Of a stretch of 64,000 bases of DNA, positions 1 through 64,000 are shown piece by piece. Every line of letters begins with the position of its first letter. Positions within the stretch are counted from its first letter, which is position 1. Source of the DNA: Alteromonas sp. BL110 (GTDB lineage: Bacteria > Pseudomonadota > Gammaproteobacteria > Enterobacterales > Alteromonadaceae); assembly GCF_003443615.1 (NCBI RefSeq), contig NZ_CP031967.1, forward strand, positions 2,542,001-2,606,000, written 5' to 3'. The position numbers and the translations under genes are program-made. The notes beneath the pieces were generated by a model. That model did not search any database. It was not told the origin of the DNA and saw only the letters and a list, made by a program, of their open reading frames with translations.

Positions 1-4
1 GTTT

Positions 5-123
5 TTCCTGGCAGCCATAGCGATACGGTACCACCTGACTCCATTCCGAACTCAGAAGTGAAACGTATTAGCGCCGATGGTAGTGTGGGGTTTCCCCATG
101 TGAGAGTAGGACACTGCCAGGTC
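5..123 (+). rRNA. rrf: 5S ribosomal RNA (normal copy)
   Basis: The sequence matches the bacterial 5S pattern along its whole length: the terminal helix CCTGGCAG at 7-14 pairs with CTGCCAGG at 114-121, and the conserved CCGAACTCAGAAGTGAAAC block lies at 46-64. The length of about 119 nt is normal. The 16S and 23S genes of the operon should lie just left of the window. The exact ends are uncertain by a few bases. A second, enlarged copy follows about 100 bases downstream. Confidence 0.96.
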
Positions 124-134
124 CCATTAAGAAG

Positions 135-158
135 AACCCGCCTAACGGCGGGTTTTTT
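135..158 (+). terminator. Rho-independent terminator of the first 5S gene
   Basis: The stem AACCCGCC/GGCGGGTT closes a TAAC loop and runs into six T residues at 153-158. It sits 12 bases after the 5S 3' end, so it most likely ends the rRNA operon transcript. A near-copy follows the second 5S. Confidence 0.9.
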
Positions 159-180
159 GCTTTCTGCAGCAAAGAAAAAG

Positions 181-214
181 TAATGGGGTCAGAGTCGCGA
201 CTCTGACCCCATTA
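181..214. repeat. Perfect 34-base palindrome, REP-like
   Basis: Each half reads TAATGGGGTCAGAGTCG, and the complement follows without a spacer. The core GGGGTCAGAGTCG and its complement return at 492-517 after the second 5S. GC-rich palindromes of this kind resemble the targets of REP-associated (RAYT, IS200-like) transposases in gammaproteobacteria. That link is an inference; no transposase gene lies in the window. Confidence 0.8.
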
Positions 215-227
215 TTCTTCCATTTTT

Positions 228-431
228 TTTCTGGCAGCCATAGCGATACGGTACCACCTGACCGACATGTCGGCCCATCGCGTGGCGACCAACCACATCC
301 CGAACTCAGAAGTGAAACGTATTAGCGCCGACCGGTGACCGGCGCAGGGATAGTGGGATAGTGTGGGGTTCCGGTGACCGGCCCAGCCCCATGTGAGAGT
401 AAGACGGGCTGGCCCTCCAGACTGCCAGGTC
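228..431 (+). rRNA. Enlarged 5S rRNA copy with four insertions
   Basis: Aligned with the copy at 5-123, this locus keeps nearly every 5S base but is about 204 nt long. Net insertions are about 31 nt after position 262 (hairpin loop C of helix III), 24 nt after 331 (loop E region), 15 nt after 370 (tip of helix IV) and 15 nt near 405-421 (3' side of helix V). Outside the insertions only two or three bases differ. The terminal helix is intact: CTGGCAG at 231-237 and CTGCCAGG at 422-429. The insertions are GC-rich and carry short inverted repeats. It could be a functional enlarged 5S, a pseudogene, or an RNA with another role. Large insertions in 5S are known from the archaeon Halococcus but are not usual in this group. 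Confidence 0.75.
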
Positions 432-445
432 CCATTAAGAAGAAC

Positions 446-466
446 CCGCCTAACGGCGGTTTTTTT
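446..466 (+). terminator. Rho-independent terminator of the enlarged 5S
   Basis: The stem CCGCC/GGCGG with a TAAC loop is followed by seven T residues. It is a copy of the terminator at 135-158 with one G lost from the 3' arm. The flank 430-445 also repeats the flank of the first copy, so gene and terminator were duplicated together. Confidence 0.85.
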
Positions 467-491
467 GCTTTCTGCACCTGAAAAAGTAATT

Positions 492-517
492 GGGGTCAGA
501 GTCGCGACTCTGACCCC
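492..517. repeat. Second copy of the REP-like palindrome
   Basis: A perfect 26-base palindrome with halves GGGGTCAGAGTCG and complement, matching the core of 181-214. Its outer arms are not conserved (AAT on the left, TCT on the right). It lies 15 bases from the stop codon of the convergent acyl-CoA synthetase gene and may act as a transcription barrier between the two. Confidence 0.8.
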
Positions 518-531
518 TCTATTTGTTGGGG

Positions 532-2268
532 CTATGCTTCGGTTTCTAGGGTTTGCTTTTTTAGCGTTTCTATCATGTGTTCACGCATTTTAAACTTTTG
601 CAGCTTCCCTGTTACTGTCATGGGGTATTCTTTTACTACACTGATGTATTTAGGCACTTTAAAATAGGCTAGCTTTGATTTTAAGTAGTCACGTATTTGC
701 TCTTCGTCTATGTGTCGATTTTCTTTTGCTTTAATCCAAAGACACACTTGCTCGCCATATTTATCATCGGGTATACCAAATACAGCGGCATCGGATACAT
801 CGTCATGCTGGTATAGTACTTCTTCAATTTCTCGTGGATAAATATTCTCGCCACCGCGAATGATCATGTCTTTTATTCTGCCTACAATAGTGACATAGCC
901 TTCCTCATCCATTTCACCTAGATCGCCAGAATGAAGCCAGCCTTCGTTGTCTATAGTAGCTTTAGTTTTAGCTTTATCTCCCCAGTAACCCTTCATTACA
1001 CAATAGCCTCTTGCACAAATCTCACCTGGCTCACCAATTGGAACAGTGTTGCCCTGTGCGTCGATAATTTTAACCTCTGTATGAGGCATAGCTCGGCCTA
1101 CCGTTTTAACCTGCTTCTCAAAGGGAGAATCAATATCTGTAATATGATTGATAGGGCTGCATTCTGTTTGACCATAACCTATAACGACTTCGGTCATGTG
1201 AAATGCACTATGGACCTTACGCATTAGTTCCTCAGGACATGTACTTCCGGCCATAACGCCGGTTCTCAAGCTAGATAAGTCAAAGCTTCTAAAATTCGGG
1301 AGCTCTAGCTCGGCAATAAACATAGTAGGTACACCGTGTAAGCCTGTACACTTTTCTTGTTCTACCGTGCGAAGGGTTGTTTCAGGGTCGAATGAGTCAC
1401 CAGGGAATACCGCACATGCACCAGACGCTAAACAGACTAAGTTACCCAATACCATACCGAAACAATGATAAAGCGGTACGGGTATGCAAAGTTTATCTTT
1501 ATGCGTAAATCTCATTGCTTCTGATACTAATAAACCATTATTCAATATATTGCGATGAGTGAGTGTTGCGCCTTTCGGGTTACCAGTCGTACCTGAGGTA
1601 AATTGAATGTTGATGTTATCATCGGCATTTAATGTCGTTTCAATGGCTGATAGCTGAGATCGTAGAGCATCAGTAGGCTCTATTTGGAGTTTTGAAAACG
1701 CCTGCAAGCCGTCTTCATGGGTTTCACCGATAGTATATACATGCTTAAGAGAGGGGAGCTTCGAGAGCGATAGCGCCGCGTCCGTCTGACTCTGGCCCCC
1801 GGTATCTAGTTCCGGGGCTAATTCTTTCAAAATGGCGATGTAGTTTGACTGTTTAAAAGACTGTGCCATCACTAAGTGCTTTACCCCGACATTGTTAATA
1901 GCAAAGGCTAATTCATCTGGGCGATAAGCGGGATTGAGACATACCATAATCGCGCCAATTCTTGCCGTTGCCATTTGTACAAGCGACCACTCAATGTTAT
2001 TTGGAGACCATATCCCCACACGGTCACCGGGCTCTACGCCATTAGCAAGTAAACCACAGGCCACTCGTTCTACTTCACGCCAGTATTGCTGATAGGTCCA
2101 GTGAACACTTTGGTGCTTTACGATGATCGCTGGGTTATCGGCATAATTGTCGACAACCTTTTTAAAGTATTGGCCAATTGTTAGCGTGGTGAGTTCGGCA
2201 TTGCTTGGACCGCTAAACTCACTTATTTGTAGTGGAAGTGCAGTGTCTGGCTGTATCTTTGATTCCAT
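532..2268 (-). CDS. Acyl-CoA synthetase (AMP-forming)
   Basis: A 578-residue adenylate-forming enzyme that should activate a carboxylic acid, probably a fatty acid, to its CoA thioester in the cytoplasm. Seen: the phosphate-binding loop TSGTTGNPKG at 224-233, YGQTEC at 365-370, HSGD at 446-449, the hinge GRIKDMIIRGGENIYP at 463-478, and the C-terminal TGK with the catalytic lysine at 555. All core motifs of a full-length AMP-binding enzyme are present. It is closest to the medium/long-chain FadD-like and ACSF2-like group; substrate cannot be set from sequence. It stands alone, convergent with the 5S genes, and no degradation partner is adjacent. Confidence 0.9.
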   Translation of the reverse strand: MESKIQPDTALPLQISEFSGPSNAELTTLTIGQYFKKVVDNYADNPAIIVKHQSVHWTYQQYWREVERVACGLLANGVEPGDRVGIWSPNNIEWSLVQMATARIGAIMVCLNPAYRPDELAFAINNVGVKHLVMAQSFKQSNYIAILKELAPELDTGGQSQTDAALSLSKLPSLKHVYTIGETHEDGLQAFSKLQIEPTDALRSQLSAIETTLNADDNINIQFTSGTTGNPKGATLTHRNILNNGLLVSEAMRFTHKDKLCIPVPLYHCFGMVLGNLVCLASGACAVFPGDSFDPETTLRTVEQEKCTGLHGVPTMFIAELELPNFRSFDLSSLRTGVMAGSTCPEELMRKVHSAFHMTEVVIGYGQTECSPINHITDIDSPFEKQVKTVGRAMPHTEVKIIDAQGNTVPIGEPGEICARGYCVMKGYWGDKAKTKATIDNEGWLHSGDLGEMDEEGYVTIVGRIKDMIIRGGENIYPREIEEVLYQHDDVSDAAVFGIPDDKYGEQVCLWIKAKENRHIDEEQIRDYLKSKLAYFKVPKYISVVKEYPMTVTGKLQKFKMREHMIETLKKQTLETEA

Positions 2269-2560
2269 TACTTCTTGCCTCCATGTGCATACGCATATGA
2301 TTTAAATGTTAATTTAGATAATCGCCATCATGATTTTTAGGAAAAAGTACACAATAACAATCTTCGCGCTTATTACAGAGTGCGCTATTGAATAAACAAA
2401 ATATTTAATCTTTATTAACAATATGGTTGCAAACGCGTTTTGTCGACAAGATGTTAGTCGTATACGGCGCTGTTTAACGAAAAATATTAACGTTTCGTCG
2501 CAGCTCATTATCTGATTGGAACAACTAGCGGATTTAACGGAGCTTATTTGTTGGGAGAAA
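2269..2560. other. Intergenic, upstream of acyl-CoA synthetase
   Basis: About 290 bases between the acyl-CoA synthetase start and the terminator of the EF-hand gene. It should hold the synthetase promoter on the minus strand. It is AT-rich; I see no gene-like frame, repeat or strong operator. Confidence 0.4.
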
Positions 2561-2589
2561 ATAAAAAGCCCCGCATTTTCCGCGGGGCT
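2561..2589 (-). terminator. Terminator of the EF-hand gene
   Basis: Read on the minus strand, AGCCCCGC pairs with GCGGGGCT over a 7-base loop and is followed by TTTTTAT. It lies 36 bases past the stop codon of the EF-hand gene. Confidence 0.85.
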
Positions 2590-2624
2590 ACATAGTTGGG
2601 AATACTATGCGTTACTTAGTTCAT

Positions 2625-3203
2625 TTATTCTGATTCAATCTCTTCAAAATAGGTACGGTATTCCATACGGGTTATGTATGAATCACCATCTTCATCCATT
2701 GAGTCGAAGTCGCCCTCAACATCAGCTACTTCTAGTTCTTTTTCACTGATTTTACCGTCGCTGTCCATATCGATTTCAGTAAACTTAGAGTTAGCTGTTG
2801 CAGACATCTCAGTACGCAGTTCTTTATTTTTTTCCGAAATCATTTCGTTATCAGCTTTAGAAAACAGCGCTGGATTGCCTTCTTCAGTTAGCACTGCATC
2901 TGTTGTTCCTTCTGCTTGAACTTGTGTAATAACCTCATCACTGAACATAGAGGGTTTTTCATCAACAAATTTGTTGAACTCTGCGCGGCTAACCATACTG
3001 TCGCCGTCGGTATCCATTTTTGCTACTAATTTGCTGTCAATAGAACCTGACGATTCTGAACCTACTATGTAGCCATTACCGTCTTGGTCGAGCGCATTAA
3101 AGCTCTTTGAAATTTTTTCTTCATGATGGCCTGCGAATGCTGACGCAGAAAGTGTAGCTGCAACAACAGCACTAGTAATCATACTTAACTTTGTGATCTT
3201 CAT
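2625..3203 (-). CDS. Secreted EF-hand calcium-binding protein
   Basis: A 192-residue protein with a signal peptide (MKITKLSMITSAVVAATLSA, cut near AFA) and four EF-hand loops: DQDGNGYIVGSE, DTDGDSMVSRAE, DMDSDGKISEKE and DEDGDSYITRME. It should bind calcium in the periplasm or outside the cell. The start at 3203 is chosen because AGAAGGAA lies just upstream and the signal peptide begins there; an in-frame codon 33 bases earlier would add a charged leader. The protein is acidic apart from its leader. It is a single-gene unit with its own terminator. The role (calcium buffer, sensor or structural protein) is not known. Confidence 0.85.
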   Translation of the reverse strand: MKITKLSMITSAVVAATLSASAFAGHHEEKISKSFNALDQDGNGYIVGSESSGSIDSKLVAKMDTDGDSMVSRAEFNKFVDEKPSMFSDEVITQVQAEGTTDAVLTEEGNPALFSKADNEMISEKNKELRTEMSATANSKFTEIDMDSDGKISEKELEVADVEGDFDSMDEDGDSYITRMEYRTYFEEIESE

Positions 3204-3458
3204 AATCAAATTCCTTCTGTTTCTCTTTGCGAACACGGGCTATCAATTGCCCTAATCACTAAATTGAACGCATGTTGATTGAAGTTAATACTTCACATCA
3301 ACCTATTTAGCTACTCACAAATATCTTATTCACTTGTCGTGCCAATGAGATAAGTCATTGAAAATATGAGTAATAGAAAAAATGGGAATAGATTTAGAGT
3401 GTAACGTTTTTGTTAATTTGTCACGAAGCCTGAAAGATCTTCATACAAATGAACGGTG

Positions 3459-5828
3459 TCAAAACAGGGATAGTTGAGTGTTAGCTATGCGTTCAAAACT
3501 AAGGGATAACATTGGCAATATGCTATCAGCTATGGGTTTTATTTGTTTCTCTATATAGTGGTCATAGTCAATCGGGGCAGAAATAGTTTCTATTGTTTGT
3601 GGCCCTTGTACTGTGATTACATAGGCTATAGACGTATTAGATTGGTAGCGAAGTGGTAAACCCTGCTTCTCAAATAGCTTGTCGGCCCGTCTTGCCGCTT
3701 TTACATGAGGGGGAAGGGATTTAACGTACGATGAAAGAGGTTTTCTGAGTCGTTTTTTATATACCAAATCGTCATCCATCTTCCCTGATTTTACTGCGTT
3801 TAGCGTTTTATTGATGTATTGCTCAACAGGTTCATTGGCAAACACTCTTTTGTATAGTTCGTATTGGAACATTTTAGCAAGCACTGTCCAATCCGAACGT
3901 ACGTTCTCTAAGCCTTTAAAGATAAGCTCACCATTTTTCATCCCTGCGTAGCGTTTTTTACTACCTTCCGAAGACCCACGAATTGTTGGCATAAAAAAGG
4001 TAGAAAAGTGAGATTCGAACTCAATTTCCAAATGGCAATCAATGGCGAATTTGCGCTTAAGTAACTCAGTCCACTTCTGATTAATAATTTTGGCGAGCTC
4101 GCGACCTGTTTCACAAGGTGAACCTAATGCAGTATTCCCTTCAACATGCACAAAAGTTGAATCGGTATCACCGTAAATAACTGTATAGCCTAGTTCCTCA
4201 ATCCAACTCGCGGTAGTTTGCATAATCTCATGCCCTCGCAAGGTAATTGAACTCGCAAGACGGGGATCGTAGAAAGGACAGCCTCCACTACCAAGCACTC
4301 CGTAGAAGGAGTTCATTAATATCTTAATTGCTTGAGATCGAGGTGCGTCTTTCTGTTTTTTGGCTTCGTCACGCTGAAGCCAAAGGTTTTCAATGATTGA
4401 AGGCAGAAAATGAAATTCACGGCTAAATACTGCACTTTTGAAGCCTTCTATCGCAGTAGCTGGAGACTTGAGGCCTTCTGCGAGCCCTAACGGGTCGATT
4501 TTGAACGTTCGAATAATAGAAGGGTATAGGCTCTTAAAATCGAGTACTAGAACATCTTTGTACAGGCCAGGCTGGGAGCGCATGACATAACCGCCAGGAC
4601 TCGCTAAACCGCCATTTTCAGGCCTCACTCCAGCGACATAAGACTTGCGGTGTAGCTTGGGCAAATAAACATTTAAAAACGCCGCCACCGAGCCTCCCGG
4701 GCGGCTCATATCTAAACCGGTAAGAATGCTGCGCAATGCCAGAAAATCAATAAATTGGGTTTTGCTCTCAATGCGGTTTACCAGTTCCGTGTCTTTAAAG
4801 TTGTAGTTAGCAAGTGCAATAGGGTCGTTGTGATAAAGGCGCTTTATCGCTTCAAGCTTGTCAGTAGCTTGTATAAGCTTATTTTCACTAAGCAGTTCTT
4901 CGGAAACATTGTCGAGAGAGAATGACTCAAATTGATAGGTCATGGTTTTGAGTGCTTCAATACCATCAATCACGCATCGGCCAGGTACATCAACGATAGT
5001 TTGATCTTCCCATTGTCTTACCAAAGCCTCACGGCCGTGGCGGCCAATTGCAAACTTAAGCGCATTCGCTTTAGCGCGGCGGGCGAGCACAGCCATATCA
5101 AACTGCTTAACATTCCAACCCAAAATTATGTCTGGGTCGTAAGCGGTAAGGTGTGAAAAAAAGGCTTCTAGTAGTGCTTTTTCCGACCCTACTGTAACGA
5201 GCGTATATGGGCTGTCTTCTTGCTCCTGTAATGTTTGTCCACTAAAACTTGGTGGGCAAACGAGCAATACTACGCTTTTTCCTTCGCCCGCTAGCGCAAT
5301 GCTGAATAACTCTTCGTGCTCATTACATTCAATATCTATACTTAACGATGTGAAAGCAGTTCTGAAATGACAAGGTCTGATCTGCGCATTTTCTATAACA
5401 AGTTGTGACGTGTCATCTAGAGATTGAGGGGTAACAAACTCCACCGCACCATATACAAAACGCTCCATCAAATAGCGATCGGCAACGCGAATGTCTGCTT
5501 CATACAATACAATACTATGCTCTTGGGCGCGCTGACGAAGCTGATGCATCTGTGATTCTGTGGCGGTCTTTACCGTAGCCACAGGAGATTGCTCTAAAGT
5601 GTGAAATCCATCTTCTGAAATTATGATATTAGCTGGAATGCGAGCAGCAATGTTGCGCAATGAAGCACTCTGTTCTAGGGACACAAAGCAAGTCGGTTTT
5701 TGAGGTGAAGATATTAATCTAGCGGTACCACTGGCGGTTTTAACCCATAGCTCAACATAAACTTTACCTTGCCGGGTAAACGTATTTTTATTGAGTATAA
5801 ACCCTTGCTGTATTATTGGGGCTGACAT
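3459..5828 (-). CDS. polB: DNA polymerase II (family B)
   Basis: A 789-residue family B polymerase, close to the 783 residues of E. coli Pol II, used in repair and replication restart. Seen in order: exonuclease motif I (SLSIDIECNEHEE), exo II (ILGWNVKQFD), exo III (YNFKDTEL), polymerase motif A (DFKSLYPSII), motif B (KILMNSFYGVLG) and motif C (YGDTDS). Proofreading and polymerase centres both look intact. In E. coli polB is SOS-controlled, but I found no 16-base CTG-N10-CAG LexA box upstream. The start has no good ribosome site, and TTGACA lies about 40 bases upstream on the minus strand, so the leader may be very short. Confidence 0.96.
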   Translation of the reverse strand: MSAPIIQQGFILNKNTFTRQGKVYVELWVKTASGTARLISSPQKPTCFVSLEQSASLRNIAARIPANIIISEDGFHTLEQSPVATVKTATESQMHQLRQRAQEHSIVLYEADIRVADRYLMERFVYGAVEFVTPQSLDDTSQLVIENAQIRPCHFRTAFTSLSIDIECNEHEELFSIALAGEGKSVVLLVCPPSFSGQTLQEQEDSPYTLVTVGSEKALLEAFFSHLTAYDPDIILGWNVKQFDMAVLARRAKANALKFAIGRHGREALVRQWEDQTIVDVPGRCVIDGIEALKTMTYQFESFSLDNVSEELLSENKLIQATDKLEAIKRLYHNDPIALANYNFKDTELVNRIESKTQFIDFLALRSILTGLDMSRPGGSVAAFLNVYLPKLHRKSYVAGVRPENGGLASPGGYVMRSQPGLYKDVLVLDFKSLYPSIIRTFKIDPLGLAEGLKSPATAIEGFKSAVFSREFHFLPSIIENLWLQRDEAKKQKDAPRSQAIKILMNSFYGVLGSGGCPFYDPRLASSITLRGHEIMQTTASWIEELGYTVIYGDTDSTFVHVEGNTALGSPCETGRELAKIINQKWTELLKRKFAIDCHLEIEFESHFSTFFMPTIRGSSEGSKKRYAGMKNGELIFKGLENVRSDWTVLAKMFQYELYKRVFANEPVEQYINKTLNAVKSGKMDDDLVYKKRLRKPLSSYVKSLPPHVKAARRADKLFEKQGLPLRYQSNTSIAYVITVQGPQTIETISAPIDYDHYIEKQIKPIADSILPMLSLSFERIANTQLSLF

Positions 5829-6265
5829 GAATTTGTTTTTACTAACCGCTTCTTTAACTGTGTCAACTTCTTAGGGCTACCCTAAGAGCGTGGACGTTGA
5901 TTGAATTTATATAACCCTCCACCTGCGAATTCAGTACAGAGCATGAAAGGTACAAAAGACGTGTTCTATCAACATCAACGACCTTAGTATAGCGTTTGTT
6001 ATCACCGGCTCCTATAGATCTCTATTCGACAGATATGTTTGTTTTTGTAAGCAGAGCAAGTTAGAACGGAACGTGTTCTAATTATCTTGCATGAAAGTGA
6101 AGGTATCAGACGAATAAGATTATGCTGCGTTTACACGCCGGCATTATCGAGTAACGGCGTTCTCGATACAAGGCAGTCGTACCAAAGCTATTGTATTACC
6201 CCCTCTAGGGAGAGCGCGACTCAGTGAAGATGTAAAATATGCTGGCTAGAAAAGGTGATGACGAT
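5829..6265. promoter_or_regulatory. Divergent polB / MBL control region
   Basis: This gap of over 400 bases must hold both promoters. Two inverted repeats stand out: TTAGAAC (6061-6067) with GTTCTAA (6075-6081), and TATCGAG (6145-6151) with CTCGATA (6162-6168). The decamer ACGTGTTCTA occurs at 5959-5968 and again at 6071-6080. Both repeats look like binding sites for a dimeric regulator, but no family can be named. Confidence 0.35.
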
Positions 6266-7297
6266 ATGGAGTATCTATTCGACAAACAGGTAGAGCCGGG
6301 CGAGCTTATAGAAGTAGCCGATGGGGTACTTTGGCTAACTATGCCCCTTCCTTTTGAACTCGACCACATAAACTTGTATTTAATCCGCGGTGAAGGCGGC
6401 TGGGTGGTGATTGATACTGGCATCGGGACGTCCACCACCAAATCTCTCTGGATGCGTATATTTGAACAACTAGATGCACCAATTGTTGGTGTTATTGTTA
6501 CGCACTTACATCCTGATCATGTAGGGTTAGCAGGTTGGATAGCGGATACATATAACGTACCTTTTTATATGACCCAAACTGAATATTTCACTGCACGAGC
6601 CTTCGCAGCAGGCAGAAATGGCGCTACTAACACAAGGGATGTACTGTATTACCAGCGGGCAGGGCTTGATGATCCAATGATAGCAAAGCTCACCTCTGGC
6701 GAGGGAAACGGTTACAGCAGTGTGGTGTCGCCACTTCCCATAAGTTATACCCGTTTAAAACATGGCATGACGTTATTTCTTGGCGATAACGAATGGGTGG
6801 TTATGATTGGACGAGGTCATTCTCCCGAGCACGCCTGTCTTTACAATGCAAAGAAAAATATTCTTATCTCTGGCGATCATATTTTACCAATCATCACACC
6901 GAATATTGGTGCCTATTCAACGGAGCCTGACGCTAATACCTTAGCCGATTACCTGAACACATTGCCTCAATTTAAAAGCTTGCCGAGAAATACAACGGTG
7001 TTACCCGCACACAAACTTCCTTTTATTGGTCTTCACGAGCGGGTAGACTCGCTCATTGCTCATCATCACGAGCACCTTCAAGCGTTGTTAAAGGCTTGCA
7101 AGGAACCTAAAGCAGTAGTGGATCTATTGCCGGTTATGTTTAGGCGCAAGCTTTCAAGCCGTAACATGGTATTCGCTGTGGCGGAGTGTTTGTCTCACCT
7201 TAATTACTTAGTAAGCGAAGGGGATATCTCGCGAGCACTCAATGATGAAGGTGTGTATACATTTAAGGTGTGCGCAGCGAGTAAACTAGCGAGTTAG
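6266..7297 (+). CDS. MBL-fold metallo-hydrolase
   Basis: A metallo-beta-lactamase-fold hydrolase of about 343 residues, probably cytoplasmic. Seen, counting from the upstream codon at 6239: the metal site HLHPDH at 89-94, GRGHSPEHACLY with further histidines at 194 and 198, SGDH at 211-214, and LPAHKLPF near 265. These supply a two-metal site. The C-terminal 80 residues form an extra helical part, as in glyoxalase II-like and thioesterase-like members. Substrate is unknown. The start at 6266 is preferred because AAAAGG lies about 10 bases upstream; the ATG at 6239 lacks one. The stop overlaps the convergent kinase gene by 4 bases. Confidence 0.85.
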   Translation: MEYLFDKQVEPGELIEVADGVLWLTMPLPFELDHINLYLIRGEGGWVVIDTGIGTSTTKSLWMRIFEQLDAPIVGVIVTHLHPDHVGLAGWIADTYNVPFYMTQTEYFTARAFAAGRNGATNTRDVLYYQRAGLDDPMIAKLTSGEGNGYSSVVSPLPISYTRLKHGMTLFLGDNEWVVMIGRGHSPEHACLYNAKKNILISGDHILPIITPNIGAYSTEPDANTLADYLNTLPQFKSLPRNTTVLPAHKLPFIGLHERVDSLIAHHHEHLQALLKACKEPKAVVDLLPVMFRRKLSSRNMVFAVAECLSHLNYLVSEGDISRALNDEGVYTFKVCAASKLAS

Positions 7298-8571
7298 GAA
7301 TCACTGGCGGGCACTGTAGGGGCTTTAGGTATAGTAATTTCTACGACAGTTCCTTTGGCCTCTTTACTGCTAATAGATATTTTTCCTTGATGCTGTTCTA
7401 TGGCGGTATAAGCCACAGAAAGGCCCAGCCCTTGACCTTGCCCTTCCGGCTTGGTGGTAAAAAAAGGTTCGAACACGCGTTTTAAGTGTTTTGCTGGGAC
7501 GCCGCAACCTGAATCCAGTATTTTAATCGTTACTAATTGAGCGGCATCAATTACGGTGAGTTTGATGAAGCCTTTATCGTCTATCGCTTGCGCAGCGTTT
7601 ATCATTACGTTCATCAGCGCCTGTTTCAATGGCCCTGGATTCCCCATAACCTCGACCTTTTCTTGCTCACATTCAATTTTATATTGGGGGGCGCTGTATT
7701 GAGCGGAGATGAGCGTGATTAGCTGATTACATATTGCGCATATATCTACTGTTTGCATTCCTTCAGCAGTCTCTAGTGAGAAGTTTTTAAGGTTCTCAAC
7801 AATGTCCTTTACCCGTGTAAGCCCTTCAGTAGACTCTGCAATTAGCTCGGTGATATCGTCTTTCAGTAGGTCATAGTGATTCGCCTCAAATAAGGCGTCA
7901 ACTTGTTCTTTAAGCTCGTCAGTAAAGAGCTCCATTTGCCCTTTAACACCGTCGCAAATCGCAAGAAGGTGTGAAGCGTATTGACCTAGCGTATTGAGGT
8001 TGGCGTTTACAAAGCCAATCGGATTGTTAATTTCATGAGCTATACCTGCTGCGAGTTGCCCGGTAGAGGCCATTTTTTCTGCCTGAATAAGCTGGCTTTG
8101 GGCAGTATCGAGTTTACGAATAAGCTTTCGCTGCGCTTCGTGCTCTTTTTTTAGTGCTTCGGAAAGTTTTTGCTGGGCTCTGAAATAACTCGCTTGGGCG
8201 GTGACATCTTGCAGAAATATACAGGCTAAACGCTGCCCGGTTTTTTTATCTTTAATAGGCAATATTTCCATATTTTGGTACATCTGCGTCTCTTCGCCTG
8301 TTATAGGCCGAGAGCTTTTAAATGGAAATATATGGGGTCGTTGCTCCCAATAGCTAAAACTTGGGTGCTGTAGCACGAATACTGACTTTAGCCTGCGTTT
8401 TAGGAACTTACCTTGCCCCTGAAACAATTCCACCACGGGCGTGTCTTGATAACAGTCACGCATTTTATGGGGGAGACGATCTAAAAAGAAGTCGTTTAGA
8501 TAAACGACGTTAAAGTTTTCATCAACTACACCAATTCCGACAGGTAACTTACCTACCAGTTGTTCAAACAT
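7294..8571 (-). CDS. PAS-domain sensor histidine kinase
   Basis: A 425-residue soluble kinase without membrane segments. Residues 1-125 form a PAS-type sensor, 130-165 a predicted coiled coil, then the phosphorylation site GIAHEINNP (His179) and an HATPase domain with N box (NVMINAAQAI), G1 (DSGCGVP) and G2 (GQGQGLGLSV). It is the last gene of a three-gene unit: its start overlaps the CheC gene stop by one base (TAATG), so translation is coupled. It should phosphorylate a receiver, plausibly the single-domain regulator at the head of the unit, while CheC removes the phosphate. The input signal is not evident. Confidence 0.9.
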   Translation of the reverse strand: MFEQLVGKLPVGIGVVDENFNVVYLNDFFLDRLPHKMRDCYQDTPVVELFQGQGKFLKRRLKSVFVLQHPSFSYWEQRPHIFPFKSSRPITGEETQMYQNMEILPIKDKKTGQRLACIFLQDVTAQASYFRAQQKLSEALKKEHEAQRKLIRKLDTAQSQLIQAEKMASTGQLAAGIAHEINNPIGFVNANLNTLGQYASHLLAICDGVKGQMELFTDELKEQVDALFEANHYDLLKDDITELIAESTEGLTRVKDIVENLKNFSLETAEGMQTVDICAICNQLITLISAQYSAPQYKIECEQEKVEVMGNPGPLKQALMNVMINAAQAIDDKGFIKLTVIDAAQLVTIKILDSGCGVPAKHLKRVFEPFFTTKPEGQGQGLGLSVAYTAIEQHQGKISISSKEAKGTVVEITIPKAPTVPASDS

Positions 8572-9155
8572 TATGCGAGTAACTCATCCAATGTGTTTTT
8601 CATGCGAGCAAGAGATTCATCGTCTAAACAAAACACAACGCGCATGCTAAACGAGGAAATTGCAATAACGAACTGTACTTCCATTACCAAACTATGCTGC
8701 CACTGCAGCTCATCAAAGTTCGCTTTATCGGGTAAAAACAATGTAGGCATATTTAAGTTGGTGGTAAGCTCTAACTGGTCAGAAAGACCAGCTAAACACG
8801 CGCCCGCTAAAATATTGCAAAGCTCCAAAATGATTTCTTGAATATCTTCCTTACTTAATGGTTCGTCGTAATCCATCAAAGTAGCGACTTCACTTAAACC
8901 CGCTTGTGACAACACAGACATGACTTCACCGTGCACATCGCCTAAAAAGGACTGGCGGGTATAAAAGGCATCTTCGGTTTCAAATAGAAGACTGTAAAGT
9001 TGAGTGGGCGTGACGGCTGAAATTTTAGGTATAGAAATGTCTATTTTCGTTTCAATAAGTTGAGCAAGCGAGTTCGCGGCTTGTCCCATTGAAATATTCA
9101 GCAGTTCTTGAAGGGCATCTCTTTGCTCTTCATCCAGCGGTAGTACGATGCTCAT
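8571..9155 (-). CDS. CheC-family phosphatase
   Basis: A 194-residue CheC/CheX-type protein that should dephosphorylate a response regulator. The first active-site signature is complete: Asp13, Glu17, Asn20 and Pro43 have exactly the spacing D-x3-E-x2-N-x22-P of the family. A second, pseudo-symmetric site (ELCNILAG) keeps E-x2-N but has Glu in place of Asp/Ser four residues before. No flagellar or chemotaxis genes surround it. The reading frame overlaps the response regulator by 4 bases (ATGA) and the kinase by one, so the three proteins are made together and probably act on one another. Confidence 0.88.
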   Translation of the reverse strand: MSIVLPLDEEQRDALQELLNISMGQAANSLAQLIETKIDISIPKISAVTPTQLYSLLFETEDAFYTRQSFLGDVHGEVMSVLSQAGLSEVATLMDYDEPLSKEDIQEIILELCNILAGACLAGLSDQLELTTNLNMPTLFLPDKANFDELQWQHSLVMEVQFVIAISSFSMRVVFCLDDESLARMKNTLDELLA

Positions 9156-9517
9156 AGATACCCCAGCTCAAACAGTGCCATGGCCAACTCTTCTTTATCT
9201 AAGGGCTTACGAAGAAATCGCTTAGCGCCTAAAGACATCACAATTTTTTGTTTTTCCGGCTGAAAATCAGCGCTTATTACAATAACGTTTGGCATGTTAG
9301 ACCTTGCGTGTAAAAACTCTAACACGCCAACGCCGTCTACTTCAGGCATAGTAAGATCTAAAAGAATGAGTGCAAACTCGCTTTCGGAAAGTGAATTTAT
9401 CGCTTCTTGCCCGTTTGTTGCTTCGGTTATGTCATACTCCAAATCTTGAGGAAGCGAGCGAATAACGCTGCGCCTCGACAGCTTGGAATCATCAGCAACT
9501 AGTACAGAAAGTGACAT
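9152..9517 (-). CDS. Single-domain response regulator
   Basis: A 121-residue stand-alone receiver of CheY type. Seen: the acidic pair Asp9-Asp10, phosphoacceptor Asp54 in LLDLTMPE, Ser82 in the switch region and Lys104 in RKPLD. There is no output domain, so it signals by protein contact. It leads the operon, with a strong ribosome site (AGGAGG, 6 bases before ATG), and overlaps the CheC gene by 4 bases. Its likely partners are the kinase and CheC phosphatase encoded behind it; the downstream target is unknown. Confidence 0.92.
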   Translation of the reverse strand: MSLSVLVADDSKLSRRSVIRSLPQDLEYDITEATNGQEAINSLSESEFALILLDLTMPEVDGVGVLEFLHARSNMPNVIVISADFQPEKQKIVMSLGAKRFLRKPLDKEELAMALFELGYL

Positions 9518-9782
9518 TTACAGCCTCCTTGAGCGGCATTCAATGTGATGCCTTTTTAGTAAAGTATGTGCAACTTTTGCGTTACTGCAACAATACCTTT
9601 AAAAATTATTGTTGTAGTCATGCTCTACCTGCTTGTTAACTAATTTGAGTATATGACAAAGGTGACTTTTGTGCGTATTAGACTTTTAGTTGAATTGATA
9701 GCGGGGTTTATAGAGTTAGGTGTTAAGAGAGTTAAAGAGATGAAGTGGGCATGTAGCTAAGTTTAAACATGCCCTTGCATTT

Positions 9783-10961
9783 TTAGCCTTTTTGCATTGC
9801 CTGCATTTTTTCTAGTGCAGCTGGCATTGCATCGACATAACGTTTAACGTCAGCTATTTTACCCATGCTTACACGAGACCAATTATTATACGTACGATAG
9901 ATGCCTCGGATAAGTACGTCTTTTTCAGCCATAGCTTGACGGAAATACTCGGCATTGCCATCACCAAGATTAACAAAAATAAAGTTAGTACTAGAGGGGA
10001 GGGCTGTCAAACCGTTAGCTTTAACGGCATCCATAACCATAGATTTACCTTCATAAATTTTTTCTTTAGAAAACGTTAAAAAGGCATTGTCATTGTAGCT
10101 TGCTATTGCAGCAGCAAGGCCCGCTTGATTCAATGTGTAGCCGCCCATACCGTAGCGATTAATCCACTCGGTATTCTCCTCAGAAGCAATAAGATAGCCC
10201 ACTCGCATACCCGCTAAACCATAAATCTTCGAGAAGGTTCTCGCTACGATGATATTGTGGCCTGCTTTAACAAGTGGAATCATTGAGTGTTTTGGTGGCT
10301 CATCGATGAGTTCGTTATAGGCCTCGTCAACCAAAACAAGTGTCTTTTTAGAGGCTTTGATACAAAATTCGCGAAGCTTATCGGGGTCTAGCACTTTACC
10401 TGTCGGGTTGTTAGGGTTACAGATATGTACCATACCGATGGAGTCATCAATTGCGGCATACATGGCGTCAAGGTCGATGTCGAGATCTGCTGTATTGGCT
10501 ATTCTGACTATTTCTGGTGCGCCCTGCTTTTCTGGTGCTTTAGACGTGGTATCCCAAAAAAGATCCGGCCCAAGAATTTTACCATTCTTACTTGCAGCTA
10601 CAGCAGCATAGGAAAGAATTGGGCTGGAACCGGCACTTAAAGAAATATTCTTACGCGTAATGCCATGACGCTCGGCTATCATATCTAACAGGGTCATAGC
10701 GGCGGGATAAGCGTAATACGCACCTCCTTGAGCAGAGGCTTGAGCAATGGCTTCCAAGGCTTTTGGACTAGGTCCAAAAGGGTTTTCATTAGCATTTAGT
10801 TTCGCTACACCAGGTTTTGGTCCATAAATGACCGATATCGCTTCAGTTGCTGCAGCACTTGCAGATTGAGCGCTAACCAAGTTACTAAAACCTGTTGCTC
10901 CTACGGCTGATGCTGCTACCGAGCCACCTAAAAATAAACGTCTTGAACGGTTATAACTCAC
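9783..10961 (-). CDS. Tat-exported PLP-dependent aminotransferase, HisC-like
   Basis: A class I/II aminotransferase related to histidinol-phosphate aminotransferase, about 392 residues. The N-terminus carries a twin-arginine signal (SRRLFLGGSVAASAVGA), so the folded, cofactor-loaded enzyme should go to the periplasm. Seen: LNANENPFGPS substrate loop, NPNNPTG, the aspartate in LVDEAYNE, and the PLP lysine in ARTFSKIYGLAG. The start is the GTG at 10961: AAAAGGAGAAT sits 7 bases upstream and it places the Tat motif at the very N-terminus; a longer frame to 11033 would overlap the upstream gene and hide the signal. It follows the TauE-type gene by 20 bases. The substrate is unlikely to be cytoplasmic histidinol phosphate. 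Confidence 0.88.
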   Translation of the reverse strand: MSYNRSRRLFLGGSVAASAVGATGFSNLVSAQSASAAATEAISVIYGPKPGVAKLNANENPFGPSPKALEAIAQASAQGGAYYAYPAAMTLLDMIAERHGITRKNISLSAGSSPILSYAAVAASKNGKILGPDLFWDTTSKAPEKQGAPEIVRIANTADLDIDLDAMYAAIDDSIGMVHICNPNNPTGKVLDPDKLREFCIKASKKTLVLVDEAYNELIDEPPKHSMIPLVKAGHNIIVARTFSKIYGLAGMRVGYLIASEENTEWINRYGMGGYTLNQAGLAAAIASYNDNAFLTFSKEKIYEGKSMVMDAVKANGLTALPSSTNFIFVNLGDGNAEYFRQAMAEKDVLIRGIYRTYNNWSRVSMGKIADVKRYVDAMPAALEKMQAMQKG

Positions 10962-10980
10962 AGATATTCTCCTTTTTATT

Positions 10981-11802
10981 TTAAATGGCTTTATAGAACA
11001 TTGCGCTTGAAACAATGACGAGATAAATGCCAAACAATCGCTTTAGCTTCTTTTCACTAAAGTTATGCGCCATCTTCGCACCGATAGGCGCAGTAAAAAT
11101 TGCGCCTATACTGATAGCGATTAGCGCTGGAATGTTGATGTATCCGATAGTGCCAACAGGAAGCGAAGCCGTCTCGGGATGTTTCATAAATAGAAAGCCA
11201 ATGGCACCAGGAAGGCCTATCAGGAAGCCAACACCTGCAGCGGTGGCAACCGCTTGCTGAATAGTGCGTTGGCACATCACCATTGTGATGACTGTGGGCG
11301 TACCGCCTCCTATACCGAGTAACGCAGAAAAGCCGCCTAATACAAATGCCAGCACCGCTTTTCCTATTCCTTTAGGCATATCGAATACAAGACCGGGGCG
11401 CACAACAAATTCAGGGAAAAGAAAATATACGGAGTAAAGCAGTACACCTGCAGCGAATACTACGGTTAAGCCATTTGCGCTAGAGTTATTAGCTATTAGT
11501 AGACCACCTCCAACACCAAGAATAAGCCAAATGCTCCAGGACTTAAGGATGTCAAAATCTACGGCGCCTTTGGCGCGGTGCGCCATAACAGAACGTGCGC
11601 TAGATACGACAATTGATGCCAATGAGGTGCCTATTGCAACTTTCACCAACGATTCAGAAGGGGGGGTAAAGAAAGGGAAAACAGCAAGTAGTGCCGGAAC
11701 AACAACAAAGCCTCCACCATTGCCGAATAGACCTGCGGTAATACCAGCAATGGCACCGGTTATACACAAGGTAACGACAAACCACAGTAGTTCTACTTCC
11801 AT
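10981..11802 (-). CDS. TauE/SafE-family membrane exporter
   Basis: About 273 residues with roughly eight hydrophobic segments and the glycine-rich repeats of the family (LFGNGGGFVVVPAL near the N-terminus and LLGIGGGTPTVITM in the second half). The family exports or takes up sulphite, sulphonates and other small organic acids across the inner membrane. The ATG at 11802 is preferred; a GTG 18 bases upstream would add six residues. It precedes the Tat-exported aminotransferase and follows the TonB-dependent receptor on the same strand, suggesting handling of a common compound. Confidence 0.88.
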   Translation of the reverse strand: MEVELLWFVVTLCITGAIAGITAGLFGNGGGFVVVPALLAVFPFFTPPSESLVKVAIGTSLASIVVSSARSVMAHRAKGAVDFDILKSWSIWLILGVGGGLLIANNSSANGLTVVFAAGVLLYSVYFLFPEFVVRPGLVFDMPKGIGKAVLAFVLGGFSALLGIGGGTPTVITMVMCQRTIQQAVATAAGVGFLIGLPGAIGFLFMKHPETASLPVGTIGYINIPALIAISIGAIFTAPIGAKMAHNFSEKKLKRLFGIYLVIVSSAMFYKAI

Positions 11803-11883
11803 CAGTTTTCTACCCCACACAATACAACTTTTAACATTGAATGACCTTTTAGGTTTTACTTATATAAAGTTATTTAAAAACGT

Positions 11884-11908
11884 AAACACCGGCTTGCGCC
11901 GGTGTTTT
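11884..11908 (-). terminator. Probable terminator after the TonB receptor
   Basis: The stem ACACCGGC/GCCGGTGT (11886-11905) has a 4-base loop. On the minus strand it is followed by TTTACGTTTTT, an imperfect T tract. It lies 11 bases past the receptor stop, so the TauE-aminotransferase pair probably has its own promoter or depends on readthrough. Confidence 0.6.
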
Positions 11909-11918
11909 CTGCACTCGA

Positions 11919-14513
11919 TTAGAAGCGAGCTGCTAGACGGGTGTAGTAGTACCCACCTTGCCAGTCGACTATGGAACCGGAATCGTATAATTCGCCACAG
12001 CACGCGTCGCCGTTAGTACTCAAATCTGGGTAGTTATCAAATAGATTTCTAACACCGACTGAAAGAGTAAGGTTTTCGCTAATCAGGTAAGAGCCTTCGA
12101 TATCAAACATAAATTCATCGCCGAAGGTTTGAATACTTGTTGGGTCGACGCCATCATCGCTGCCTGCATTTTCGTATTCGCCAAAGTAGCTTAGGCGAGC
12201 CACCGCAGACCATACGTCGTAGCTGTGAGTGACCGAGAACACACCGCGCATTTCAGGTCGGCTATTTTCAAAATCGAATTGATCTTCTGCATCTAAATAT
12301 TCGCTGGGGTCAGAGTCAAACTCAGTTTTATTGTAGTTAACCGAGCCGGTTAAAACAGTTGAGCCATACTTGGATTCCATCTTGTATGTAGCTACGACAT
12401 CCAAGCCCTCTGTCACTGTATCGAATGCGTTTTGGAAGAAGAAAACGCCGCCAATAGATTCAGCGCCAGAAACGTTTGCTCCCGCAAGCGCTAGGTAGTT
12501 CTGGTAAGCATCATAGCCTGCAGCATCTGGGTCGGTGACCACAGTAGTAGAAACATCACGTGTAGATACAGAGTAGAGACGGTCCTCTAATTTGATATTG
12601 TAGTAATCAACGGTAAGAGTTAAGTCACCATAGTTAGCCGTCATTCCTAATGTAAAGTTGGTCGACTTTTCAGGTGAAAGCTCTTCTGCGCCGAGTGCCT
12701 GCGCAACTTCGCCGCCCGCAGGGAATAAGCCCGTAGCTACAGGGAAACCATCAGGTAAGCGAGTCGATACGTTAGTAGTACCCTGTTGGCCAGGCGTTGG
12801 CGCTCTGAAGCCTGTACCAAATGAAGATCTAAAGCCTACATCGTCATTCAATTGATAAAACGCCGCGACTTTGTACACTACCTCAGAGCCAAAATCTGAA
12901 TAGTCCTCGTAGCGCAATGCAGCTTGGGCAAATAGCTCGTCAGTAATGTCTCCTGAAATGTCGGTGTACACCGCATAAGAATCACGTTCGTATGAACCTG
13001 AATAGTCAGGTGAGTAACCCGGGAAACCGTTAGAACCTACGCCAACTACGGTATAAACAGCATCATCGGGATCTGCACAGTTTAATGTCGAACCGTTTGC
13101 GATAACGGCTAGCCCTTCGGCAGTAGCGGTGGTTCCGTCACAGAATCCATATGGGTCAGAGGTAGCGTAAGGGCCGGCAAAATATGAGCTTTCCTCTCCT
13201 TCAGAAATTTCATAAGACTCATCTAGATAGCTAGCTCCAAAAGCGAGTACGTACTCACTCAAGTCGTAGGTGAAGTCGGCCTGAATTTGGGCCTCTTCGT
13301 TAGTCAGATCACCGGGCTCAAATGACGTAGGTGATTCATTGCCCAGAGAAGGGTTAATGGTATTGGCGAGCGTGTAGGAAATCTCGTTGTTGCCATAACG
13401 ACCGCTGATATCGTAAGTAAGATCACCCGACATACCTTTTATGCCGCCTACCATTGAATAATCAGTGACATCACCGAAGAAGCGTGGCGTGAAACCACCC
13501 GGGAAGAATTCTGTTGGATTCCAAATAGAGCCGTCTTCAAGCCGAATGTCTTCAATAGTGCCGTTACCCGGATAACGATAATAGAAAGAGCCGTCGCCTT
13601 CACTTTCAGAATAGTTACCAAAAGCGTATAACTCTGCTTCAGCGCTCAGCGCGTACCCAGCGTTGAAAAAAACGCGTTTGCCGCTGGTATTGGGCTGCCC
13701 CCAAGGTTGCACCACATCAGAACCGTGAACACTGTTTGCCATAGCAGTCGCATCTGCAATATATTCGGCTGATTGCTCGTCTACACAGAACCAAGGCTCA
13801 CAGTATTGTTCGCCTCTATAGGTCGCTTCACTATCTGAGTATTCGGCCGAAATACTGAAGAAGCCATCGTCACCAAGTGCGAAACCTTTATTTCCTGTAA
13901 CGGTAATCTGGTCGCCATCGCCTTCATAGTAGCTACCATAATCGATGGTGAAAGAGCCGCCTTCGGTATTGTTTTTAAGTTGGAAGTTAATTACCCCCGC
14001 GATGGCATCCGAACCATACTGAGCTGCTGCACCGTCTCGCAATACTTCAACACTTTGGATTGCTGCTGTAGGAATGGTTGCGATATCCGGGCCTTGGGTA
14101 CCAGAGCCTCCGATTGAAACAAGCGCTGCTCTGTGACGACGTTTCGAGTTCACTAAAACCAAGGTTTTGTCTGTGGGCATACCTCGAAGTGTTGCTGGAC
14201 GAATAAAGGTGCCGCCGTCTGAAATAGGCTGCCTGCCCACAGAGTAGGAAGGTACAAGGGTCATCAGAACGTTGTTCATATCGGTAAACGCAACGGCTTC
14301 AACGTCTTCTGCGGTTAACACGTCAACGGGAACGGGCGAACTAGTGACTGAGCGTGGCGCACCGCGAGCGCCCACAACGGCTATACGCTCTAAGTCTTTC
14401 GCTTCTGCGGTTTCTTCGCTGGTTTCTTGAGCCTGTACAAGCATTGAAGTAGTGAAAAGGGTTAGTCCGGTAAGTGCGTAACGTACTGCAGTGTGGAGTT
14501 TCTTTTGTTTCAT
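11919..14513 (-). CDS. TonB-dependent outer membrane receptor
   Basis: An 864-residue receptor with signal peptide (cut near LVQAQE), a TonB-box-like stretch (ERIAVVG), an N-terminal plug with LRGMPTDKTLVLVNSKR and QSVEVLRDGAAAQYGSDAIAGVINF, and a large barrel ending in the terminal phenylalanine of outer membrane proteins (TRLAARF). It imports a ligand across the outer membrane using TonB energy. The start at 14513 (ATG, GGGAAC upstream) is preferred over a TTG four codons earlier. Ligand unknown; siderophore, peptide or another small solute are possible. It is divergent from a LysR regulator and upstream of a TauE-type carrier and a Tat aminotransferase, which suggests uptake of an amino or sulphonated compound. 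Confidence 0.93.
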   Translation of the reverse strand: MKQKKLHTAVRYALTGLTLFTTSMLVQAQETSEETAEAKDLERIAVVGARGAPRSVTSSPVPVDVLTAEDVEAVAFTDMNNVLMTLVPSYSVGRQPISDGGTFIRPATLRGMPTDKTLVLVNSKRRHRAALVSIGGSGTQGPDIATIPTAAIQSVEVLRDGAAAQYGSDAIAGVINFQLKNNTEGGSFTIDYGSYYEGDGDQITVTGNKGFALGDDGFFSISAEYSDSEATYRGEQYCEPWFCVDEQSAEYIADATAMANSVHGSDVVQPWGQPNTSGKRVFFNAGYALSAEAELYAFGNYSESEGDGSFYYRYPGNGTIEDIRLEDGSIWNPTEFFPGGFTPRFFGDVTDYSMVGGIKGMSGDLTYDISGRYGNNEISYTLANTINPSLGNESPTSFEPGDLTNEEAQIQADFTYDLSEYVLAFGASYLDESYEISEGEESSYFAGPYATSDPYGFCDGTTATAEGLAVIANGSTLNCADPDDAVYTVVGVGSNGFPGYSPDYSGSYERDSYAVYTDISGDITDELFAQAALRYEDYSDFGSEVVYKVAAFYQLNDDVGFRSSFGTGFRAPTPGQQGTTNVSTRLPDGFPVATGLFPAGGEVAQALGAEELSPEKSTNFTLGMTANYGDLTLTVDYYNIKLEDRLYSVSTRDVSTTVVTDPDAAGYDAYQNYLALAGANVSGAESIGGVFFFQNAFDTVTEGLDVVATYKMESKYGSTVLTGSVNYNKTEFDSDPSEYLDAEDQFDFENSRPEMRGVFSVTHSYDVWSAVARLSYFGEYENAGSDDGVDPTSIQTFGDEFMFDIEGSYLISENLTLSVGVRNLFDNYPDLSTNGDACCGELYDSGSIVDWQGGYYYTRLAARF

Positions 14514-14911
14514 TAGTGTTCCCAATCGTGCTTATTGCTACTTAATTTATGAATGCGGATTAATTGAACCTGCACTCTTTCTAGGCACGCACGAGCACCA
14601 CATTGATGCATACACATCTTGTAATTGTTATTGTGTAACTCGTGTACAGGGACTAGGCTAAAAACTCTTTGCCGCTGGTGGAAGAAAGAAGAATATTCAG
14701 GGGTATAAGAAAAATATTGACCCCTCCGGAAGCTCACAGTTTTCCTAGTATTAGACTTAAGTAGTGTTTAGGGTGAGATTTTTTTAACCCGTATGCGAAG
14801 GCTTTTGTTTACATTTTAGCTTCATATAACCTATTGGAATGGCATATACCTTGCTGACTTTCCCTGCAATGACGTCAGGCTATTCTCTATTGCCTTCTAA
14901 AAGGGGATTAA
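14514..14911. promoter_or_regulatory. Divergent TonB receptor / LysR control region
   Basis: About 400 bases separate the receptor (minus) and the LysR gene (plus). This is the usual place for a LysR-type site acting on both genes. The LysR ribosome site AAAGGGGA lies just before its GTG start. I could not define a clear T-N11-A operator. Confidence 0.4.
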
Positions 14912-15892
14912 GTGCATTCCAAACAGCTACATTACTTTATAACCACAGTACAGCGAGGCAGTATTGCTGCAGCGGCTAGAACCTTAGATATTGCTCAGCC
15001 AGCTATTAGCCAGCAACTTGCAAGTTTGGAGCGAGAGGTGAAAGCAACGCTGCTAGAAAGAAGCTTTTCGGGTATAAGCTTAACGCCTGCTGGAGAGGTA
15101 TTTTTCAAACACGCAGAGAAAATAATGGGTGAGATCGAAAACGTGAAATCAGCGTTGCAAGCATTTCAGGGAGACCAGAAAAAAGTAATAAAAATAGGAA
15201 TGCTCCCATCTATTGGTAATGTACTTTCCCTACCCTTATTAACTGAAATAACGAGCAATCATAAAACGTTGAAAGTAGAGATAAGTACTGGTCCTTCATA
15301 CACCATCAACGACTGGCTCGAATCAAAACAGGTAGATGTTGCCTTAACCTACCAACAGGCAATAGAGCCTAAATTTATGAGTGTGACTCCTCTTATTCAA
15401 GAGGAATTGCACCTCGTGTTTGCTGCTTCTCCCGCTTATCCCGAATATGCCAAGCTCAAAAACAAGTCGATGATAAAATTTTGGGAAATAAGTGAACTCC
15501 CCCTTTTATCGCCGGGAAATAAAGATGCACTTGGTCAGCTTATTGCTGATTACGAGAAAGCCACCGGCGTGACCTTAAAGCACGATCTTGCTTATTCTGG
15601 GCAGTTAATGACAGGACTAAGGCAAGTAATGCAAGGGGAGGGAGTGATGATTTTGCCAACTTCGGCTGTTTTCCATCTGAAAGAGTCGGGTCTGGTCTCC
15701 ACCTTAAAAATTACCCAGCCTGACATGCATCGCACCGTGCTGGCAGCTACTAACAAAAAGCGAAAAGCGACGCACGAATACGAACAAATTATTGATATCA
15801 TTCGAAAAGTGGTCGCTAAGGAGAATGCGCTCAAACATTGGTGCGGTACCTTAGAATTTGCAGCATCCTCATTTGTGGCGAAGTCAGCATAA
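14912..15892 (+). CDS. LysR-type transcriptional regulator
   Basis: A 326-residue LysR regulator. The N-terminal winged helix reads LHYFITTVQRGSIAAAARTL followed by AQPAISQQLASLE, and the rest is a periplasmic-binding-like effector domain. The start is GTG at 14912 with AAAAGGGG upstream. It is divergent from the TonB receptor, the classical arrangement for control of that gene. Its effector is unknown, and could be the compound handled by the receptor, TauE carrier and aminotransferase. The C-terminus has a short extra tail. Confidence 0.92.
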   Translation: MHSKQLHYFITTVQRGSIAAAARTLDIAQPAISQQLASLEREVKATLLERSFSGISLTPAGEVFFKHAEKIMGEIENVKSALQAFQGDQKKVIKIGMLPSIGNVLSLPLLTEITSNHKTLKVEISTGPSYTINDWLESKQVDVALTYQQAIEPKFMSVTPLIQEELHLVFAASPAYPEYAKLKNKSMIKFWEISELPLLSPGNKDALGQLIADYEKATGVTLKHDLAYSGQLMTGLRQVMQGEGVMILPTSAVFHLKESGLVSTLKITQPDMHRTVLAATNKKRKATHEYEQIIDIIRKVVAKENALKHWCGTLEFAASSFVAKSA

Positions 15893-15935
15893 CCGAGCAC
15901 ACCGTATTTTCAATGAATCGAAAAAGTTGGCTAAC

Positions 15936-16643
15936 TCACGCTTCAGGTAGAACAATATCTACTAATACGGGTAGATGATCGGATAACACTTTAGTTTTCT
16001 CATTCTTGAGTTTCCTACATGACTTTACTTCAATATCTTCAGTTACCCAGACGCGATCGAGCGAAAATACGGGGAAGTTGCTTGGAAACGTGGGACCAAC
16101 CTTTTGCTGTAATAGCAAATTATTTAAAGCCCTAAATGCCTTTGAAAAAAACTGCCACTCATTAAAATCACCCGCTAGAAATAGCGGGGTTTGTTTTTCT
16201 CTTAAGCGTCGCGACAGATGTTCGTGAAGCAAAGAAAACTGCGAACGACGCTCTGGTTTTTTAAGCCCTTTATGAGTGTTTACCACTGTCAATGGGGTTT
16301 TTTCTGTCTTCAACTCAACGATTTGAACATTTCTTGGCTGTCGCCCAGTTTGACTTACATCTACAGTATCGTGCTCGAGCACATCAAAACGGGTCAAAAT
16401 TGCATTGCCATACCAACCATCTGATTCTCTGATTGCTGGAGAGGGAATTAATTTAAACGTGTTACCCGCACAGATGTCCTTTACATCTTGCGCTGTATCG
16501 CGTTCGGGCGGACGGGTATCCATTTCTTGAAGCAAAACCACGTCTGCGCCACTGTTTGCAAGAAACTGCCCAATACGCTTGTAGTCATGCTTCTTGTCTC
16601 TGCCAACTCCGCTGTGAATATTATAGGTTACTATGCGGCACAT
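15936..16643 (-). CDS. Endonuclease/exonuclease/phosphatase-family protein
   Basis: A 235-residue protein of the EEP fold. Seen: CRIVTYNIHSG at the N-terminus, VVLLQEMD with the metal-binding glutamate, FLAGDFNEW with the catalytic aspartate and asparagine, and SDHLPVLVDI at the end with the Asp-His pair. The family includes nucleases, sphingomyelinases and inositol phosphatases. There is no signal peptide. The start overlaps the phospholipase D/VTT gene by 13 bases, so translation is probably coupled. In such pairs a role in phospholipid or phosphodiester turnover is plausible, but not shown. Confidence 0.88.
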   Translation of the reverse strand: MCRIVTYNIHSGVGRDKKHDYKRIGQFLANSGADVVLLQEMDTRPPERDTAQDVKDICAGNTFKLIPSPAIRESDGWYGNAILTRFDVLEHDTVDVSQTGRQPRNVQIVELKTEKTPLTVVNTHKGLKKPERRSQFSLLHEHLSRRLREKQTPLFLAGDFNEWQFFSKAFRALNNLLLQQKVGPTFPSNFPVFSLDRVWVTEDIEVKSCRKLKNEKTKVLSDHLPVLVDIVLPEA

Positions 16644-18868
16644 TTTTCAGACTCATCTTTACTGCCGTTACTACTTTCTGACGTATCACTGTTAGCCTCT
16701 TTCCTGGCTTGATAATAACGTGCAAATTTTTGTGAGCCCCAAATCATTAAACCCCACACGACAATGCCGCCTATAAGATAGCTAATAGTTTTGACAGAAG
16801 GGTTTTGCCAAATTTGCGCGATAGAATCGCCAACAAGACCTTTAGCTATCATAGGTGGGAACATTCCCAAAAAGGTTCCCACCAAAAATTGAAAAATACC
16901 TATAGATGAAATGCCCGCGACCAAATTCACCAAACTAAATGGTGCTATAGGCAACATGCGAATAGCTGCTACGCCAACTACACCGCTACGCTTCAACTTT
17001 TCATCAACTGCCGCCACCTTTGGGCCGCCTATTTTTTTAAGTCCTGCGTTACCTGATAGTTTACCGATACCAAACATAATGGCAGAGCTCATTAGCGCTC
17101 CCATAATGCCGTAGATAGGCCCCCAAATTGGGCCAAAAATAGCAGCTACAGCAAGCGAGAGCACGGTTACAGGGAAGAATAAAATGCCGCCCACTACATA
17201 CACTAAGAGTACAGTAGGAAGCGCGAAGTATGTACCTCTGCTTTTTTCTAGAAAGGCGTTGATACTGTCTGAGCTTAACCATGGGATTGACTGACTAGCC
17301 CAAAACATTAACCCGCCCAGTACTGCAATAATAGCAACACCAATTAAGATCATTATACTGCGACGCTTAGGGTTACGGGCTGGCAGTGCGTCACCGTCAA
17401 AGGTAGGAACTGAAATAAGCGGTTCTTCAGGGTCTGATAAAGCGCGAAATACATTTTTTACCGAGTGTTCTGTGAACACCTCATCACGAACTTCAGTTAG
17501 TATATAGCCATGCGCTATCTGATCCTGCATCAATGCTTCAACAGGATATTGGCGGTTGAATATCTCTGGCATCGCATCTATATCACGACCTGTATGCTCG
17601 GCAAGTAAGTCATTTCTCACTTGTTCTATACACGCTTGATTGTCTTTGCTATTGCCAAATAAAACGGTATCAATCTCTGTGTCCAAGGTCATTGAACGGT
17701 TACTTAAATTAGAAGACCCAATAACAAGGTATTTGTTATCAATTGTCATCACCTTGGAGTGAATGCGTTTGTAGGCTTTTCGACCCTGCATGTCTTCTAT
17801 CGAAGAGTAAGTTAGTTTTATGCGTTTGGGGTCTATGCCCTTTTCTAAAATCGCTTTAAACTCAATGCGGCTGGCCCAAAATGCTTCACACTCAAACTTA
17901 CCTTTCGGTTCGTAAGAGCTAACGATAACAACCGAAAGGTCTGGCTTTAACTTAAGTTGCTTATTAAGTGCTTCAGCAATTTCTTGACGAGTCGTAAACT
18001 GATTTTCGATATATATGACCGATTCTGCCTCCCCGATAAGGTCGAGCAGCATATGCCGTACCTCTTGAGCCGGCTCGGCTTCATCCATAAATGGGATGGT
18101 TCGCGCAAGGGCACACTCTACATCTTCAAAAAGAGGGGGATAGTCCTCAGGCCATGTTTCAGGCAAAGGCGAATTTTCATCAATACGCGCATCTTCACGA
18201 ATATTAATAGGAGTGTCTTCAGCTACCCGCTGCCATCTCCATCTGACAAGCTGCGCGAAGTCGGCGACCACGGGGCCACTTGAAACCATTTGGACATCGT
18301 GTAGAGGACCATACTCGCCGTCAGGACCATCTCTTTCTTCGGATACCACTGGGTGGTCTCGCGTATCCCATCGGTTAGTCGATACGTCCATGCCACCTGA
18401 AAAAACAAGCTCGTCGTCAATAACCACAATTTTTTGGTGCTGGCTTCCGCCCATTGGAATGGTATCATCTAGCTCCGTTTGAACATTGTCGGGCGTTTTC
18501 TCTTCCCACACTTCTTTGGCCCACATCTCACGTTGAGCGAAAAAGGCTAAAGAAGAATCCCAGCGCAGTAGATAAATCTTAATATCAGGGCTTTGCTCTG
18601 CTTTCCATTTAAGCAAATCACTGATCACACTAGGTGCTTCGCTTTTAGCTTCATCGTCACCACGTAGCAATCGAATTCGACTGTCTATATCCCAGCCAAC
18701 AATAAAAATGCTGTGCTTGGCTTTAACAATTGAGCTATGCAAGGCTTTGTAATAGTTTCCGCAATCTATCAGAGGAGTAGAAAAGCGGGCTTTGCTCTCT
18801 ACCCAACAGTTTTGACCTGGTTGGAAAATACTTTTGCCTGATTGCATGTTCTTGTACCTGTTATTCAT
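16631..18868 (-). CDS. Phospholipase D domain fused to a VTT (TVP38/DedA-like) membrane domain
   Basis: A 745-residue fusion. The N-terminal two thirds hold two phospholipase D HKD motifs: His144, Lys146, Asp151, then His370, Lys372, Asp377, each followed by the GG/GS serine-asparagine stretch. After about residue 500 come several membrane segments with the VTT pattern (FFPVTVLSLAVAAIFGPIWG, LPIAPFSLVNLVAG). The PLD part should hydrolyse or transfer phosphatidyl groups, as in cardiolipin synthases; the VTT part belongs to a family linked to lipid scrambling and membrane traffic. There is no signal peptide, so the PLD part is likely cytosolic. It overlaps the EEP-family gene by 13 bases. Confidence 0.92.
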   Translation of the reverse strand: MNNRYKNMQSGKSIFQPGQNCWVESKARFSTPLIDCGNYYKALHSSIVKAKHSIFIVGWDIDSRIRLLRGDDEAKSEAPSVISDLLKWKAEQSPDIKIYLLRWDSSLAFFAQREMWAKEVWEEKTPDNVQTELDDTIPMGGSQHQKIVVIDDELVFSGGMDVSTNRWDTRDHPVVSEERDGPDGEYGPLHDVQMVSSGPVVADFAQLVRWRWQRVAEDTPINIREDARIDENSPLPETWPEDYPPLFEDVECALARTIPFMDEAEPAQEVRHMLLDLIGEAESVIYIENQFTTRQEIAEALNKQLKLKPDLSVVIVSSYEPKGKFECEAFWASRIEFKAILEKGIDPKRIKLTYSSIEDMQGRKAYKRIHSKVMTIDNKYLVIGSSNLSNRSMTLDTEIDTVLFGNSKDNQACIEQVRNDLLAEHTGRDIDAMPEIFNRQYPVEALMQDQIAHGYILTEVRDEVFTEHSVKNVFRALSDPEEPLISVPTFDGDALPARNPKRRSIMILIGVAIIAVLGGLMFWASQSIPWLSSDSINAFLEKSRGTYFALPTVLLVYVVGGILFFPVTVLSLAVAAIFGPIWGPIYGIMGALMSSAIMFGIGKLSGNAGLKKIGGPKVAAVDEKLKRSGVVGVAAIRMLPIAPFSLVNLVAGISSIGIFQFLVGTFLGMFPPMIAKGLVGDSIAQIWQNPSVKTISYLIGGIVVWGLMIWGSQKFARYYQARKEANSDTSESSNGSKDESEKCAA

Positions 18869-19192
18869 TTTATTAATCTAGATAGGGGGTTGCAGAATTC
18901 ATACCTGCTAGCAATTACTTTTAAATGTTTTCAAGTGTATGATGTGTAAGGGTATATTTACTCTTCTGGCTTGAAGTGATATTTGTAGAGCATATGAAAG
19001 TGTAAGATTTTCACAATTTAGGAAGTTTCATCTTCATCACTGAAGGGACTCAATACTTACTCTAGATTTTTCTATTACTAGGTGTGTAATTGGCGATCTT
19101 GCTATACGTTGCGTGCAAAAAGTGATTAAAAATTTGTTTGTAGTAGCGATCGCTACCAAATTCTTATGAAGTAAGGGGCTTCTTTATTTAGA
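18869..19192. promoter_or_regulatory. Gap upstream of the PLD/VTT gene, with a 14-base palindrome
   Basis: This AT-rich gap should contain the promoter of the PLD/VTT gene. The one clear structure is the perfect palindrome GTAGCGATCGCTAC at 19143-19156, a possible operator about 275 bases before the gene start. No coding frame is visible. Confidence 0.3.
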
Positions 19193-19223
19193 TAAAAATA
19201 AGCCTGCACTAACAGTGCAGGCT
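19193..19223 (-). terminator. Terminator of the outer membrane barrel gene
   Basis: AGCCTGCACT (19201-19210) pairs perfectly with AGTGCAGGCT (19214-19223). Read on the minus strand the stem is followed by TATTTTTAT. It lies 44 bases past the stop codon. Confidence 0.85.
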
Positions 19224-19266
19224 TTGCTTATAAATTTAAAAATTCACTTTTAGGTAAGTTTTCTTT

Positions 19267-19863
19267 TTAGAAGCGGTACTCTACACCGATGCTCGCTTGC
19301 TTAAGATCGGTTTCAAAGTCAGTGTCGTCGATATCATCAAACGCTTCGTCTGCGTCTAGCTCAGTGTCATATACAGTGTATTCTGCGTTCACTAGGAAAT
19401 TGCTAGTAACCGCATAACTTAGTCCTGCACCCACGAAAAGACTTTCGTCATCATTGTCGCGTGAAACACCCGCAAAGTTGTATTCAGTTTCAGACCATAG
19501 TTGACCTGCTTTAGCATAAAGAGAGAAGCGTTCGGTTAGCGGAAGGATACCTTTAATAGCAGCGGTGTAGCCATCCGTCTCTGCGCCTGCGATGTCGTTA
19601 CCGTAGTCACCGAAATCAATATAGCCACCTTCAACAGCAACCCACTCGTTAAATTTGTAGCCTACTAGCCCTTGCCATACGTCTTTATCATCATCAAAAT
19701 CATCTTCGCCTTCAACGCGCAGGTAACCGTAATTACCACCTACATAAAAACCACTGTCTTTTGCTTCAATTTGATTTGATTGAGCGTGTGCGCCGAACGA
19801 TGCCATCGCACTGATAGAGGCAACAGCAGCAAGTCCAGTAAGTGTTTTAAGTGTGTTTTTCAT
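19267..19863 (-). CDS. Small outer membrane beta-barrel protein (OmpA/OmpW-like)
   Basis: A 198-residue porin-like protein with signal peptide (cut near FGAHAQ) and an eight-stranded-barrel pattern starting SGFYVGGNYGYLRV and ending GVEYRF, with the terminal phenylalanine recognised by the BAM complex. Loops are very acidic (runs of Asp near residues 55-65 and 165-185), as is common in marine outer membrane proteins. Single gene with its own terminator. A structural or adhesion role is likely; no transport substrate can be named. Confidence 0.85.
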   Translation of the reverse strand: MKNTLKTLTGLAAVASISAMASFGAHAQSNQIEAKDSGFYVGGNYGYLRVEGEDDFDDDKDVWQGLVGYKFNEWVAVEGGYIDFGDYGNDIAGAETDGYTAAIKGILPLTERFSLYAKAGQLWSETEYNFAGVSRDNDDESLFVGAGLSYAVTSNFLVNAEYTVYDTELDADEAFDDIDDTDFETDLKQASIGVEYRF

Positions 19864-20373
19864 AAGTTCATCCTCATTACTTCTTAATGTTTCATCGACT
19901 TCTCATTTGAAGCCAATGTGTCCTGATTACACACTTCCTGTTTCAACTGCTGTGCCATAGTAAAAATTTCAACGTTTGTTTCAAACAAGGGCAAATTTTA
20001 CATAGGTTAGTGACTAATAGTTTGTTTATTGAACGTTTTTAGTTGGTGTTGAACTTAGCTATCAATATGTCAGAGAAAAATTTTCATGGAGCCTGAAAGA
20101 GATTCATAAATAAGTAGTAACGCACAAAAATGTGTCAGCTATGTTTTAGTGATTAATAGTACCAACCGAGAACGAGATTTTTAACCAGCTGAAATCTAGC
20201 GGCTTTATTTTGATTGAATTTTCCAATCAAATGAATTCATTTTCTCGACTGTAAATTTTGTGTAAGCATGACTATCTTTTAACAGCTTATGAGGTAAACA
20301 AAATGTTAACAAAAAGCGGCGCTGAAGACGTCTACTTTTTGGTAGCGAAAACAAACTCAGATGGGAAAAGACC
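19864..20373. other. Divergent intergenic region between barrel gene and katG
   Basis: A gap of about 510 bases with promoters for both flanking genes. It is AT-rich. I looked for an OxyR-like or other peroxide-responsive operator before katG and could not identify one with confidence. No coding frame or repeat is evident. Confidence 0.35.
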
Positions 20374-22674
20374 ATGACTTTAAAAAGGTTTAAAAAAACC
20401 ACGTTATCGGCGCTAGTGGCGCTTTCGTTAGGCGCTACAGGGGCCATTGCTAATGATCAAATAAGTAAGCCCGCTGGTGCTAAAGGCACAGGTATGACCA
20501 AAGCTTTTCAGGCGAAAATGAATCAGTTTTGGTGGCCTGATCAACTTGATCTTTCTGCGCTTCGAGATCACGACAACCGTTCGAATCCACTTGGAGAAGA
20601 TTTTAGTTACGCAGAAGCTTTTGCCAAACTTGACCTTGATGAAGTGAAAAAAGACGTAAACGAACTGCTTACTACGTCTCAAGATTGGTGGCCTGCAGAC
20701 TTTGGCAATTATGGTCCTTTCTTTATCCGCCTTTCATGGCACAGTGCAGGTACCTACCGTACGCTTGACGGTCGCGGTGGCGGTGATGGTGGTCAAATGC
20801 GTTTTGACCCATTAAACAGCTGGCCTGACAATGGCAATTTAGATAAAGCCCGTCGCCTACTTTGGCCAATTAAACAAAAGTACGGTGAAAGTTTATCTTG
20901 GGGCGACTTAATGATCCTGGCCGGTACTGTGGGTATGGAAAACATGGGCTTCGATACCTATGGCTTTGCGGGTGGTCGTACCGACGATTGGGAACCTGAC
21001 ATGGTGTACTGGGGACCGGAAGTAGAAATGCTAGCCAGCGACCGTGAAGAACGTGACGGCAAGCTTCAGCGTCCCCTGGGTGCTACACATATGGGTTTAA
21101 TATACGTTAACCCTGAAGGCCCTAAAGGTGTGCCAGATCCGATGGGATCAGCGAAAAACATTCGCACTGCATTTGGTCGTATGGCGATGAACGATGAAGA
21201 GACGGTAGCGCTAATTGCTGGTGGTCATACATTCGGTAAAATGCATGGTGCACACAAACCTTCTGATTGTTTAGAAGCTGAGCCGGGTGGCGCAGGATTA
21301 GAAGAGCAGGGACTAGGCTGGAAAAATAACTGTGGTAAAGGCAATGCTGAAGACACAGTTACCAGTGGCTTAGAGGGGGCGTGGACACAGCTACCGACTA
21401 AATGGACGAGCTTATACCTTCAAAACTTACTTGGTTTTGAGTGGAAGCAAACGCGTAGTCCAGCCGGTGCTATCCAGTGGGTCCCCACGGATGAATCGCT
21501 TCACAAATCAGTGCCAGATGCACACGTGGAAGGTAAGAGAAATCCTCCTGTAATGACTACTGCTGACTTAGCGCTTAAATATGACCCTGAGTATCGCAAA
21601 ATTGCCGAACGATTTTTGGCTGACCCTAAAGAGTACCAAACGGCATTCGCTAAAGCATGGTTTAAATTAACGCACCGCGATATGGGGCCAAAAGCGCGTT
21701 ACCTAGGTAACGACATTCCAGAAGAAAACTTTATCTGGCAAGATCCTGTCCCTAAAGCTGATTACAAAACGATCTCGGATAAAGACGTTAAAAAGCTAAA
21801 AGCAGACATCTTAGATAGTGGTCTAACGGTCCAGCAGCTTGTAAAAACAGCGTGGGCAGCGGCAGCAAGTTTCCGTGCCTCTGATTTGCGTGGTGGCGCG
21901 AATGGCGCACGTATCGCGCTAGAGCCACAAATGAGCTGGGAAGCTAACGAGCCAGAAACAGTGAAAGCCGTAGTTTCTAAACTCAAGGAGTTGCAGGAAG
22001 ACTACAACTCTCGCATGTTCTCTAAGAAGAAAGTTTCACTTGCCGATTTGATTGTTATTGGGGGTGCTGCCGCTATCGAAAAAGCAGCGGCTGACGCGGG
22101 TGTTGAAGTGACGGTGCCGGTAGTACCAGGTCGTACAGACGCAACTCAGGAGCAGACTGACGTTAACTCTTTCTCTTTGCTAGAGCCGACAGCTGATGCG
22201 TTCAGAAACTACTACAACGCTGAAGCTAGCTATCGTTCTCCAACTGACATGTTAGTAGATAAAGCTGACCAACTGAACCTGACTGTACCTGAAATGACCG
22301 TATTATTAGGTGGGTTACGTTCATTAGGAGCTAACGTAGGAGATGTTAAACACGGTGTATTTACTGACGAAGTAGGCACGCTTAATAACGATTTCTTCGT
22401 GACGCTACTTGATATGGGCGTCAAGTGGAGAAAAACCGATAATCCATCGGTATATGAAGGCGTGAACAGAAGCACAGGTGAAGTTATGTACACAGGTACA
22501 CCTGTAGACCTCATCTTTGGTTCGAACAGCGAGTTACGTGCTGTAGCCGAAGTCTATGCTTACGACAATGCAAAGAAACGTTTTGTTGAGGACTTCGTTG
22601 ATGCATGGACTAAAGTGATGACGCTAGACCGCTTTGATTTACGTCACGATTTAAATGCCAGTCTAGCTAAATAG
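20374..22674 (+). CDS. katG: Catalase-peroxidase with signal peptide
   Basis: A 766-residue haem catalase-peroxidase that breaks down hydrogen peroxide. Seen: distal site Arg119, Trp122, His123 ([11 protein letters not shown]) and proximal haem ligand His285 ([11 protein letters not shown]). Trp122, Tyr244 and Met270 are spaced exactly like the Met-Tyr-Trp adduct of known KatG enzymes, so catalase activity should be retained. The N-terminus is a clear signal peptide ([18 protein letters not shown]), pointing to the periplasm as in KatP-type enzymes. Monocistronic, with a strong terminator. Confidence 0.97.
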
Positions 22675-22729
22675 ATAAAGCAAATCTGCTATCGCGAAAA
22701 ATCACTAGCGATAAATACAAAAGCTTTTG

Positions 22730-22751
22730 AGGGCGCTTCGGCGCCCTTTTT
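22730..22751 (+). terminator. Terminator of katG
   Basis: The stem AGGGCGC/GCGCCCT closes a TTCG tetraloop and is followed by five T residues. It lies 56 bases past the katG stop. Confidence 0.93.
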
Positions 22752-22876
22752 GTGTTGAACGAACGGTGACTTTACTAATGTTTAAAGTAACTAAAATGGC
22801 TTTGTGAGCATCGCAAACCTTTCTTTATTTCGATACACTGAATCTTTACTTTTTGCCTCAACAGACAAATATCGCG

Positions 22877-23362
22877 ATGGCTAGTCTTCAACGAACCTTG
22901 GTAAACTTAGAAATGCTAAGTGAGGATATTAATGCATTAAACGACAATGCTGTTAATTCCGCCGCTCACATAAAACTTCTGCGCAATGTTTTAGAAGAAC
23001 TCAAAAACGCGGAGTCATTCGTTGCCTTCGAGACAGAAGCAAGTTTTCATAAATTGTTATCTGGCTCTATGTTCGAGACCATTTTCGAAAGAAAGGGAAT
23101 GGTTGGGGTTTACATTAAGCTAGTGGGTTATGTGATTACCGCATGGGAGGCTACCGACAAAGCGAATGCCATCATTAGCGAGAACTTCGATTCCAGTGCG
23201 GATAAGCGCTTAGAGTTGCTTCAGGTTAAAGCTATAAAGGCGAAATCTCAGTTGAAAACGGTAGCGTCGGCAATGGGGAAAGAAGACTATAAGAAGTTTG
23301 TAAACACGTTAGCCCTGATTGCCCAAGAGTGGCAGTGGGACACCCTTCGCGCCAGGTTCTAA
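22877..23362 (+). CDS. Hypothetical helical protein
   Basis: I do not recognise this protein of about 161 residues. It has no signal peptide, membrane segment or cysteine. The composition suggests all alpha-helix: a heptad-like N-terminal half (LVNLEMLSEDINALNDN, LLRNVLEELKNAES) and a C-terminal half rich in Lys and Ala. The ATG at 22877 is used; a TTG 24 bases earlier is the other option, and neither has a good ribosome site. It stands alone between katG and the convergent MscS-type channel gene. A real gene is likely from frame length and codon use, but no function is proposed. Confidence 0.65.
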   Translation: MASLQRTLVNLEMLSEDINALNDNAVNSAAHIKLLRNVLEELKNAESFVAFETEASFHKLLSGSMFETIFERKGMVGVYIKLVGYVITAWEATDKANAIISENFDSSADKRLELLQVKAIKAKSQLKTVASAMGKEDYKKFVNTLALIAQEWQWDTLRARF

Positions 23363-23375
23363 CCAGCGCGAAGAG

Positions 23376-23397
23376 AAGGCTTTAATAAGTAAGCCTT
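23376..23397. terminator. Hairpin between two convergent genes
   Basis: AAGGCTT (23376-23382) pairs with AAGCCTT (23391-23397), with an AT-rich 8-base loop and AT-rich flanks. It lies between convergent stop codons and could act in both directions, though the T tract is poor. Confidence 0.5.
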
Positions 23398-23414
23398 ATT
23401 ATTCGTTTTAAGTG

Positions 23415-24740
23415 CTACGGCGTGGTATTTCGGATACCAATACCTTGCTCGTTGATAACCCGAACTTCTCGTTGAGGGAAAGGGATCTCAATATCATGCT
23501 CACGTAGCGTTTCGAAGACGGTAAGCAGCAAATCACCTCCCACGCGATTCTTGCCATCGTCTACACCTTCCATCCAAAACTCGACAAACATGTTAACACC
23601 AGAGTCGCCAAAACTGTCTATTTCACAATCCGGAAGCTCTTCAAAAGGGATATTGTCGCCACTGATCACCTGCGGGTGTTCTGAGACTGCTTCTTTGATA
23701 ATTTCTACCATTGCCCGGATATCGGTTTTATAGGCAACCGAAAAATCAATGCGATATCGTTGCTTTGGATCTTTATGGGTCCAGTTTATCAGCAAAGAGC
23801 TGATAAACTTTTCGTTTGGTACAAGGATGTCCTTACCGTCATAAGTTTCCAAAACGGCATAGCGCATTTTAAATTCTCTAACGATACCTTTTCGCCCGTC
23901 TTCCAGTTCAACGTAATCGCCAACGGTCAACGATTTGTCCAACAGAATAATGATACCCGAAATAAAGTTTGAAGCGATGGATTGAAGTCCCAGACCCAAG
24001 CCCACACCCAAGGCCCCGCCAAAAACGGCTAGCGCTGTAAGGTTGATCCCCATTACATTGAGCAATAGCAAAAACACAATGCAGAAAAGGGCCACTTCAA
24101 ATAGCTTTGCGAACACTTCCTTCGTAGAGACATCAAGAGACTTTTGGTTTCTAATGATATCTTGTCCAATGGCATTAGAGCTTCGTCCTAGCCAGAAAAG
24201 CAAAGCGCCAAACAAGAGTACTCTGGTGACGCCGTAAGCAGAAACTTCAACATTGCCTACAGATATAGCTATCGATTCCAGTGCTGAGGTAATTAGCGGC
24301 AGCAAGCCAATAAGATGTAGGAATAAGATAGGAAGACCTACCCAACGCATGAAAGCGGCTATTGTACTGTTTTCGACAAAACCTCTAATTAATGAGCTTA
24401 CAAATAGCATCAATGCGACAACAACAGCTATTTCTAATAGCCATGCATCAAATTGAAATTGCGCACCTAATACGGTAGTAATTTTCAGCGTACTTATGGT
24501 TATAAGAGGAAAAAGTGCCTCACCGAGGTTGTACAAAAGACCACTCATGGTATGTGCACCATGCTTTGGTTTTTCTCGCATGAGTTTAAATGGTTTTTTC
24601 ACTTGTTTAGCAAGTAGAAAAGCGCAGCAATAAATCACAACAATGGTCGTAAGCTGAATAATGAAGCTATCAGACATTACCGATGCTTTGACTATGGCTA
24701 ACTTCTCTTCTAAGTGCCGAGTTAAACTATCAACATTCAT
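23415..24740 (-). CDS. MscS-family mechanosensitive channel
   Basis: A 441-residue inner membrane protein with about five hydrophobic segments in residues 20-220, followed by the MscS pore helix and beta domain. Seen: the Gly/Ala-rich pore (AVFGGALGVGLGLGLQSIASNFISG), then IILLDKSLTVGDYVE, GIVREFKMRYAVLETYDGKDILVPNEKFIS, and a cytoplasmic C-terminal domain. Such channels open under membrane tension and release solutes after osmotic downshock. Longer than E. coli MscS (286 residues) by its N-terminal membrane part. Single gene. Confidence 0.92.
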   Translation of the reverse strand: MNVDSLTRHLEEKLAIVKASVMSDSFIIQLTTIVVIYCCAFLLAKQVKKPFKLMREKPKHGAHTMSGLLYNLGEALFPLITISTLKITTVLGAQFQFDAWLLEIAVVVALMLFVSSLIRGFVENSTIAAFMRWVGLPILFLHLIGLLPLITSALESIAISVGNVEVSAYGVTRVLLFGALLFWLGRSSNAIGQDIIRNQKSLDVSTKEVFAKLFEVALFCIVFLLLLNVMGINLTALAVFGGALGVGLGLGLQSIASNFISGIIILLDKSLTVGDYVELEDGRKGIVREFKMRYAVLETYDGKDILVPNEKFISSLLINWTHKDPKQRYRIDFSVAYKTDIRAMVEIIKEAVSEHPQVISGDNIPFEELPDCEIDSFGDSGVNMFVEFWMEGVDDGKNRVGGDLLLTVFETLREHDIEIPFPQREVRVINEQGIGIRNTTP

Positions 24741-25098
24741 GTGTTCTACTTAATCTTTTTACCGCGCAATGGAAATGCGGGTGTTGCTAATAGAGCGTGG
24801 AATCCCTGCGCGCTTTTTATCTCTAATATTAGATAGGGTAAAGCTTTTTTCACCGAATCAATACAGATCGTTTATTTATTCGTCACTGGTCATACAGCTT
24901 TTGGCGGATTTTAGAGTGGATAAGCGGTAGACTTTACACAGTACACCTTTCTAAAAATATAATAGCTGACAAGTTTCTAGTTTAACCTTTTGATATAGAT
25001 GGCTTTTTGTTTTTCATGGCGAGCGGAGCCATCACTAAACGATATTTTTTTTATAAAGAGAAAATTGTCGCTTAGATAAAAAATTTAACCCTGTAAAT
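24741..25098. other. Gene-free region upstream of the candidate RNA
   Basis: An AT-rich stretch holding the minus-strand promoter of the MscS gene. No frame over about 40 codons with a plausible start is seen, and no repeat. Its right edge runs into the operator and promoter at 25099-25146. Confidence 0.35.
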
Positions 25099-25146
25099 AT
25101 TGGTAATAATAATTGGTTGACATCTGGTAAGGCCGAATTGTAATAT
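25099..25146 (+). promoter_or_regulatory. Near-consensus promoter with overlapping ATTGGT operator
   Basis: TTGACA (25117-25122) and TAATAT (25141-25146) are separated by 18 bases, a near-consensus sigma-70 promoter on the plus strand. A 21-base element at 25099-25119, starting ATTGGTAA and ending AATTGGTTG, overlaps the -35 box. It matches 18 of 21 bases of the element at 26299-26319 before the alginate lyase gene, at the same position relative to the -35. The likely binder is the GntR-family regulator encoded at 25392-26123 (inference). Confidence 0.65.
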
Positions 25147-25152
25147 GGATTT

Positions 25153-25352
25153 GTTTTCTGCTGCTTGTTTAAGCAGAGTGTGGACTAGCTTATCTATGCG
25201 CTTATACGAATATCGGGATGTTCCAGAGTGTAAACTTAATAGCAAACCGTAGTTTTTGTTTTGCGCTTTAAAGCAAAAATAATAAAAACAGTTACTCTCA
25301 AGAGTACCCTACAAAGCAAACAGGCTTCTTAGAAATAAGAAGCCTGTTTTAT
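25153..25352 (+). ncRNA. Candidate regulatory small RNA (about 200 nt)
   Basis: Boundaries are predicted from the promoter at 25117-25146 and the terminator at 25320-25351. The interval has no convincing gene: the one short frame (25145-25252, 35 codons) starts inside the -10 box and has no ribosome site. Hairpins are visible at 25161-25176 (CTGCTT/AAGCAG) and 25259-25278 (TTTTGC/GCAAAA), with U- and A-rich single-stranded stretches such as might bind Hfq. It lies between the MscS gene and the convergent GntR gene. Its promoter shares an operator with the alginate lyase promoter, so expression may follow uronate availability. No known RNA family is recognised. Confidence 0.5.
25320..25351 (+). 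terminator. Strong terminator between candidate RNA and gntR
   Basis: ACAGGCTTCTTA (25320-25331) pairs perfectly with TAAGAAGCCTGT (25336-25347) over a GAAA loop, followed on the plus strand by TTTATTTTAT. The best T tract is on the plus strand although the only annotated gene ending nearby is the minus-strand regulator, which implies a plus-strand transcript. It can probably also serve the regulator gene. Confidence 0.85.
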
Positions 25353-25391
25353 TTTATAATAAGAAAAGTGAGTAGTAGTTAATTATCGTAA

Positions 25392-26123
25392 CTACTGTCT
25401 CAGATGGGCAATCGAATAGAGTCCACGCGTTTCATCAGTTTTACGCTTTATCTCTTCTAAAGCCTTTGCTTCGCTTGCATCAAAAAGCGCGTTGATAAGG
25501 CGATTAAAATGCTGATGCATCGCACGCCTAGCACCTGCGGTATCTTTGCTAGCAATAGCGTCATAGATAAGCGTATGTTCCCTCAGTCTCTGTTCTTCGC
25601 CTTGTGAGCAAACATCGCTATACGCCGATATGACCTGAGGGACGGTTCTTCTTAATTCCCACAAATTTTCAACCGAAAGCATGATGGCGTTATTACGCGT
25701 CGCTTGAGAAATGATCTGGTGGAAGCGCTGATCTGCCTCATCGGCTTTCTGTGGAGTCTGCATCTCGACGAGGGTTTGCTTTAGCGCCTCTAATTCCTCA
25801 TCTGAAATAGTGGCGGCAGCAAGCGCGGCAGCTTCGCCTTCCACAAGCGCTCGCGCCTGGGTAAGCTCAAACGCACTGATAGGTTTAGTTACTTGACCTT
25901 GCTTTTTCTGATGCAAGACATATACACCAGAACCAGTCTTTACTTCTACACGCTCTCGTACTTCCAGAGCGATAATGGCTTCGCGGATAGTAGGGCGACT
26001 AACGTTATACGTCTCCGCGAGTTCCCTTTCTGCGGGTAAGCGACTACCTTCAGGATAAATTCCTTGATCGATGAGTGCTTCAAGTTTTTCAACTATGCTC
26101 CAGAAGAGACGACGAGTCTTCAT
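25392..26123 (-). CDS. GntR-family (FadR subfamily) regulator of uronate metabolism
   Basis: A 243-residue regulator with an N-terminal winged helix (SRLPAERELAETYNVSRPTI at about 27-46) and a C-terminal FCD ligand domain with the metal-binding histidines (DQRFHQII, REHTLIYDAI, AMHQHF). It resembles ExuR/UxuR-type repressors that respond to hexuronates or their keto derivatives. It is divergent from the alginate lyase-kdgK-eda operon, and several ATTGGT elements lie in the intergenic region. The likely inducer is KDG or a related product (inference). It may also control the candidate RNA behind it and perhaps the SDR/hydratase pair at 37190-38778. Confidence 0.88.
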   Translation of the reverse strand: MKTRRLFWSIVEKLEALIDQGIYPEGSRLPAERELAETYNVSRPTIREAIIALEVRERVEVKTGSGVYVLHQKKQGQVTKPISAFELTQARALVEGEAAALAAATISDEELEALKQTLVEMQTPQKADEADQRFHQIISQATRNNAIMLSVENLWELRRTVPQVISAYSDVCSQGEEQRLREHTLIYDAIASKDTAGARRAMHQHFNRLINALFDASEAKALEEIKRKTDETRGLYSIAHLRQ

Positions 26124-26170
26124 ATTTACAGCCCTTGTTTGCCTGTTGCTTACCTAAAAAAGAAGAGACA

Positions 26171-26345
26171 ATTGGTAAATTAATTCTATCTGACCATTGT
26201 ATATCGAAACTAGCATAAAGCGCAAAGTCCCGAGTACTGTGCTTTAAAGCGCTTTATGAGCAGAAAAGCCCTTTTAATTGGTAATACATTTTATTGTTAT
26301 TGGTAAAATAAATTGGTTGTTTTTGGTCTGTTTATTGGTTAGATT
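26171..26345 (+). promoter_or_regulatory. Control region of the alginate operon with repeated ATTGGT elements
   Basis: ATTGGT-type elements occur at about 26171 (ATTGGTAAATT), 26276 (AATTGGTAATAC), 26299 and 26312 (the paired 21-base element 26299-26319) and 26334 (ATTGGTTAG). A plausible promoter is TTGTTT (26317-26322), 17 bases, TAGATT (26340-26345). The paired element overlaps the -35 exactly as at 25099-25122. This fits repression or activation by the divergent GntR-type regulator. Confidence 0.55.
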
Positions 26346-26497
26346 CTAAAACAGTCAGTAACAAATAAATAACAGCATAATTGCGTTTTTGCAAAAGAAG
26401 ATTGGCAATTTATGTGCGATTTATACGATTTGAGCAACGTCAGTAGCACTATCGCGGTAGATATCACCGTCGATTTTGCCAGCGAAATGGGGAATGT

Positions 26498-28726
26498 ATG
26501 AAAGTAGTAAATGTCTGTAAGTCAGCGATAGGGATTATTACTCTCTTGGCGTTTAATACGACGGCATACGCCGAAGACTACTTAGTTGACTCTAAGAAAA
26601 GCTACCTAAACGCGTTAGAGAAAGTAACTCCAGGTGACGATATCGTATTGAAAAACGGTACTTACCATGATTTTGAGATTAAGTTTAAAGCGCAAGGGAG
26701 TGAGGAAGAGCCAATTACATTGAGAGCACAAAGCAAAGGTGGTGTTATTCTCTCTGGCCAGTCAAATCTTTCCATTGCAGGAAGCCATTTGATCGTATCT
26801 GGACTTGTGTTTAAAGACGGCTACTCCCCATCAGGTTCAGTAATTAGCTACAGAATAAGTAAAGACGAACTCGCGAATTATACTCGTGTTACTGAAGTCG
26901 TTATTGAAGACTATTCTAAGCCAGACAAATTTGAAAGTGACTATTGGGTAGCGCTGTATGGTAAGCACAATAGGCTAGATAGTTCGTACTTAGCAGGCAA
27001 GCGAAACCGAGGTGTAACGGTCGCAGTTAGGTTGGATTCAAAGGATAGCATCGAAAACTATCACAAGATAGACAACAACTATTTTGGCTACCGACCTGAA
27101 TTAGGCTCAAATGGTGGAGAAACCTTAAGAATCGGCACCAGCCATTATTCACTTGAAAACTCTTTTACCCGAGTCGAGAACAATGTGTTTGACCGTTGTA
27201 ATGGCGAAGTTGAAATTATCAGCGTTAAATCAGGTGGCAACGTTCTTCACGGTAATACCTTCATTGAATCTCGCGGTACGCTAACGCTAAGGCATGGAAA
27301 TGGTAATACAATCACCAATAACGTGTTTTTAGGAAATGGTGTTCCAAACACAGGTGGAGTTCGCGTTATTAACGCCAACCAAGAAGTGTCAAATAATGTG
27401 TTTAAAGGGCTTACTGGCTACCGCTTTGGCAGCGGGTTTACTGTAATGAATGGTGTGCCCAACTCACCGCAAAATCGCTATCACCAAGTAAAGAACGCCA
27501 ATATACACCACAATACTTTTATTGATGTTTCTCACATTCAGTTAGCAGCTGGAGCAGACGAAGAGCGTTCAGCACCACCGGTAGACAGCGTTTTTTCTAA
27601 CAACCTTGTAATCGCTAATACGGTGTCTACAACATTTAGCTTTTTTGACGACATTAGCGGTATAACATTCACTAACAATGTGGCTAACTACAACGTAGAG
27701 AGTCAAATTGAAAAAGGTTTTACGAAACGAGGCGATATACCGTCATCTTCGATGAATGGTATTTCCCTAGACGAAATGAAAGTGGGTGCTGACAACAGTG
27801 TAAAACCACTTAAAAAAGAAAGCGTAGGGCCAAGTTGGTATAAGAAAAAAGAATACGAAACGCCGTTTGGTTCAGGAGATGAAATTACTGTAGAGCCAGG
27901 TGTGAATACGCTTTTTGAAGCGGTAGCCAAAGCGAAAGATGGTGATGTTCTTTTACTCAGTGATGGTGTCTATAGCGAACAAAAAATCGTTAGAATATCT
28001 AAAACGCTTTCTGTGAAAGCAAGCGCTGGCTCAGAAGTTATCATTCGTCCGCAGCGCTCAGCACTTTTCGAAATAAGTGACAATGGTTCACTGGAAATCG
28101 AAGGTATAACGCTTTCAGGTAGTGATGCGCCAGACGCAGCTGGAAATACATTCATTCGCACTAAAAAGTGGGGAATGTTGACTAATTACCGATTCACTAT
28201 GGATAAGGTGACGGTGACAGACCTAGACATAAATCATAGCTACCACTTCTTTTCTGCGGGCGCTCGTAGCTTTGCGACTTTGTTATCTATTACTAATAGT
28301 CAATTCGACACTATCACTGGGCACGTACTGGCACTAAATAAAGAAAAAGATGATTTAGGTATCTATAACGCTGAGGTGTTGAATTTAGAAAACAATACAT
28401 TCAACAATGTAAACGGGGCGCTAGCGCTTGTTTATCGAGGTGGCAGAGACGAGAGTACCTTTGGACCTAAGGTCACGATAAGTAACAACGTATTAGCAAA
28501 TGTAGGTTTGGGTAAAAGAAATAAGCGTAAAGCAAGTATATTTCTACACGGCGTGCAAAAAACACAGATTCGAAATAATGAATTTAACACAAGCGCGCCA
28601 GTAAAAATTGAACACACCGTTGGCGAGCCGAAAACATCGCATAGCGGCAATACATTTAAAGAAACAAAAGACATTAACATTGTCGACTTCTTAAAAGAAA
28701 AAGACGAATGCCGCTGCTCTGGGTAA
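26498..28726 (+). CDS. Alginate lyase, polysaccharide lyase family 6 (AlyGC-like)
   Basis: A 742-residue secreted lyase with signal peptide (cut after about residue 25, AYA/ED) and two parallel beta-helix domains (about 26-430 and 445-742), the two-domain plan of AlyGC from Glaciecola. It cleaves alginate by beta-elimination to unsaturated uronate. Residues matching the AlyGC set by a constant offset of 24 are Lys244 and Arg265 (catalytic) and Asn205, Glu237 and Glu239 (calcium). The surrounding motif is LRHGNGNTITNNVFLGN. First gene of an operon with kdgK and eda. No other alginate lyase family or uptake protein is encoded nearby, so product import must rely on genes elsewhere. Confidence 0.93.
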   Translation: MKVVNVCKSAIGIITLLAFNTTAYAEDYLVDSKKSYLNALEKVTPGDDIVLKNGTYHDFEIKFKAQGSEEEPITLRAQSKGGVILSGQSNLSIAGSHLIVSGLVFKDGYSPSGSVISYRISKDELANYTRVTEVVIEDYSKPDKFESDYWVALYGKHNRLDSSYLAGKRNRGVTVAVRLDSKDSIENYHKIDNNYFGYRPELGSNGGETLRIGTSHYSLENSFTRVENNVFDRCNGEVEIISVKSGGNVLHGNTFIESRGTLTLRHGNGNTITNNVFLGNGVPNTGGVRVINANQEVSNNVFKGLTGYRFGSGFTVMNGVPNSPQNRYHQVKNANIHHNTFIDVSHIQLAAGADEERSAPPVDSVFSNNLVIANTVSTTFSFFDDISGITFTNNVANYNVESQIEKGFTKRGDIPSSSMNGISLDEMKVGADNSVKPLKKESVGPSWYKKKEYETPFGSGDEITVEPGVNTLFEAVAKAKDGDVLLLSDGVYSEQKIVRISKTLSVKASAGSEVIIRPQRSALFEISDNGSLEIEGITLSGSDAPDAAGNTFIRTKKWGMLTNYRFTMDKVTVTDLDINHSYHFFSAGARSFATLLSITNSQFDTITGHVLALNKEKDDLGIYNAEVLNLENNTFNNVNGALALVYRGGRDESTFGPKVTISNNVLANVGLGKRNKRKASIFLHGVQKTQIRNNEFNTSAPVKIEHTVGEPKTSHSGNTFKETKDINIVDFLKEKDECRCSG

Positions 28727-28811
28727 AAATACTCAACCTAGTGCGCGACTTATGCAAAGAAAAAGTTATTACAGTAAAAATTAAAGACTACGAGTTCGTA
28801 GGGTGGATGAT

Positions 28812-29738
28812 ATGAGAGTTGGTTTTATTGGTGAGTGCATGGCCGAGCTTAAAAAAGTAAACGGTGTATTAGAAGAAGGGTTTGCTGGCGATACTTTCAA
28901 TTCTGCCGTTTATCTTAAGCGTACATTTCCTCAATTAGATAGCTATTTTGTCAGTGCGGTGGGCAGCGATGCGCTGTCAAAAGAGATGTTCGAATTTGCG
29001 CAAAGCGAATCAATTAACACACGCTTTTTGTTTACCCATCCAGACAAACATATAGGGCTTTATAAAATTTATACCGATGCAGAAGGCGAGCGTTCTTTTA
29101 CGTATTGGCGAAATGATTCTGCCGCGAAGTGCTTGATGTCTCAGCTTACAGATAGCGATAAAGCGTCGATGACAGCGTTAGACTTAGTACTATTTTCAGG
29201 TATTTCGCTTGCTATTTTAAACACTGAAGACTTACCGAAGTTTTGGCGTTTATTAGAAACGCTTAAAGACAGCGGTACCAAAATTGTGTTTGACATGAAC
29301 CATCGACCCGCGCTTTGGAAGGGGCGGGATGATGCCACTGCATTATATGAAAAAGCATTTGAAATTGCAGATGTCGCGTTACCTGGATTAGAAGATTTCA
29401 ACTTCTTATATGAGTTTGAAACAGTGGAAGAAATCATAAACTTTTTAGCGCCTTTCTCATTCAAACAACTCGTTATTAAAAATGGCAGTAGTGCTGTGAC
29501 GTTAGTTAATGCAGAGGGTGAAGTTTCAGAAGTTGGGCTAACACCTGTTACAAACGTTGTTGACACTACATCAGCTGGCGATGCTTTTAACGGTGTTTTT
29601 CTAGGCGCGTACCTAACGGGCGATAGTCCTGAAGCCTGCGTAGATAAAGCAGCCAAATGCGCCGGCTTTGTGATTCAACACCCTGGCGCCATTGTAGATA
29701 AAACGGCCTATGCTGATTTAGTGACATCTATCGCTTAA
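28812..29738 (+). CDS. kdgK: 2-keto-3-deoxygluconate kinase
   Basis: A 308-residue PfkB/ribokinase-family kinase that should phosphorylate 2-keto-3-deoxygluconate to KDPG. Seen: the N-terminal GECMAEL and FAGDTFNSAVYLKR substrate region, and the C-terminal anion-hole signature DTTSAGDAFNGVFLGAYL with catalytic Asp. The ATG at 28812 is preferred (AGGGTGG 5 bases upstream); a GTG 9 bases earlier is possible. It lies between the alginate lyase and the KDPG aldolase, which fixes the pathway assignment. Confidence 0.93.
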   Translation: MRVGFIGECMAELKKVNGVLEEGFAGDTFNSAVYLKRTFPQLDSYFVSAVGSDALSKEMFEFAQSESINTRFLFTHPDKHIGLYKIYTDAEGERSFTYWRNDSAAKCLMSQLTDSDKASMTALDLVLFSGISLAILNTEDLPKFWRLLETLKDSGTKIVFDMNHRPALWKGRDDATALYEKAFEIADVALPGLEDFNFLYEFETVEEIINFLAPFSFKQLVIKNGSSAVTLVNAEGEVSEVGLTPVTNVVDTTSAGDAFNGVFLGAYLTGDSPEACVDKAAKCAGFVIQHPGAIVDKTAYADLVTSIA

Positions 29739-29828
29739 GTAAGTAAAAGCGAAGTATTCGAATACTAAATAAAACACTACATCGAACTTATAAGGGCATC
29801 CGTCCCTCGTATTACAAAGAGACAAATC

Positions 29829-30440
29829 ATGAAAAAAATATCAGACATTATGGGCGGCCAAACCCTGCTCCCAATCATTCAAGCCGATAATGTAGAAGAC
29901 GGTGTAGCCATTGCTAAAGCAATGGCGGCAGCGGGTCTTACCACCGTTGAAGTTGTATTGCGTTCGGAAAATTCAGCAAAGTGCATCACCGCCATAAAAG
30001 AAGCGTTGCCTGACATGATAGTAAGCGCTGGAACCGTTGTCGATAAAGCGTCTCTAGATGCAGCAATAAACGCTGGGGCTGATTTTATCGTGACGCCTGC
30101 GGTGACAGAGCGCCTACTGACAATGCTGGTAGAGTCTGGTTTACCCGTGCTCCCTGGAGTATCTAACGTATCAGATATCGTGCTAGCGCGAGAGCACGGA
30201 TTTAGAGAAATGAAGCTATTTCCAGCATCCTTGTCAGGTGGCGCTTCTTTCTTAAAAGCTGTAGGTGGTTTGTTCAAAGATACAAAATTTTGCCCAACGG
30301 GTGGCGTATCTCCAGAAAACTTCAATGATTACCTGTCGCTAGGCAATGTATTTGCCGCTGGTGGTACTTGGGTAGCGAAGCCTCAATGGGTTGCAGATAA
30401 ACAGTGGGACTTGATAACAGAGGCATGTTCACAGGTTTAA
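29829..30440 (+). CDS. eda: KDPG aldolase
   Basis: A 203-residue class I aldolase that splits 2-keto-3-deoxy-6-phosphogluconate into pyruvate and glyceraldehyde 3-phosphate. Seen: EVVLRS with the catalytic glutamate, GAGTV-like SAGTVVDKA, FIVTPAV, LPGVSN, and MKLFPAS with the Schiff-base lysine, then CPTGGVSPENF. It completes the Entner-Doudoroff exit of alginate breakdown after the lyase and KdgK, and is followed by a strong terminator, so it ends the operon. Confidence 0.95.
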   Translation: MKKISDIMGGQTLLPIIQADNVEDGVAIAKAMAAAGLTTVEVVLRSENSAKCITAIKEALPDMIVSAGTVVDKASLDAAINAGADFIVTPAVTERLLTMLVESGLPVLPGVSNVSDIVLAREHGFREMKLFPASLSGGASFLKAVGGLFKDTKFCPTGGVSPENFNDYLSLGNVFAAGGTWVAKPQWVADKQWDLITEACSQV

Positions 30441-30471
30441 TTAACACAAGACAGTTCTAACAATAAACATT

Positions 30472-30499
30472 AAAAAGCTGACATATTTGTCAGCTTTTT
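30472..30499 (+). terminator. Terminator of the alginate operon
   Basis: AAAAAGCTGACA pairs with TGTCAGCTTTTT over a TATT loop, 31 bases past the eda stop. The arms supply a T tract in both directions. Confidence 0.9.
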
Positions 30500-30618
30500 C
30501 ATTTTCTAGCGTATTAATTGGTGTTACAGCTTCAAAAAGCTATCATTACATTAAAGTTGCTTCGCGCAGAAGAACACAGCAGCGCTTAGCTTTATACAAT
30601 TAGAATTAAAACGTGACT

Positions 30619-31809
30619 ATGATCAAATTGATAGTGCTGCCTTTCACCATGGCATTCGTCGTACTTTTATCTGTCGCCGAAAGTTGTGCAGAGGAACTAA
30701 AGTTTTCTGGTTTTGCAAGAGCAGTTGCAGGTAAGATTGATACTAAAAAAGCGACCTATGAAGGGTATGACGACAGCATAAGCTTTTCAGAAAAATCTCT
30801 AATAGCGGTGCAGGCTGATTATAGGGTCTCATCATCGTTCTCCGCATCAGCTCAAATTCTCCTTCACACTGATGAAGATAGAGAATCGGGTATTGAGTGG
30901 TTGTATCTAACCTATGCCCCTAGTGAAAGCTTTCAAATTAATATTGGTCGGTTGCGCACGCCTTTTTTAAAGTATTCAGATGTTATCGATGTTGGCTTTG
31001 CCTACCCGTGGATTAATGCACCGCAGCAACTCTATAGCAGCTATTTGTTTTCTCAATATGAAGGCGCCAATGTAAGATTGAGAAGGTCTTTTGGCGATGT
31101 TGTTATTGATTTTGAGGCTTATTATGGAAAATATCAAGATGAGCTAGCGTCGAGCGGTATTAATGTAGACGTTGAAATAGACGATATGTTTGGCGGTGTT
31201 ATTGAAGTTAACTATGGCGGCTTACAGTTAAGAACAGCCACTATTAGTGCTCCCAAAGTCGAAACTACCATTGATGAAATCGCGCCGTTTTTACAAGGAC
31301 TTAGAGCTGCCGGATTTGACTCTATAGCTGAACAGTTTGATATCAACGATCGCGCAGGCTCTTTTTTACTAGGCGCCAGCTATGACACGCTTAATTGGTA
31401 TGTAAGCGGTGAGTGGATGAAGGTCTCGTCTGATATTGATGTACTCGCTAACTTAGAAAGTTTCTATGTTTCATATGGCTACTATCTTGACGAGGTTCTA
31501 CTACACTTAACTTTTGCTTCATCTAGACAATCACTCAATACCATCGACAATGTGATACCTGAAGGTGTGTCGCCTGAACTCGATCAGCTATATTTCGCAG
31601 TTGAGCAACTCAATAGCTTTTTTCCGACAGATGACCTCGATACGTGGACCTTGGGCGCTAGGTGGGATGTTAAAACGAATATCGCATTCAAGGCAGAGCT
31701 ATCTTTACTTAACGGGAAAGAAGGTCGAACTTCGTTTTATGAAGTTAAAGAAAACAACTTCGATAGAAACGCGACCTTGTATCAAGTGGCGGTAGAGTGG
31801 ATATTTTAA
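30619..31809 (+). CDS. Porin-like outer membrane protein
   Basis: A protein of about 396 residues with signal peptide (cut near SCAEE) and a beta-barrel pattern ending VAVEWIF, with the terminal phenylalanine. The region EWLYLTYAPSESFQINIGRLRTPF resembles phosphate-selective (OprP-like) porins. Start at ATG 30619; a GTG 6 bases upstream is possible, and neither has a good ribosome site. The stop codon overlaps the start of the next gene (TAATG), a small PstS-like protein, so the two are co-translated. The transported solute is not known. Confidence 0.82.
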   Translation: MIKLIVLPFTMAFVVLLSVAESCAEELKFSGFARAVAGKIDTKKATYEGYDDSISFSEKSLIAVQADYRVSSSFSASAQILLHTDEDRESGIEWLYLTYAPSESFQINIGRLRTPFLKYSDVIDVGFAYPWINAPQQLYSSYLFSQYEGANVRLRRSFGDVVIDFEAYYGKYQDELASSGINVDVEIDDMFGGVIEVNYGGLQLRTATISAPKVETTIDEIAPFLQGLRAAGFDSIAEQFDINDRAGSFLLGASYDTLNWYVSGEWMKVSSDIDVLANLESFYVSYGYYLDEVLLHLTFASSRQSLNTIDNVIPEGVSPELDQLYFAVEQLNSFFPTDDLDTWTLGARWDVKTNIAFKAELSLLNGKEGRTSFYEVKENNFDRNATLYQVAVEWIF

Positions 31810-32228
31810 TGCGAAAATATACGCTCTTTTTTCTTTTTCTCCTGAGCATTCGAATAGCCTCTGCACAGGATAACGTTTGGATTGTAGCAAATGTTACTGA
31901 CCAAGGTTTCTCGCTGACAAAGACGGAGGTTCGTAACCTCTTCATGAGCAGTGCAACAAGCAAGGACTATGTTTTAGACCCTGTCGCTTTGAGCCCTGGG
32001 AATAGAATACGCGCGGTTTTCAATGCAAAGATTATCGCTTTACCTGAGTCCCGTATTCAATCCTATTGGGCCCAGATGCGCTTCAGTGGACGTCAAACTC
32101 CGCCCGTCGAGTTTAGCAGTTTGGATGCACTGATTAGTTACGTTAGTGAGAATGACGGTGCTATCGGTTATGTTCCAGCCGACACAGTGTTACCTGAGAA
32201 TGTTCGAATTGTTTATCGAAGTCTTTAA
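31809..32228 (+). CDS. Small periplasmic PstS-like protein
   Basis: A protein of about 139 residues with signal peptide (MRKYTLFFLFLLSIRIASAQ) and one domain resembling a lobe of phosphate-type solute-binding proteins (LTKTEVRNLFMSS, SRIQSYWAQMRFSGRQTPP, GAIGYVPAD). It is less than half the size of PstS and has no ABC permease beside it. It starts on the last base of the porin-like gene stop and converges with a GGDEF/EAL gene 13 bases away. Such small PBP-like proteins often neighbour membrane cyclic-di-GMP enzymes and may pass a periplasmic signal (inference). Confidence 0.8.
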   Translation: MRKYTLFFLFLLSIRIASAQDNVWIVANVTDQGFSLTKTEVRNLFMSSATSKDYVLDPVALSPGNRIRAVFNAKIIALPESRIQSYWAQMRFSGRQTPPVEFSSLDALISYVSENDGAIGYVPADTVLPENVRIVYRSL

Positions 32229-32241
32229 ATGGGTATAAGAC

Positions 32242-34338
32242 TCAGGATTGTTCAGGCTGCACCGAAAAATTTTGAATTACGTCTAGCATTGGTAGGGGCT
32301 TACTATAAAGAAAGCCTTGAAGCATGTTACAACCATGACTGGTTAAAAAGTTCGCTTGTTCCTGTGTTTCAACGCCCTCAGCGCACACAGAGAAGTTTAA
32401 ACTCTTAGCCATTTCAATAATGGTCTTAGTGATCGTTTCTGACTGCTTAGAATCCCCTATGTTATTGACAAAGCTTCGGTCTATTTTTAGGGTGTCTATA
32501 TCAAACTGGGTTAGATAACTAAGTGACGAATACCCTGTTCCAAAATCATCGAGTGCGAGTTTACAACCTAGCTTTTTAAGGGAGGCAAAGAACGTATTAG
32601 CCACATTAAAGCTATTCATATAAGCTGATTCAGTAATCTCAATCTCTAAGTTTGACGCTGGAAGCCTACCGGTATTTAACTCATTGAGAATATATTGTGT
32701 GACATTGTGATTATTCAAGTCGTGAGTACTTAAGTTGACTGATATAGTGATATGACCACCGAAGGCTTTTAATAGCATGGGGGATTCATGGCTAAGTTGC
32801 TTTAATACCCAAAGACTTATTAGTGAAATCTTATCGGTTTGTTCTGCAATGGGAATAAACTCAGCGGGGGACACCTGTCCTAAGACCTCGTCTTGCCAAC
32901 GAAGCAGAGTTTCAAGCCCAATGACGTTTTTGTCTGCATCTACCTTTGCTTGATAGCTGAGATAAAAAGCATCGTTTTCAAGTGCATCAGTGATTCGGGT
33001 GGAAATGAGCACTTTTCGCTGCGTATGCGCTAACATTTCATCAGTAAACCACACATATCTTGCTTTACCACTGTCTTTAGCTTTGTACATTGCAACATCA
33101 GCGTTAGTAATTAAATTGGTCGCGGCATAATTGCAATCACTGGCTAGCGCTAGTCCTATGCTGACACTTGAGTCTAGCCTTAGATGGTTGACAGTGTGAG
33201 ACTTCGATACGGTATTCACAATCTTTCTAGCTATATCTTCGAGGTATGTGGGTGAGGCAAGGTCGGGAACGATAACGACAAACTCATCGCCGCCCAAACG
33301 TCCCAAAGTACAACTCTCACTGATTGCGTTTTCCATTAGTGAACTAATATGCAGAAGAAACCTATCCCCAGTATCGTGACCAAAAGAATCGTTAATTGAT
33401 TTAAAACCATCTAAATCAATGAACAGCAAACCAAGTTCGCAATTGTTTTTTTGCGCTTTGGTGAGTTCACTTGATAAAAGCTTCATTAAGCACTGACGAT
33501 TGGGAAGCCCTGTTAAGGCATCGAAATTGGCAAGTCGCTCCATCTGGGACTGTTGCTTTTGTAGCATGTCAGTTTTTTGCCGATTAGCTTCAGACTGCGC
33601 TTTGATGTTTGTCATCATATTATTAAAAGCGCGAGACAACGCGAGCATCTCTTTCTTATCACCTTCCTCTACTTTTGCATCATAAGTTTTATGATCTACC
33701 ACGCTATCCATGGTTTCAATCAGTGTATTAAGAGGGCGCATTGCTTTACGTTGCGCACGAGCAGATATGATTAGTGATATTGCGATAAGAAAGGCTACGG
33801 AAGGCGTAACTAAAATTATATATCTTTGCCGGCTTGCTTTTAATGCTTCCTCAAGGTTAAACAGCAGTGCAAGTCTTCCCATTGGGTAAACGTCTTCGCC
33901 TATTGTTTTTACCATAATTACTTTGTTTGAGGCGCGATGTAAACCTAGAGGTAGACTTGCTATGTTTTTGTCAAAGTTAGCATCTCCAGGATACAGGTGA
34001 CTGACTGTTTGGTTCTTACCAGGTCTGTCTTTAAAGCCGGCAGGGCCTACATATACATTTAAAAGCGAACCATCACTACTGAAAATATAAGCCGCCTCAG
34101 CATATTCATACTCATCTAGGCGAAGCAGAATTTCCGTTTGGTTAAAACTGCCGGCCGGCTCTTCGATATAGTCAATGAGATCGACGGCCATGTTAACGCC
34201 TAGCGCATCGACTTCCTCAGAGACAAACTCAATATAAAGCTTCTCATAGACATAAATAGACAGTCCGATAATAAGGGCACTAACTATTGATATAGACGCG
34301 AGTGTATTGAACGATATTTCTGACCTGAGACTTTTCAA
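32242..34338 (-). CDS. Membrane GGDEF-EAL protein (cyclic-di-GMP turnover)
   Basis: A 698-residue inner membrane protein: TM about 12-32, a periplasmic sensor of about 130 residues, a second TM (LVTPSVAFLIAISLIISARA), a HAMP-like linker, GGDEF (LGRLGGDEFVVIV) and EAL domains. The GGDEF active site is intact, so synthesis of c-di-GMP is possible. In the phosphodiesterase domain the signature reads ETL (GLETLLRW) instead of EAL, but the catalytic glutamate and the DDFGTGYSS loop remain, so hydrolysis is likely. It faces the porin/PstS-like pair across 13 bases. Confidence 0.93.
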   Translation of the reverse strand: MKSLRSEISFNTLASISIVSALIIGLSIYVYEKLYIEFVSEEVDALGVNMAVDLIDYIEEPAGSFNQTEILLRLDEYEYAEAAYIFSSDGSLLNVYVGPAGFKDRPGKNQTVSHLYPGDANFDKNIASLPLGLHRASNKVIMVKTIGEDVYPMGRLALLFNLEEALKASRQRYIILVTPSVAFLIAISLIISARAQRKAMRPLNTLIETMDSVVDHKTYDAKVEEGDKKEMLALSRAFNNMMTNIKAQSEANRQKTDMLQKQQSQMERLANFDALTGLPNRQCLMKLLSSELTKAQKNNCELGLLFIDLDGFKSINDSFGHDTGDRFLLHISSLMENAISESCTLGRLGGDEFVVIVPDLASPTYLEDIARKIVNTVSKSHTVNHLRLDSSVSIGLALASDCNYAATNLITNADVAMYKAKDSGKARYVWFTDEMLAHTQRKVLISTRITDALENDAFYLSYQAKVDADKNVIGLETLLRWQDEVLGQVSPAEFIPIAEQTDKISLISLWVLKQLSHESPMLLKAFGGHITISVNLSTHDLNNHNVTQYILNELNTGRLPASNLEIEITESAYMNSFNVANTFFASLKKLGCKLALDDFGTGYSSLSYLTQFDIDTLKIDRSFVNNIGDSKQSETITKTIIEMAKSLNFSVCAEGVETQEQANFLTSHGCNMLQGFLYSKPLPMLDVIQNFSVQPEQS

Positions 34339-34744
34339 AAAACGCTCTTTTAAGTTGAATGGACCGGCAGTAACGGCTTTGAAAAAACGTGGGAAAGCGT
34401 CGTCACTTATTAACCATCTTAGTATAGACGGTTTGCTACATTTCTTAATTAGTAATTAGATTGAAATTGAAAGAAGGGGCGGTGTCATGCTATTTAGATG
34501 TCTTTTGAACAAAAAATGCGCTGGTGGCTTAAGGGGTTTAGTGGTAGACTCAACGCGCAATTTGTAAGAGTAAACACCTACGTTCTTTTCTTGATGTCAA
34601 ACACCAATAAGCCAAGTTGGCAATGGCGTGTCTCTTTAGGTTTTCCCAGTAATCTATAACCCCCCACGGTTAGCAATAAAGCACTAACGCTTATACCTTT
34701 GCGGTATGCAATTTTTTATAAATACCTATGACAGGAGTTTATTA
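34339..34744. other. Divergent region before rhlE
   Basis: About 400 bases with promoters for the GGDEF/EAL gene (minus) and rhlE (plus). A short hairpin ATACC/GGTAT near 34693-34707 followed by six T residues (34712-34717) lies 28 bases before the rhlE start and might attenuate transcription. No gene is seen. Confidence 0.3.
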
Positions 34745-36193
34745 ATGTCATTTACCCAATTAGGGCTCGCTGAACCCTTGTTGAAAGCTATTCAAAAACG
34801 AGGATTTAGTACGCCATCACCGATCCAGGAAAAGGCAATACCAGAAGTATTGCAAGGAAAGGATGTGCTGGCGGCTGCGCAAACGGGAACGGGGAAAACC
34901 GCGGGATTCGGACTTCCTATTTTACAAAGATTAATGTCTGGCAAGCCAGTATCCGGTAATAATATTCGAGCGCTTATTTTAACACCTACTCGTGAGCTTG
35001 CTGCTCAGGTGGAAGAAAGTATTCGAGCGTTCAGTGAGTTTTTACCATTAAAAACGGCAGTAGTATTCGGCGGGGTAGGCATAAACCCCCAAATGATGAA
35101 GCTTCGTAAGGGCGTAGACGTATTAATCGCTACGCCTGGTCGACTACTCGATTTGTATCAACAAAACGCTGTGAAGTTTTCTCAGCTTGAAGTGTTGGTA
35201 TTGGATGAAGCCGACAGAATGCTTGATATGGGTTTTATCCACGATATTAAAAAGGTATTGAAGCTATTGCCGCAAGAGCGTCAGAGCCTGCTTTTTTCAG
35301 CTACGTTTTCTGATGAAATTACGGCGCTTGCGAAAACGATAACCCGTGATCCTGTAAGTATTTCGACTGCCCCTGCCAATACTACGGTGGACGCGGTTGA
35401 GCAGCACTTAGTGACCATTGATAAGTCTAAAAAAACTACTGCCCTGATTTGTTTGATTAAACAGCAAAAGTGGCAGCAGGTATTAGTTTTCAGCCGCACC
35501 AAGCATGGCGCTAACCGAATTGCGGAAAAGCTGACTCGCTCCAAAATTCCAAGTGCAGCTATTCATGGAAATAAAAGTCAGGGAGCAAGAACTAAGGCCC
35601 TTACCGATTTTAAAAATGGCGAGATTAAAGTTCTGGTTGCTACCGATATCGCTGCTCGCGGTATAGATATCAGCGAACTGCCGATAGTTGTAAACCTAGA
35701 TTTGCCGAACACAGCGGCCGACTACGTTCACAGAATTGGTCGTACCGGGCGCGCTGGCGCGAGCGGTCAAGCTTGGTCATTCGCTTGTGCCGAAGAGTTA
35801 CAAAACCTAAAAGATATTGAAACGCTTATTCAAAAGCTGCTCCCTCGTGAAACCCTTGAAGGTTTTGAGCCACAGCAGGCCGTACCTGCTACCACGCTTT
35901 CTAAGCCAAAAAAGCCCAAAAAACCGAAAAAGCCAAAGGCATCACAAGGCGATAGCGGCGCAGGCAAATCAACTGGCGGTAATAAGAATGCGGGTCAACG
36001 ACAGGGCAACCGTAGTGGAAATGGTGGCTCTCACGGGGGCAAGCCAAACTCACGCAACGGTGGCGGCGGTAAGCCTGCAGGACAAAGACATTCAGGAAGC
36101 GAAGGTAATGCTGCTAGACGACCGGCTAAACGTAGAAATAGTCCGTCCAATGGTTCGACTAATAATAGGGCCGCAAACAGCGCAAAAGCATAA
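34745..36193 (+). CDS. rhlE: DEAD-box RNA helicase RhlE
   Basis: A protein of about 482 residues that unwinds RNA, with roles in ribosome assembly and cold growth. Seen: Q motif ([20 protein letters not shown]), Walker A (AQTGTGKT), PTRELA, DEAD ([13 protein letters not shown]), SAT (FSATF) and HRIGRTGR. The C-terminal 110 residues are a basic, low-complexity tail with [12 protein letters not shown] and Gly/Asn/Arg-rich stretches, typical of RhlE proteins. The start at 34745 has AGGAG 9 bases upstream; a frame open to 34706 lacks one. Confidence 0.95.
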
Positions 36194-36210
36194 ATAGCTA
36201 TATTATTTAT

Positions 36211-36239
36211 AAAGGGCCTTTTTTATAAAGGCCCTTTTT
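36211..36239 (+). terminator. Terminator after rhlE
   Basis: AAAGGGCC (36211-36218) pairs with GGCCCTTT (36230-36237), with a T-rich loop and T tract to 36239. The A-rich left arm makes it usable in both directions between the convergent rhlE and lipoprotein genes. Confidence 0.85.
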
Positions 36240-36269
36240 AATGCTCGGCAAAAAATAAAAACTAATGTT

Positions 36270-37088
36270 TTAGTTATGTTCCCAAGAAAACGGGTTGTAG
36301 TGGCGCAGCGCTGGCGTGGTGTTTACTCCGTTGCTATTCTCAGCGTCTAGCGTGAGCTCAGCTCGCTTAATGAGTGTCTGTTGTAGCTCAGTACGAAAGC
36401 CTTTTATTTCTTTCCATAGCTGGTTAAGCTCTTGTGGAGTATCGCCTTGTAAATCTTGAGCAAGCAGCGGCCCAAGCTTGTCATACGCGCTTTGAAGCCT
36501 AAGTGCCTGTTCTTTGTTATAGGCAGCTTCTTCATCTGTGGCTTTCCAATTAATGAAAGGGGCTTTTTGCGAAGCTGTCATAGCAGGAAAACGGGAAAAG
36601 TACGTTATGTACTCTGATAAAGGGATGCTATCGGCCCGCCCCCAAATATCCATCGTCGTTCTGTTTAACAAAGCACTGGTGTTAGGTTCCACCACCATCA
36701 CCGTTGGCGTGGCGTAGTAAATCGGATAGTTGAATCGTTCAGTTATATTTCTTTTGTCTTCAAGCGTGCCTACGTCAACAAATACAGTTTCATAATGGGC
36801 GCGTAAAATAAGGTCCATTTCCTTTGTTGCAAAGCGCTCAGCTAAGCCTGTGCTGTCGTGACACCATTGGGCGCCCAGTACTACTAAAAGCAGTTTGCTT
36901 TGCTCCACCGCTCGTTGCTGTGCGTTAACCACGTCTTGATAAGGTGACGAAGAAGGGGCGTAAGCATAAGGGTTTTCATTCTGGGTGATGACACAGCCAT
37001 TTAGGATAGAGAATGCGGCTATAAAAGTAGCTATGGTTAAGCTTTGCTTAATTAACTGGGCTTGATGTTTAAAGATGGTGTTCTGCAT
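36270..37088 (-). CDS. Thioredoxin-like lipoprotein
   Basis: A 272-residue protein with a lipoprotein signal (FIAAFSILNGC, lipobox cysteine about 32), so it should be anchored in the periplasm. Residues about 60-180 form a thioredoxin-like fold: LLLVVLGAQWCHDSTGLAE, FVDVGT and the cis-proline region YATPTVMVVEP. The usual CxxC is reduced to a single cysteine (WCHDS), so it cannot act as an ordinary dithiol oxidoreductase; monothiol or chaperone-like activity is possible. The C-terminal 80 residues are helical. Single gene. Confidence 0.8.
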   Translation of the reverse strand: MQNTIFKHQAQLIKQSLTIATFIAAFSILNGCVITQNENPYAYAPSSSPYQDVVNAQQRAVEQSKLLLVVLGAQWCHDSTGLAERFATKEMDLILRAHYETVFVDVGTLEDKRNITERFNYPIYYATPTVMVVEPNTSALLNRTTMDIWGRADSIPLSEYITYFSRFPAMTASQKAPFINWKATDEEAAYNKEQALRLQSAYDKLGPLLAQDLQGDTPQELNQLWKEIKGFRTELQQTLIKRAELTLDAENSNGVNTTPALRHYNPFSWEHN

Positions 37089-37189
37089 ACAATGGTCAAA
37101 TTAATAGTTAAATCAACAACAATGTAGCATATAAAGTAAAGGGAAAAGCGGTAATTGACCGTAGTAAACTACCGCTTTAGCAGGTCGGT

Positions 37190-38014
37190 TTAAACTGACA
37201 CAGGGATCAGCTTCATGTTGATATTCCCAACACCCTCGAAAGTGACTGTAGATGTAGCACCAGAGACTGTGTCATGTACGCCTGTAATAGCGCCAGAGCA
37301 AATCATACAGCCTTTTGGAAGAGTAATATTCCGCGCTGCTGCTTGGTCAATTAGATAAGCAACAGCTGCCATAGGCCCGCGCAATACATTGTTTGATGGT
37401 GCAGTGTTGATGTGTTCTTTATTAATGAACACAGATGTCTGCATTTTCTCAATCACTGTATCCCACGACGCTATAGGCGCGCCAATTACCATACCTTGGT
37501 TTACGCCAAAGTCGCTGATTATGGCAGTGGGGCCATAGCTATTTAAATCAATTACCGGGCTACTGGCTATCTCCACACCAGCATACACAGCTTTGATAAG
37601 GTGCTTTAATGGTCCCTTGGTATCAACTGAGCCGGGCGTAATCTCTTCTGCCAGTTCAAATACCAATTCGGCTTCAACAGCAACCATACCACCTGCGTAG
37701 ACTTCTAGCTCGACGAATTCATCGTCTGCGTGAGGACGACCAATGAAATGGGTAACCTTTTTGAAAATTGGGCCCATCAAGCGCTCAGCGCCCATCTGTT
37801 CGCGAAGCTCAGGGATCACCATTCCTACTTTCCAGCCGGTGATCTCGTCGTTCCATTGTGCAAGTGACATGTCTTGAACGCGGTAAGCCGCGTCCAGTGT
37901 TGTCGGCACATCGCCTGGAAAAGTTTCCAGTACACTGGCTTGCTTGCGCGCGTTAACCAGGGTAGACGATAGCGTTTTCAGGGCGTCTTCTGTAAGTGGT
38001 TTATCAGGAAACAT
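37190..38014 (-). CDS. 2-keto-4-pentenoate hydratase-family protein
   Basis: A 274-residue protein of the MhpD/fumarylacetoacetate hydrolase superfamily. Seen: EAELVFELAEEI with the metal-binding Glu-x-Glu, GWKVGM, and CSGAITGVHDTVSGATSTVTFEG at the C-terminus. Relatives hydrate 2-keto-4-pentenoates or decarboxylate 4-oxalocrotonate in aromatic breakdown. It lies 8 bases behind an SDR gene, so the two form an operon. No other aromatic-degradation gene is nearby; a role with a sugar-acid-derived keto acid is equally possible. Confidence 0.85.
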   Translation of the reverse strand: MFPDKPLTEDALKTLSSTLVNARKQASVLETFPGDVPTTLDAAYRVQDMSLAQWNDEITGWKVGMVIPELREQMGAERLMGPIFKKVTHFIGRPHADDEFVELEVYAGGMVAVEAELVFELAEEITPGSVDTKGPLKHLIKAVYAGVEIASSPVIDLNSYGPTAIISDFGVNQGMVIGAPIASWDTVIEKMQTSVFINKEHINTAPSNNVLRGPMAAVAYLIDQAAARNITLPKGCMICSGAITGVHDTVSGATSTVTFEGVGNINMKLIPVSV

Positions 38015-38022
38015 CGTAACGA

Positions 38023-38778
38023 TTAAATCCCTAGCGCCTGACCGCCACCAATTTGAACGGTTTCTGCAGTAATAAATGATGCATCTTCACTCACTAAGAA
38101 AGACACTACAGATGCGACTTCTTCAGGCTGCCCTAGGCGACCAAGCATGATATTGTCTTTCCAAGAAGCAAATACTTCAGGCTTAGTCGCTTTAATTTGC
38201 GCATGGAAAGGCGTATCAATAGTACCTGGAGAAACGGCATTTACACGAATGCCGGCAGGAGCTAGTTCTTTGGCAAGAGCGCGGGTCAGCGTATGTACCG
38301 CACCTTTTGAAACACCGTAGATGCCAGCGCCAGGGCCGCCAGCGTTCCAACCTGCATTAGATGTATAATTTACAATAGAGCCGCTGTCAGATTTCTTTAA
38401 GTAAGGGATAGCTGCACGAGAAACGAAGAACGCACTATCAAGGTTAAGTGCCATAACAAAGCGGTAAAACTCCGTTGTCATCTCTTCCATTGGGCTGCGC
38501 CCGCCAAGGCCGCCGGCGTTATTAATGACGGCGTCGATCTTACCGTATTTGTCGCCAATTGCTTTTACGTTTTTATCAACCGCTTCATCGCTTGTAACGT
38601 CAAAGCCATAGTATTCTGCTTCAATACCTAATTCGCTAAGCTCTTTTACGCGCTCTGCGCCTTTATCGTCTTCAATGCCATTTAAAACAACAATGAAACC
38701 GTCTTGGCCAAGTCGTTTAGCAACTTCGAATCCGATGCCGCCTGTTGCTCCAGTTACCAGTGCTACTTTCTTCGTCAT
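38023..38778 (-). CDS. Short-chain dehydrogenase/reductase
   Basis: A 251-residue NAD(P)-dependent SDR. Seen: TGATGGIG cofactor loop, NNAGG, the catalytic serine in NYTSNAG, YGVSK with Tyr and Lys, and the FabG-like ending. It is the first gene of a two-gene operon with the hydratase. An ATTGGT-type element about 60 bases upstream resembles those of the alginate operon. The alginate operon here lacks a DEH (unsaturated uronate) reductase, and such reductases are SDRs, so this is a candidate; other oxidoreductase roles are possible. Confidence 0.85.
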   Translation of the reverse strand: MTKKVALVTGATGGIGFEVAKRLGQDGFIVVLNGIEDDKGAERVKELSELGIEAEYYGFDVTSDEAVDKNVKAIGDKYGKIDAVINNAGGLGGRSPMEEMTTEFYRFVMALNLDSAFFVSRAAIPYLKKSDSGSIVNYTSNAGWNAGGPGAGIYGVSKGAVHTLTRALAKELAPAGIRVNAVSPGTIDTPFHAQIKATKPEVFASWKDNIMLGRLGQPEEVASVVSFLVSEDASFITAETVQIGGGQALGI

Positions 38779-38824
38779 AACAATAACTCTTTGTGTTGTA
38801 TTACATTGTGTAAAGCCAATCTTA

Positions 38825-38850
38825 GGTTAATAAAATTAATTGGTCTACCT
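38825..38850 (-). promoter_or_regulatory. Possible GntR-type operator before the SDR gene
   Basis: On the plus strand the stretch holds AGGTTAAT at the left and AATTGGTCTACCT at 38838-38850. TGGT-CT-ACC is an inverted repeat of the kind bound by FadR-type regulators, and AATTGGT matches the elements upstream of the alginate lyase. The spacing between the two GGT units is 17 bases here against 13 there, so the match is weaker. Confidence 0.35.
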
Positions 38851-39071
38851 GTTTTGTGTGTTTTTTGTCATTGTTATAATAATTTTTCTCTGGTCGTGTA
38901 ATTTCTTTTATCTTTTAATTTTGTTAAGTTTATAAAAATAAAAGAAATTATTATTTTTTTGGAAGGGGCTCAGAAGGGCGCCGGTAAGAGCAAGAATAAA
39001 GACGAAAACGTAGACGATACTATGTTTATTGGTAAGTCCAATTTGTGTTTTTCGGCAGTTTATAAAAATGG

Positions 39072-39539
39072 TTATCGGATACTGATAGTAGGAATAGTAA
39101 GGCGTACCACAGTGCCTAGTGGGTTATCTCGACTGATGTTGAGCGTTCCATCTATCAGCTTAGCGCGTTCTTTCATAGAAAGCAGGCCGAGTGTGGGCTT
39201 AAAGTTAACTGAATTCACGGTTGCTTCTGGTATACCCTCTCCATCATCCGCTACAGTGAAGGTAGTATTTTGCGGCTCATAGGAGATATCTATAGAGAGG
39301 GTCTTCGCGTCAGCGTGCTTGATGCTATTGGTTACCGCCTCCTGAACTATTCGATAGATGTGTATTTTCTGCTCAGGTTCAAATTCAATAGGTGTGCCGA
39401 GAATATTAAACGAAAAGTCTATATTCGCTCGGTCAAGCGTAGTCACGATGTCGGAACCTTGAATCACGTTCTCAATGGGAAGAGTGTCAATGCCAGGCGG
39501 TCGTAAACCGCCTAGGCTCTTTTTCATTGCCTGGTACAA
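39072..39539 (-). pseudogene. N-terminally truncated sensor kinase (HATPase part)
   Basis: What remains of a NarX/LiaS-type histidine kinase: the LRPPGIDTLPI region that ends the dimerisation domain, then an HATPase domain with N box (EAVTNSIKHA), G1 (DDGEGIP) and G2 (GLLSMKERA). The phosphorylated histidine and all sensor parts are missing. The frame stays open upstream to about 39596, overlapping the end of the regulator gene, and reads kinase-like (YDILISKIDALYQAMKK) but has no ATG; TTG at 39539 is the best start. It lies directly behind a LuxR-type regulator. Either a deletion remnant or a stand-alone ATPase domain translated by coupling. Confidence 0.7.
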
Positions 39540-39582
39540 AGCATCTATTTTGCTAATTAATATGTCGTAGTCTTTGGTTGTG

Positions 39583-40239
39583 TCAATCCGTTTTGACTAA
39601 AGTGTCGTCATAAATGACATCAGAAACATCTAAGTATCCCGTTTCTAGCGCAATGCGTAGTAAGCCAAATTGAGAAGTAACATTCAGCTTTTTGTAGATG
39701 TTAGTTCTGTGAACCATAACTGTCTTTGGCGCTGTCTCTATGTAATAGGCAATTTGCTTAGGTTGAAAACCTTTAGCTAGTAGTAAAAAAACTTCCTTTT
39801 CTCTTTCTGTAAGAATGGAAGTCAAACGCTTATCGCCAAACGCTAATTTTTTACTGATATCTGAGCTTAGGTAATTCTCGTCTTTTTCTAGCGACTCAAG
39901 GGCGTCCATTAACTCTTTTGTTGCAGCACTTTTTGTAACGTAGCCATCGGCGCCAAGCTCAAGCGCTTTACTAATATAACCCACGTGATCGTACATGCTA
40001 AGCATCAAGCACTTCACAAAGGGGGCCTCTTTCTTAATTTTGATAAGCGTGTCGAAACCACTTTCTTGTGCTAAAGAAATGTCCAAAACTGCTACATCTA
40101 TGTCATCTAAAGATGCGAAAGAGGGGAGTGCGCTTAATGAGCTTACAGCGTAAACGACGTGCCAGCCATACTCTTGTTCTATGAGAGTTTTAATGCCGTC
40201 CCTTACAATCTCATGGTCATCAATGAGGAGTATGTGCAT
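39583..40239 (-). CDS. LuxR/NarL-type response regulator
   Basis: A 218-residue regulator with a receiver domain (acidic pair at 7-8, phosphoacceptor Asp53 in VLDISL) and a LuxR-type helix-turn-helix (LTEREKEVFLLLAKGFQPKQ, then TVMVHRTNIYKKL). It should bind DNA when phosphorylated. The only kinase beside it is the truncated one behind it, so it may depend on a kinase elsewhere or on acetyl phosphate. Target genes are unknown; the SDR/hydratase operon and the secreted protease flank the pair. Confidence 0.92.
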   Translation of the reverse strand: MHILLIDDHEIVRDGIKTLIEQEYGWHVVYAVSSLSALPSFASLDDIDVAVLDISLAQESGFDTLIKIKKEAPFVKCLMLSMYDHVGYISKALELGADGYVTKSAATKELMDALESLEKDENYLSSDISKKLAFGDKRLTSILTEREKEVFLLLAKGFQPKQIAYYIETAPKTVMVHRTNIYKKLNVTSQFGLLRIALETGYLDVSDVIYDDTLVKTD

Positions 40240-40341
40240 GGAAAAATTAATCTGTTTCTTAATGCATCAAGTGTACGTTGTAATTGGCTTATAGGAAATA
40301 AGCCGATGGCTTAGAATAGCTGCTTGCTCTAATTTCTACAT

Positions 40342-40368
40342 AAAAAAGCCGGCCTGTCCCTGGCCGGC
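40342..40368 (-). terminator. Terminator of the subtilase gene
   Basis: GCCGGCC (40348-40354) pairs with GGCCGGC (40362-40368). On the minus strand the stem is followed by six T residues. It lies 68 bases past the subtilase stop codon. Confidence 0.9.
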
Positions 40369-40435
40369 AATGACTTAAGTTTTTACAGCAGTTTAATTGC
40401 TAAATATCACTTTGCGTGCAATAGCAAACACGGTA

Positions 40436-42958
40436 TTAAAGGTTGACCGTCACTGGCGCTGAGCATGCAGACGTTTCATCACACACCATATAGGTATATT
40501 CACCAGGTTGAACGCCACGACTTCTATCGCGATAACGACCTGTATTGCTAACTTCTTCAAGTAGCTCACCATTACGATAAATCATCACAGTATCAGCCAT
40601 TGAGCCGCTGTAAGATAAATCTACACGTAGTGATCCGAAGCGAGAAAGCATGGCGCGGTCAATTTCGGCGACAATATTGCTATCTGAAACCGACACTGTC
40701 TCTGTCGAAACGTCAGTTTGACCTTCCGAGTCAGTAACCGTAAGGGTTACATCATAGGCACCTGTACTTGCATATACATGGGTTGGGTTTTCTTCCGTTG
40801 AAGTCGCACCATCGCCAAAGTCCCAGCTGTAGCTAACAATATCGTCATTAATGTCATTACTATTGTTAGTAAAGCTCACTGATAGACCTGAAGCGTCATA
40901 AGTGAACGCAGAGTTTGGCGGTGTTGGCCCTACTTCACCAATACCGGTAACTACCAAGCTCCATGTATTTACAGTACCGTTATCTCCGTTAAAGGTATCG
41001 AGCACATTTAACGTCCAATCGCCAGTAGCCACTTCGCCGTTAAAGGCATCAGTGTTATAGCTTTCAACGATATCATCTGTACCGCCACCTTGGTTCTGAC
41101 GCAGAACGGTAGTTGTACCCTGAGGGGAAGTAAGTGATAGCACCAAGTCTCCGCTATACGTATGCGTGATATCTACCGACGTCTGCATACCAAACACCGT
41201 CAGGTCATCGGGCACGTTAATAACGAGGTCAACGCCCACATCATCTGGGTCTTCTTCATTAGGTAGAGTAGGTACAGCATCGCCTGAATACGCGTAAGGG
41301 AATTCATTTAGCCCTTGCGGGTAAACGTAAAGGTTAGCAGATTTAGATTTCTCAATTTCGCCACTTACACCGTTCACCGTAAAGCTATAAGCGCCCCAAG
41401 GGGTATCTTCAGAGGTTTCTACCGTAAGCGTAACAGTGTCGCCAGGCATTGCAGTGCTGGCACTCAAATAAGCAATGTCACTTTCTTCGGCGAGAGAAAG
41501 CTGTACTTCTTCTTCGTAGCCAGCAATTGAGCCAACTTCAATAGTGAAGGTATAAGCTTCACCCGCTTCAATTTCAGCTGAACCTGGAGTAATGCCCAGT
41601 TTAAAGCCAGGGGTTGGGTCGGCTTCTTCTAACGCATTTAGCACATTAAGACGGTTGCCTGAAACAGTGCGCCCATCAGCCCAAAGACTAGTTTCGCCAG
41701 TAGTCATTAACAATTCTTTCATTTCTGATGGCGTAAGCTCTGGGTTTAATGACCATACAAGGGCCGCTGCACCCGCAACGTGTGGCGTTGCCATTGATGT
41801 ACCAGAGTATGAGGCGTAGCCGTCACCCGGTATGGTCGATAAAATTGCAGTACCTGGCGCTGCAATATCTACTGTTTCTATACCGTATGAATAACCGCTA
41901 TCGCCGTCAGTTCGAGTGTGGCTTGCTACCGCAAGTAGGCTGTTTGTTGTAGTGACATAGTTAGATGGGTAGTTGTCGACATTATCGTTATCTGAGCCAG
42001 AGTTACCCGCCGCAGCAACAAACAAAATCCCAGCTTGGCCTGCCACTTCAATAGCCGTTTCCAGCGCTTCGCTGTAGCCGCCGCCGCCCCAGCTGTTATT
42101 GGTGGCCTTTACGTTAACACCACGGTTTTCTTTTAGATCGGTGAAGTAATCAATGCACTCGATAGCCCCAGCCGTTGAACCCGTTCCATCTGCACCGAGG
42201 AATTTGCAGGCAGCGATAGATACGTCGTGGTTTACGCCCACTACACCTATACCGTTTCCGCCCACAGCACCAATCGTCCCTGCTACATGGGTACCATGAG
42301 AGTCATCGTCCATAGGGTCGGTATCACCGTTTGCAGTATCAATACCGTAAACGTCGTCAATGTAGCCGTTGCCATCGTCATCAATGCCATTGCCTGCGAT
42401 TTCACCTGGATTTACCCATGCGTTATCTGCCAGGTCTTCATGGTTGTAGTCCACGCCAGTATCGATAACGCCGATCACGACATCACTATCACCTGTTGTA
42501 ATATCCCATGCCTCTGGCGCATCGATATCTACATCATCAGTACCGCCCGCTTGGCCGGTATTGTTCAAGCCCCACAAGTCACCGTAAGACGGGTCATTAG
42601 GGACTAACGCTTTGCGATATAAAAAGTTTGGTTCGGCAATTTTAATCGCGGGATTTGTCTTTAAGATTTCAATGGCATCTTTAACCGATTTGCCACGAAG
42701 TTGAAGTTTGGCAATACGTCCGTTTAAAAGGTTAGCAAAACGGTCATCTACTTCATCGCGGTTAGCGTCGCTAATTCGTGCGCCCACAGAGGAGCGGGCG
42801 CGCATTTTTTCTGCTTTGCTCACGTTTTCTTTGTACACAACAATAACGCTGTCATCGAAAATTTCGGCTTTCGCGGCGTGTGCGTGGCTAGAAGCCATTA
42901 GCGGAAGTAGGGCTAATGACAGTGCTGAAAGGCCTGTTTTAAAAGGCGTTGTTTTCAT
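40436..42958 (-). CDS. Secreted subtilisin-like serine protease with P and PKD domains
   Basis: An 840-residue exported S8 protease. In order: signal peptide (cut near SHAHA), inhibitor-like propeptide (about 30-115), catalytic domain with Asp (VIDTGVD), His (DSHGTHVAG) and Ser (SGTSMATPH), a beta-sandwich linker, a P/Homo-B domain (about 585-680, THTYSGDLVLSLTSPQGT), a PKD domain (about 690-770, SYSWDFGDGATS) and a short C-terminal sandwich. It should degrade proteins outside the cell. The catalytic domain is rich in Asp-Gly-Asn loops, likely calcium sites. Single gene with its own terminator. Confidence 0.94.
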   Translation of the reverse strand: MKTTPFKTGLSALSLALLPLMASSHAHAAKAEIFDDSVIVVYKENVSKAEKMRARSSVGARISDANRDEVDDRFANLLNGRIAKLQLRGKSVKDAIEILKTNPAIKIAEPNFLYRKALVPNDPSYGDLWGLNNTGQAGGTDDVDIDAPEAWDITTGDSDVVIGVIDTGVDYNHEDLADNAWVNPGEIAGNGIDDDGNGYIDDVYGIDTANGDTDPMDDDSHGTHVAGTIGAVGGNGIGVVGVNHDVSIAACKFLGADGTGSTAGAIECIDYFTDLKENRGVNVKATNNSWGGGGYSEALETAIEVAGQAGILFVAAAGNSGSDNDNVDNYPSNYVTTTNSLLAVASHTRTDGDSGYSYGIETVDIAAPGTAILSTIPGDGYASYSGTSMATPHVAGAAALVWSLNPELTPSEMKELLMTTGETSLWADGRTVSGNRLNVLNALEEADPTPGFKLGITPGSAEIEAGEAYTFTIEVGSIAGYEEEVQLSLAEESDIAYLSASTAMPGDTVTLTVETSEDTPWGAYSFTVNGVSGEIEKSKSANLYVYPQGLNEFPYAYSGDAVPTLPNEEDPDDVGVDLVINVPDDLTVFGMQTSVDITHTYSGDLVLSLTSPQGTTTVLRQNQGGGTDDIVESYNTDAFNGEVATGDWTLNVLDTFNGDNGTVNTWSLVVTGIGEVGPTPPNSAFTYDASGLSVSFTNNSNDINDDIVSYSWDFGDGATSTEENPTHVYASTGAYDVTLTVTDSEGQTDVSTETVSVSDSNIVAEIDRAMLSRFGSLRVDLSYSGSMADTVMIYRNGELLEEVSNTGRYRDRSRGVQPGEYTYMVCDETSACSAPVTVNL

Positions 42959-43399
42959 AATTAGATTCCATAATTAGCAATAATGCTTTAATCACGAAAC
43001 CTTCTCATTCGGTCTGATGTAACTAACGATTAAAACTTATAACTCAATTTTGAAAACCTGCCACCTTTAACGCAAAAATAAGTACAAAAATACAACTTAA
43101 CCACTAGGGCGCGAATACAAATGGAAGGTGAAGTGGTACTTAATTATTAGTCTGCGTGTTCGAAGTAGGCCTTGTTTTCCGAAAACGCCGAGAGGTCTTA
43201 CCAATAGTCTTTTTGAGTGTCATTTTTTGAACAAAACTAGCACTAAGGTATGAGCTTTAACCGCAAGACTACTGGTTAAAACCGAATTGACGTTATATCG
43301 AATGAAATAAATACAACTTAATGGTGATGGATTCTCACGCTTTTAAGGCGTTTTATAGAGGGGTCACCTTTGTTGTTAATCAAGGAAGCCGTCGTTCTC
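42959..43399. promoter_or_regulatory. Divergent subtilase / curli control region
   Basis: About 440 bases, AT-rich, with the promoters of the subtilase (minus) and of the curli operon (plus). An inverted repeat TTTAACC / GGTTAAA lies near 43257-43280, followed by TTGACG and an AT-rich stretch. This is a plausible CsgD-controlled promoter, but no CsgD site can be proved by eye. Confidence 0.35.
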
Positions 43400-43912
43400 A
43401 TGGACAAGAAACTAAAGGTTAAAAAGTACCAATGCGCTAAAAACGTAGGAGCAATAAAAGCCGCTGCGTTTATAGCTTTAACGGCATGTGGTCTTCTAAC
43501 CATCAACTCTCCTGTCTATGCCCAACAGTCCGACTTATCAACAAGCTCCGACATGGTGGAATCTTCTCTTTCAATGAGTCTGAATGCTCAAGCTATAACG
43601 ATAGATGATGAAACGGTCTTCATTGCTGTCAGTCAGTTTGGGCTGAATAACATAACTAACATTATCCAAAGCGGCAACGGCGCCAACCTATCTAATGTTG
43701 TTCAAAACGGTAGTAATAACGAAGCAGTCATCACTCAACTTGGTGAAGGTAATGTTGTGAATTTACTGCAGCAAAACAACAACAACTATTTCGAAATAAT
43801 TCAAGATGGGTTCGACAATGTTGCCAATGTCAATCAATTAGGTGAGCAGTCTTTTACTGTTCATCAAATAGGGAACGAAATGGTAATTAACATCACGCAA
43901 TACCAAGAATGA
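43400..43912 (+). CDS. csgB: Curli minor subunit CsgB-like
   Basis: A protein of about 170 residues with signal peptide (cut near PVYAQ) and four to five curlin repeats of the N-x5-Q-x-G-x-x-N kind (NVVQNGSNNEAVITQLGEGN, NYFEIIQDGFDN). CsgB nucleates curli amyloid fibres on the cell surface. Assigned as B rather than A because it comes first, is short and is followed by the much longer repeat protein. The ATG at 43400 is preferred (AAGGAAG 10 bases upstream); an upstream TTG at 43370 would spoil the signal peptide. Confidence 0.85.
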   Translation: MDKKLKVKKYQCAKNVGAIKAAAFIALTACGLLTINSPVYAQQSDLSTSSDMVESSLSMSLNAQAITIDDETVFIAVSQFGLNNITNIIQSGNGANLSNVVQNGSNNEAVITQLGEGNVVNLLQQNNNNYFEIIQDGFDNVANVNQLGEQSFTVHQIGNEMVINITQYQE

Positions 43913-43936
43913 TGTGATTGCCATAGGGAGACAAAC

Positions 43937-45388
43937 GTGAAAATGAAAAAAACAAAAATAGCGAGTGCATTGCTTTTAGTAGCAGCGTCAGGGTGGGCGT
44001 CAGCTCAGGAAGTTCCTGTAACTAAAGCAGTCGACTTTAACGCCACAGCGGATTTTGTAGCCGCGGCAGAAGGTAATGAAATCACGCTAACCCAAACGGC
44101 ACCAGAGGGAAATGAAGTAGGTAATGAGTCAGTTTTAAGCCAGGAAGGTGACCTAAACGCGATTGTTGTAGAGGTAACTGGTGACGCGAACGAAGTGCTT
44201 GCATCGCAAATGCAATCAGGCAATACCTTCTATGCAAGTGTTACTGGCAACGGCAATTTCTTGGAGTCAGAGCAAGACAGCTTAAGTAGCACAGCAGATT
44301 TTGTAGTTGAAGGCGACGACAATACCGTCTCTCTTGTTCAATTGGGTGACGGCGGTCCCTTAGGCTTTATCTTTAATCGCTCAATTAATAGTATTGTGGG
44401 TAGCGGCAACATGCTATCAGTGTATCAAGGCGATGGTGGTAATTGGGCTAACAATGCTATTACAGGTAACGATAACACGATTTTTGTAGATCAGAGCGGT
44501 GACTGGCACGAATCATATGTTCGTGAACTGAGCGGCGATGCTAACGTAATTGATGTTATTCAGGACGGTTACTACAACATTTCAGATTTGACCGTAATTG
44601 GCTCAGATAATGAAGTTGAAATTGACCAAGATGGCGACCAGAACGTTATAGGTTGGACCATGGTTGGTGACGGTAATGTGCTTGAGTTTGAACAAGACGG
44701 CGACGGCAATGAAATTACCACAGGCGTGTTCGAAGGTTCGGGCAACGAAGTCAACATTGACCAAATTGGCGATGTAAACCTTGCTACGGTAGAAACCGTC
44801 GGTGGGCAAGCGAATACTTTCGAAATTAACCAAGTTGGCGAGGGAAACACCGCTTACGCAGGGGTGATTGGTTTATTCAATGAGTTCGATTTAACCCAGG
44901 TGGGTGATGCCAACGAAATCAGCACAGTAAACTTTGATGGCATTTTAAACACCGTTGAAATTGAACAAGATGGCGATGCGAACTTGGCATTAGCTCAAGC
45001 CGGCATTGGTGATGCAACTTACTATGCGGATGGCAATATCATCGAAATGTCACAAGAGGGCATAGAAAACACTGCATCTGTTGAGTTGGCTAGTAATGTC
45101 ACTTCAAGTTACAACGAAATTATGGTTGCGCAAACGGGCGAGCTAAACTTGCTCGATTTGCTCGTTAACGGTAATGACAATGTAATTAGTGTAATGCAAG
45201 AAGGCGTTGGAAACTGGGTAACGGACGATTTAGGTGGTCAGTTCGTTATTTCAGGTGATATGAATACCTTTGAAGTAACGCAAATGGGTAACGACAATCT
45301 TGTTACGGGTAGTATAACTGGCAATGGCGGCACGGTAAGTGTTACGCAAGTTGGTGATTACAACGTAGCGACCGTCGTTCAAATGTAA
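43937..45388 (+). CDS. csgA: Curli major subunit CsgA-like, very long and acidic
   Basis: A 483-residue exported protein (signal cut near GWASAQ) made almost wholly of curlin-type repeats; I count about 19 units such as NEVEIDQDGDQN, NTFEINQVGEGN and NTVEIEQDGDAN. E. coli CsgA has 151 residues and five repeats. Each unit should add one turn to the amyloid beta-solenoid. Repeats are rich in Asp and Glu, unlike the neutral enterobacterial form. GTG at 43937 has GGGAG 6 bases upstream; the ATG two codons later is possible. Followed by a hairpin that separates it from csgE. Confidence 0.9.
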   Translation: MKMKKTKIASALLLVAASGWASAQEVPVTKAVDFNATADFVAAAEGNEITLTQTAPEGNEVGNESVLSQEGDLNAIVVEVTGDANEVLASQMQSGNTFYASVTGNGNFLESEQDSLSSTADFVVEGDDNTVSLVQLGDGGPLGFIFNRSINSIVGSGNMLSVYQGDGGNWANNAITGNDNTIFVDQSGDWHESYVRELSGDANVIDVIQDGYYNISDLTVIGSDNEVEIDQDGDQNVIGWTMVGDGNVLEFEQDGDGNEITTGVFEGSGNEVNIDQIGDVNLATVETVGGQANTFEINQVGEGNTAYAGVIGLFNEFDLTQVGDANEISTVNFDGILNTVEIEQDGDANLALAQAGIGDATYYADGNIIEMSQEGIENTASVELASNVTSSYNEIMVAQTGELNLLDLLVNGNDNVISVMQEGVGNWVTDDLGGQFVISGDMNTFEVTQMGNDNLVTGSITGNGGTVSVTQVGDYNVATVVQM

Positions 45389-45411
45389 CTGTACTAAAAT
45401 ACAAAGTGAAT

Positions 45412-45431
45412 AGCCGGGCGTTAGCCCGGCT
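45412..45431 (+). terminator. Hairpin between csgA and csgE
   Basis: AGCCGGGC pairs perfectly with GCCCGGCT over a GTTA loop, 24 bases past csgA and 12 bases before the csgE start. There is no T tract. It probably protects the csgA message from decay or partly stops transcription, so that subunits are made in excess over the assembly proteins. Confidence 0.6.
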
Positions 45432-45443
45432 CAATTCAATAAA

Positions 45444-45836
45444 ATGAAGTATTTGTATCGTTTCTCTTTTCTCACACTAGTTTTAGGTGTGTTCTTTTCT
45501 CCGATTCAAGCGGAAGAAATTCGGTTAGGTGGGTTACTGCTTGATAACAGTATAAGCCGCCAAGGACACGAATTTGCTTCGCGAATTAGTCAATATTGGC
45601 GGGAAGTTCCCGACAGCTCAGGTAAAAACTTAGTAGTTAAAGAAATCATAGTGCCTCAAGCCGGAACGCTACTTTCAGTAATTTATGACAATAAAGTGGT
45701 TTATCAAACTTATATGGGACGTAGGCAAGTTCCAATAGATGAAAAAGTACAGCAAGCTATCTTTTTGGTATTAGACGCGGTAGCGAATGCGAGTATAGAC
45801 AGTAGAAGCCCAGATTTAGCAGGGGACGAATGGTAA
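45444..45836 (+). CDS. csgE: Curli assembly protein CsgE
   Basis: A 130-residue periplasmic protein with signal peptide (cut near IQAEE). Seen family features: LLLDNSISRQGHEFASRISQYW near the N-terminus, NLVVKEIIVPQAGTLLSV, and VVYQTYMGRR. CsgE caps the CsgG pore and guides subunits to it. Its stop overlaps the csgF start (TAATG). Length and order match other curli loci. Confidence 0.93.
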   Translation: MKYLYRFSFLTLVLGVFFSPIQAEEIRLGGLLLDNSISRQGHEFASRISQYWREVPDSSGKNLVVKEIIVPQAGTLLSVIYDNKVVYQTYMGRRQVPIDEKVQQAIFLVLDAVANASIDSRSPDLAGDEW

Positions 45837-46285
45837 TGAAGAAAAAAATTGTAATTGCAGCGCTTGCAGTGGCGACGCTTGTAGCGCCAGCAATAACGCA
45901 GGCAACTGAATTAGTTTATGAGCCAATAAATCCGTCTTTTGGTGGCAACCCGCTCAATGGTTCATTTTTATTAAGTAAAGCAAACTCACAAAATGCGCAC
46001 ACTGCATCATTAAGCGAACGCTCCTACGATGAGCGTCTTCAAGAGTCACTAGAACGTGCCTATATAAATCGCATCGTTCGTGAAATTACAGATATCGCAT
46101 TTGGCGAGCAAGAATATGACGAAGACGGCAATCCGATAGACAGTATTTTTAACCAAGATAGTATTTTTGTTAGCGGTGACTTTCAGGTTGAGCTTATAAC
46201 GAGTAATCCTGACAGCATAGTCGTAAACATTACTAACTTATTGACAGGTGAAGTCACCATTGTAGAAATTCCACGGTTTGGGTAG
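45836..46285 (+). CDS. csgF: Curli assembly protein CsgF
   Basis: A protein of about 149 residues with signal peptide (cut near TQATE) and the conserved N-terminal region ELVYEPINPSFGGNPLNGS, the part that inserts in the CsgG channel. It couples secretion to CsgB-driven nucleation at the surface. The ATG overlapping the csgE stop by one base is chosen; another ATG two codons upstream is in frame. The C-terminal half carries an acidic loop (EQEYDEDGN). Confidence 0.93.
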   Translation: MKKKIVIAALAVATLVAPAITQATELVYEPINPSFGGNPLNGSFLLSKANSQNAHTASLSERSYDERLQESLERAYINRIVREITDIAFGEQEYDEDGNPIDSIFNQDSIFVSGDFQVELITSNPDSIVVNITNLLTGEVTIVEIPRFG

Positions 46286-46293
46286 GGACACAC

Positions 46294-47055
46294 ATGAGAA
46301 GTACCGTTTATTTATTATTGGCTTTGGCATTAACTGGTTGCCAGTCCATCACAAATACACTCCCGCCTGATACCACGGCTGCGGATATTATCAAAGATAG
46401 TGCCACCCTCTCTGAAGTAAAGAGTTTACCGGCACCCATGGGGCAGATTCCGGTTTCCGTGTACGCGTTTAGGGATCAAACTGGGCAGTATAAACCGAGT
46501 ACAGGCGCGAGCTCTTTTTCAACCGCAGTGACACAGGGTGCAACGTCTATCCTTGTTCAAACCCTAAGCGAAACATCCTGGTTTTTACCCGTAGAGCGAG
46601 AAGGGCTACAAAACATTCTTACTGAACGAAAAATTATCCGGGCCGACGAGAAAAGCGGGGGCGATTTACCGCCACTGACCACCGCAAGAATTATAATAGA
46701 AGGTGGCATAATCAGCTACGACACCAATATTCGTACCGGTGGAGCAGGCGTTGAGTACTTTGGTGTCGGAGCAAGTGAATTATTTAGAGAAGACCAAATC
46801 TCCATTTACATGCGCGCCGTTGACGTGAGAACAGGTCAAGTCTTGGTATCCGTTTCAACATCTAAGAAAGTGCTAAGTCAGGAGGTAAGAGCCGGACTGT
46901 TCAGATACGTATCACTTAAACGTTTGCTTGAAGCGGAAACGGGTTACACCACCAATGAACCTATGTTTGAATGCGTTAAGCAAAGCATAGAGAAAGCGGT
47001 GACGGAATTAGTGTTACAAGGAATGGAGAAAGGAGTATGGCGCGCCAAAGCGTAA
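46294..47055 (+). CDS. csgG: Curli secretion channel lipoprotein CsgG
   Basis: A 253-residue outer membrane lipoprotein with lipobox LALTGC (cysteine 16). Seen: PVSVYAFRDQTGQYKPS, the constriction region, SWFLPVEREGLQNILTERKIIR, and the barrel-forming stretches around GGAGVEYFGVGASELFREDQ. CsgG forms the nonameric pore that exports CsgA and CsgB. It is the last plus-strand gene of the locus. A hairpin GTATGGCG/CGCCATAC (47035-47064) spans its stop codon. Confidence 0.95.
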   Translation: MRSTVYLLLALALTGCQSITNTLPPDTTAADIIKDSATLSEVKSLPAPMGQIPVSVYAFRDQTGQYKPSTGASSFSTAVTQGATSILVQTLSETSWFLPVEREGLQNILTERKIIRADEKSGGDLPPLTTARIIIEGGIISYDTNIRTGGAGVEYFGVGASELFREDQISIYMRAVDVRTGQVLVSVSTSKKVLSQEVRAGLFRYVSLKRLLEAETGYTTNEPMFECVKQSIEKAVTELVLQGMEKGVWRAKA

Positions 47056-47096
47056 GCGCCATACATCGCTTTAGTTTAGTTTAATCGATTGTCGGT

Positions 47097-47774
47097 TTAG
47101 TAGGTTACCTGTTGGGGCTGACTAAACTGATGATCAAACCACTTGATAAGTTCAACCCTATTTCTGCATTCTGTTTTCCTGAATATGCTGTATACGTGTG
47201 TTTTCACCGTATTCACACTGATATGCAAGCAATCTGCAATTTCTTGGTTCTGTGCGCCATCGGCAATTTTGCGCGTAATAGCCAACTCTCGTTTAGTCAG
47301 GACTGTAGTTGACGATTGAAGCGCAGCAACGGGCTTAGTTTTTGGCACTAGGTTAGCATCGATATAGCGACTCATAATTTCGCGACTAAACCATTTGTTG
47401 CCCGCCTGAACCTGCTGAACACCGCGAACTAATAACTCTAAACTATCTTCGATATGAAAAATCCCGTTAATACCGTGCTGAAGTGCCGCGTAATGAAAAT
47501 CGATATCAGTTTTTGACACATTAAAAATTACCTTATTTAATTCAGGGTAATCGTTAACCACTGGCAAGCTGAATAAGCTGGCAGGGTCACAATAGTGTGC
47601 GTCAATGAAAAAGGTATAAGTGTTGTTTAGAACGCTTCTTGGCGGGTGGATAGTGCCAGTCGTAACGTTAAACCCACACGATGGCAAAATACTAAGGAAT
47701 TGTTCGTAAGCTCCATCCTTTTTAGTATTTTCTGAGAAACTACTTCTTGTTAAAACGAACGCTTGATGTGACAT
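47097..47774 (-). CDS. csgD: LuxR-type curli regulator, CsgD-like
   Basis: A 225-residue regulator with a degenerate receiver-like N-terminal half and a LuxR helix-turn-helix (LTKRELAITRKIADGAQNQE, then NTVKTHVYSIFRKT). The size and architecture match CsgD, the activator of curli and biofilm genes. No canonical phosphoacceptor aspartate is obvious, as in CsgD. It is convergent with csgG, not divergent from csgBA as in enterics. AAGGAGC lies 6 bases before the start, a good ribosome site. Confidence 0.85.
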   Translation of the reverse strand: MSHQAFVLTRSSFSENTKKDGAYEQFLSILPSCGFNVTTGTIHPPRSVLNNTYTFFIDAHYCDPASLFSLPVVNDYPELNKVIFNVSKTDIDFHYAALQHGINGIFHIEDSLELLVRGVQQVQAGNKWFSREIMSRYIDANLVPKTKPVAALQSSTTVLTKRELAITRKIADGAQNQEIADCLHISVNTVKTHVYSIFRKTECRNRVELIKWFDHQFSQPQQVTY

Positions 47775-48049
47775 GAAAGCTCCTTTTCGTGTACGTCAAC
47801 CTTACGAACTATACAATAGCTTTACAATACTCCAGTGGTCTTAGTTGCGGCGCCAAAGCGTAACAAAATGTAACAGTGAAAAACTTATATTAATTTTGCT
47901 TGAGGATAGATGTTTTTTAAGTGCTCGGTGAATTAAATATAAGTAAATTATCTCTATAAAAAACGTTTGCCCCCTTTGTTAAAAATGACGTTAGTGTATA
48001 GTTCATCACCAAGCTAATCCTTCCAAAATTTCAATACACAGAGAGAACC

Positions 48050-49783
48050 ATGACCGTAAATGTTGACACTCAGTCTTTGATTGCATCTATGCGCGATGTA
48101 GTAGGGCAAGCCTATTTGTTAACTGATAAAGCGAAAAAGCAGCCATATACCAAAGGGTTTCGCTTTGGCGCAGGTGAGGCGCTCGCGGTAGTAAGACCTG
48201 GGACATTGGTGGAAATTTGGCGCGTATTGAAGCTTTGTGTTGAAGCCGATGTTGCGGTAATTATGCAGGCGGCAAATACAGGGTTAACGGGTGGTTCTAC
48301 GCCAGACGGTAAAGATTACGATAGACCTCTTGTTATTATAAGCACCATGCGAATTGATGAAATTCAGCTGGTGGACAATGGTAAACAAATTGTAGGTTTA
48401 GCCGGCAGTACCCTATTTGGATTGGAAGAGACGCTTGCGCCGTATGGCCGAGAGCCACATTCGGTTATCGGTTCATCGTGCATTGGCGCATCTATCGTGG
48501 GCGGTATATGCAACAACTCAGGCGGCGCCTTAGTAAAACGGGGGCCAGCCTATACCGAGCTTGCTCTTTTTGCGCAAATTGATGCCAGCGGTAAGTTATC
48601 TTTGGTAAACAACTTAGGTATTAATTTAGGTAGCGAGCCAGAAGAGATTTTAAATAACCTTGAAAACAAGCGTTATAAAGAAACTGATGTGCAGCACCCT
48701 GACGCTCGCGCTTCAGATAATGAATATGATGAGCGTGTTCGAGATGTTGACTCTGACACGCCGTCGCGTTTTAACAATGACGGCAGGCGACTTCACGAGG
48801 CCTCTGGCTGCGCTGGAAAACTTGCTGTGTTTGCGGTAAGACTAGACACGTTTCCTATTCCCGAAAAGAAACAAGTATTTTATGTCGGCTCTAACGACGC
48901 CGCTGTATTTACAAAAGTGCGTCGCGACATTCTTTCAACCTTTAAGAATTTGCCTGACTCGGGCGAATACCTTCACCGCGATTGCTATGACGTGTCTAAG
49001 AAATACGGCAAAGATATGTTTATCGTTATTAGCAAGCTCGGAGCTAAGTTCATTCCAAAGCTGTTTGCTTTTAAACGCAAATTTGACGCATTTACCGACA
49101 AGTTAGGCTTTTTACCCAACAAAATGTCAGATCGCGTTATGCAATACATGAGCTATATTTTTCCTAATCACTTACCCAAGCGCATGGAAGAGTTTAGGGA
49201 CAAATATCAGCACCACTGGATTTTGGAAATGAGCAACGATGGGGTAGATGAAGCCAAAGCCTACCTTGATGAATTCTTTAAAACCAATGACGGCAGCTAC
49301 TTTGAGTGTACCGAGGAAGAAGCAGATAAAGCAATTTTACACCGCTTTGTTGCAGGTGGAGCAATAGGTCGCTATCACGTTATGCACAGCAAAGAAGTGG
49401 GTGCCATGATGACCATTGACGTCGCACTTCGCCGTAACGATCCAGATTGGTTTGAGGTATTGCCCAAGGAAATAGACGACCAGATAGATACCAAACTGTA
49501 TTACGGCCACTTGTTTTGCCACGTAATGCACCAAAACTATGTATTGAAGAAAGGCGCCGACGCGAAAGTGCTAAAAGGTAAGATTCTTGAAACCTTTGAT
49601 GCGAGAAGTGCTGAGTATCCTGCAGAACACAACGTGGGTCACGAGTACTTTGCCAAAAACGCACTTAAGAACTTCTATCGCGAGCTTGACCCAACCAATA
49701 GCTTTAACCCAGGCATAGGTAAAACCACCAAGCTTAAAAATTGGGCTGAGCATGAAGGTGGCTGTTGTGGTGGACATCACTAA
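48050..49783 (+). CDS. dld: D-lactate dehydrogenase (quinone-dependent, FAD)
   Basis: A 577-residue enzyme, close to the 571 residues of E. coli Dld, that oxidises D-lactate to pyruvate and passes electrons to quinone at the inner membrane. Seen: the FAD-binding segment VVRPGTLVEIWRVLKLCVEADV, AANTGLTGGSTP, SSCIGASIVGGICNNSGG, and a membrane-binding basic region in the second half (KLFAFKRKFDAF, PNKMSDRVMQYMSYIFP). The C-terminus ends in a Cys/His-rich tail (GGCCGGHH), possibly metal-binding. Monocistronic. Confidence 0.95.
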   Translation: MTVNVDTQSLIASMRDVVGQAYLLTDKAKKQPYTKGFRFGAGEALAVVRPGTLVEIWRVLKLCVEADVAVIMQAANTGLTGGSTPDGKDYDRPLVIISTMRIDEIQLVDNGKQIVGLAGSTLFGLEETLAPYGREPHSVIGSSCIGASIVGGICNNSGGALVKRGPAYTELALFAQIDASGKLSLVNNLGINLGSEPEEILNNLENKRYKETDVQHPDARASDNEYDERVRDVDSDTPSRFNNDGRRLHEASGCAGKLAVFAVRLDTFPIPEKKQVFYVGSNDAAVFTKVRRDILSTFKNLPDSGEYLHRDCYDVSKKYGKDMFIVISKLGAKFIPKLFAFKRKFDAFTDKLGFLPNKMSDRVMQYMSYIFPNHLPKRMEEFRDKYQHHWILEMSNDGVDEAKAYLDEFFKTNDGSYFECTEEEADKAILHRFVAGGAIGRYHVMHSKEVGAMMTIDVALRRNDPDWFEVLPKEIDDQIDTKLYYGHLFCHVMHQNYVLKKGADAKVLKGKILETFDARSAEYPAEHNVGHEYFAKNALKNFYRELDPTNSFNPGIGKTTKLKNWAEHEGGCCGGHH

Positions 49784-49812
49784 AGCCTAATGACATAAAA
49801 AGCATCTCAAAA

Positions 49813-49853
49813 GGTTCTACTTGTTGTTTCTTAAATTGAAACCAAGTAGAACC
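49813..49853 (+). terminator. Probable terminator of dld
   Basis: GGTTCTACTTG (49813-49823) pairs with CAAGTAGAACC (49843-49853), and inside it GTTTC pairs with GAAAC, giving a long stem. The tail CTTATCCTTTTC is only moderately T-rich. Confidence 0.55.
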
Positions 49854-50026
49854 CTTATCCTTTTCAGTAAATTTGTTTTAGGTTGCTTTTTGAGTGAATT
49901 CTGAGCTCAACGCCAATGTTTCACATTTGGCCAACCTGAACCAAACCGAGTCCGTTCTAGTAATTAAATATAGCGTTTAAATTTTCGCAGGGTCTTAAAC
50001 TACCTGTAAGTGAAAAGGGATTTGCT

Positions 50027-52057
50027 ATGAAAGGACAAGTAAATAACTCCACCATTCTTCTTCCTGTATTTCTCCCCGCCGTTGCCATTATTTTACTTCT
50101 GGTTATCGGAACCATTAGTGACCCCGAACTTGCCGGTGAGGCTTTTGACAGTACATTAGCGTGGATAACCGAAACCTTTGGTTGGTTTTACATGCTGTCG
50201 GTCGCTATCTTTTTGGTATTTATTGTATCGGTAGCATCATCAAGCTGGGGGAACATAAAATTGGGGCCCGATCACGCAGAGCCTCAATATAGCTTTCCCG
50301 AATGGTTTTCTATGTTGTTCTCAGCTGGCTACGGGGTAGCGCTGCTCTACTTTGGTGTTGCAGAGCCTGTTCTACACTATTCTTCGCCGCCTGCAGGAGC
50401 GGCTGAAACGGTCGACGCCGCAAAGCAGGCAATGCAAATAGCGTTTTTTCACTGGGGTTTTCACATTTGGGCGATCTACGGGCTAGTCGGTTTGGTTCTT
50501 GCCTATTTTGCATTCCGGCATGGTCTTCCCCTATCTATTCGCTCTGCTTTGTATCCGCTGATTGGCGACAAGATCTATGGCCCAGTCGGTCATGCGGTAG
50601 ATGTATTCGCCATTCTCGGTACATTATTTGGTATCGCCACTACGCTCGGACTATCCGTTACTCAGATCAATGCTGGGCTTAACTATCTTTCCGGTGATAT
50701 CCCCATCGATATTATGGTGCAGGTAGGCACTATTGCTATTGTAACCTTTGCGGCAACTATATCGGTTATTGCCGGGATGGATAAGGGCATCAAGCGACTT
50801 TCTATTCTAAACATGCTTTTAGCTGTATCGCTGATGGCCACAGTTTTTGCCATGGGCGAAACTGTACATATTTTAGAGACCTTCCTGCAAAATACGGGAA
50901 GCTATGTTAACGGTATTATCGAACGCACTTTTAACCTTCAAGCATACAGTCGTAGTGATTGGATTGGTAACTGGACGCTGTTCATATTTGGCTGGACCAT
51001 TGCCTGGGCGCCGTTTGTGGGCATGTTTATAGCCAAAATAAGTAGAGGCAGAACTATTAGGCAGTTTGTTTTTGGTGTAATGCTTGTGCCTACCATGTTC
51101 ACCTTCCTTTGGTTTTCTGTGTTTGGCGACACTGCGTTAAATGCCATTATGAACCAAGGTGTTACTACACTTATTAGTGATGTGCAGGAAAACGAAGCGG
51201 TTGCGTTGTTCAAGCTTTACGATTTACTACCCGGTGCGTCAGTCATGTCAGGTTTGACCGTATTGTTAATCATCACGTTCTTCGTGACCTCATCAGATTC
51301 AGGGTCGCTGGTTATCGACTCTCTTGCTTCTGGTGGCAAAGAAGAAAGTCCGGTTTGGCAGCGTATATTCTGGGCGTGTCTGGAAGGCACGGTAGCAGCT
51401 GTACTGCTGTTGGCAGGAGGATTAAACGCCCTGCAAACTATGACGATTGCGAGCGCCTTACCTTTTGCTTTCATAATGTTAGCGTCTGCAGCAGGTCTGT
51501 GGCGTGCACTTGTCATCGAGGGCTATCGAAATAACAGTTTGACGGCGAATACATTGAATAGAAATCATGGTCGGACAACGAGCCTCAAAGGTCGTTTCGC
51601 TGCAATGGTCGATTATCCGAGCCGAAGCGAGGTGCATGAGTTTATTGATAAAACCGTGATTGCAGCGATGAGAGATGTTCAAGCTGCACTTAAAACGCGA
51701 GAGTGGGAAGCGTTCGTAAATCTTGATGAGGAGACGGGTAGGGCCACTTTTAGCGTAGAAAGGCACGAACACATGGACTTTATTTACGATATTCGCATGA
51801 CCGAATATTTAGTACCGGGATTTAGTTACGCAGAACTGCGCTCAGAAGATGACGAGTCGGAAAAGTACTTTCGCGCTGAAGTGTTCCTTCGTCGAGGTGG
51901 TCAAGCCTACGATATTTATGGCTATGATAAGGAGAGTATCGCGAAGGATATCTTGGACCAGTTCGAAAGCTATTTACACTTCCTAGATACTAGTCCAGGT
52001 GAGCTTCCGTGGGAAATGGATGCTTATGATGACATGCTTAACGAAGTAAAAGACTAA
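50027..52057 (+). CDS. betT: BCCT-family transporter, BetT-like (choline or betaine)
   Basis: A 676-residue membrane transporter, nearly the length of E. coli BetT (677). It has about twelve membrane segments within residues 1-500 and a cytoplasmic C-terminal domain of about 150 residues as in osmoregulated BetT. Family features seen: SSWGNIKLGPDHAEPQYSFP at the N-terminus, the tryptophan-rich substrate region NWTLFIFGWTIAWAPFVGMF, and SRGRTIRQF. It imports choline or a related trimethylammonium compound with protons. No betaine synthesis genes are adjacent. Confidence 0.9.
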   Translation: MKGQVNNSTILLPVFLPAVAIILLLVIGTISDPELAGEAFDSTLAWITETFGWFYMLSVAIFLVFIVSVASSSWGNIKLGPDHAEPQYSFPEWFSMLFSAGYGVALLYFGVAEPVLHYSSPPAGAAETVDAAKQAMQIAFFHWGFHIWAIYGLVGLVLAYFAFRHGLPLSIRSALYPLIGDKIYGPVGHAVDVFAILGTLFGIATTLGLSVTQINAGLNYLSGDIPIDIMVQVGTIAIVTFAATISVIAGMDKGIKRLSILNMLLAVSLMATVFAMGETVHILETFLQNTGSYVNGIIERTFNLQAYSRSDWIGNWTLFIFGWTIAWAPFVGMFIAKISRGRTIRQFVFGVMLVPTMFTFLWFSVFGDTALNAIMNQGVTTLISDVQENEAVALFKLYDLLPGASVMSGLTVLLIITFFVTSSDSGSLVIDSLASGGKEESPVWQRIFWACLEGTVAAVLLLAGGLNALQTMTIASALPFAFIMLASAAGLWRALVIEGYRNNSLTANTLNRNHGRTTSLKGRFAAMVDYPSRSEVHEFIDKTVIAAMRDVQAALKTREWEAFVNLDEETGRATFSVERHEHMDFIYDIRMTEYLVPGFSYAELRSEDDESEKYFRAEVFLRRGGQAYDIYGYDKESIAKDILDQFESYLHFLDTSPGELPWEMDAYDDMLNEVKD

Positions 52058-52114
52058 TCGTCTGGACTTAGCGCGGCGAGCTATGAGAAAGCGCTGTAAT
52101 ATCCTGATTGAAAT

Positions 52115-52147
52115 AAAAAAAGAGCGAGTAAAATCCTTTACTCGCTC
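52115..52147 (-). terminator. Terminator of the mmsAB operon
   Basis: GAGCGAGTAAA (52122-52132) pairs with TTTACTCGCTC (52137-52147) over an ATCC loop. On the minus strand it is followed by a run of T residues (complement of 52115-52121). It lies 58 bases past the mmsB stop. Confidence 0.92.
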
Positions 52148-52205
52148 AGTAAGAAGGCCACTTCTTTTGAGGGAAAGTAGCCGTCGGAGAATCGTTGGTT
52201 CTCTT

Positions 52206-53081
52206 TTACGCTAATCGCTTAATTATTGAAGAGAAATCCATACCTGCATTACCTTCCTCGCAGTGCATTTCAAACCATTTCGCCGCAAGTTCACCCATAG
52301 GTACTTGGGCATTTACGCCCTTTGCGCCCTGCATGGCAAGGCCTAAATCTTTAAGCATGAGTGCAGAGGCGAAGCCGCCAGCAAAATCGTTATCAGCAGG
52401 GCTTTGTGGCCCCACACCTTTCACAGGACAATAGCTGGTCATTGACCACGTTTGTCCCGATGCATTAGACGCGATATCAAAGAATACTTGCGCGTCTAAA
52501 CCAAGCTTTTCTGCCAGTTGGAAGCTTTCACAAGTCGCAATCATAGTTGCCCCCAGCAACATGTTGTTGCATATCTTCGCAGCTTGCCCTGCACCGTGGC
52601 CGCCCGCATGAACTATTTTTTTGCCCATTGCGCTAAGTACGCCTTGCGCTTTATCGAATGCGTCAGCATCGCCCCCCACCATAAAAGTGAGCGTGCCGCC
52701 AGCTGCGGCTGCAACTCCACCAGACACCGGCGCATCCAGCATTTTAAGGCCTTTTTTCTCAGCCAATTCCGATACACGTTTCGCCGTTTCAACGTCAATG
52801 GTAGAGCAGTCAATAAGCAAGGTGCCTTCTCGGACAGCACCCAGGATCTGATTTGAATAGATATCCTGTACATGCTTGCCCGCTGGTAACATAGTGATAA
52901 CGATATCGGCCTCAGAGGCGGCTTGCTCGGTACTTTTCGCAATAGTGCAGCCAGCTTCTTTGGCTTTTTCCAGCGCCACTTCGCTTAAGTCAAAGGCCAG
53001 TACTTTGTAATCGTTCTTAACCAGATTCTTTGCCATCCCCGAGCCCATATTACCTAGGCCAATAAATGCAACTGTGGTCAT
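52206..53081 (-). CDS. mmsB: 3-hydroxyisobutyrate dehydrogenase
   Basis: A 291-residue NAD-dependent dehydrogenase of valine breakdown, oxidising 3-hydroxyisobutyrate to methylmalonate semialdehyde. Seen: FIGLGNMGSGMAKNLVK (cofactor loop and family signature), DAPVSGGVAAAAGGTLTFMVGG, and catalytic lysine in GAGQAAKICNNML. It lies 14 bases behind mmsA, whose enzyme uses its product, so the two form an operon ended by a strong hairpin. Confidence 0.94.
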   Translation of the reverse strand: MTTVAFIGLGNMGSGMAKNLVKNDYKVLAFDLSEVALEKAKEAGCTIAKSTEQAASEADIVITMLPAGKHVQDIYSNQILGAVREGTLLIDCSTIDVETAKRVSELAEKKGLKMLDAPVSGGVAAAAGGTLTFMVGGDADAFDKAQGVLSAMGKKIVHAGGHGAGQAAKICNNMLLGATMIATCESFQLAEKLGLDAQVFFDIASNASGQTWSMTSYCPVKGVGPQSPADNDFAGGFASALMLKDLGLAMQGAKGVNAQVPMGELAAKWFEMHCEEGNAGMDFSSIIKRLA

Positions 53082-53095
53082 AATCGTCTCCTCAC

Positions 53096-54595
53096 TTAGC
53101 CCATGGTTGGAATAACAAAGGCGTTGTCGTTCGTATCTGAGCCATCAGGCCAGCGCTGCGTAATGGTTTTAACCTTGGTCCAGAACTTCACTCCTTCCAT
53201 ACCATGTTGATTGGTATCGCCAAATGCTGAGCGTTTCCAGCCCCCAAAGGTATGGTAGGCAACCGGCACAGGAATTGGCACGTTAATACCTACCATGCCG
53301 ACGTTTACGCGTTGCGCAAATTCGCGCGCCGCATGGCCGTTACGGGTGTACATAGCAACACCGTTACCGTATTGATGGTCACTTGCTAAGTTAACTGCTT
53401 CGTTGAAATCTTTCGCGCGCACCATTTGAAGCACTGGACCAAAAATCTCTTCTTGGTATGAACGCATATCTTTGGTTACGTGGTCGAAGAATGTAGGGCC
53501 GATGAAGTAGCCTTGACTGTCGTCTGGAATCTGACTGGTTCTGCCGTCGTAAACAAGCTCAGCACCTTCTTCTATGCAAAGGTCGATATAGCCTTCAACG
53601 CGCTCTTTGTGAGCAGCAGTAACCACAGGGCCATAATGAGCGTTAGGATCTTCACTATGACTTACCATAATGTCTTTAATAGCCGGAATAAGCTTGGCTT
53701 TCAGTTTCTCAGCGGTTTCATCGCCCACCGGAACGACAACCGGTAGCGCCATGCAGCGTTCACCGGCACTGCCGTACGCAGCACCAACTAAGTCGGTTAC
53801 CACCTGATCTAGATCTGCATCAGGCATTACGATGCCGTGGTTTTTCGCGCCGCCCATGGCTTGAACGCGCTTACCAGCACGAGCGCCACGCTCGTACACG
53901 TAGTTAGCGATATCAGAAGAGCCTACAAAGCTCACCGCCTTAATAGTTTGATGATCTAAAATACCATCAACCACTTCTTTGTTACCGTGTACAACGTTAA
54001 GTACACCTGCAGGAAGGCCAGCTTCAATCATAAGCTTTGCCAGTTCAACAGGTACTGACGGATCGCGCTCTGATGGCTTTAGAATGAACGCGTTACCGCA
54101 GGCAATTGCCACACCGAACATCCACATTGGGATCATGGCTGGGAAATTAAATGGCGTAATACCTGCCACTACACCGAGTGCTTGGCGCATGGAATACACA
54201 TCAATACCTGGACCTGCACCCTCGGTATACTCGCCTTTTTGGGCGTGAGGAATACCGCAGGCAAACTCGATAACTTCAAGGCCGCGCTGAATATCACCCT
54301 GCGCATCAACCAGTACTTTTCCGTGCTCGCTCGATAATAGTGCTGCTAAGCGGTTGCGGTTTGCTTCAACTAACTCTTTAAACTTGAACATAATACGAGC
54401 GCGTCGCTGAGGATTTGTTGCTGCCCACTCAACCTGTGCAGCTTGGGCTGTTTCAATTGCATAGGCCAAAGTTGAAGTGTTAGCCAAGCTTACTTTAGCC
54501 TGTACTTCACCTGTGTTAGGCGCAAATACCGACGCGGTATTTTCACTGCTATCTTCAAAATCTTTACCTGCAATAAAGTGAACAATCTTTCTCAT
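53096..54595 (-). CDS. mmsA: Methylmalonate-semialdehyde dehydrogenase (CoA-acylating)
   Basis: A 499-residue aldehyde dehydrogenase that converts methylmalonate semialdehyde to propionyl-CoA in valine catabolism. Seen: ITPFNFPAMIPMWMFG, FVGSSDIANYVYERGARAGKR, MGGAKNHGIVMPDADLD and the catalytic cysteine in GSAGERCMALPV. The start at 54595 is set by TAGGAG 7 bases upstream and by homology of MRKIVHFIAGKDF; the open frame extends to 54733 but that would run into the divergent LysR gene. First gene of the mmsA-mmsB operon. Confidence 0.95.
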   Translation of the reverse strand: MRKIVHFIAGKDFEDSSENTASVFAPNTGEVQAKVSLANTSTLAYAIETAQAAQVEWAATNPQRRARIMFKFKELVEANRNRLAALLSSEHGKVLVDAQGDIQRGLEVIEFACGIPHAQKGEYTEGAGPGIDVYSMRQALGVVAGITPFNFPAMIPMWMFGVAIACGNAFILKPSERDPSVPVELAKLMIEAGLPAGVLNVVHGNKEVVDGILDHQTIKAVSFVGSSDIANYVYERGARAGKRVQAMGGAKNHGIVMPDADLDQVVTDLVGAAYGSAGERCMALPVVVPVGDETAEKLKAKLIPAIKDIMVSHSEDPNAHYGPVVTAAHKERVEGYIDLCIEEGAELVYDGRTSQIPDDSQGYFIGPTFFDHVTKDMRSYQEEIFGPVLQMVRAKDFNEAVNLASDHQYGNGVAMYTRNGHAAREFAQRVNVGMVGINVPIPVPVAYHTFGGWKRSAFGDTNQHGMEGVKFWTKVKTITQRWPDGSDTNDNAFVIPTMG

Positions 54596-54693
54596 GACAT
54601 AGCTCCTAGGGTTTTTAACAATATTGAAACCTTGTGTTTGCAAAGGCAATACATATACTTGCAGTATGGTGCTGTAAAAATGCAGGTATTTGA

Positions 54694-55578
54694 GTGAATT
54701 GGGATGACATGCGCTTGTTTCTTGGATTGGCAAGAAATGGTCGTGTAGCTATTGCAGCTAAAGGCTTGAAAGTAGACCCTACCACGTTAATTCGTCGTGT
54801 AAAAAAACTGGAAGACTCATTAAATTGTAAGTTATTCGAGCTAACGAAAAAGGGATATGTGCTAACCACACATGGTAGTGAGTTGGTTACGTATATTGAA
54901 AAAGCAGAGCATTACTTTTTAGAGGCACAAAACGAATTAGGTGATGAACGTTCCCACTTAGCGGGCACGATTAGAGTAAGCGTTTCTGAAGGCTTCGGCA
55001 GTTGGTTTTTGGCGCCATTACTCCCCGATTTTAAAAAGCAGTATCCAGGGATAAGTATTGAGCTAGTAGCAACCAGTGGTTTTTTAAACCTCAATAAACG
55101 GGAAGCTGATATGGCTATCTTACTGGAAAAGCCTAGCAAAGGCTTACTGGTTACCCAGAAGCTGACTGACTATAATCTTTATCTTTATACCCATCAGTCC
55201 CTTATCAGCAACAACAAACCAAAAACATTAAAAGACCTTACCGCGTTTAATTTAGTGAGCTATGTCCCCGATTTGGTTTACGCCCCCCAATTGAAGTTCA
55301 TTGAGGAGACCGCGCTGTCCCAATTAAGCGCACTTCGCAGCACCAGTATCAATGCGCAGTATCAGATGCTTGTAAATGGCGCAGGTGTAGGAATTTTGCC
55401 TAAATTTATGGCAGAGAAACAGCCAGAGTTAGTTCGTCTTCTACAAAACGAGATCCATATTAAGCGAACGTTTTGGTTGGCAACACACAAAGAAACCCAT
55501 TCTCAGGCCCGTTTTCAAGTGTTCACGAAGTGGCTTACAGATAATATTGCGCAACATAGACCAAGGTTTCTCGATTGA
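54694..55578 (+). CDS. LysR-type regulator, divergent from mmsA
   Basis: A 294-residue LysR regulator with N-terminal helix-turn-helix (DMRLFLGLARNGRVAIAAKG, DPTTLIRRVKKLEDSL) and effector domain (SVSEGFGSWFLAPLLPDFKKQYPGISIEL). The start is GTG at 54694. It sits 98 bases from the mmsA start in divergent orientation, so it most likely controls mmsAB in response to a valine catabolite (inference from position). Confidence 0.9.
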   Translation: MNWDDMRLFLGLARNGRVAIAAKGLKVDPTTLIRRVKKLEDSLNCKLFELTKKGYVLTTHGSELVTYIEKAEHYFLEAQNELGDERSHLAGTIRVSVSEGFGSWFLAPLLPDFKKQYPGISIELVATSGFLNLNKREADMAILLEKPSKGLLVTQKLTDYNLYLYTHQSLISNNKPKTLKDLTAFNLVSYVPDLVYAPQLKFIEETALSQLSALRSTSINAQYQMLVNGAGVGILPKFMAEKQPELVRLLQNEIHIKRTFWLATHKETHSQARFQVFTKWLTDNIAQHRPRFLD

Positions 55579-55853
55579 AAAATTAGACTTTTTTCTACTG
55601 CCTTTTGCTGTAAATGTGTGAGAAAAATCAGTGTGAAAGCGAAAAATTTAGCCTGACTTTGCCGCAAGTGGTGAATGTGGTCTAGGCTATATATATCGCG
55701 TGATTATACTAAGTTATAAAATACTAACGAAAAGATAAACGTTAGCATTACGCTTAGTGAACCTTGTATACATTTATCTAATTATCGTTAAGGCAGGATT
55801 GATGGCTGCCGATAAAAGGCACATCACAAAAATTCTCTGTCAGGGAAGATCCT

Positions 55854-57170
55854 ATGTTCAATAAACATTTAGTAAAAGAAAACGAAGCGCTTCGCGAGGA
55901 GCTACACATACTCAAGCAAGTGCGAGACGGGTTACGTGAAGATATGATTTTTCTTCGCCTAAACGAGCGTGGTGAAATAGACGCAGTTAACGGGATGTTC
56001 GAAGAGGAGCTGGGGTACTCTCTGTCTCAAGTGAAAGGTAAACGCTTTTTTGAATTTGTTCCTGAGATTGCACGGAACACTCCTCATTTTAAAAAGTTAA
56101 AAGATGCTCTTGAACAGCGTCTTCATTACTGGGGGGCAATAGAGTTTGTGCGTGAAAACGGAGATGAGGCGTGGCTGCGTGGTGTAGTAGAGCCTATTTT
56201 CGATATTAATGGCAAGATACACAAATTTTCGGTAAACCTTAATGACCTTACGCGCACCATCGCTAAGTCGAAAGAACACGAAGACCTAGTAGCTGCTTTA
56301 CACAAATCTAATGCGGCGATTGAGTTTGATCTCAATGGTGTAATTCAAGACGCTAACGAAGCCTTTTTGAAAACGGTCAAATACAGTTTGAACGAAATAA
56401 AGGGCAAGCACCATAGAATATTCTGCGATACTGAATACGCTAATTCTATGGAATACAAGAATTTTTGGGATCGCCTAGCCCGTGGTGAATTCGTTGCAGG
56501 GCGCTTTGAACGTTTTGATGCGCATGGCAACAGCTTTTGGTTAGAGGCAACTTATAACCCTATTTGTGACTCTCACGGTCGCATGTATAAAGTGGTTAAA
56601 CTGGCTACTGATATTACTGAGCAAGTTGCTAGAGAAAATGCAATTTCTAATGCTGCTGATATTGCCTATCGTTCTTCTAATACTACTGATCAAATTGCAT
56701 CACGAGGGAAGGAAGTAGTAAGTGAATTGCTTTCTGAAATGTCTTCGCTGTCGGATCAAATGGACAGAGCTAAGGAAGGAATAAACGCACTAGATAGCCA
56801 GTCTCAGCAGATAGCCACTATCATAGGTAGTATCAGTGCCATCGCCGAGCAAACTAACTTACTAGCTTTAAATGCGGCCATTGAAGCCGCGCGCGCTGGC
56901 GATCAGGGACGAGGTTTCGCCGTAGTGGCAGACGAAGTACGCCAGTTAGCATCGCGTACTACCGAGGCTACGGAAGAAATTATTAATGTGGTTAAGCACA
57001 ACCAAACGTTGGCAACCGATGCCGTAAACCTTGTGAATGAGGGTGATGCAAAAGCACAGTCTGGGCTTAATTACGCCAACGAAGCGGGTGAGGTTATTGA
57101 GCAAATCCAAAACGGCGCGAAGGAAGTTGTGGATGCAGTCGGGCAGTTTAGCAGTCAGCTCGTAAATTAA
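55854..57170 (+). CDS. Soluble PAS-PAS methyl-accepting chemotaxis protein
   Basis: A 438-residue chemoreceptor without membrane segments: a short coiled coil (about 5-30), two PAS domains (about 30-140 and 145-260) and a signalling domain with the conserved hairpin tip [23 protein letters not shown]. The PAS domains suggest a cytoplasmic redox, oxygen or metabolite sensor that talks to CheA/CheW. The signalling domain is short after the tip (about 95 residues) and has no HAMP. It stands alone; no chemotaxis genes are adjacent. Confidence 0.92.
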
Positions 57171-57366
57171 ACATTAATAAGTAGCGTTGACATGAACGTG
57201 TAGAACGTAATCAATAAGCGTACCTATTGCCTCACTTGTAACACCTATGCTTGAAAAAGTGAGTTCATCCTACCTTGGTAGGATGAATTCGCCCCTATTG
57301 CAGGATGTGCTTTTGAGCGCATGATGTATAGCATAACCCTGTAATAAAAGGCTTGCAGGGGCGCTT

Positions 57367-58626
57367 ATGTCAGGTTTTACGAAAATATCTACAGCTGTAG
57401 TGGCCGTATTCATTGGCTGCTTTTTGGTTTTTACCTGTCTGGTCTACTTCCACATACAAGATAATATTGAGGAAGAAATGACCGGCGCGCTTAATCAAGT
57501 GCGAGAAATGGTAAACCTCAATATCCCTGTCGCTGATATCGAAGCAATTGTAGAGCCTAGTCCTCACTTATCTGCCCATTATTTCACGGGCCGTCTTCGG
57601 GCAGAGCAGCCCTCAGCAATGTCTACATCTGAACGCACTGCACTCACACCAGTTATCATCCCAATTCAGGAAAATCAGTATCTTGTCGTTACGCCTTTCG
57701 ATGCTACTGAACTTACACAGAACCTCACTTTTTTTGCATTGGTGGCGGGACTGTTTTTCGCAACCTTTGTCCTGTTGCTGTTTACGTTAAAAGTGGCGGT
57801 TAAGCAAAGGTTAGTGCCGCTAAATCAGCTCGCTGACGCGTTATCTGAGCTTCGAGAAGGCAAGGAATCACAGCCCCTACCACATTCAGATATCACCGAA
57901 ATGAATAGGGTGTTAGACCAGTTTAAGCATCTGCAAAATGCACTTAAATCAAAAGAAAAGCAGCTCATAAAAATAGATAAGCAGCTAGCTCTTCTCCAAG
58001 AGCAAGAGCGTAATTACCTTGCCAGAGAGCTTCACGATAATGTGGGGCAGTTGCTGACCACGATAAAAGCCCATGCTTATATTTTGGTTAACGCAAAAGA
58101 GCGATCTGTTGTTGAACTGTCAGCACAGAAAGTTCAAGTGATGTCACATCAAATAAGCGATGCAATTAGAAAGCTCACTGCTCACCTTCACCCGCTTGTT
58201 TTGGATAGAGTCTCTCTTCAGTCGTCGCTAGAACGTCTGGTTTACGAACAAGAAGTGGCACAGCCCGATACGCAGTGGAACGTGTCTATTAATCTAAAGC
58301 GCTATCAAGAAGATAATGAGCGAGATATTCATCTTTACCGATTTGCTCAAGAAGCTATTAATAACGTGATTAAGCATGCGAAGGCCACCAAGGTTAGCAT
58401 TCAAATTTATGGCGATACTCATCGGGTTTCTGTGATGGTCAAAGACAACGGCCGGGGATTAGGGAACCACATTGTAGAAAATATTGGCATGTCTTCAATG
58501 CGCAGCCGAGCGCGTTGTATAGGTGCAAATTGCAGTGTGACGTCACCAGATGATGGAGGCGTTGCTGTATCGCTGTCCCTTACCCTCAAAAAAATGCCTC
58601 CTCTTATGGGCGCTAGCGTCGCATGA
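57367..58626 (+). CDS. Membrane sensor histidine kinase (NarX/HisKA_3 type)
   Basis: A 419-residue kinase: TM about 8-28, a periplasmic domain of about 90 residues, a second TM (about 121-143), a linker with coiled coil (about 185-215), the phosphoacceptor motif ARELHDNVGQ (His223) and a C-terminal HATPase (FAQEAINNVIKHA, DNGRGLG, IGMSSMRSRA). Its stop overlaps the start of the response regulator by 4 bases (ATGA). The pair lies just before an ExaC/AldB-type dehydrogenase, recalling kinase-regulator pairs that control alcohol oxidation in Pseudomonas. Confidence 0.92.
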   Translation: MSGFTKISTAVVAVFIGCFLVFTCLVYFHIQDNIEEEMTGALNQVREMVNLNIPVADIEAIVEPSPHLSAHYFTGRLRAEQPSAMSTSERTALTPVIIPIQENQYLVVTPFDATELTQNLTFFALVAGLFFATFVLLLFTLKVAVKQRLVPLNQLADALSELREGKESQPLPHSDITEMNRVLDQFKHLQNALKSKEKQLIKIDKQLALLQEQERNYLARELHDNVGQLLTTIKAHAYILVNAKERSVVELSAQKVQVMSHQISDAIRKLTAHLHPLVLDRVSLQSSLERLVYEQEVAQPDTQWNVSINLKRYQEDNERDIHLYRFAQEAINNVIKHAKATKVSIQIYGDTHRVSVMVKDNGRGLGNHIVENIGMSSMRSRARCIGANCSVTSPDDGGVAVSLSLTLKKMPPLMGASVA

Positions 58627-59300
58627 ATATTCTAATTGTCGACGACCACGCTGTGGTGCGTGAAGGATACAAAGCTTTACTCAATGCGATGATGCCCGAT
58701 TGCCGTATTTTTGATGCTGAAAACGGTGCACAAACCCATCGTTTATTAGCCAGTAGTGACATTGAGATCTTAATCCTCGACATAAACCTTTCAAATGAAA
58801 GTGGCCTTGTTTTAGCCAAGATTTTTTTGAAGCGACATCCAGATTTAAAAATTATCTTTTTCAGTATGTTCGAAGACAGCGTCATATTGCACCGCGCTAT
58901 GCAAACCGGTGCTATGGGGTACATCAGTAAAAGTAGTTCGCCTGAAATATTGATCTCGGCAATTAAGGTCGTCGCAAAAGGGCAAAAGTATATTGAGCGA
59001 GGCTTGGCGGTAAATTTAGCCAATCAACTTCTCGATACCAATGTGGACATTGCTGCCAAATTAACAAAACGTGAGTTCGAAATATTTATTGCGATAGCAA
59101 TGAATAAATCCCGCTTCGATATTGCTGATGAGTTGGGCCTATCGGCTAAGACTGTCTCTAACGCACTTACCGTCATTAAGCGAAAGCTCGACGCGGTGCC
59201 CTCCCAGTTTTCAGCCATTGCGGCTAAACACGGTTACATCGGTGATGCAGAGCTTTCAGCGTCTCAATCGGTGTCTTTTGTCGAGAAGAGTGAGAAGTAG
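58623..59300 (+). CDS. LuxR/NarL-type response regulator
   Basis: A 225-residue regulator with receiver (acidic residues 7-8, phosphoacceptor Asp53 in ILDINL) and a C-terminal LuxR helix-turn-helix (LTKREFEIFIAIAMNKSRFD, then AKTVSNALTVIKRKL). Partner of the kinase it overlaps by 4 bases. The next gene, 142 bases on, is an aldehyde dehydrogenase of the ethanol-oxidation type and is the most obvious target (inference). Confidence 0.92.
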   Translation: MNILIVDDHAVVREGYKALLNAMMPDCRIFDAENGAQTHRLLASSDIEILILDINLSNESGLVLAKIFLKRHPDLKIIFFSMFEDSVILHRAMQTGAMGYISKSSSPEILISAIKVVAKGQKYIERGLAVNLANQLLDTNVDIAAKLTKREFEIFIAIAMNKSRFDIADELGLSAKTVSNALTVIKRKLDAVPSQFSAIAAKHGYIGDAELSASQSVSFVEKSEK

Positions 59301-59442
59301 CCATAGGTTTCCCCTCCTAAAGTAGGAGTCAAATCGGTCTATCGCATCATGGTAGGTACAACGTAAAAGTACCATTATCAAACTACACAACAAACCAAGT
59401 TAGTGCGCGTGGTACGCGCAAAGTTATCAAAAGGTACTTCTT

Positions 59443-60960
59443 ATGATTTATGCAAAGCCAGGTAGTGAAGGTTCGGTCGTAAGCTTCAAAGAAAGCTACG
59501 GTAATTTTATCAATGGCGAATGGGTTGCACCGGTTAAAGGTGAGTACTTCACCGCAACATCACCAGTAGATGGCAGTGACATCGCACAAATCCCTCGCTC
59601 AACGTCTGAAGATATTGAGCTTGCGTTAGATGCAGCTCACGCTGCGAAAAAAGGTTGGGCAGATACATCAGTAGCTGAGCGTTCTAACATTCTTCTGAAA
59701 ATAGCCGATCGCATCGAAGAAAACCTAGAACTACTCGCCGTTGCAGAAACTTGGGATAACGGTAAAGCCGTTCGTGAAACACTGAATGCCGACATCCCGC
59801 TTTGCGCAGACCATTACCGTTATTACGCAGGCTGTATTCGAAGCCAAGAAGGCACCATCGGCGAAATTGATAAAAACACGGTGGCGTATCACTTCCATGA
59901 ACCTTACGGTGTAGTTGGGCAAATCATCCCTTGGAACTTCCCGCTACTTATGGCGGCATGGAAACTGGCGCCAGCACTTGTTACCGGTAACGTAGTGGTG
60001 CTTAAGCCTGCAGAACAAACGCCAGTATCAATCTTGTTATTCGCTGAGCTAATCCAAGATTTACTGCCACCAGGCGTTCTCAATATTGTTAATGGATTTG
60101 GTGCAGAAGCAGGGCAAGCCCTCGCAACGAGCACTCGAATTGCAAAAATCGCGTTCACCGGTTCTACCCCAGTTGGCGGACATATCCTTCGCTGTGCGGC
60201 TGAAAACCTGATCCCGTCAACTGTAGAACTTGGCGGTAAGTCGCCAAACTTATTCTTCGCAGACATTATGGATCACGAGCCAGAGTTTATTGATAAGTGT
60301 GCCGAAGGTTTAGTGCTTGGCTACTTCAACCAAGGTGAAGTGTGTACGTGTCCTTCTCGAGCGATAATTCACGAAGATATCTATGATGCTTTCATGGAAA
60401 AAGTGTTGGAAAAAATTCAGAAGATCAAACGTGGCAACCCACTAGACACAGACACCATGGTAGGTGCACAGGCATCTAACGAGCAGTTCGAAAAGATCCT
60501 TAAATACATCGATATTGGTAAGTCTGAAGGTGCTCAAGTCGTCACTGGTGGTGAGAAGGAACAGCTACCTGGATTTGATGGAGGCTACTACATTCAGCCG
60601 ACTATCTTGAAGGGTGAAAACCACATGCGTGTGTTCCAAGAAGAGATTTTTGGTCCGGTAATCGCTGTCCAAACCTTTAAAACCGAAGAAGAGGCGATTG
60701 AGATTGCCAATAATACAAGCTTCGGACTTGGCGCTGGTGTATGGAGCCGCGATGCGAATGTAGCATTCCGCGTAGGTCGAGCGATTGAAGCTGGACGTGT
60801 ATGGACGAATTGTTATCATCTGTATCCAGCTCACGCTGCTTTCGGTGGCTATAAAAAGTCAGGCATTGGCCGCGAAACCCACAAGATGATGCTAGATCAC
60901 TACCAGCAGACAAAAAATCTATTGGTAAGTTACGATATCAACCCACTTGGTTTCTTCTAA
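59443..60960 (+). CDS. NAD-dependent aldehyde dehydrogenase, ExaC/AldB-like
   Basis: A 505-residue aldehyde dehydrogenase, most like the acetaldehyde-oxidising ExaC/AldB group by length and by the starting region [20 protein letters not shown]. Seen: [28 protein letters not shown], the glutamate in VELGGKSPN and the catalytic cysteine in [11 protein letters not shown]. It should oxidise acetaldehyde or a similar short aldehyde to the acid. It follows a kinase-regulator pair and is separated from the NosR-like gene by a hairpin without T tract (60970-60990). Confidence 0.93.
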
Positions 60961-60969
60961 TTAACCTGA

Positions 60970-60990
60970 GGGCGGCGCCTATTGCCGCCC
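60970..60990 (+). terminator. Hairpin between the aldehyde dehydrogenase and NosR-like genes
   Basis: GGGCGGC (60970-60976) pairs with GCCGCCC (60984-60990) over 7 bases. It lies 10 bases after the dehydrogenase stop and 10 bases before the next start. There is no T tract, so it is more likely an attenuator or mRNA stabiliser than a full terminator. Confidence 0.5.
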
Positions 60991-60999
60991 ACTACCTCT

Positions 61000-63096
61000 A
61001 TGCGCATCGTATTTTCCTCAATCATTTTCTTGCTGTTGCTGAGCACCAGTGTGTTGGCGCAGTCTGACGCGACAGACATTCCAAACGACATTTACAAGAT
61101 ATTTCCCAACGCTACACGTGTGGGGGAAATGCACACTGACATCAAAGTAACCCCAGTCTATCAGCTTCAGCAACTACTCGGATATGTTTTTGAGTCGAAT
61201 GACTTTGTCGACTTCATAGGCTTTTCAGGCAAACCGGTTAATGTGATGATTGGATTAGATACACAAGGTAATGTTGTTGATCTTTTCGTTAAGCAGCATA
61301 ACGAGCCGATTTTTTTGCACGGGCTTGGCGAGCAGTCTATGTTTGATTTCGTTGCCCAATACCAAGGTCATAATGTCAAAGAGCGTTTTATCATTGGTGG
61401 GAAAAGCAATGTAGGCAAAGACGCTACTTACTTTGATGGGGTTACGAAAGCGACTGTATCAGTGCTGGTTATCAACGACACTATCGTGACATCTGCATTA
61501 GCGGTTGCCAGAGCTAAGCTTGATGGCTTTGTCGCGCCTAGCAACAATATTATCAATCCAGACTTTTACGAACCTCTTACTTTTAGCGAATTGGTTGACA
61601 AGGGCTACATTCAAAAGCACCAGATTACTCAGCAAAATACCGAAGGGCTTTCGAGAGAAGTGATTCGGGCGGTTGACGATATTCAAAGCGAGTTTGTTCT
61701 TGATGGTGACATCATTGCCGAACACTACTATGCGTTTTTAAGTCTTCCTATTGTGGGGAAAAACCTGCTAGGTGAAGAGGAATTTGCTCGGTTACAGGAA
61801 AATCTAAATCCAGGAGAAATGGCACTGATGGTACTGAATACGAAAGGGTTCAGTTTTATCAGCGATGAGTTTATTCCCCAAACCACTCCTGAGCATTTAC
61901 GGGTATCTCAAGGCGGCTTTCCCACAGCTATCCGCGATATCGATTTTTATAGCTTCTATGACCCCGCATTTTCACAAGCATTGCCCGACTACAACGAGAT
62001 CAAAGTACTTCGAGTAAAATCGAAAGGTGGGCTGTCACTTGACCAAGAAATGGAAATAGCGATTAGTGTGCCGTTTAAGCCAAGCTTTTTCGAGCAAGAT
62101 GAGCATCTTTTCCCTTTGAAAGTGACACTGCCTAGTGAACTATTTATGGAAAATCCAGAGGCTCAGTTAGCGAAGCCCATTCCGTTGTGGCAGAAAATTT
62201 GGAGGGACAGAAACTTAACGATAAGCATCACTGTTGTTTATCTTGTTGCGCTGTCGTTGTTTTTTGCATTCCAGCAAAGGCTAACGCCTTACACGAAGTT
62301 TGTGCATACAGTGCGGGCATTTTCCCTTGTGTTCGTGCTGTTTTTTATTGGTTTTTACGCCCAAGGGCAACTGTCTGTCGTCAACATATACACACTGCTA
62401 CTGGATATTGTCGATGGATTTTCGTTAGAGGTATATCTTCTCGATCCGGTTATTTTTATTTTGTGGAGCTTTGTATTTGCCTCGCTGTTTATTGTAGGGC
62501 GGGGGCTCTTTTGTGGCTGGCTTTGCCCCTTCGGGGCTCTGCAAGAAATGATGGGAATACTGGCTGAAAAGCTCAGGATAAAACAAATTAGAATTAAGCC
62601 TCAGCACCACAAGCGGGCGCAAAAAATTAAATATGTGTTGCTTATAGGACTAGTCGCGTGCTCATTCTATTCGCTAAACCTTGCGGAGAAGCTCGCTGAG
62701 ATAGAGCCGTTTAAAACATCCATAACCCTACACTTTGTTCGATATTGGCCCTTTGTGCTGTATTCGGTTTTATTGCTGCTACTTAGCTTAAAAATTCATA
62801 AAGTGTACTGCCGCTATTTATGTCCATTGGGAGCAGGGCTTGCCATTCTGGGGCGTTTCCCTTTCGTTAAATTGCTTACACGTAAAGATGCCTGCGGTAA
62901 TCCGTGTCAGCTGTGCAAACAAAAGAAATGTGGTATTGATGCTATAGAACAAGACGGCAGCATTGACTATGCTGAATGTATTCAGTGCCTTGAGTGTGTG
63001 GTTACGTTAGATAACCCTAACTTGTGCAAAATCGATAAATATAAAAAGAAAAAGGTGCCAACGCGTGTCAAAAACCTCAATCCTGTCCGCCCTTAG
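61000..63096 (+). CDS. NosR/NirI-family membrane iron-sulphur protein
   Basis: A protein of about 698 residues with the NosR plan: signal peptide (cut near VLAQSD), a periplasmic FMN-binding-type domain (about 70-190, including TKATVSV near the flavin threonine site), a further periplasmic part, several membrane segments from about 410, two CxxxCP motifs (CGWLCPFGALQE and CRYLCPLGAG) and a C-terminal ferredoxin-like domain (CGNPCQLCKQKKC, CIQCLEC). NosR passes electrons from quinol for nitrous oxide reduction; no nos gene is near, so this is a relative with another partner. ATG 61000 lacks a clear ribosome site. It overlaps the FIST gene by 32 bases. Confidence 0.88.
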   Translation: MRIVFSSIIFLLLLSTSVLAQSDATDIPNDIYKIFPNATRVGEMHTDIKVTPVYQLQQLLGYVFESNDFVDFIGFSGKPVNVMIGLDTQGNVVDLFVKQHNEPIFLHGLGEQSMFDFVAQYQGHNVKERFIIGGKSNVGKDATYFDGVTKATVSVLVINDTIVTSALAVARAKLDGFVAPSNNIINPDFYEPLTFSELVDKGYIQKHQITQQNTEGLSREVIRAVDDIQSEFVLDGDIIAEHYYAFLSLPIVGKNLLGEEEFARLQENLNPGEMALMVLNTKGFSFISDEFIPQTTPEHLRVSQGGFPTAIRDIDFYSFYDPAFSQALPDYNEIKVLRVKSKGGLSLDQEMEIAISVPFKPSFFEQDEHLFPLKVTLPSELFMENPEAQLAKPIPLWQKIWRDRNLTISITVVYLVALSLFFAFQQRLTPYTKFVHTVRAFSLVFVLFFIGFYAQGQLSVVNIYTLLLDIVDGFSLEVYLLDPVIFILWSFVFASLFIVGRGLFCGWLCPFGALQEMMGILAEKLRIKQIRIKPQHHKRAQKIKYVLLIGLVACSFYSLNLAEKLAEIEPFKTSITLHFVRYWPFVLYSVLLLLLSLKIHKVYCRYLCPLGAGLAILGRFPFVKLLTRKDACGNPCQLCKQKKCGIDAIEQDGSIDYAECIQCLECVVTLDNPNLCKIDKYKKKKVPTRVKNLNPVRP

Positions 63097-64000
63097 TCAA
63101 CCTGCTAATAGCAAGGTTAACGATGACAACGAAGCGAGTTTATACGGCGCTAAAGAGGCCTGCCGCGATGTGGCCAATGAAATTTTAGCGAACGTTAAGT
63201 GCGATGAAATAGAGCTGTTGCTCTTTCACACAAGCACGCTGTTTGACTTAGACACTGTTGCAAAGGAAATCACCGCACGTTTTCCCCAGGTGAATGTTGT
63301 CGGGTGTACCAGCGCGGGTGAATTTAATAAAAATGGCTACGGGACAGGAAAACTGATGGCCGTCGCGTTTTTGAAAAACGAGTTTTCTATCGCCACTGCG
63401 ATAGTGCCTAAGTTGGGCGAGGTAAATTTCGATGAAGCCCATGATATCGCTAGCGGTTTGCGTAGAGCGTTACAGGGGAGAGAACGTCGCTACGATACAG
63501 AACAGCACTTCGTTATTTCCGTGCTAGATGGGCTTACCCGTCATGAAGAACATTTTTTAGAAACCTTTGCGACTGCCTTTGGCAATATTCCGCACTTAGG
63601 CGGGAGCGCCGGCGATGACTTAAAACTCGAAGCCACTTATGTGTTTTACAAAGGTGTATTTCATCGCGATGCTGCAGTATTGCTGCTTGTTGGCACGGGA
63701 AAGCCATTCACCGTGTTCTCCATTGATCACATTAACTCTCCAGTATCGAAGCTGGTGGTAACCCATGCTGATCCTGAATCGCGAACCGTGTATGAGATCA
63801 ACGGTGAACCTGCTGCGCAGTATTACGCGAGCTTGTTGGGAATGAAAGCTGAAGACTTAACGCCTGATGTGTTCTCCATGTTTCCCCTTGCAGTGATGGT
63901 AGGTGGCAAATATTTCATTCGCTCTATTCAAAAGGTAGATTTAGCCACCAACGCCATTACCTTTTACTGCGCGGTAGATATTGGCATTATTCTTACGTTT
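63065..64000 (+). CDS. FIST-domain sensor protein, NosP-like (partial)
   Basis: The frame is open for 312 codons to the window end, so the C-terminus is missing. It starts at GTG 63065, inside the end of the NosR-like gene, with AAAAGGTG about 9 bases upstream. Seen: the FIST N-domain (VVGCTSAGEFNKNGYGTGKL, ISVLDGLTRHEEHF, HLGGSAGDDLKLEATYVFY) and the start of the FIST C-domain (TVYEINGEPAAQYYASLLG). FIST proteins are cytoplasmic ligand sensors; the NosP subgroup binds haem and senses nitric oxide and is encoded beside a histidine kinase. The gene after this one could be that kinase. No signal peptide. Confidence 0.85.
   Translation, partial: MSKTSILSALSQPANSKVNDDNEASLYGAKEACRDVANEILANVKCDEIELLLFHTSTLFDLDTVAKEITARFPQVNVVGCTSAGEFNKNGYGTGKLMAVAFLKNEFSIATAIVPKLGEVNFDEAHDIASGLRRALQGRERRYDTEQHFVISVLDGLTRHEEHFLETFATAFGNIPHLGGSAGDDLKLEATYVFYKGVFHRDAAVLLLVGTGKPFTVFSIDHINSPVSKLVVTHADPESRTVYEINGEPAAQYYASLLGMKAEDLTPDVFSMFPLAVMVGGKYFIRSIQKVDLATNAITFYCAVDIGIILTF

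Follow-up and report, generated by a model that had tools for sequence, protein, structure and literature searches.

The window analysed here is a stretch of 64,000 nt from the genome of Alteromonas sp. BL110 (G000; 4.46 Mb, one contig). A normal 5S rRNA gene stands at its left end, with the end of a 23S gene read upstream (locus L009), and a second, enlarged 5S copy follows. The features of this region are listed below with their window coordinates.

7..122, plus strand: normal 5S rRNA gene (RF00001, 97.6 bits), last gene of an rRNA operon that begins upstream of the window
135..160, plus strand: terminator belonging to the normal 5S, of intrinsic type, formed by AACCCGCC/GGCGGGTT and a T run, with an 8-pair stem at 135-154 (assigned to the minus strand in the stem scan)
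179..216, no strand assigned: palindrome TGGGGTCAGAGTCGCGACTCTGACCCCA, REP-like, with a 17-pair stem, separating the normal from the enlarged 5S
228..431, plus strand: enlarged distal 5S copy, 204 nt, identified by RF00001 score, genome comparison and anchored comparison with the normal copy
262..299, plus strand: segment of insert 1, where 38 nt replace 7 in loop C, with the palindrome CCGACATGTCGG and a possible GTGG/CCAC hairpin
332..358, plus strand: insert 2 segment in loop E, 27 nt in place of TGG, with a CCGGTGACCGG hairpin, CGCAGGGA and an 8-nt direct duplication
371..386, plus strand: insert 3, where 16 nt replace 1 in the helix IV loop, with a second CCGGTGACCGG hairpin
402..420, plus strand: segment of insert 4, where 19 nt containing GGGCTGGCCCTCCAG replace 4 on the 3' side between helices V and I
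446..466, plus strand: terminator of the enlarged copy, its stem down to 5 pairs (446-459) from the 8 of the normal 5S
492..517, no strand assigned: second REP-like palindrome, beyond the enlarged copy

The enlarged copy and its setting

Anchored comparison within the window gave 204 nt for the copy at 228-431 against 119 nt for the normal copy at 5-123. Four segments differ in length (7 to 38, 3 to 27, 1 to 16 and 4 to 19 nt), and insertions of at least 13 nt occur four times in the conserved core, with net gains of +31, +24, +15 and +15. The initial annotation had given exactly these figures, which proved right to the base, and it had correctly placed the insertions in the loop of helix III, in loop E, at the tip of helix IV and on the 3' side of helix V. 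On reading, there is outside the four segments a single change (C to T at the first helix I base of the enlarged copy), and within the fourth segment an A stands instead of G directly after GAGTA. The end helix had been called intact, and indeed the termini TCTGGCAG/CTGCCAGG are retained and able to form helix I; the terminator, likewise said to be kept, is present with the shortened stem given above. Insert 2 interrupts loop E because it replaces the TGG of the 5' strand GATGGTAG of this loop. Inserts 2 and 3 have CCGGTGACCGGCSCAG in common, and by E. coli numbering we take the site of insert 3 to be the helix IV tip of the published descriptions considered below. The inserted segments have a G+C content of 71%, compared with 54% for the normal 5S and 44% for the whole window. 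A fold against a 5S covariance model had been proposed as a check, and here the enlarged copy reached 34.7 bits, below the cut-off of 38 bits for RF00001. When window positions 1-20000 were scanned with Rfam, 5S was the only family to reach its cut-off.

A regular expression context within an rRNA operon was not found. The enlarged copy lies downstream of the normal 5S gene with the terminator of that gene in front of it, and a sigma-70 consensus scan of window positions 1-600 returned no promoter-like site. Palindromes of the TGGGGTCAGAGT type were seen at 181-214 and 492-517. The TGGGGTCAGAGT half-site has 60 exact occurrences genome-wide, while the reversed control has none, and palindromes of this kind are typical of RAYT-associated REP elements.

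Copies in BL110 and in related genomes

The BL110 genome has eight 5S family matches, five normal and three enlarged. Reading of the five operon ends yielded four enlarged copies, located behind three of the five normal 5S genes: the 2542k operon, at which the window begins, and the 1700k operon have one each, and the 3368k operon has two. The operon ends at 2359k and 1364k each carry a single normal 5S. Both termini and helix I are retained in all four enlarged copies. Insert 1 is found in three of them; copy 2 at 3368k lacks it and has a normal 5' half. The window copy is identical to copy 3 at 3368k at 197 of 201 aligned bases and to the 1700k copy at 188 of 193. The 8-nt direct duplication GGGATAGT in insert 2 is present in the window copy and in copy 3 at 3368k, and absent from copy 2 at 3368k and from the 1700k copy. 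By its downstream DNA, the 1700k operon matches, as judged by eye, the 39k operon of G022, in which the second 5S is normal and the spacer differs. Because this matching operon holds a normal second 5S, the enlarged unit appears, judging from the sequences, to have taken the place of a normal second 5S at the 1700k operon.

Comparison with sister genomes, which the initial annotation had suggested, uncovered related elements in 10 of 59 Alteromonas genomes. With the 204-nt copy and sequence model R1 (the 3' half of the copy) as queries, insert-bearing elements were found in nine (G000, G034, G033, G030, G018, G058, G025, G047 and G046); the tenth carrier, G040, shows insert 4 alone at a contig edge. 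The count is a lower bound, since many draft assemblies stop inside an rRNA operon. The insert-4 pattern gave seven records in named genomes, among them Alteromonas lipotrueae MD_652 and Alteromonas sp. LOR, MMG017 and KUL106; matches in a Bacteroidetes MAG, Ectothiorhodospira and Streptomyces were taken as chance. Beyond the genus, a strict pattern search of 295 family genomes recovered three genomes, all Alteromonas, and models R1 and R2 reached more. Across 395 family genomes, R1 at an E value of 1e-11 added one genome, G110, and at an E value of 1 it weakly matched G246 among ten genomes of the genus of G110. Model R2, covering the insert-2 region, found nine of the 395 genomes at E values below 1e-9 (G110, G308, G246, G069, G000, G034, G030, G058 and G047); the next-best genome stood at 1.2e-6, and the weaker matches listed were 36 nt long, as expected from an insert-free normal 5S. 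Carriers outside Alteromonas thus comprise four genomes of two genera (G110, G308 and G246 of g3 and G069 of g12), and the insert-2 module is present in three genera. With Rfam, only the 5S and 23S families reached their cut-offs in nine loci of relatives, and none did so on an element. Among the plasmid matches listed for the insert-bearing part (30 of 50), only a 40-nt shared 5S core was found; the G058 element, as a query shifted by about 15 bases, gave no match in plasmid records, and two plasmid searches aimed at Pseudoalteromonas gave no record of that genus among the matches listed (60 of 203 and 15 of 227).

Since rRNA repeats are a usual site of assembly faults, an assembly or sequencing artefact had to be considered, and the initial annotation had named an assembly error as an outcome that would overturn it. 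The genome, however, holds four copies in one contig, each with its own downstream flank, and homologues occur in separately sequenced named strains, so that an artefact is very unlikely.

The elements fall into several types. In type A (G000, G034 and G033), helix I is kept, although weakened in G034; both termini are retained in G033 as in BL110. Type B (G018 and G058/G025), type C (G046 and G047) and type D (G030) have lost 5' parts of the 5S, amounting to nearly the entire 5' half in G018, G058, G046 and G030 and to the first stretch only in G047. In all three the 3' half is retained together with its insert-2 hairpin, and in types B and C insert 4 as well. Type B has a second palindrome ahead of this hairpin, and its helix IV contains repeated CCCAGCCAGTGTG-like units. 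In type C, helices III and II are separated by an additional run of hairpins. In G047 (L021, about 1431-1502) this run reads AAATGTGTCGGGAACACATTT, CGCGCTTTAGCGCG, CCCGAAGGG and GGGCAGGAGCCC, and it is nearly the same in G046 (L035). Seven head-to-tail copies of ATTGCTTCACAACG lie between element and terminator in G058 (L098, about 897-994), and three in G047 and in G046.

By eye, a terminator stands upstream of the element in 12 of the 14 carriers; in G246 and G040 the upstream side is a contig edge. One additional G034 remnant, at 2573k, comes after a deletion. At the G034 locus with polB and the acyl-CoA synthetase gene, as in the window, the 16S-tRNA spacer runs into an insert-2 remnant, and the 23S and the normal 5S are absent, possibly through an assembly collapse. 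In two rRNA operons of this genome (L096 and L097), 5S pieces appear to follow directly on the 16S-tRNA spacer; the absence of the 23S there reflects either a deletion or an assembly collapse. A 5S copy of G007 (L024:1470-1584) has a 5' half, CTTGGCGACCATAGCGTTTTGGACCCACC, unlike the other 5S copies of the genus that were read and a 3' half like theirs, and from its sequence may be a chimaeric 5S.

Descent, hairpin pairing and folding

Insert identities to G000 were taken as the best ungapped match in the locus. Inserts 2 and 4 together were identical at 34 of 34 positions in both G033 and G034, and insert 4 alone at 15 of 15 in G034, G033 and G040. For inserts 2 and 4, respectively, G047 showed 18/19 and 12/15 and G046 14/19 and 13/15. 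In the other genera, insert 2 was identical at 19/19 positions in G069 and 18/19 in G110. Fourfold degenerate sites of PolB are identical to G000 at 30% in G033 and 44% in G034. Over the 200 nt past the terminator of the element, 42-44% of columns agree with G033 and G034, which is the shuffled level (42-44%), and the spacers ahead of the element differ in length (71, 19 and 272 nt). The 23S-5S spacer agrees with G000 in 74% (G033) and 85% (G034) of columns and in 92% and 97% of aligned bases. It is probably itself constrained and is a slower yardstick than PolB, which makes the complete identity of the inserts less striking; on the sequences compared, the ends of rRNA operons may as such account for part of the insert similarity.

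A tree of PolB was built from the gene found in 25 of the 30 genomes asked; it was absent in the four carriers of other genera. All ten carriers of the genus fall into one clade of 15 genomes (ultrafast bootstrap 100, SH-aLRT 100), with type A in one subclade and types B and C in another. The other five genomes of this clade (G007, G041, G024, G022 and G021) gave no insert-bearing match, and the second 5S of G022, G041 and G021 is, on reading, insert-free. PolB is encoded twice in G021, at 2201612 and 3678604 (L161 and L184), and both genes score equally. The element or a remnant of it lies at the operon adjoining polB in seven of the ten carriers of the genus. That the variants follow the PolB subclades and share this polB-side location favours descent over frequent transfer; an exchange of elements via rRNA flanks is possible. 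In G069, the core around insert 2, which is identical to that of G000, is host-like: it has AACACGTTAGCGG of its own and matches the normal 5S of that genome.

The insert-2 hairpin occurs in the variants CCGGTGACCGG, CCAGTAACTGG and CCGATAATCGG and consists of a 4-pair stem and a 3-nt loop. Alignment A2, on which the pairing was assessed, consisted of 10 of 15 rows (it excluded the G046 row and, for G000 and G034, the second copies, and G308 and G069 were found later). All 36 cells were paired in 9 distinct rows, with compensatory changes on both sides at two of the four pairs, and 0-47% of cells were paired when the partners were slid to six other registers. Shuffles, which ignore relatedness, reached the covariation score in 1 of 500 cases and two doubly changed pairs in 45 of 500. 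G308, outside the alignment, reads CCGGTCCCCGG, keeping all four pairs with an altered loop. RNAalifold favoured a GCGCCG/CGGCGC stem over the CCRR/YYGG hairpin; this pairing was rejected, with 87% of cells paired and zero double changes.

Several sites share a CCRGTNACYGG-type 11-nt architecture in different sequences (CCGGTGACCGG, CCGGTTACCGG, CCGGTAACCGG, CCAGTAACTGG, CCGATAATCGG and CCGAGACTCGG). Such a hairpin could be a mini mobile module that has landed repeatedly in spare 5S genes, and the insert 2 shared by G000 and G069, set in a core matching the own normal 5S of G069, would fit this idea. On the other hand, only one of the nine CCGGTGACCGG sites in G000 lies outside the enlarged 5S copies, for which reason a genome-wide mobile repeat was dropped as a candidate, and insert 2 has the same insertion point and the same GGGATAGTG end in most aligned rows, which fits a single origin. 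We consider a mobile module unlikely.

In folding, the window copy was not clearly more stable than shuffled sequences (z -0.78, 42 of 200 shuffles as good); the normal 5S gave a z of -1.70, and the G047 element, at -2.79, is more stable than shuffles. The minimum free energy fold of the window copy (-75.7 kcal/mol) is without the 5S core, and forcing helices I-IV gave -66.7 kcal/mol, a cost of 9 kcal/mol. Copy 2 at 3368k folds with helices I-III formed. The latter fold, together with helix I and the termini retained in the four BL110 copies and in G033, would be in keeping with a functional expanded 5S rRNA that is transcribed, processed and incorporated into part of the ribosomes, which would make the ribosome population heterogeneous. 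Against such a role stand the five normal 5S genes of the genome, the replaced 5' strand of loop E, the window fold, the relatives without 5' parts and the location of insert 3, since the helix IV tip is described as sterically poor for insertion (Stepanov and Fox 2021, PMC7812874). Because the copy lies behind a terminator, the sigma-70 scan found no promoter for it and its best fold is not 5S-like, its ribosomal use is unlikely, and we give a functional 5S of this kind only a slight chance.

A maintained element or a pseudogene

The enlarged copy could also be a plain, untranscribed pseudogene. Gene conversion from one operon to another and the exchange of operon ends across species would then keep it similar, and template-switch (quasi-palindrome) mutation would make the palindromes and keep them perfect. 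Palindromes can indeed also stay perfect through template-switch mutation. The terminators ahead of the elements, the 5' parts missing from types B, C and D and the patchy presence are in line with this explanation, as are the resemblance of insert 3 to a copy of insert 2 and the signs of conversion in the pair of 1700k and G022 39k operons and in the normal 5' half of copy 2 at 3368k. Copies placed in a similar manner have been called 'likely not transcribed' and 'may represent pseudogenes' in the text of PMC7812874. Conversion with a normal 5S cannot, however, preserve inserts that the normal gene lacks, and yet the inserts of G000 and G033 match throughout; insert 2 is identical in another genus within a host-specific core, and the changed loop on a kept stem in G308 is easier to reconcile with a hairpin in RNA than with a palindrome in DNA only. 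We regard a pseudogene as a serious possibility and as the main rival.

Our best reading, which ranks ahead of the pseudogene although we hold it at somewhat below even confidence, is that the copy may be a maintained, 5S-derived, non-ribosomal structured element, an old offshoot of 5S that is vertically inherited at the second 5S position of rRNA operons. Host-like cores and losses could result from conversion with normal 5S, though the survival of the inserts could not, and we therefore place a maintained element first. The four BL110 copies, the homologues, the fit to the PolB tree, the paired insert-2 stem, the complete identity of inserts 2 and 4 and the G308 stem count in its favour; the window fold, the patchy presence, the small covariation set and the RNAalifold alternative count against it. 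Descent with paired, conserved hairpins suggests selection, and the terminator, the missing promoter and the patchiness suggest little or no transcription. The conserved inserts and the compensatory changes would speak for selection and the terminator and patchiness against it. The initial annotation had proposed that the gene may still be transcribed and selected. Some selection is plausible, the copy being repeated, kept in relatives and paired in its hairpin, whereas a working ribosomal 5S is not supported, given the terminator, the sigma-70 scan, loop E, the fold and the 5' losses. It is a tentative proposal, and less secure than the maintained element as such, that in a lineage of Alteromonas and its relatives a spare 5S has become a structured RNA outside the ribosome, whose loops gained hairpin modules that selection keeps in at least three genera.

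For a maintained element, we envisage that a duplicated distal 5S gene left ribosomal service and that hairpin modules were inserted at the helix III loop, loop E, the helix IV loop and beside helix V. Gene conversion would spread and homogenise the copies between operons, and selection on the folded RNA would keep the hairpins. Transcription reading through the upstream terminator would be the only source of the RNA, which would not enter ribosomes; at a guess, the RNA might act as a decoy for 5S-binding proteins. If transcribed and functional, the element would be a rare bacterial rRNA gene recruited for another task, with the recruitment caught at several stages (full-length, 5'-truncated and multi-hairpin) in marine bacteria that can be cultivated. 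As a pseudogene, it would illustrate the persistence and between-operon spread of insertion-bearing 5S copies and bear on whether published 'expanded 5S rRNAs' beside normal copies are real ribosomal RNAs.

Among known systems, palindromic repeats of the REP/RAYT type share spacers with the enlarged 5S; the insert hairpins are not such a repeat, given the distribution of CCGGTGACCGG described above. The word Alteromonas, counted from word start, is absent from the main text of PMC7812874, and a literature search of titles and abstract openings did not find insert-bearing 5S copies in this genus. That text reports 89 expanded 5S rRNAs with one to three inserted segments each and Pseudoalteromonas as the sole non-clostridial bacterial genus, so that the initial annotation was wrong in crediting the known enlarged 5S rRNAs with one insertion each. 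Its suggestion that four dispersed insertions are new may hold for their number and for the genus, while the kind had already been published for Pseudoalteromonas. As described there, distal 5S remnants with insertions occur behind terminators after normal 5S genes, including in Pseudoalteromonas. Like the BL110 copy, they have a 5S-like core and large insertions, usually follow a normal 5S with a terminator ahead and are sometimes multicopy. Compared by description, they lack one or both terminal parts, whereas both are present in the BL110 copies; 5' parts are missing from the elements in G018, G058, G030, G046 and, to a lesser degree, G047. The expanded 5S rRNAs of the same source (Halococcus, Thermoanaerobacterium, Pseudoalteromonas piscicida and others) share with the BL110 copy a complete 5S, helical insertions and in part a place beside normal copies, and differ from its four segments, interrupted loop E and location behind the terminator of the normal 5S. 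Measured against this text, insert-bearing 5S are already known, and what is new is the combination of four inserts with a broken loop E and both ends kept. The BL110 element joins both categories, with the full termini of an expanded 5S and the position and broken motif of a distal remnant.
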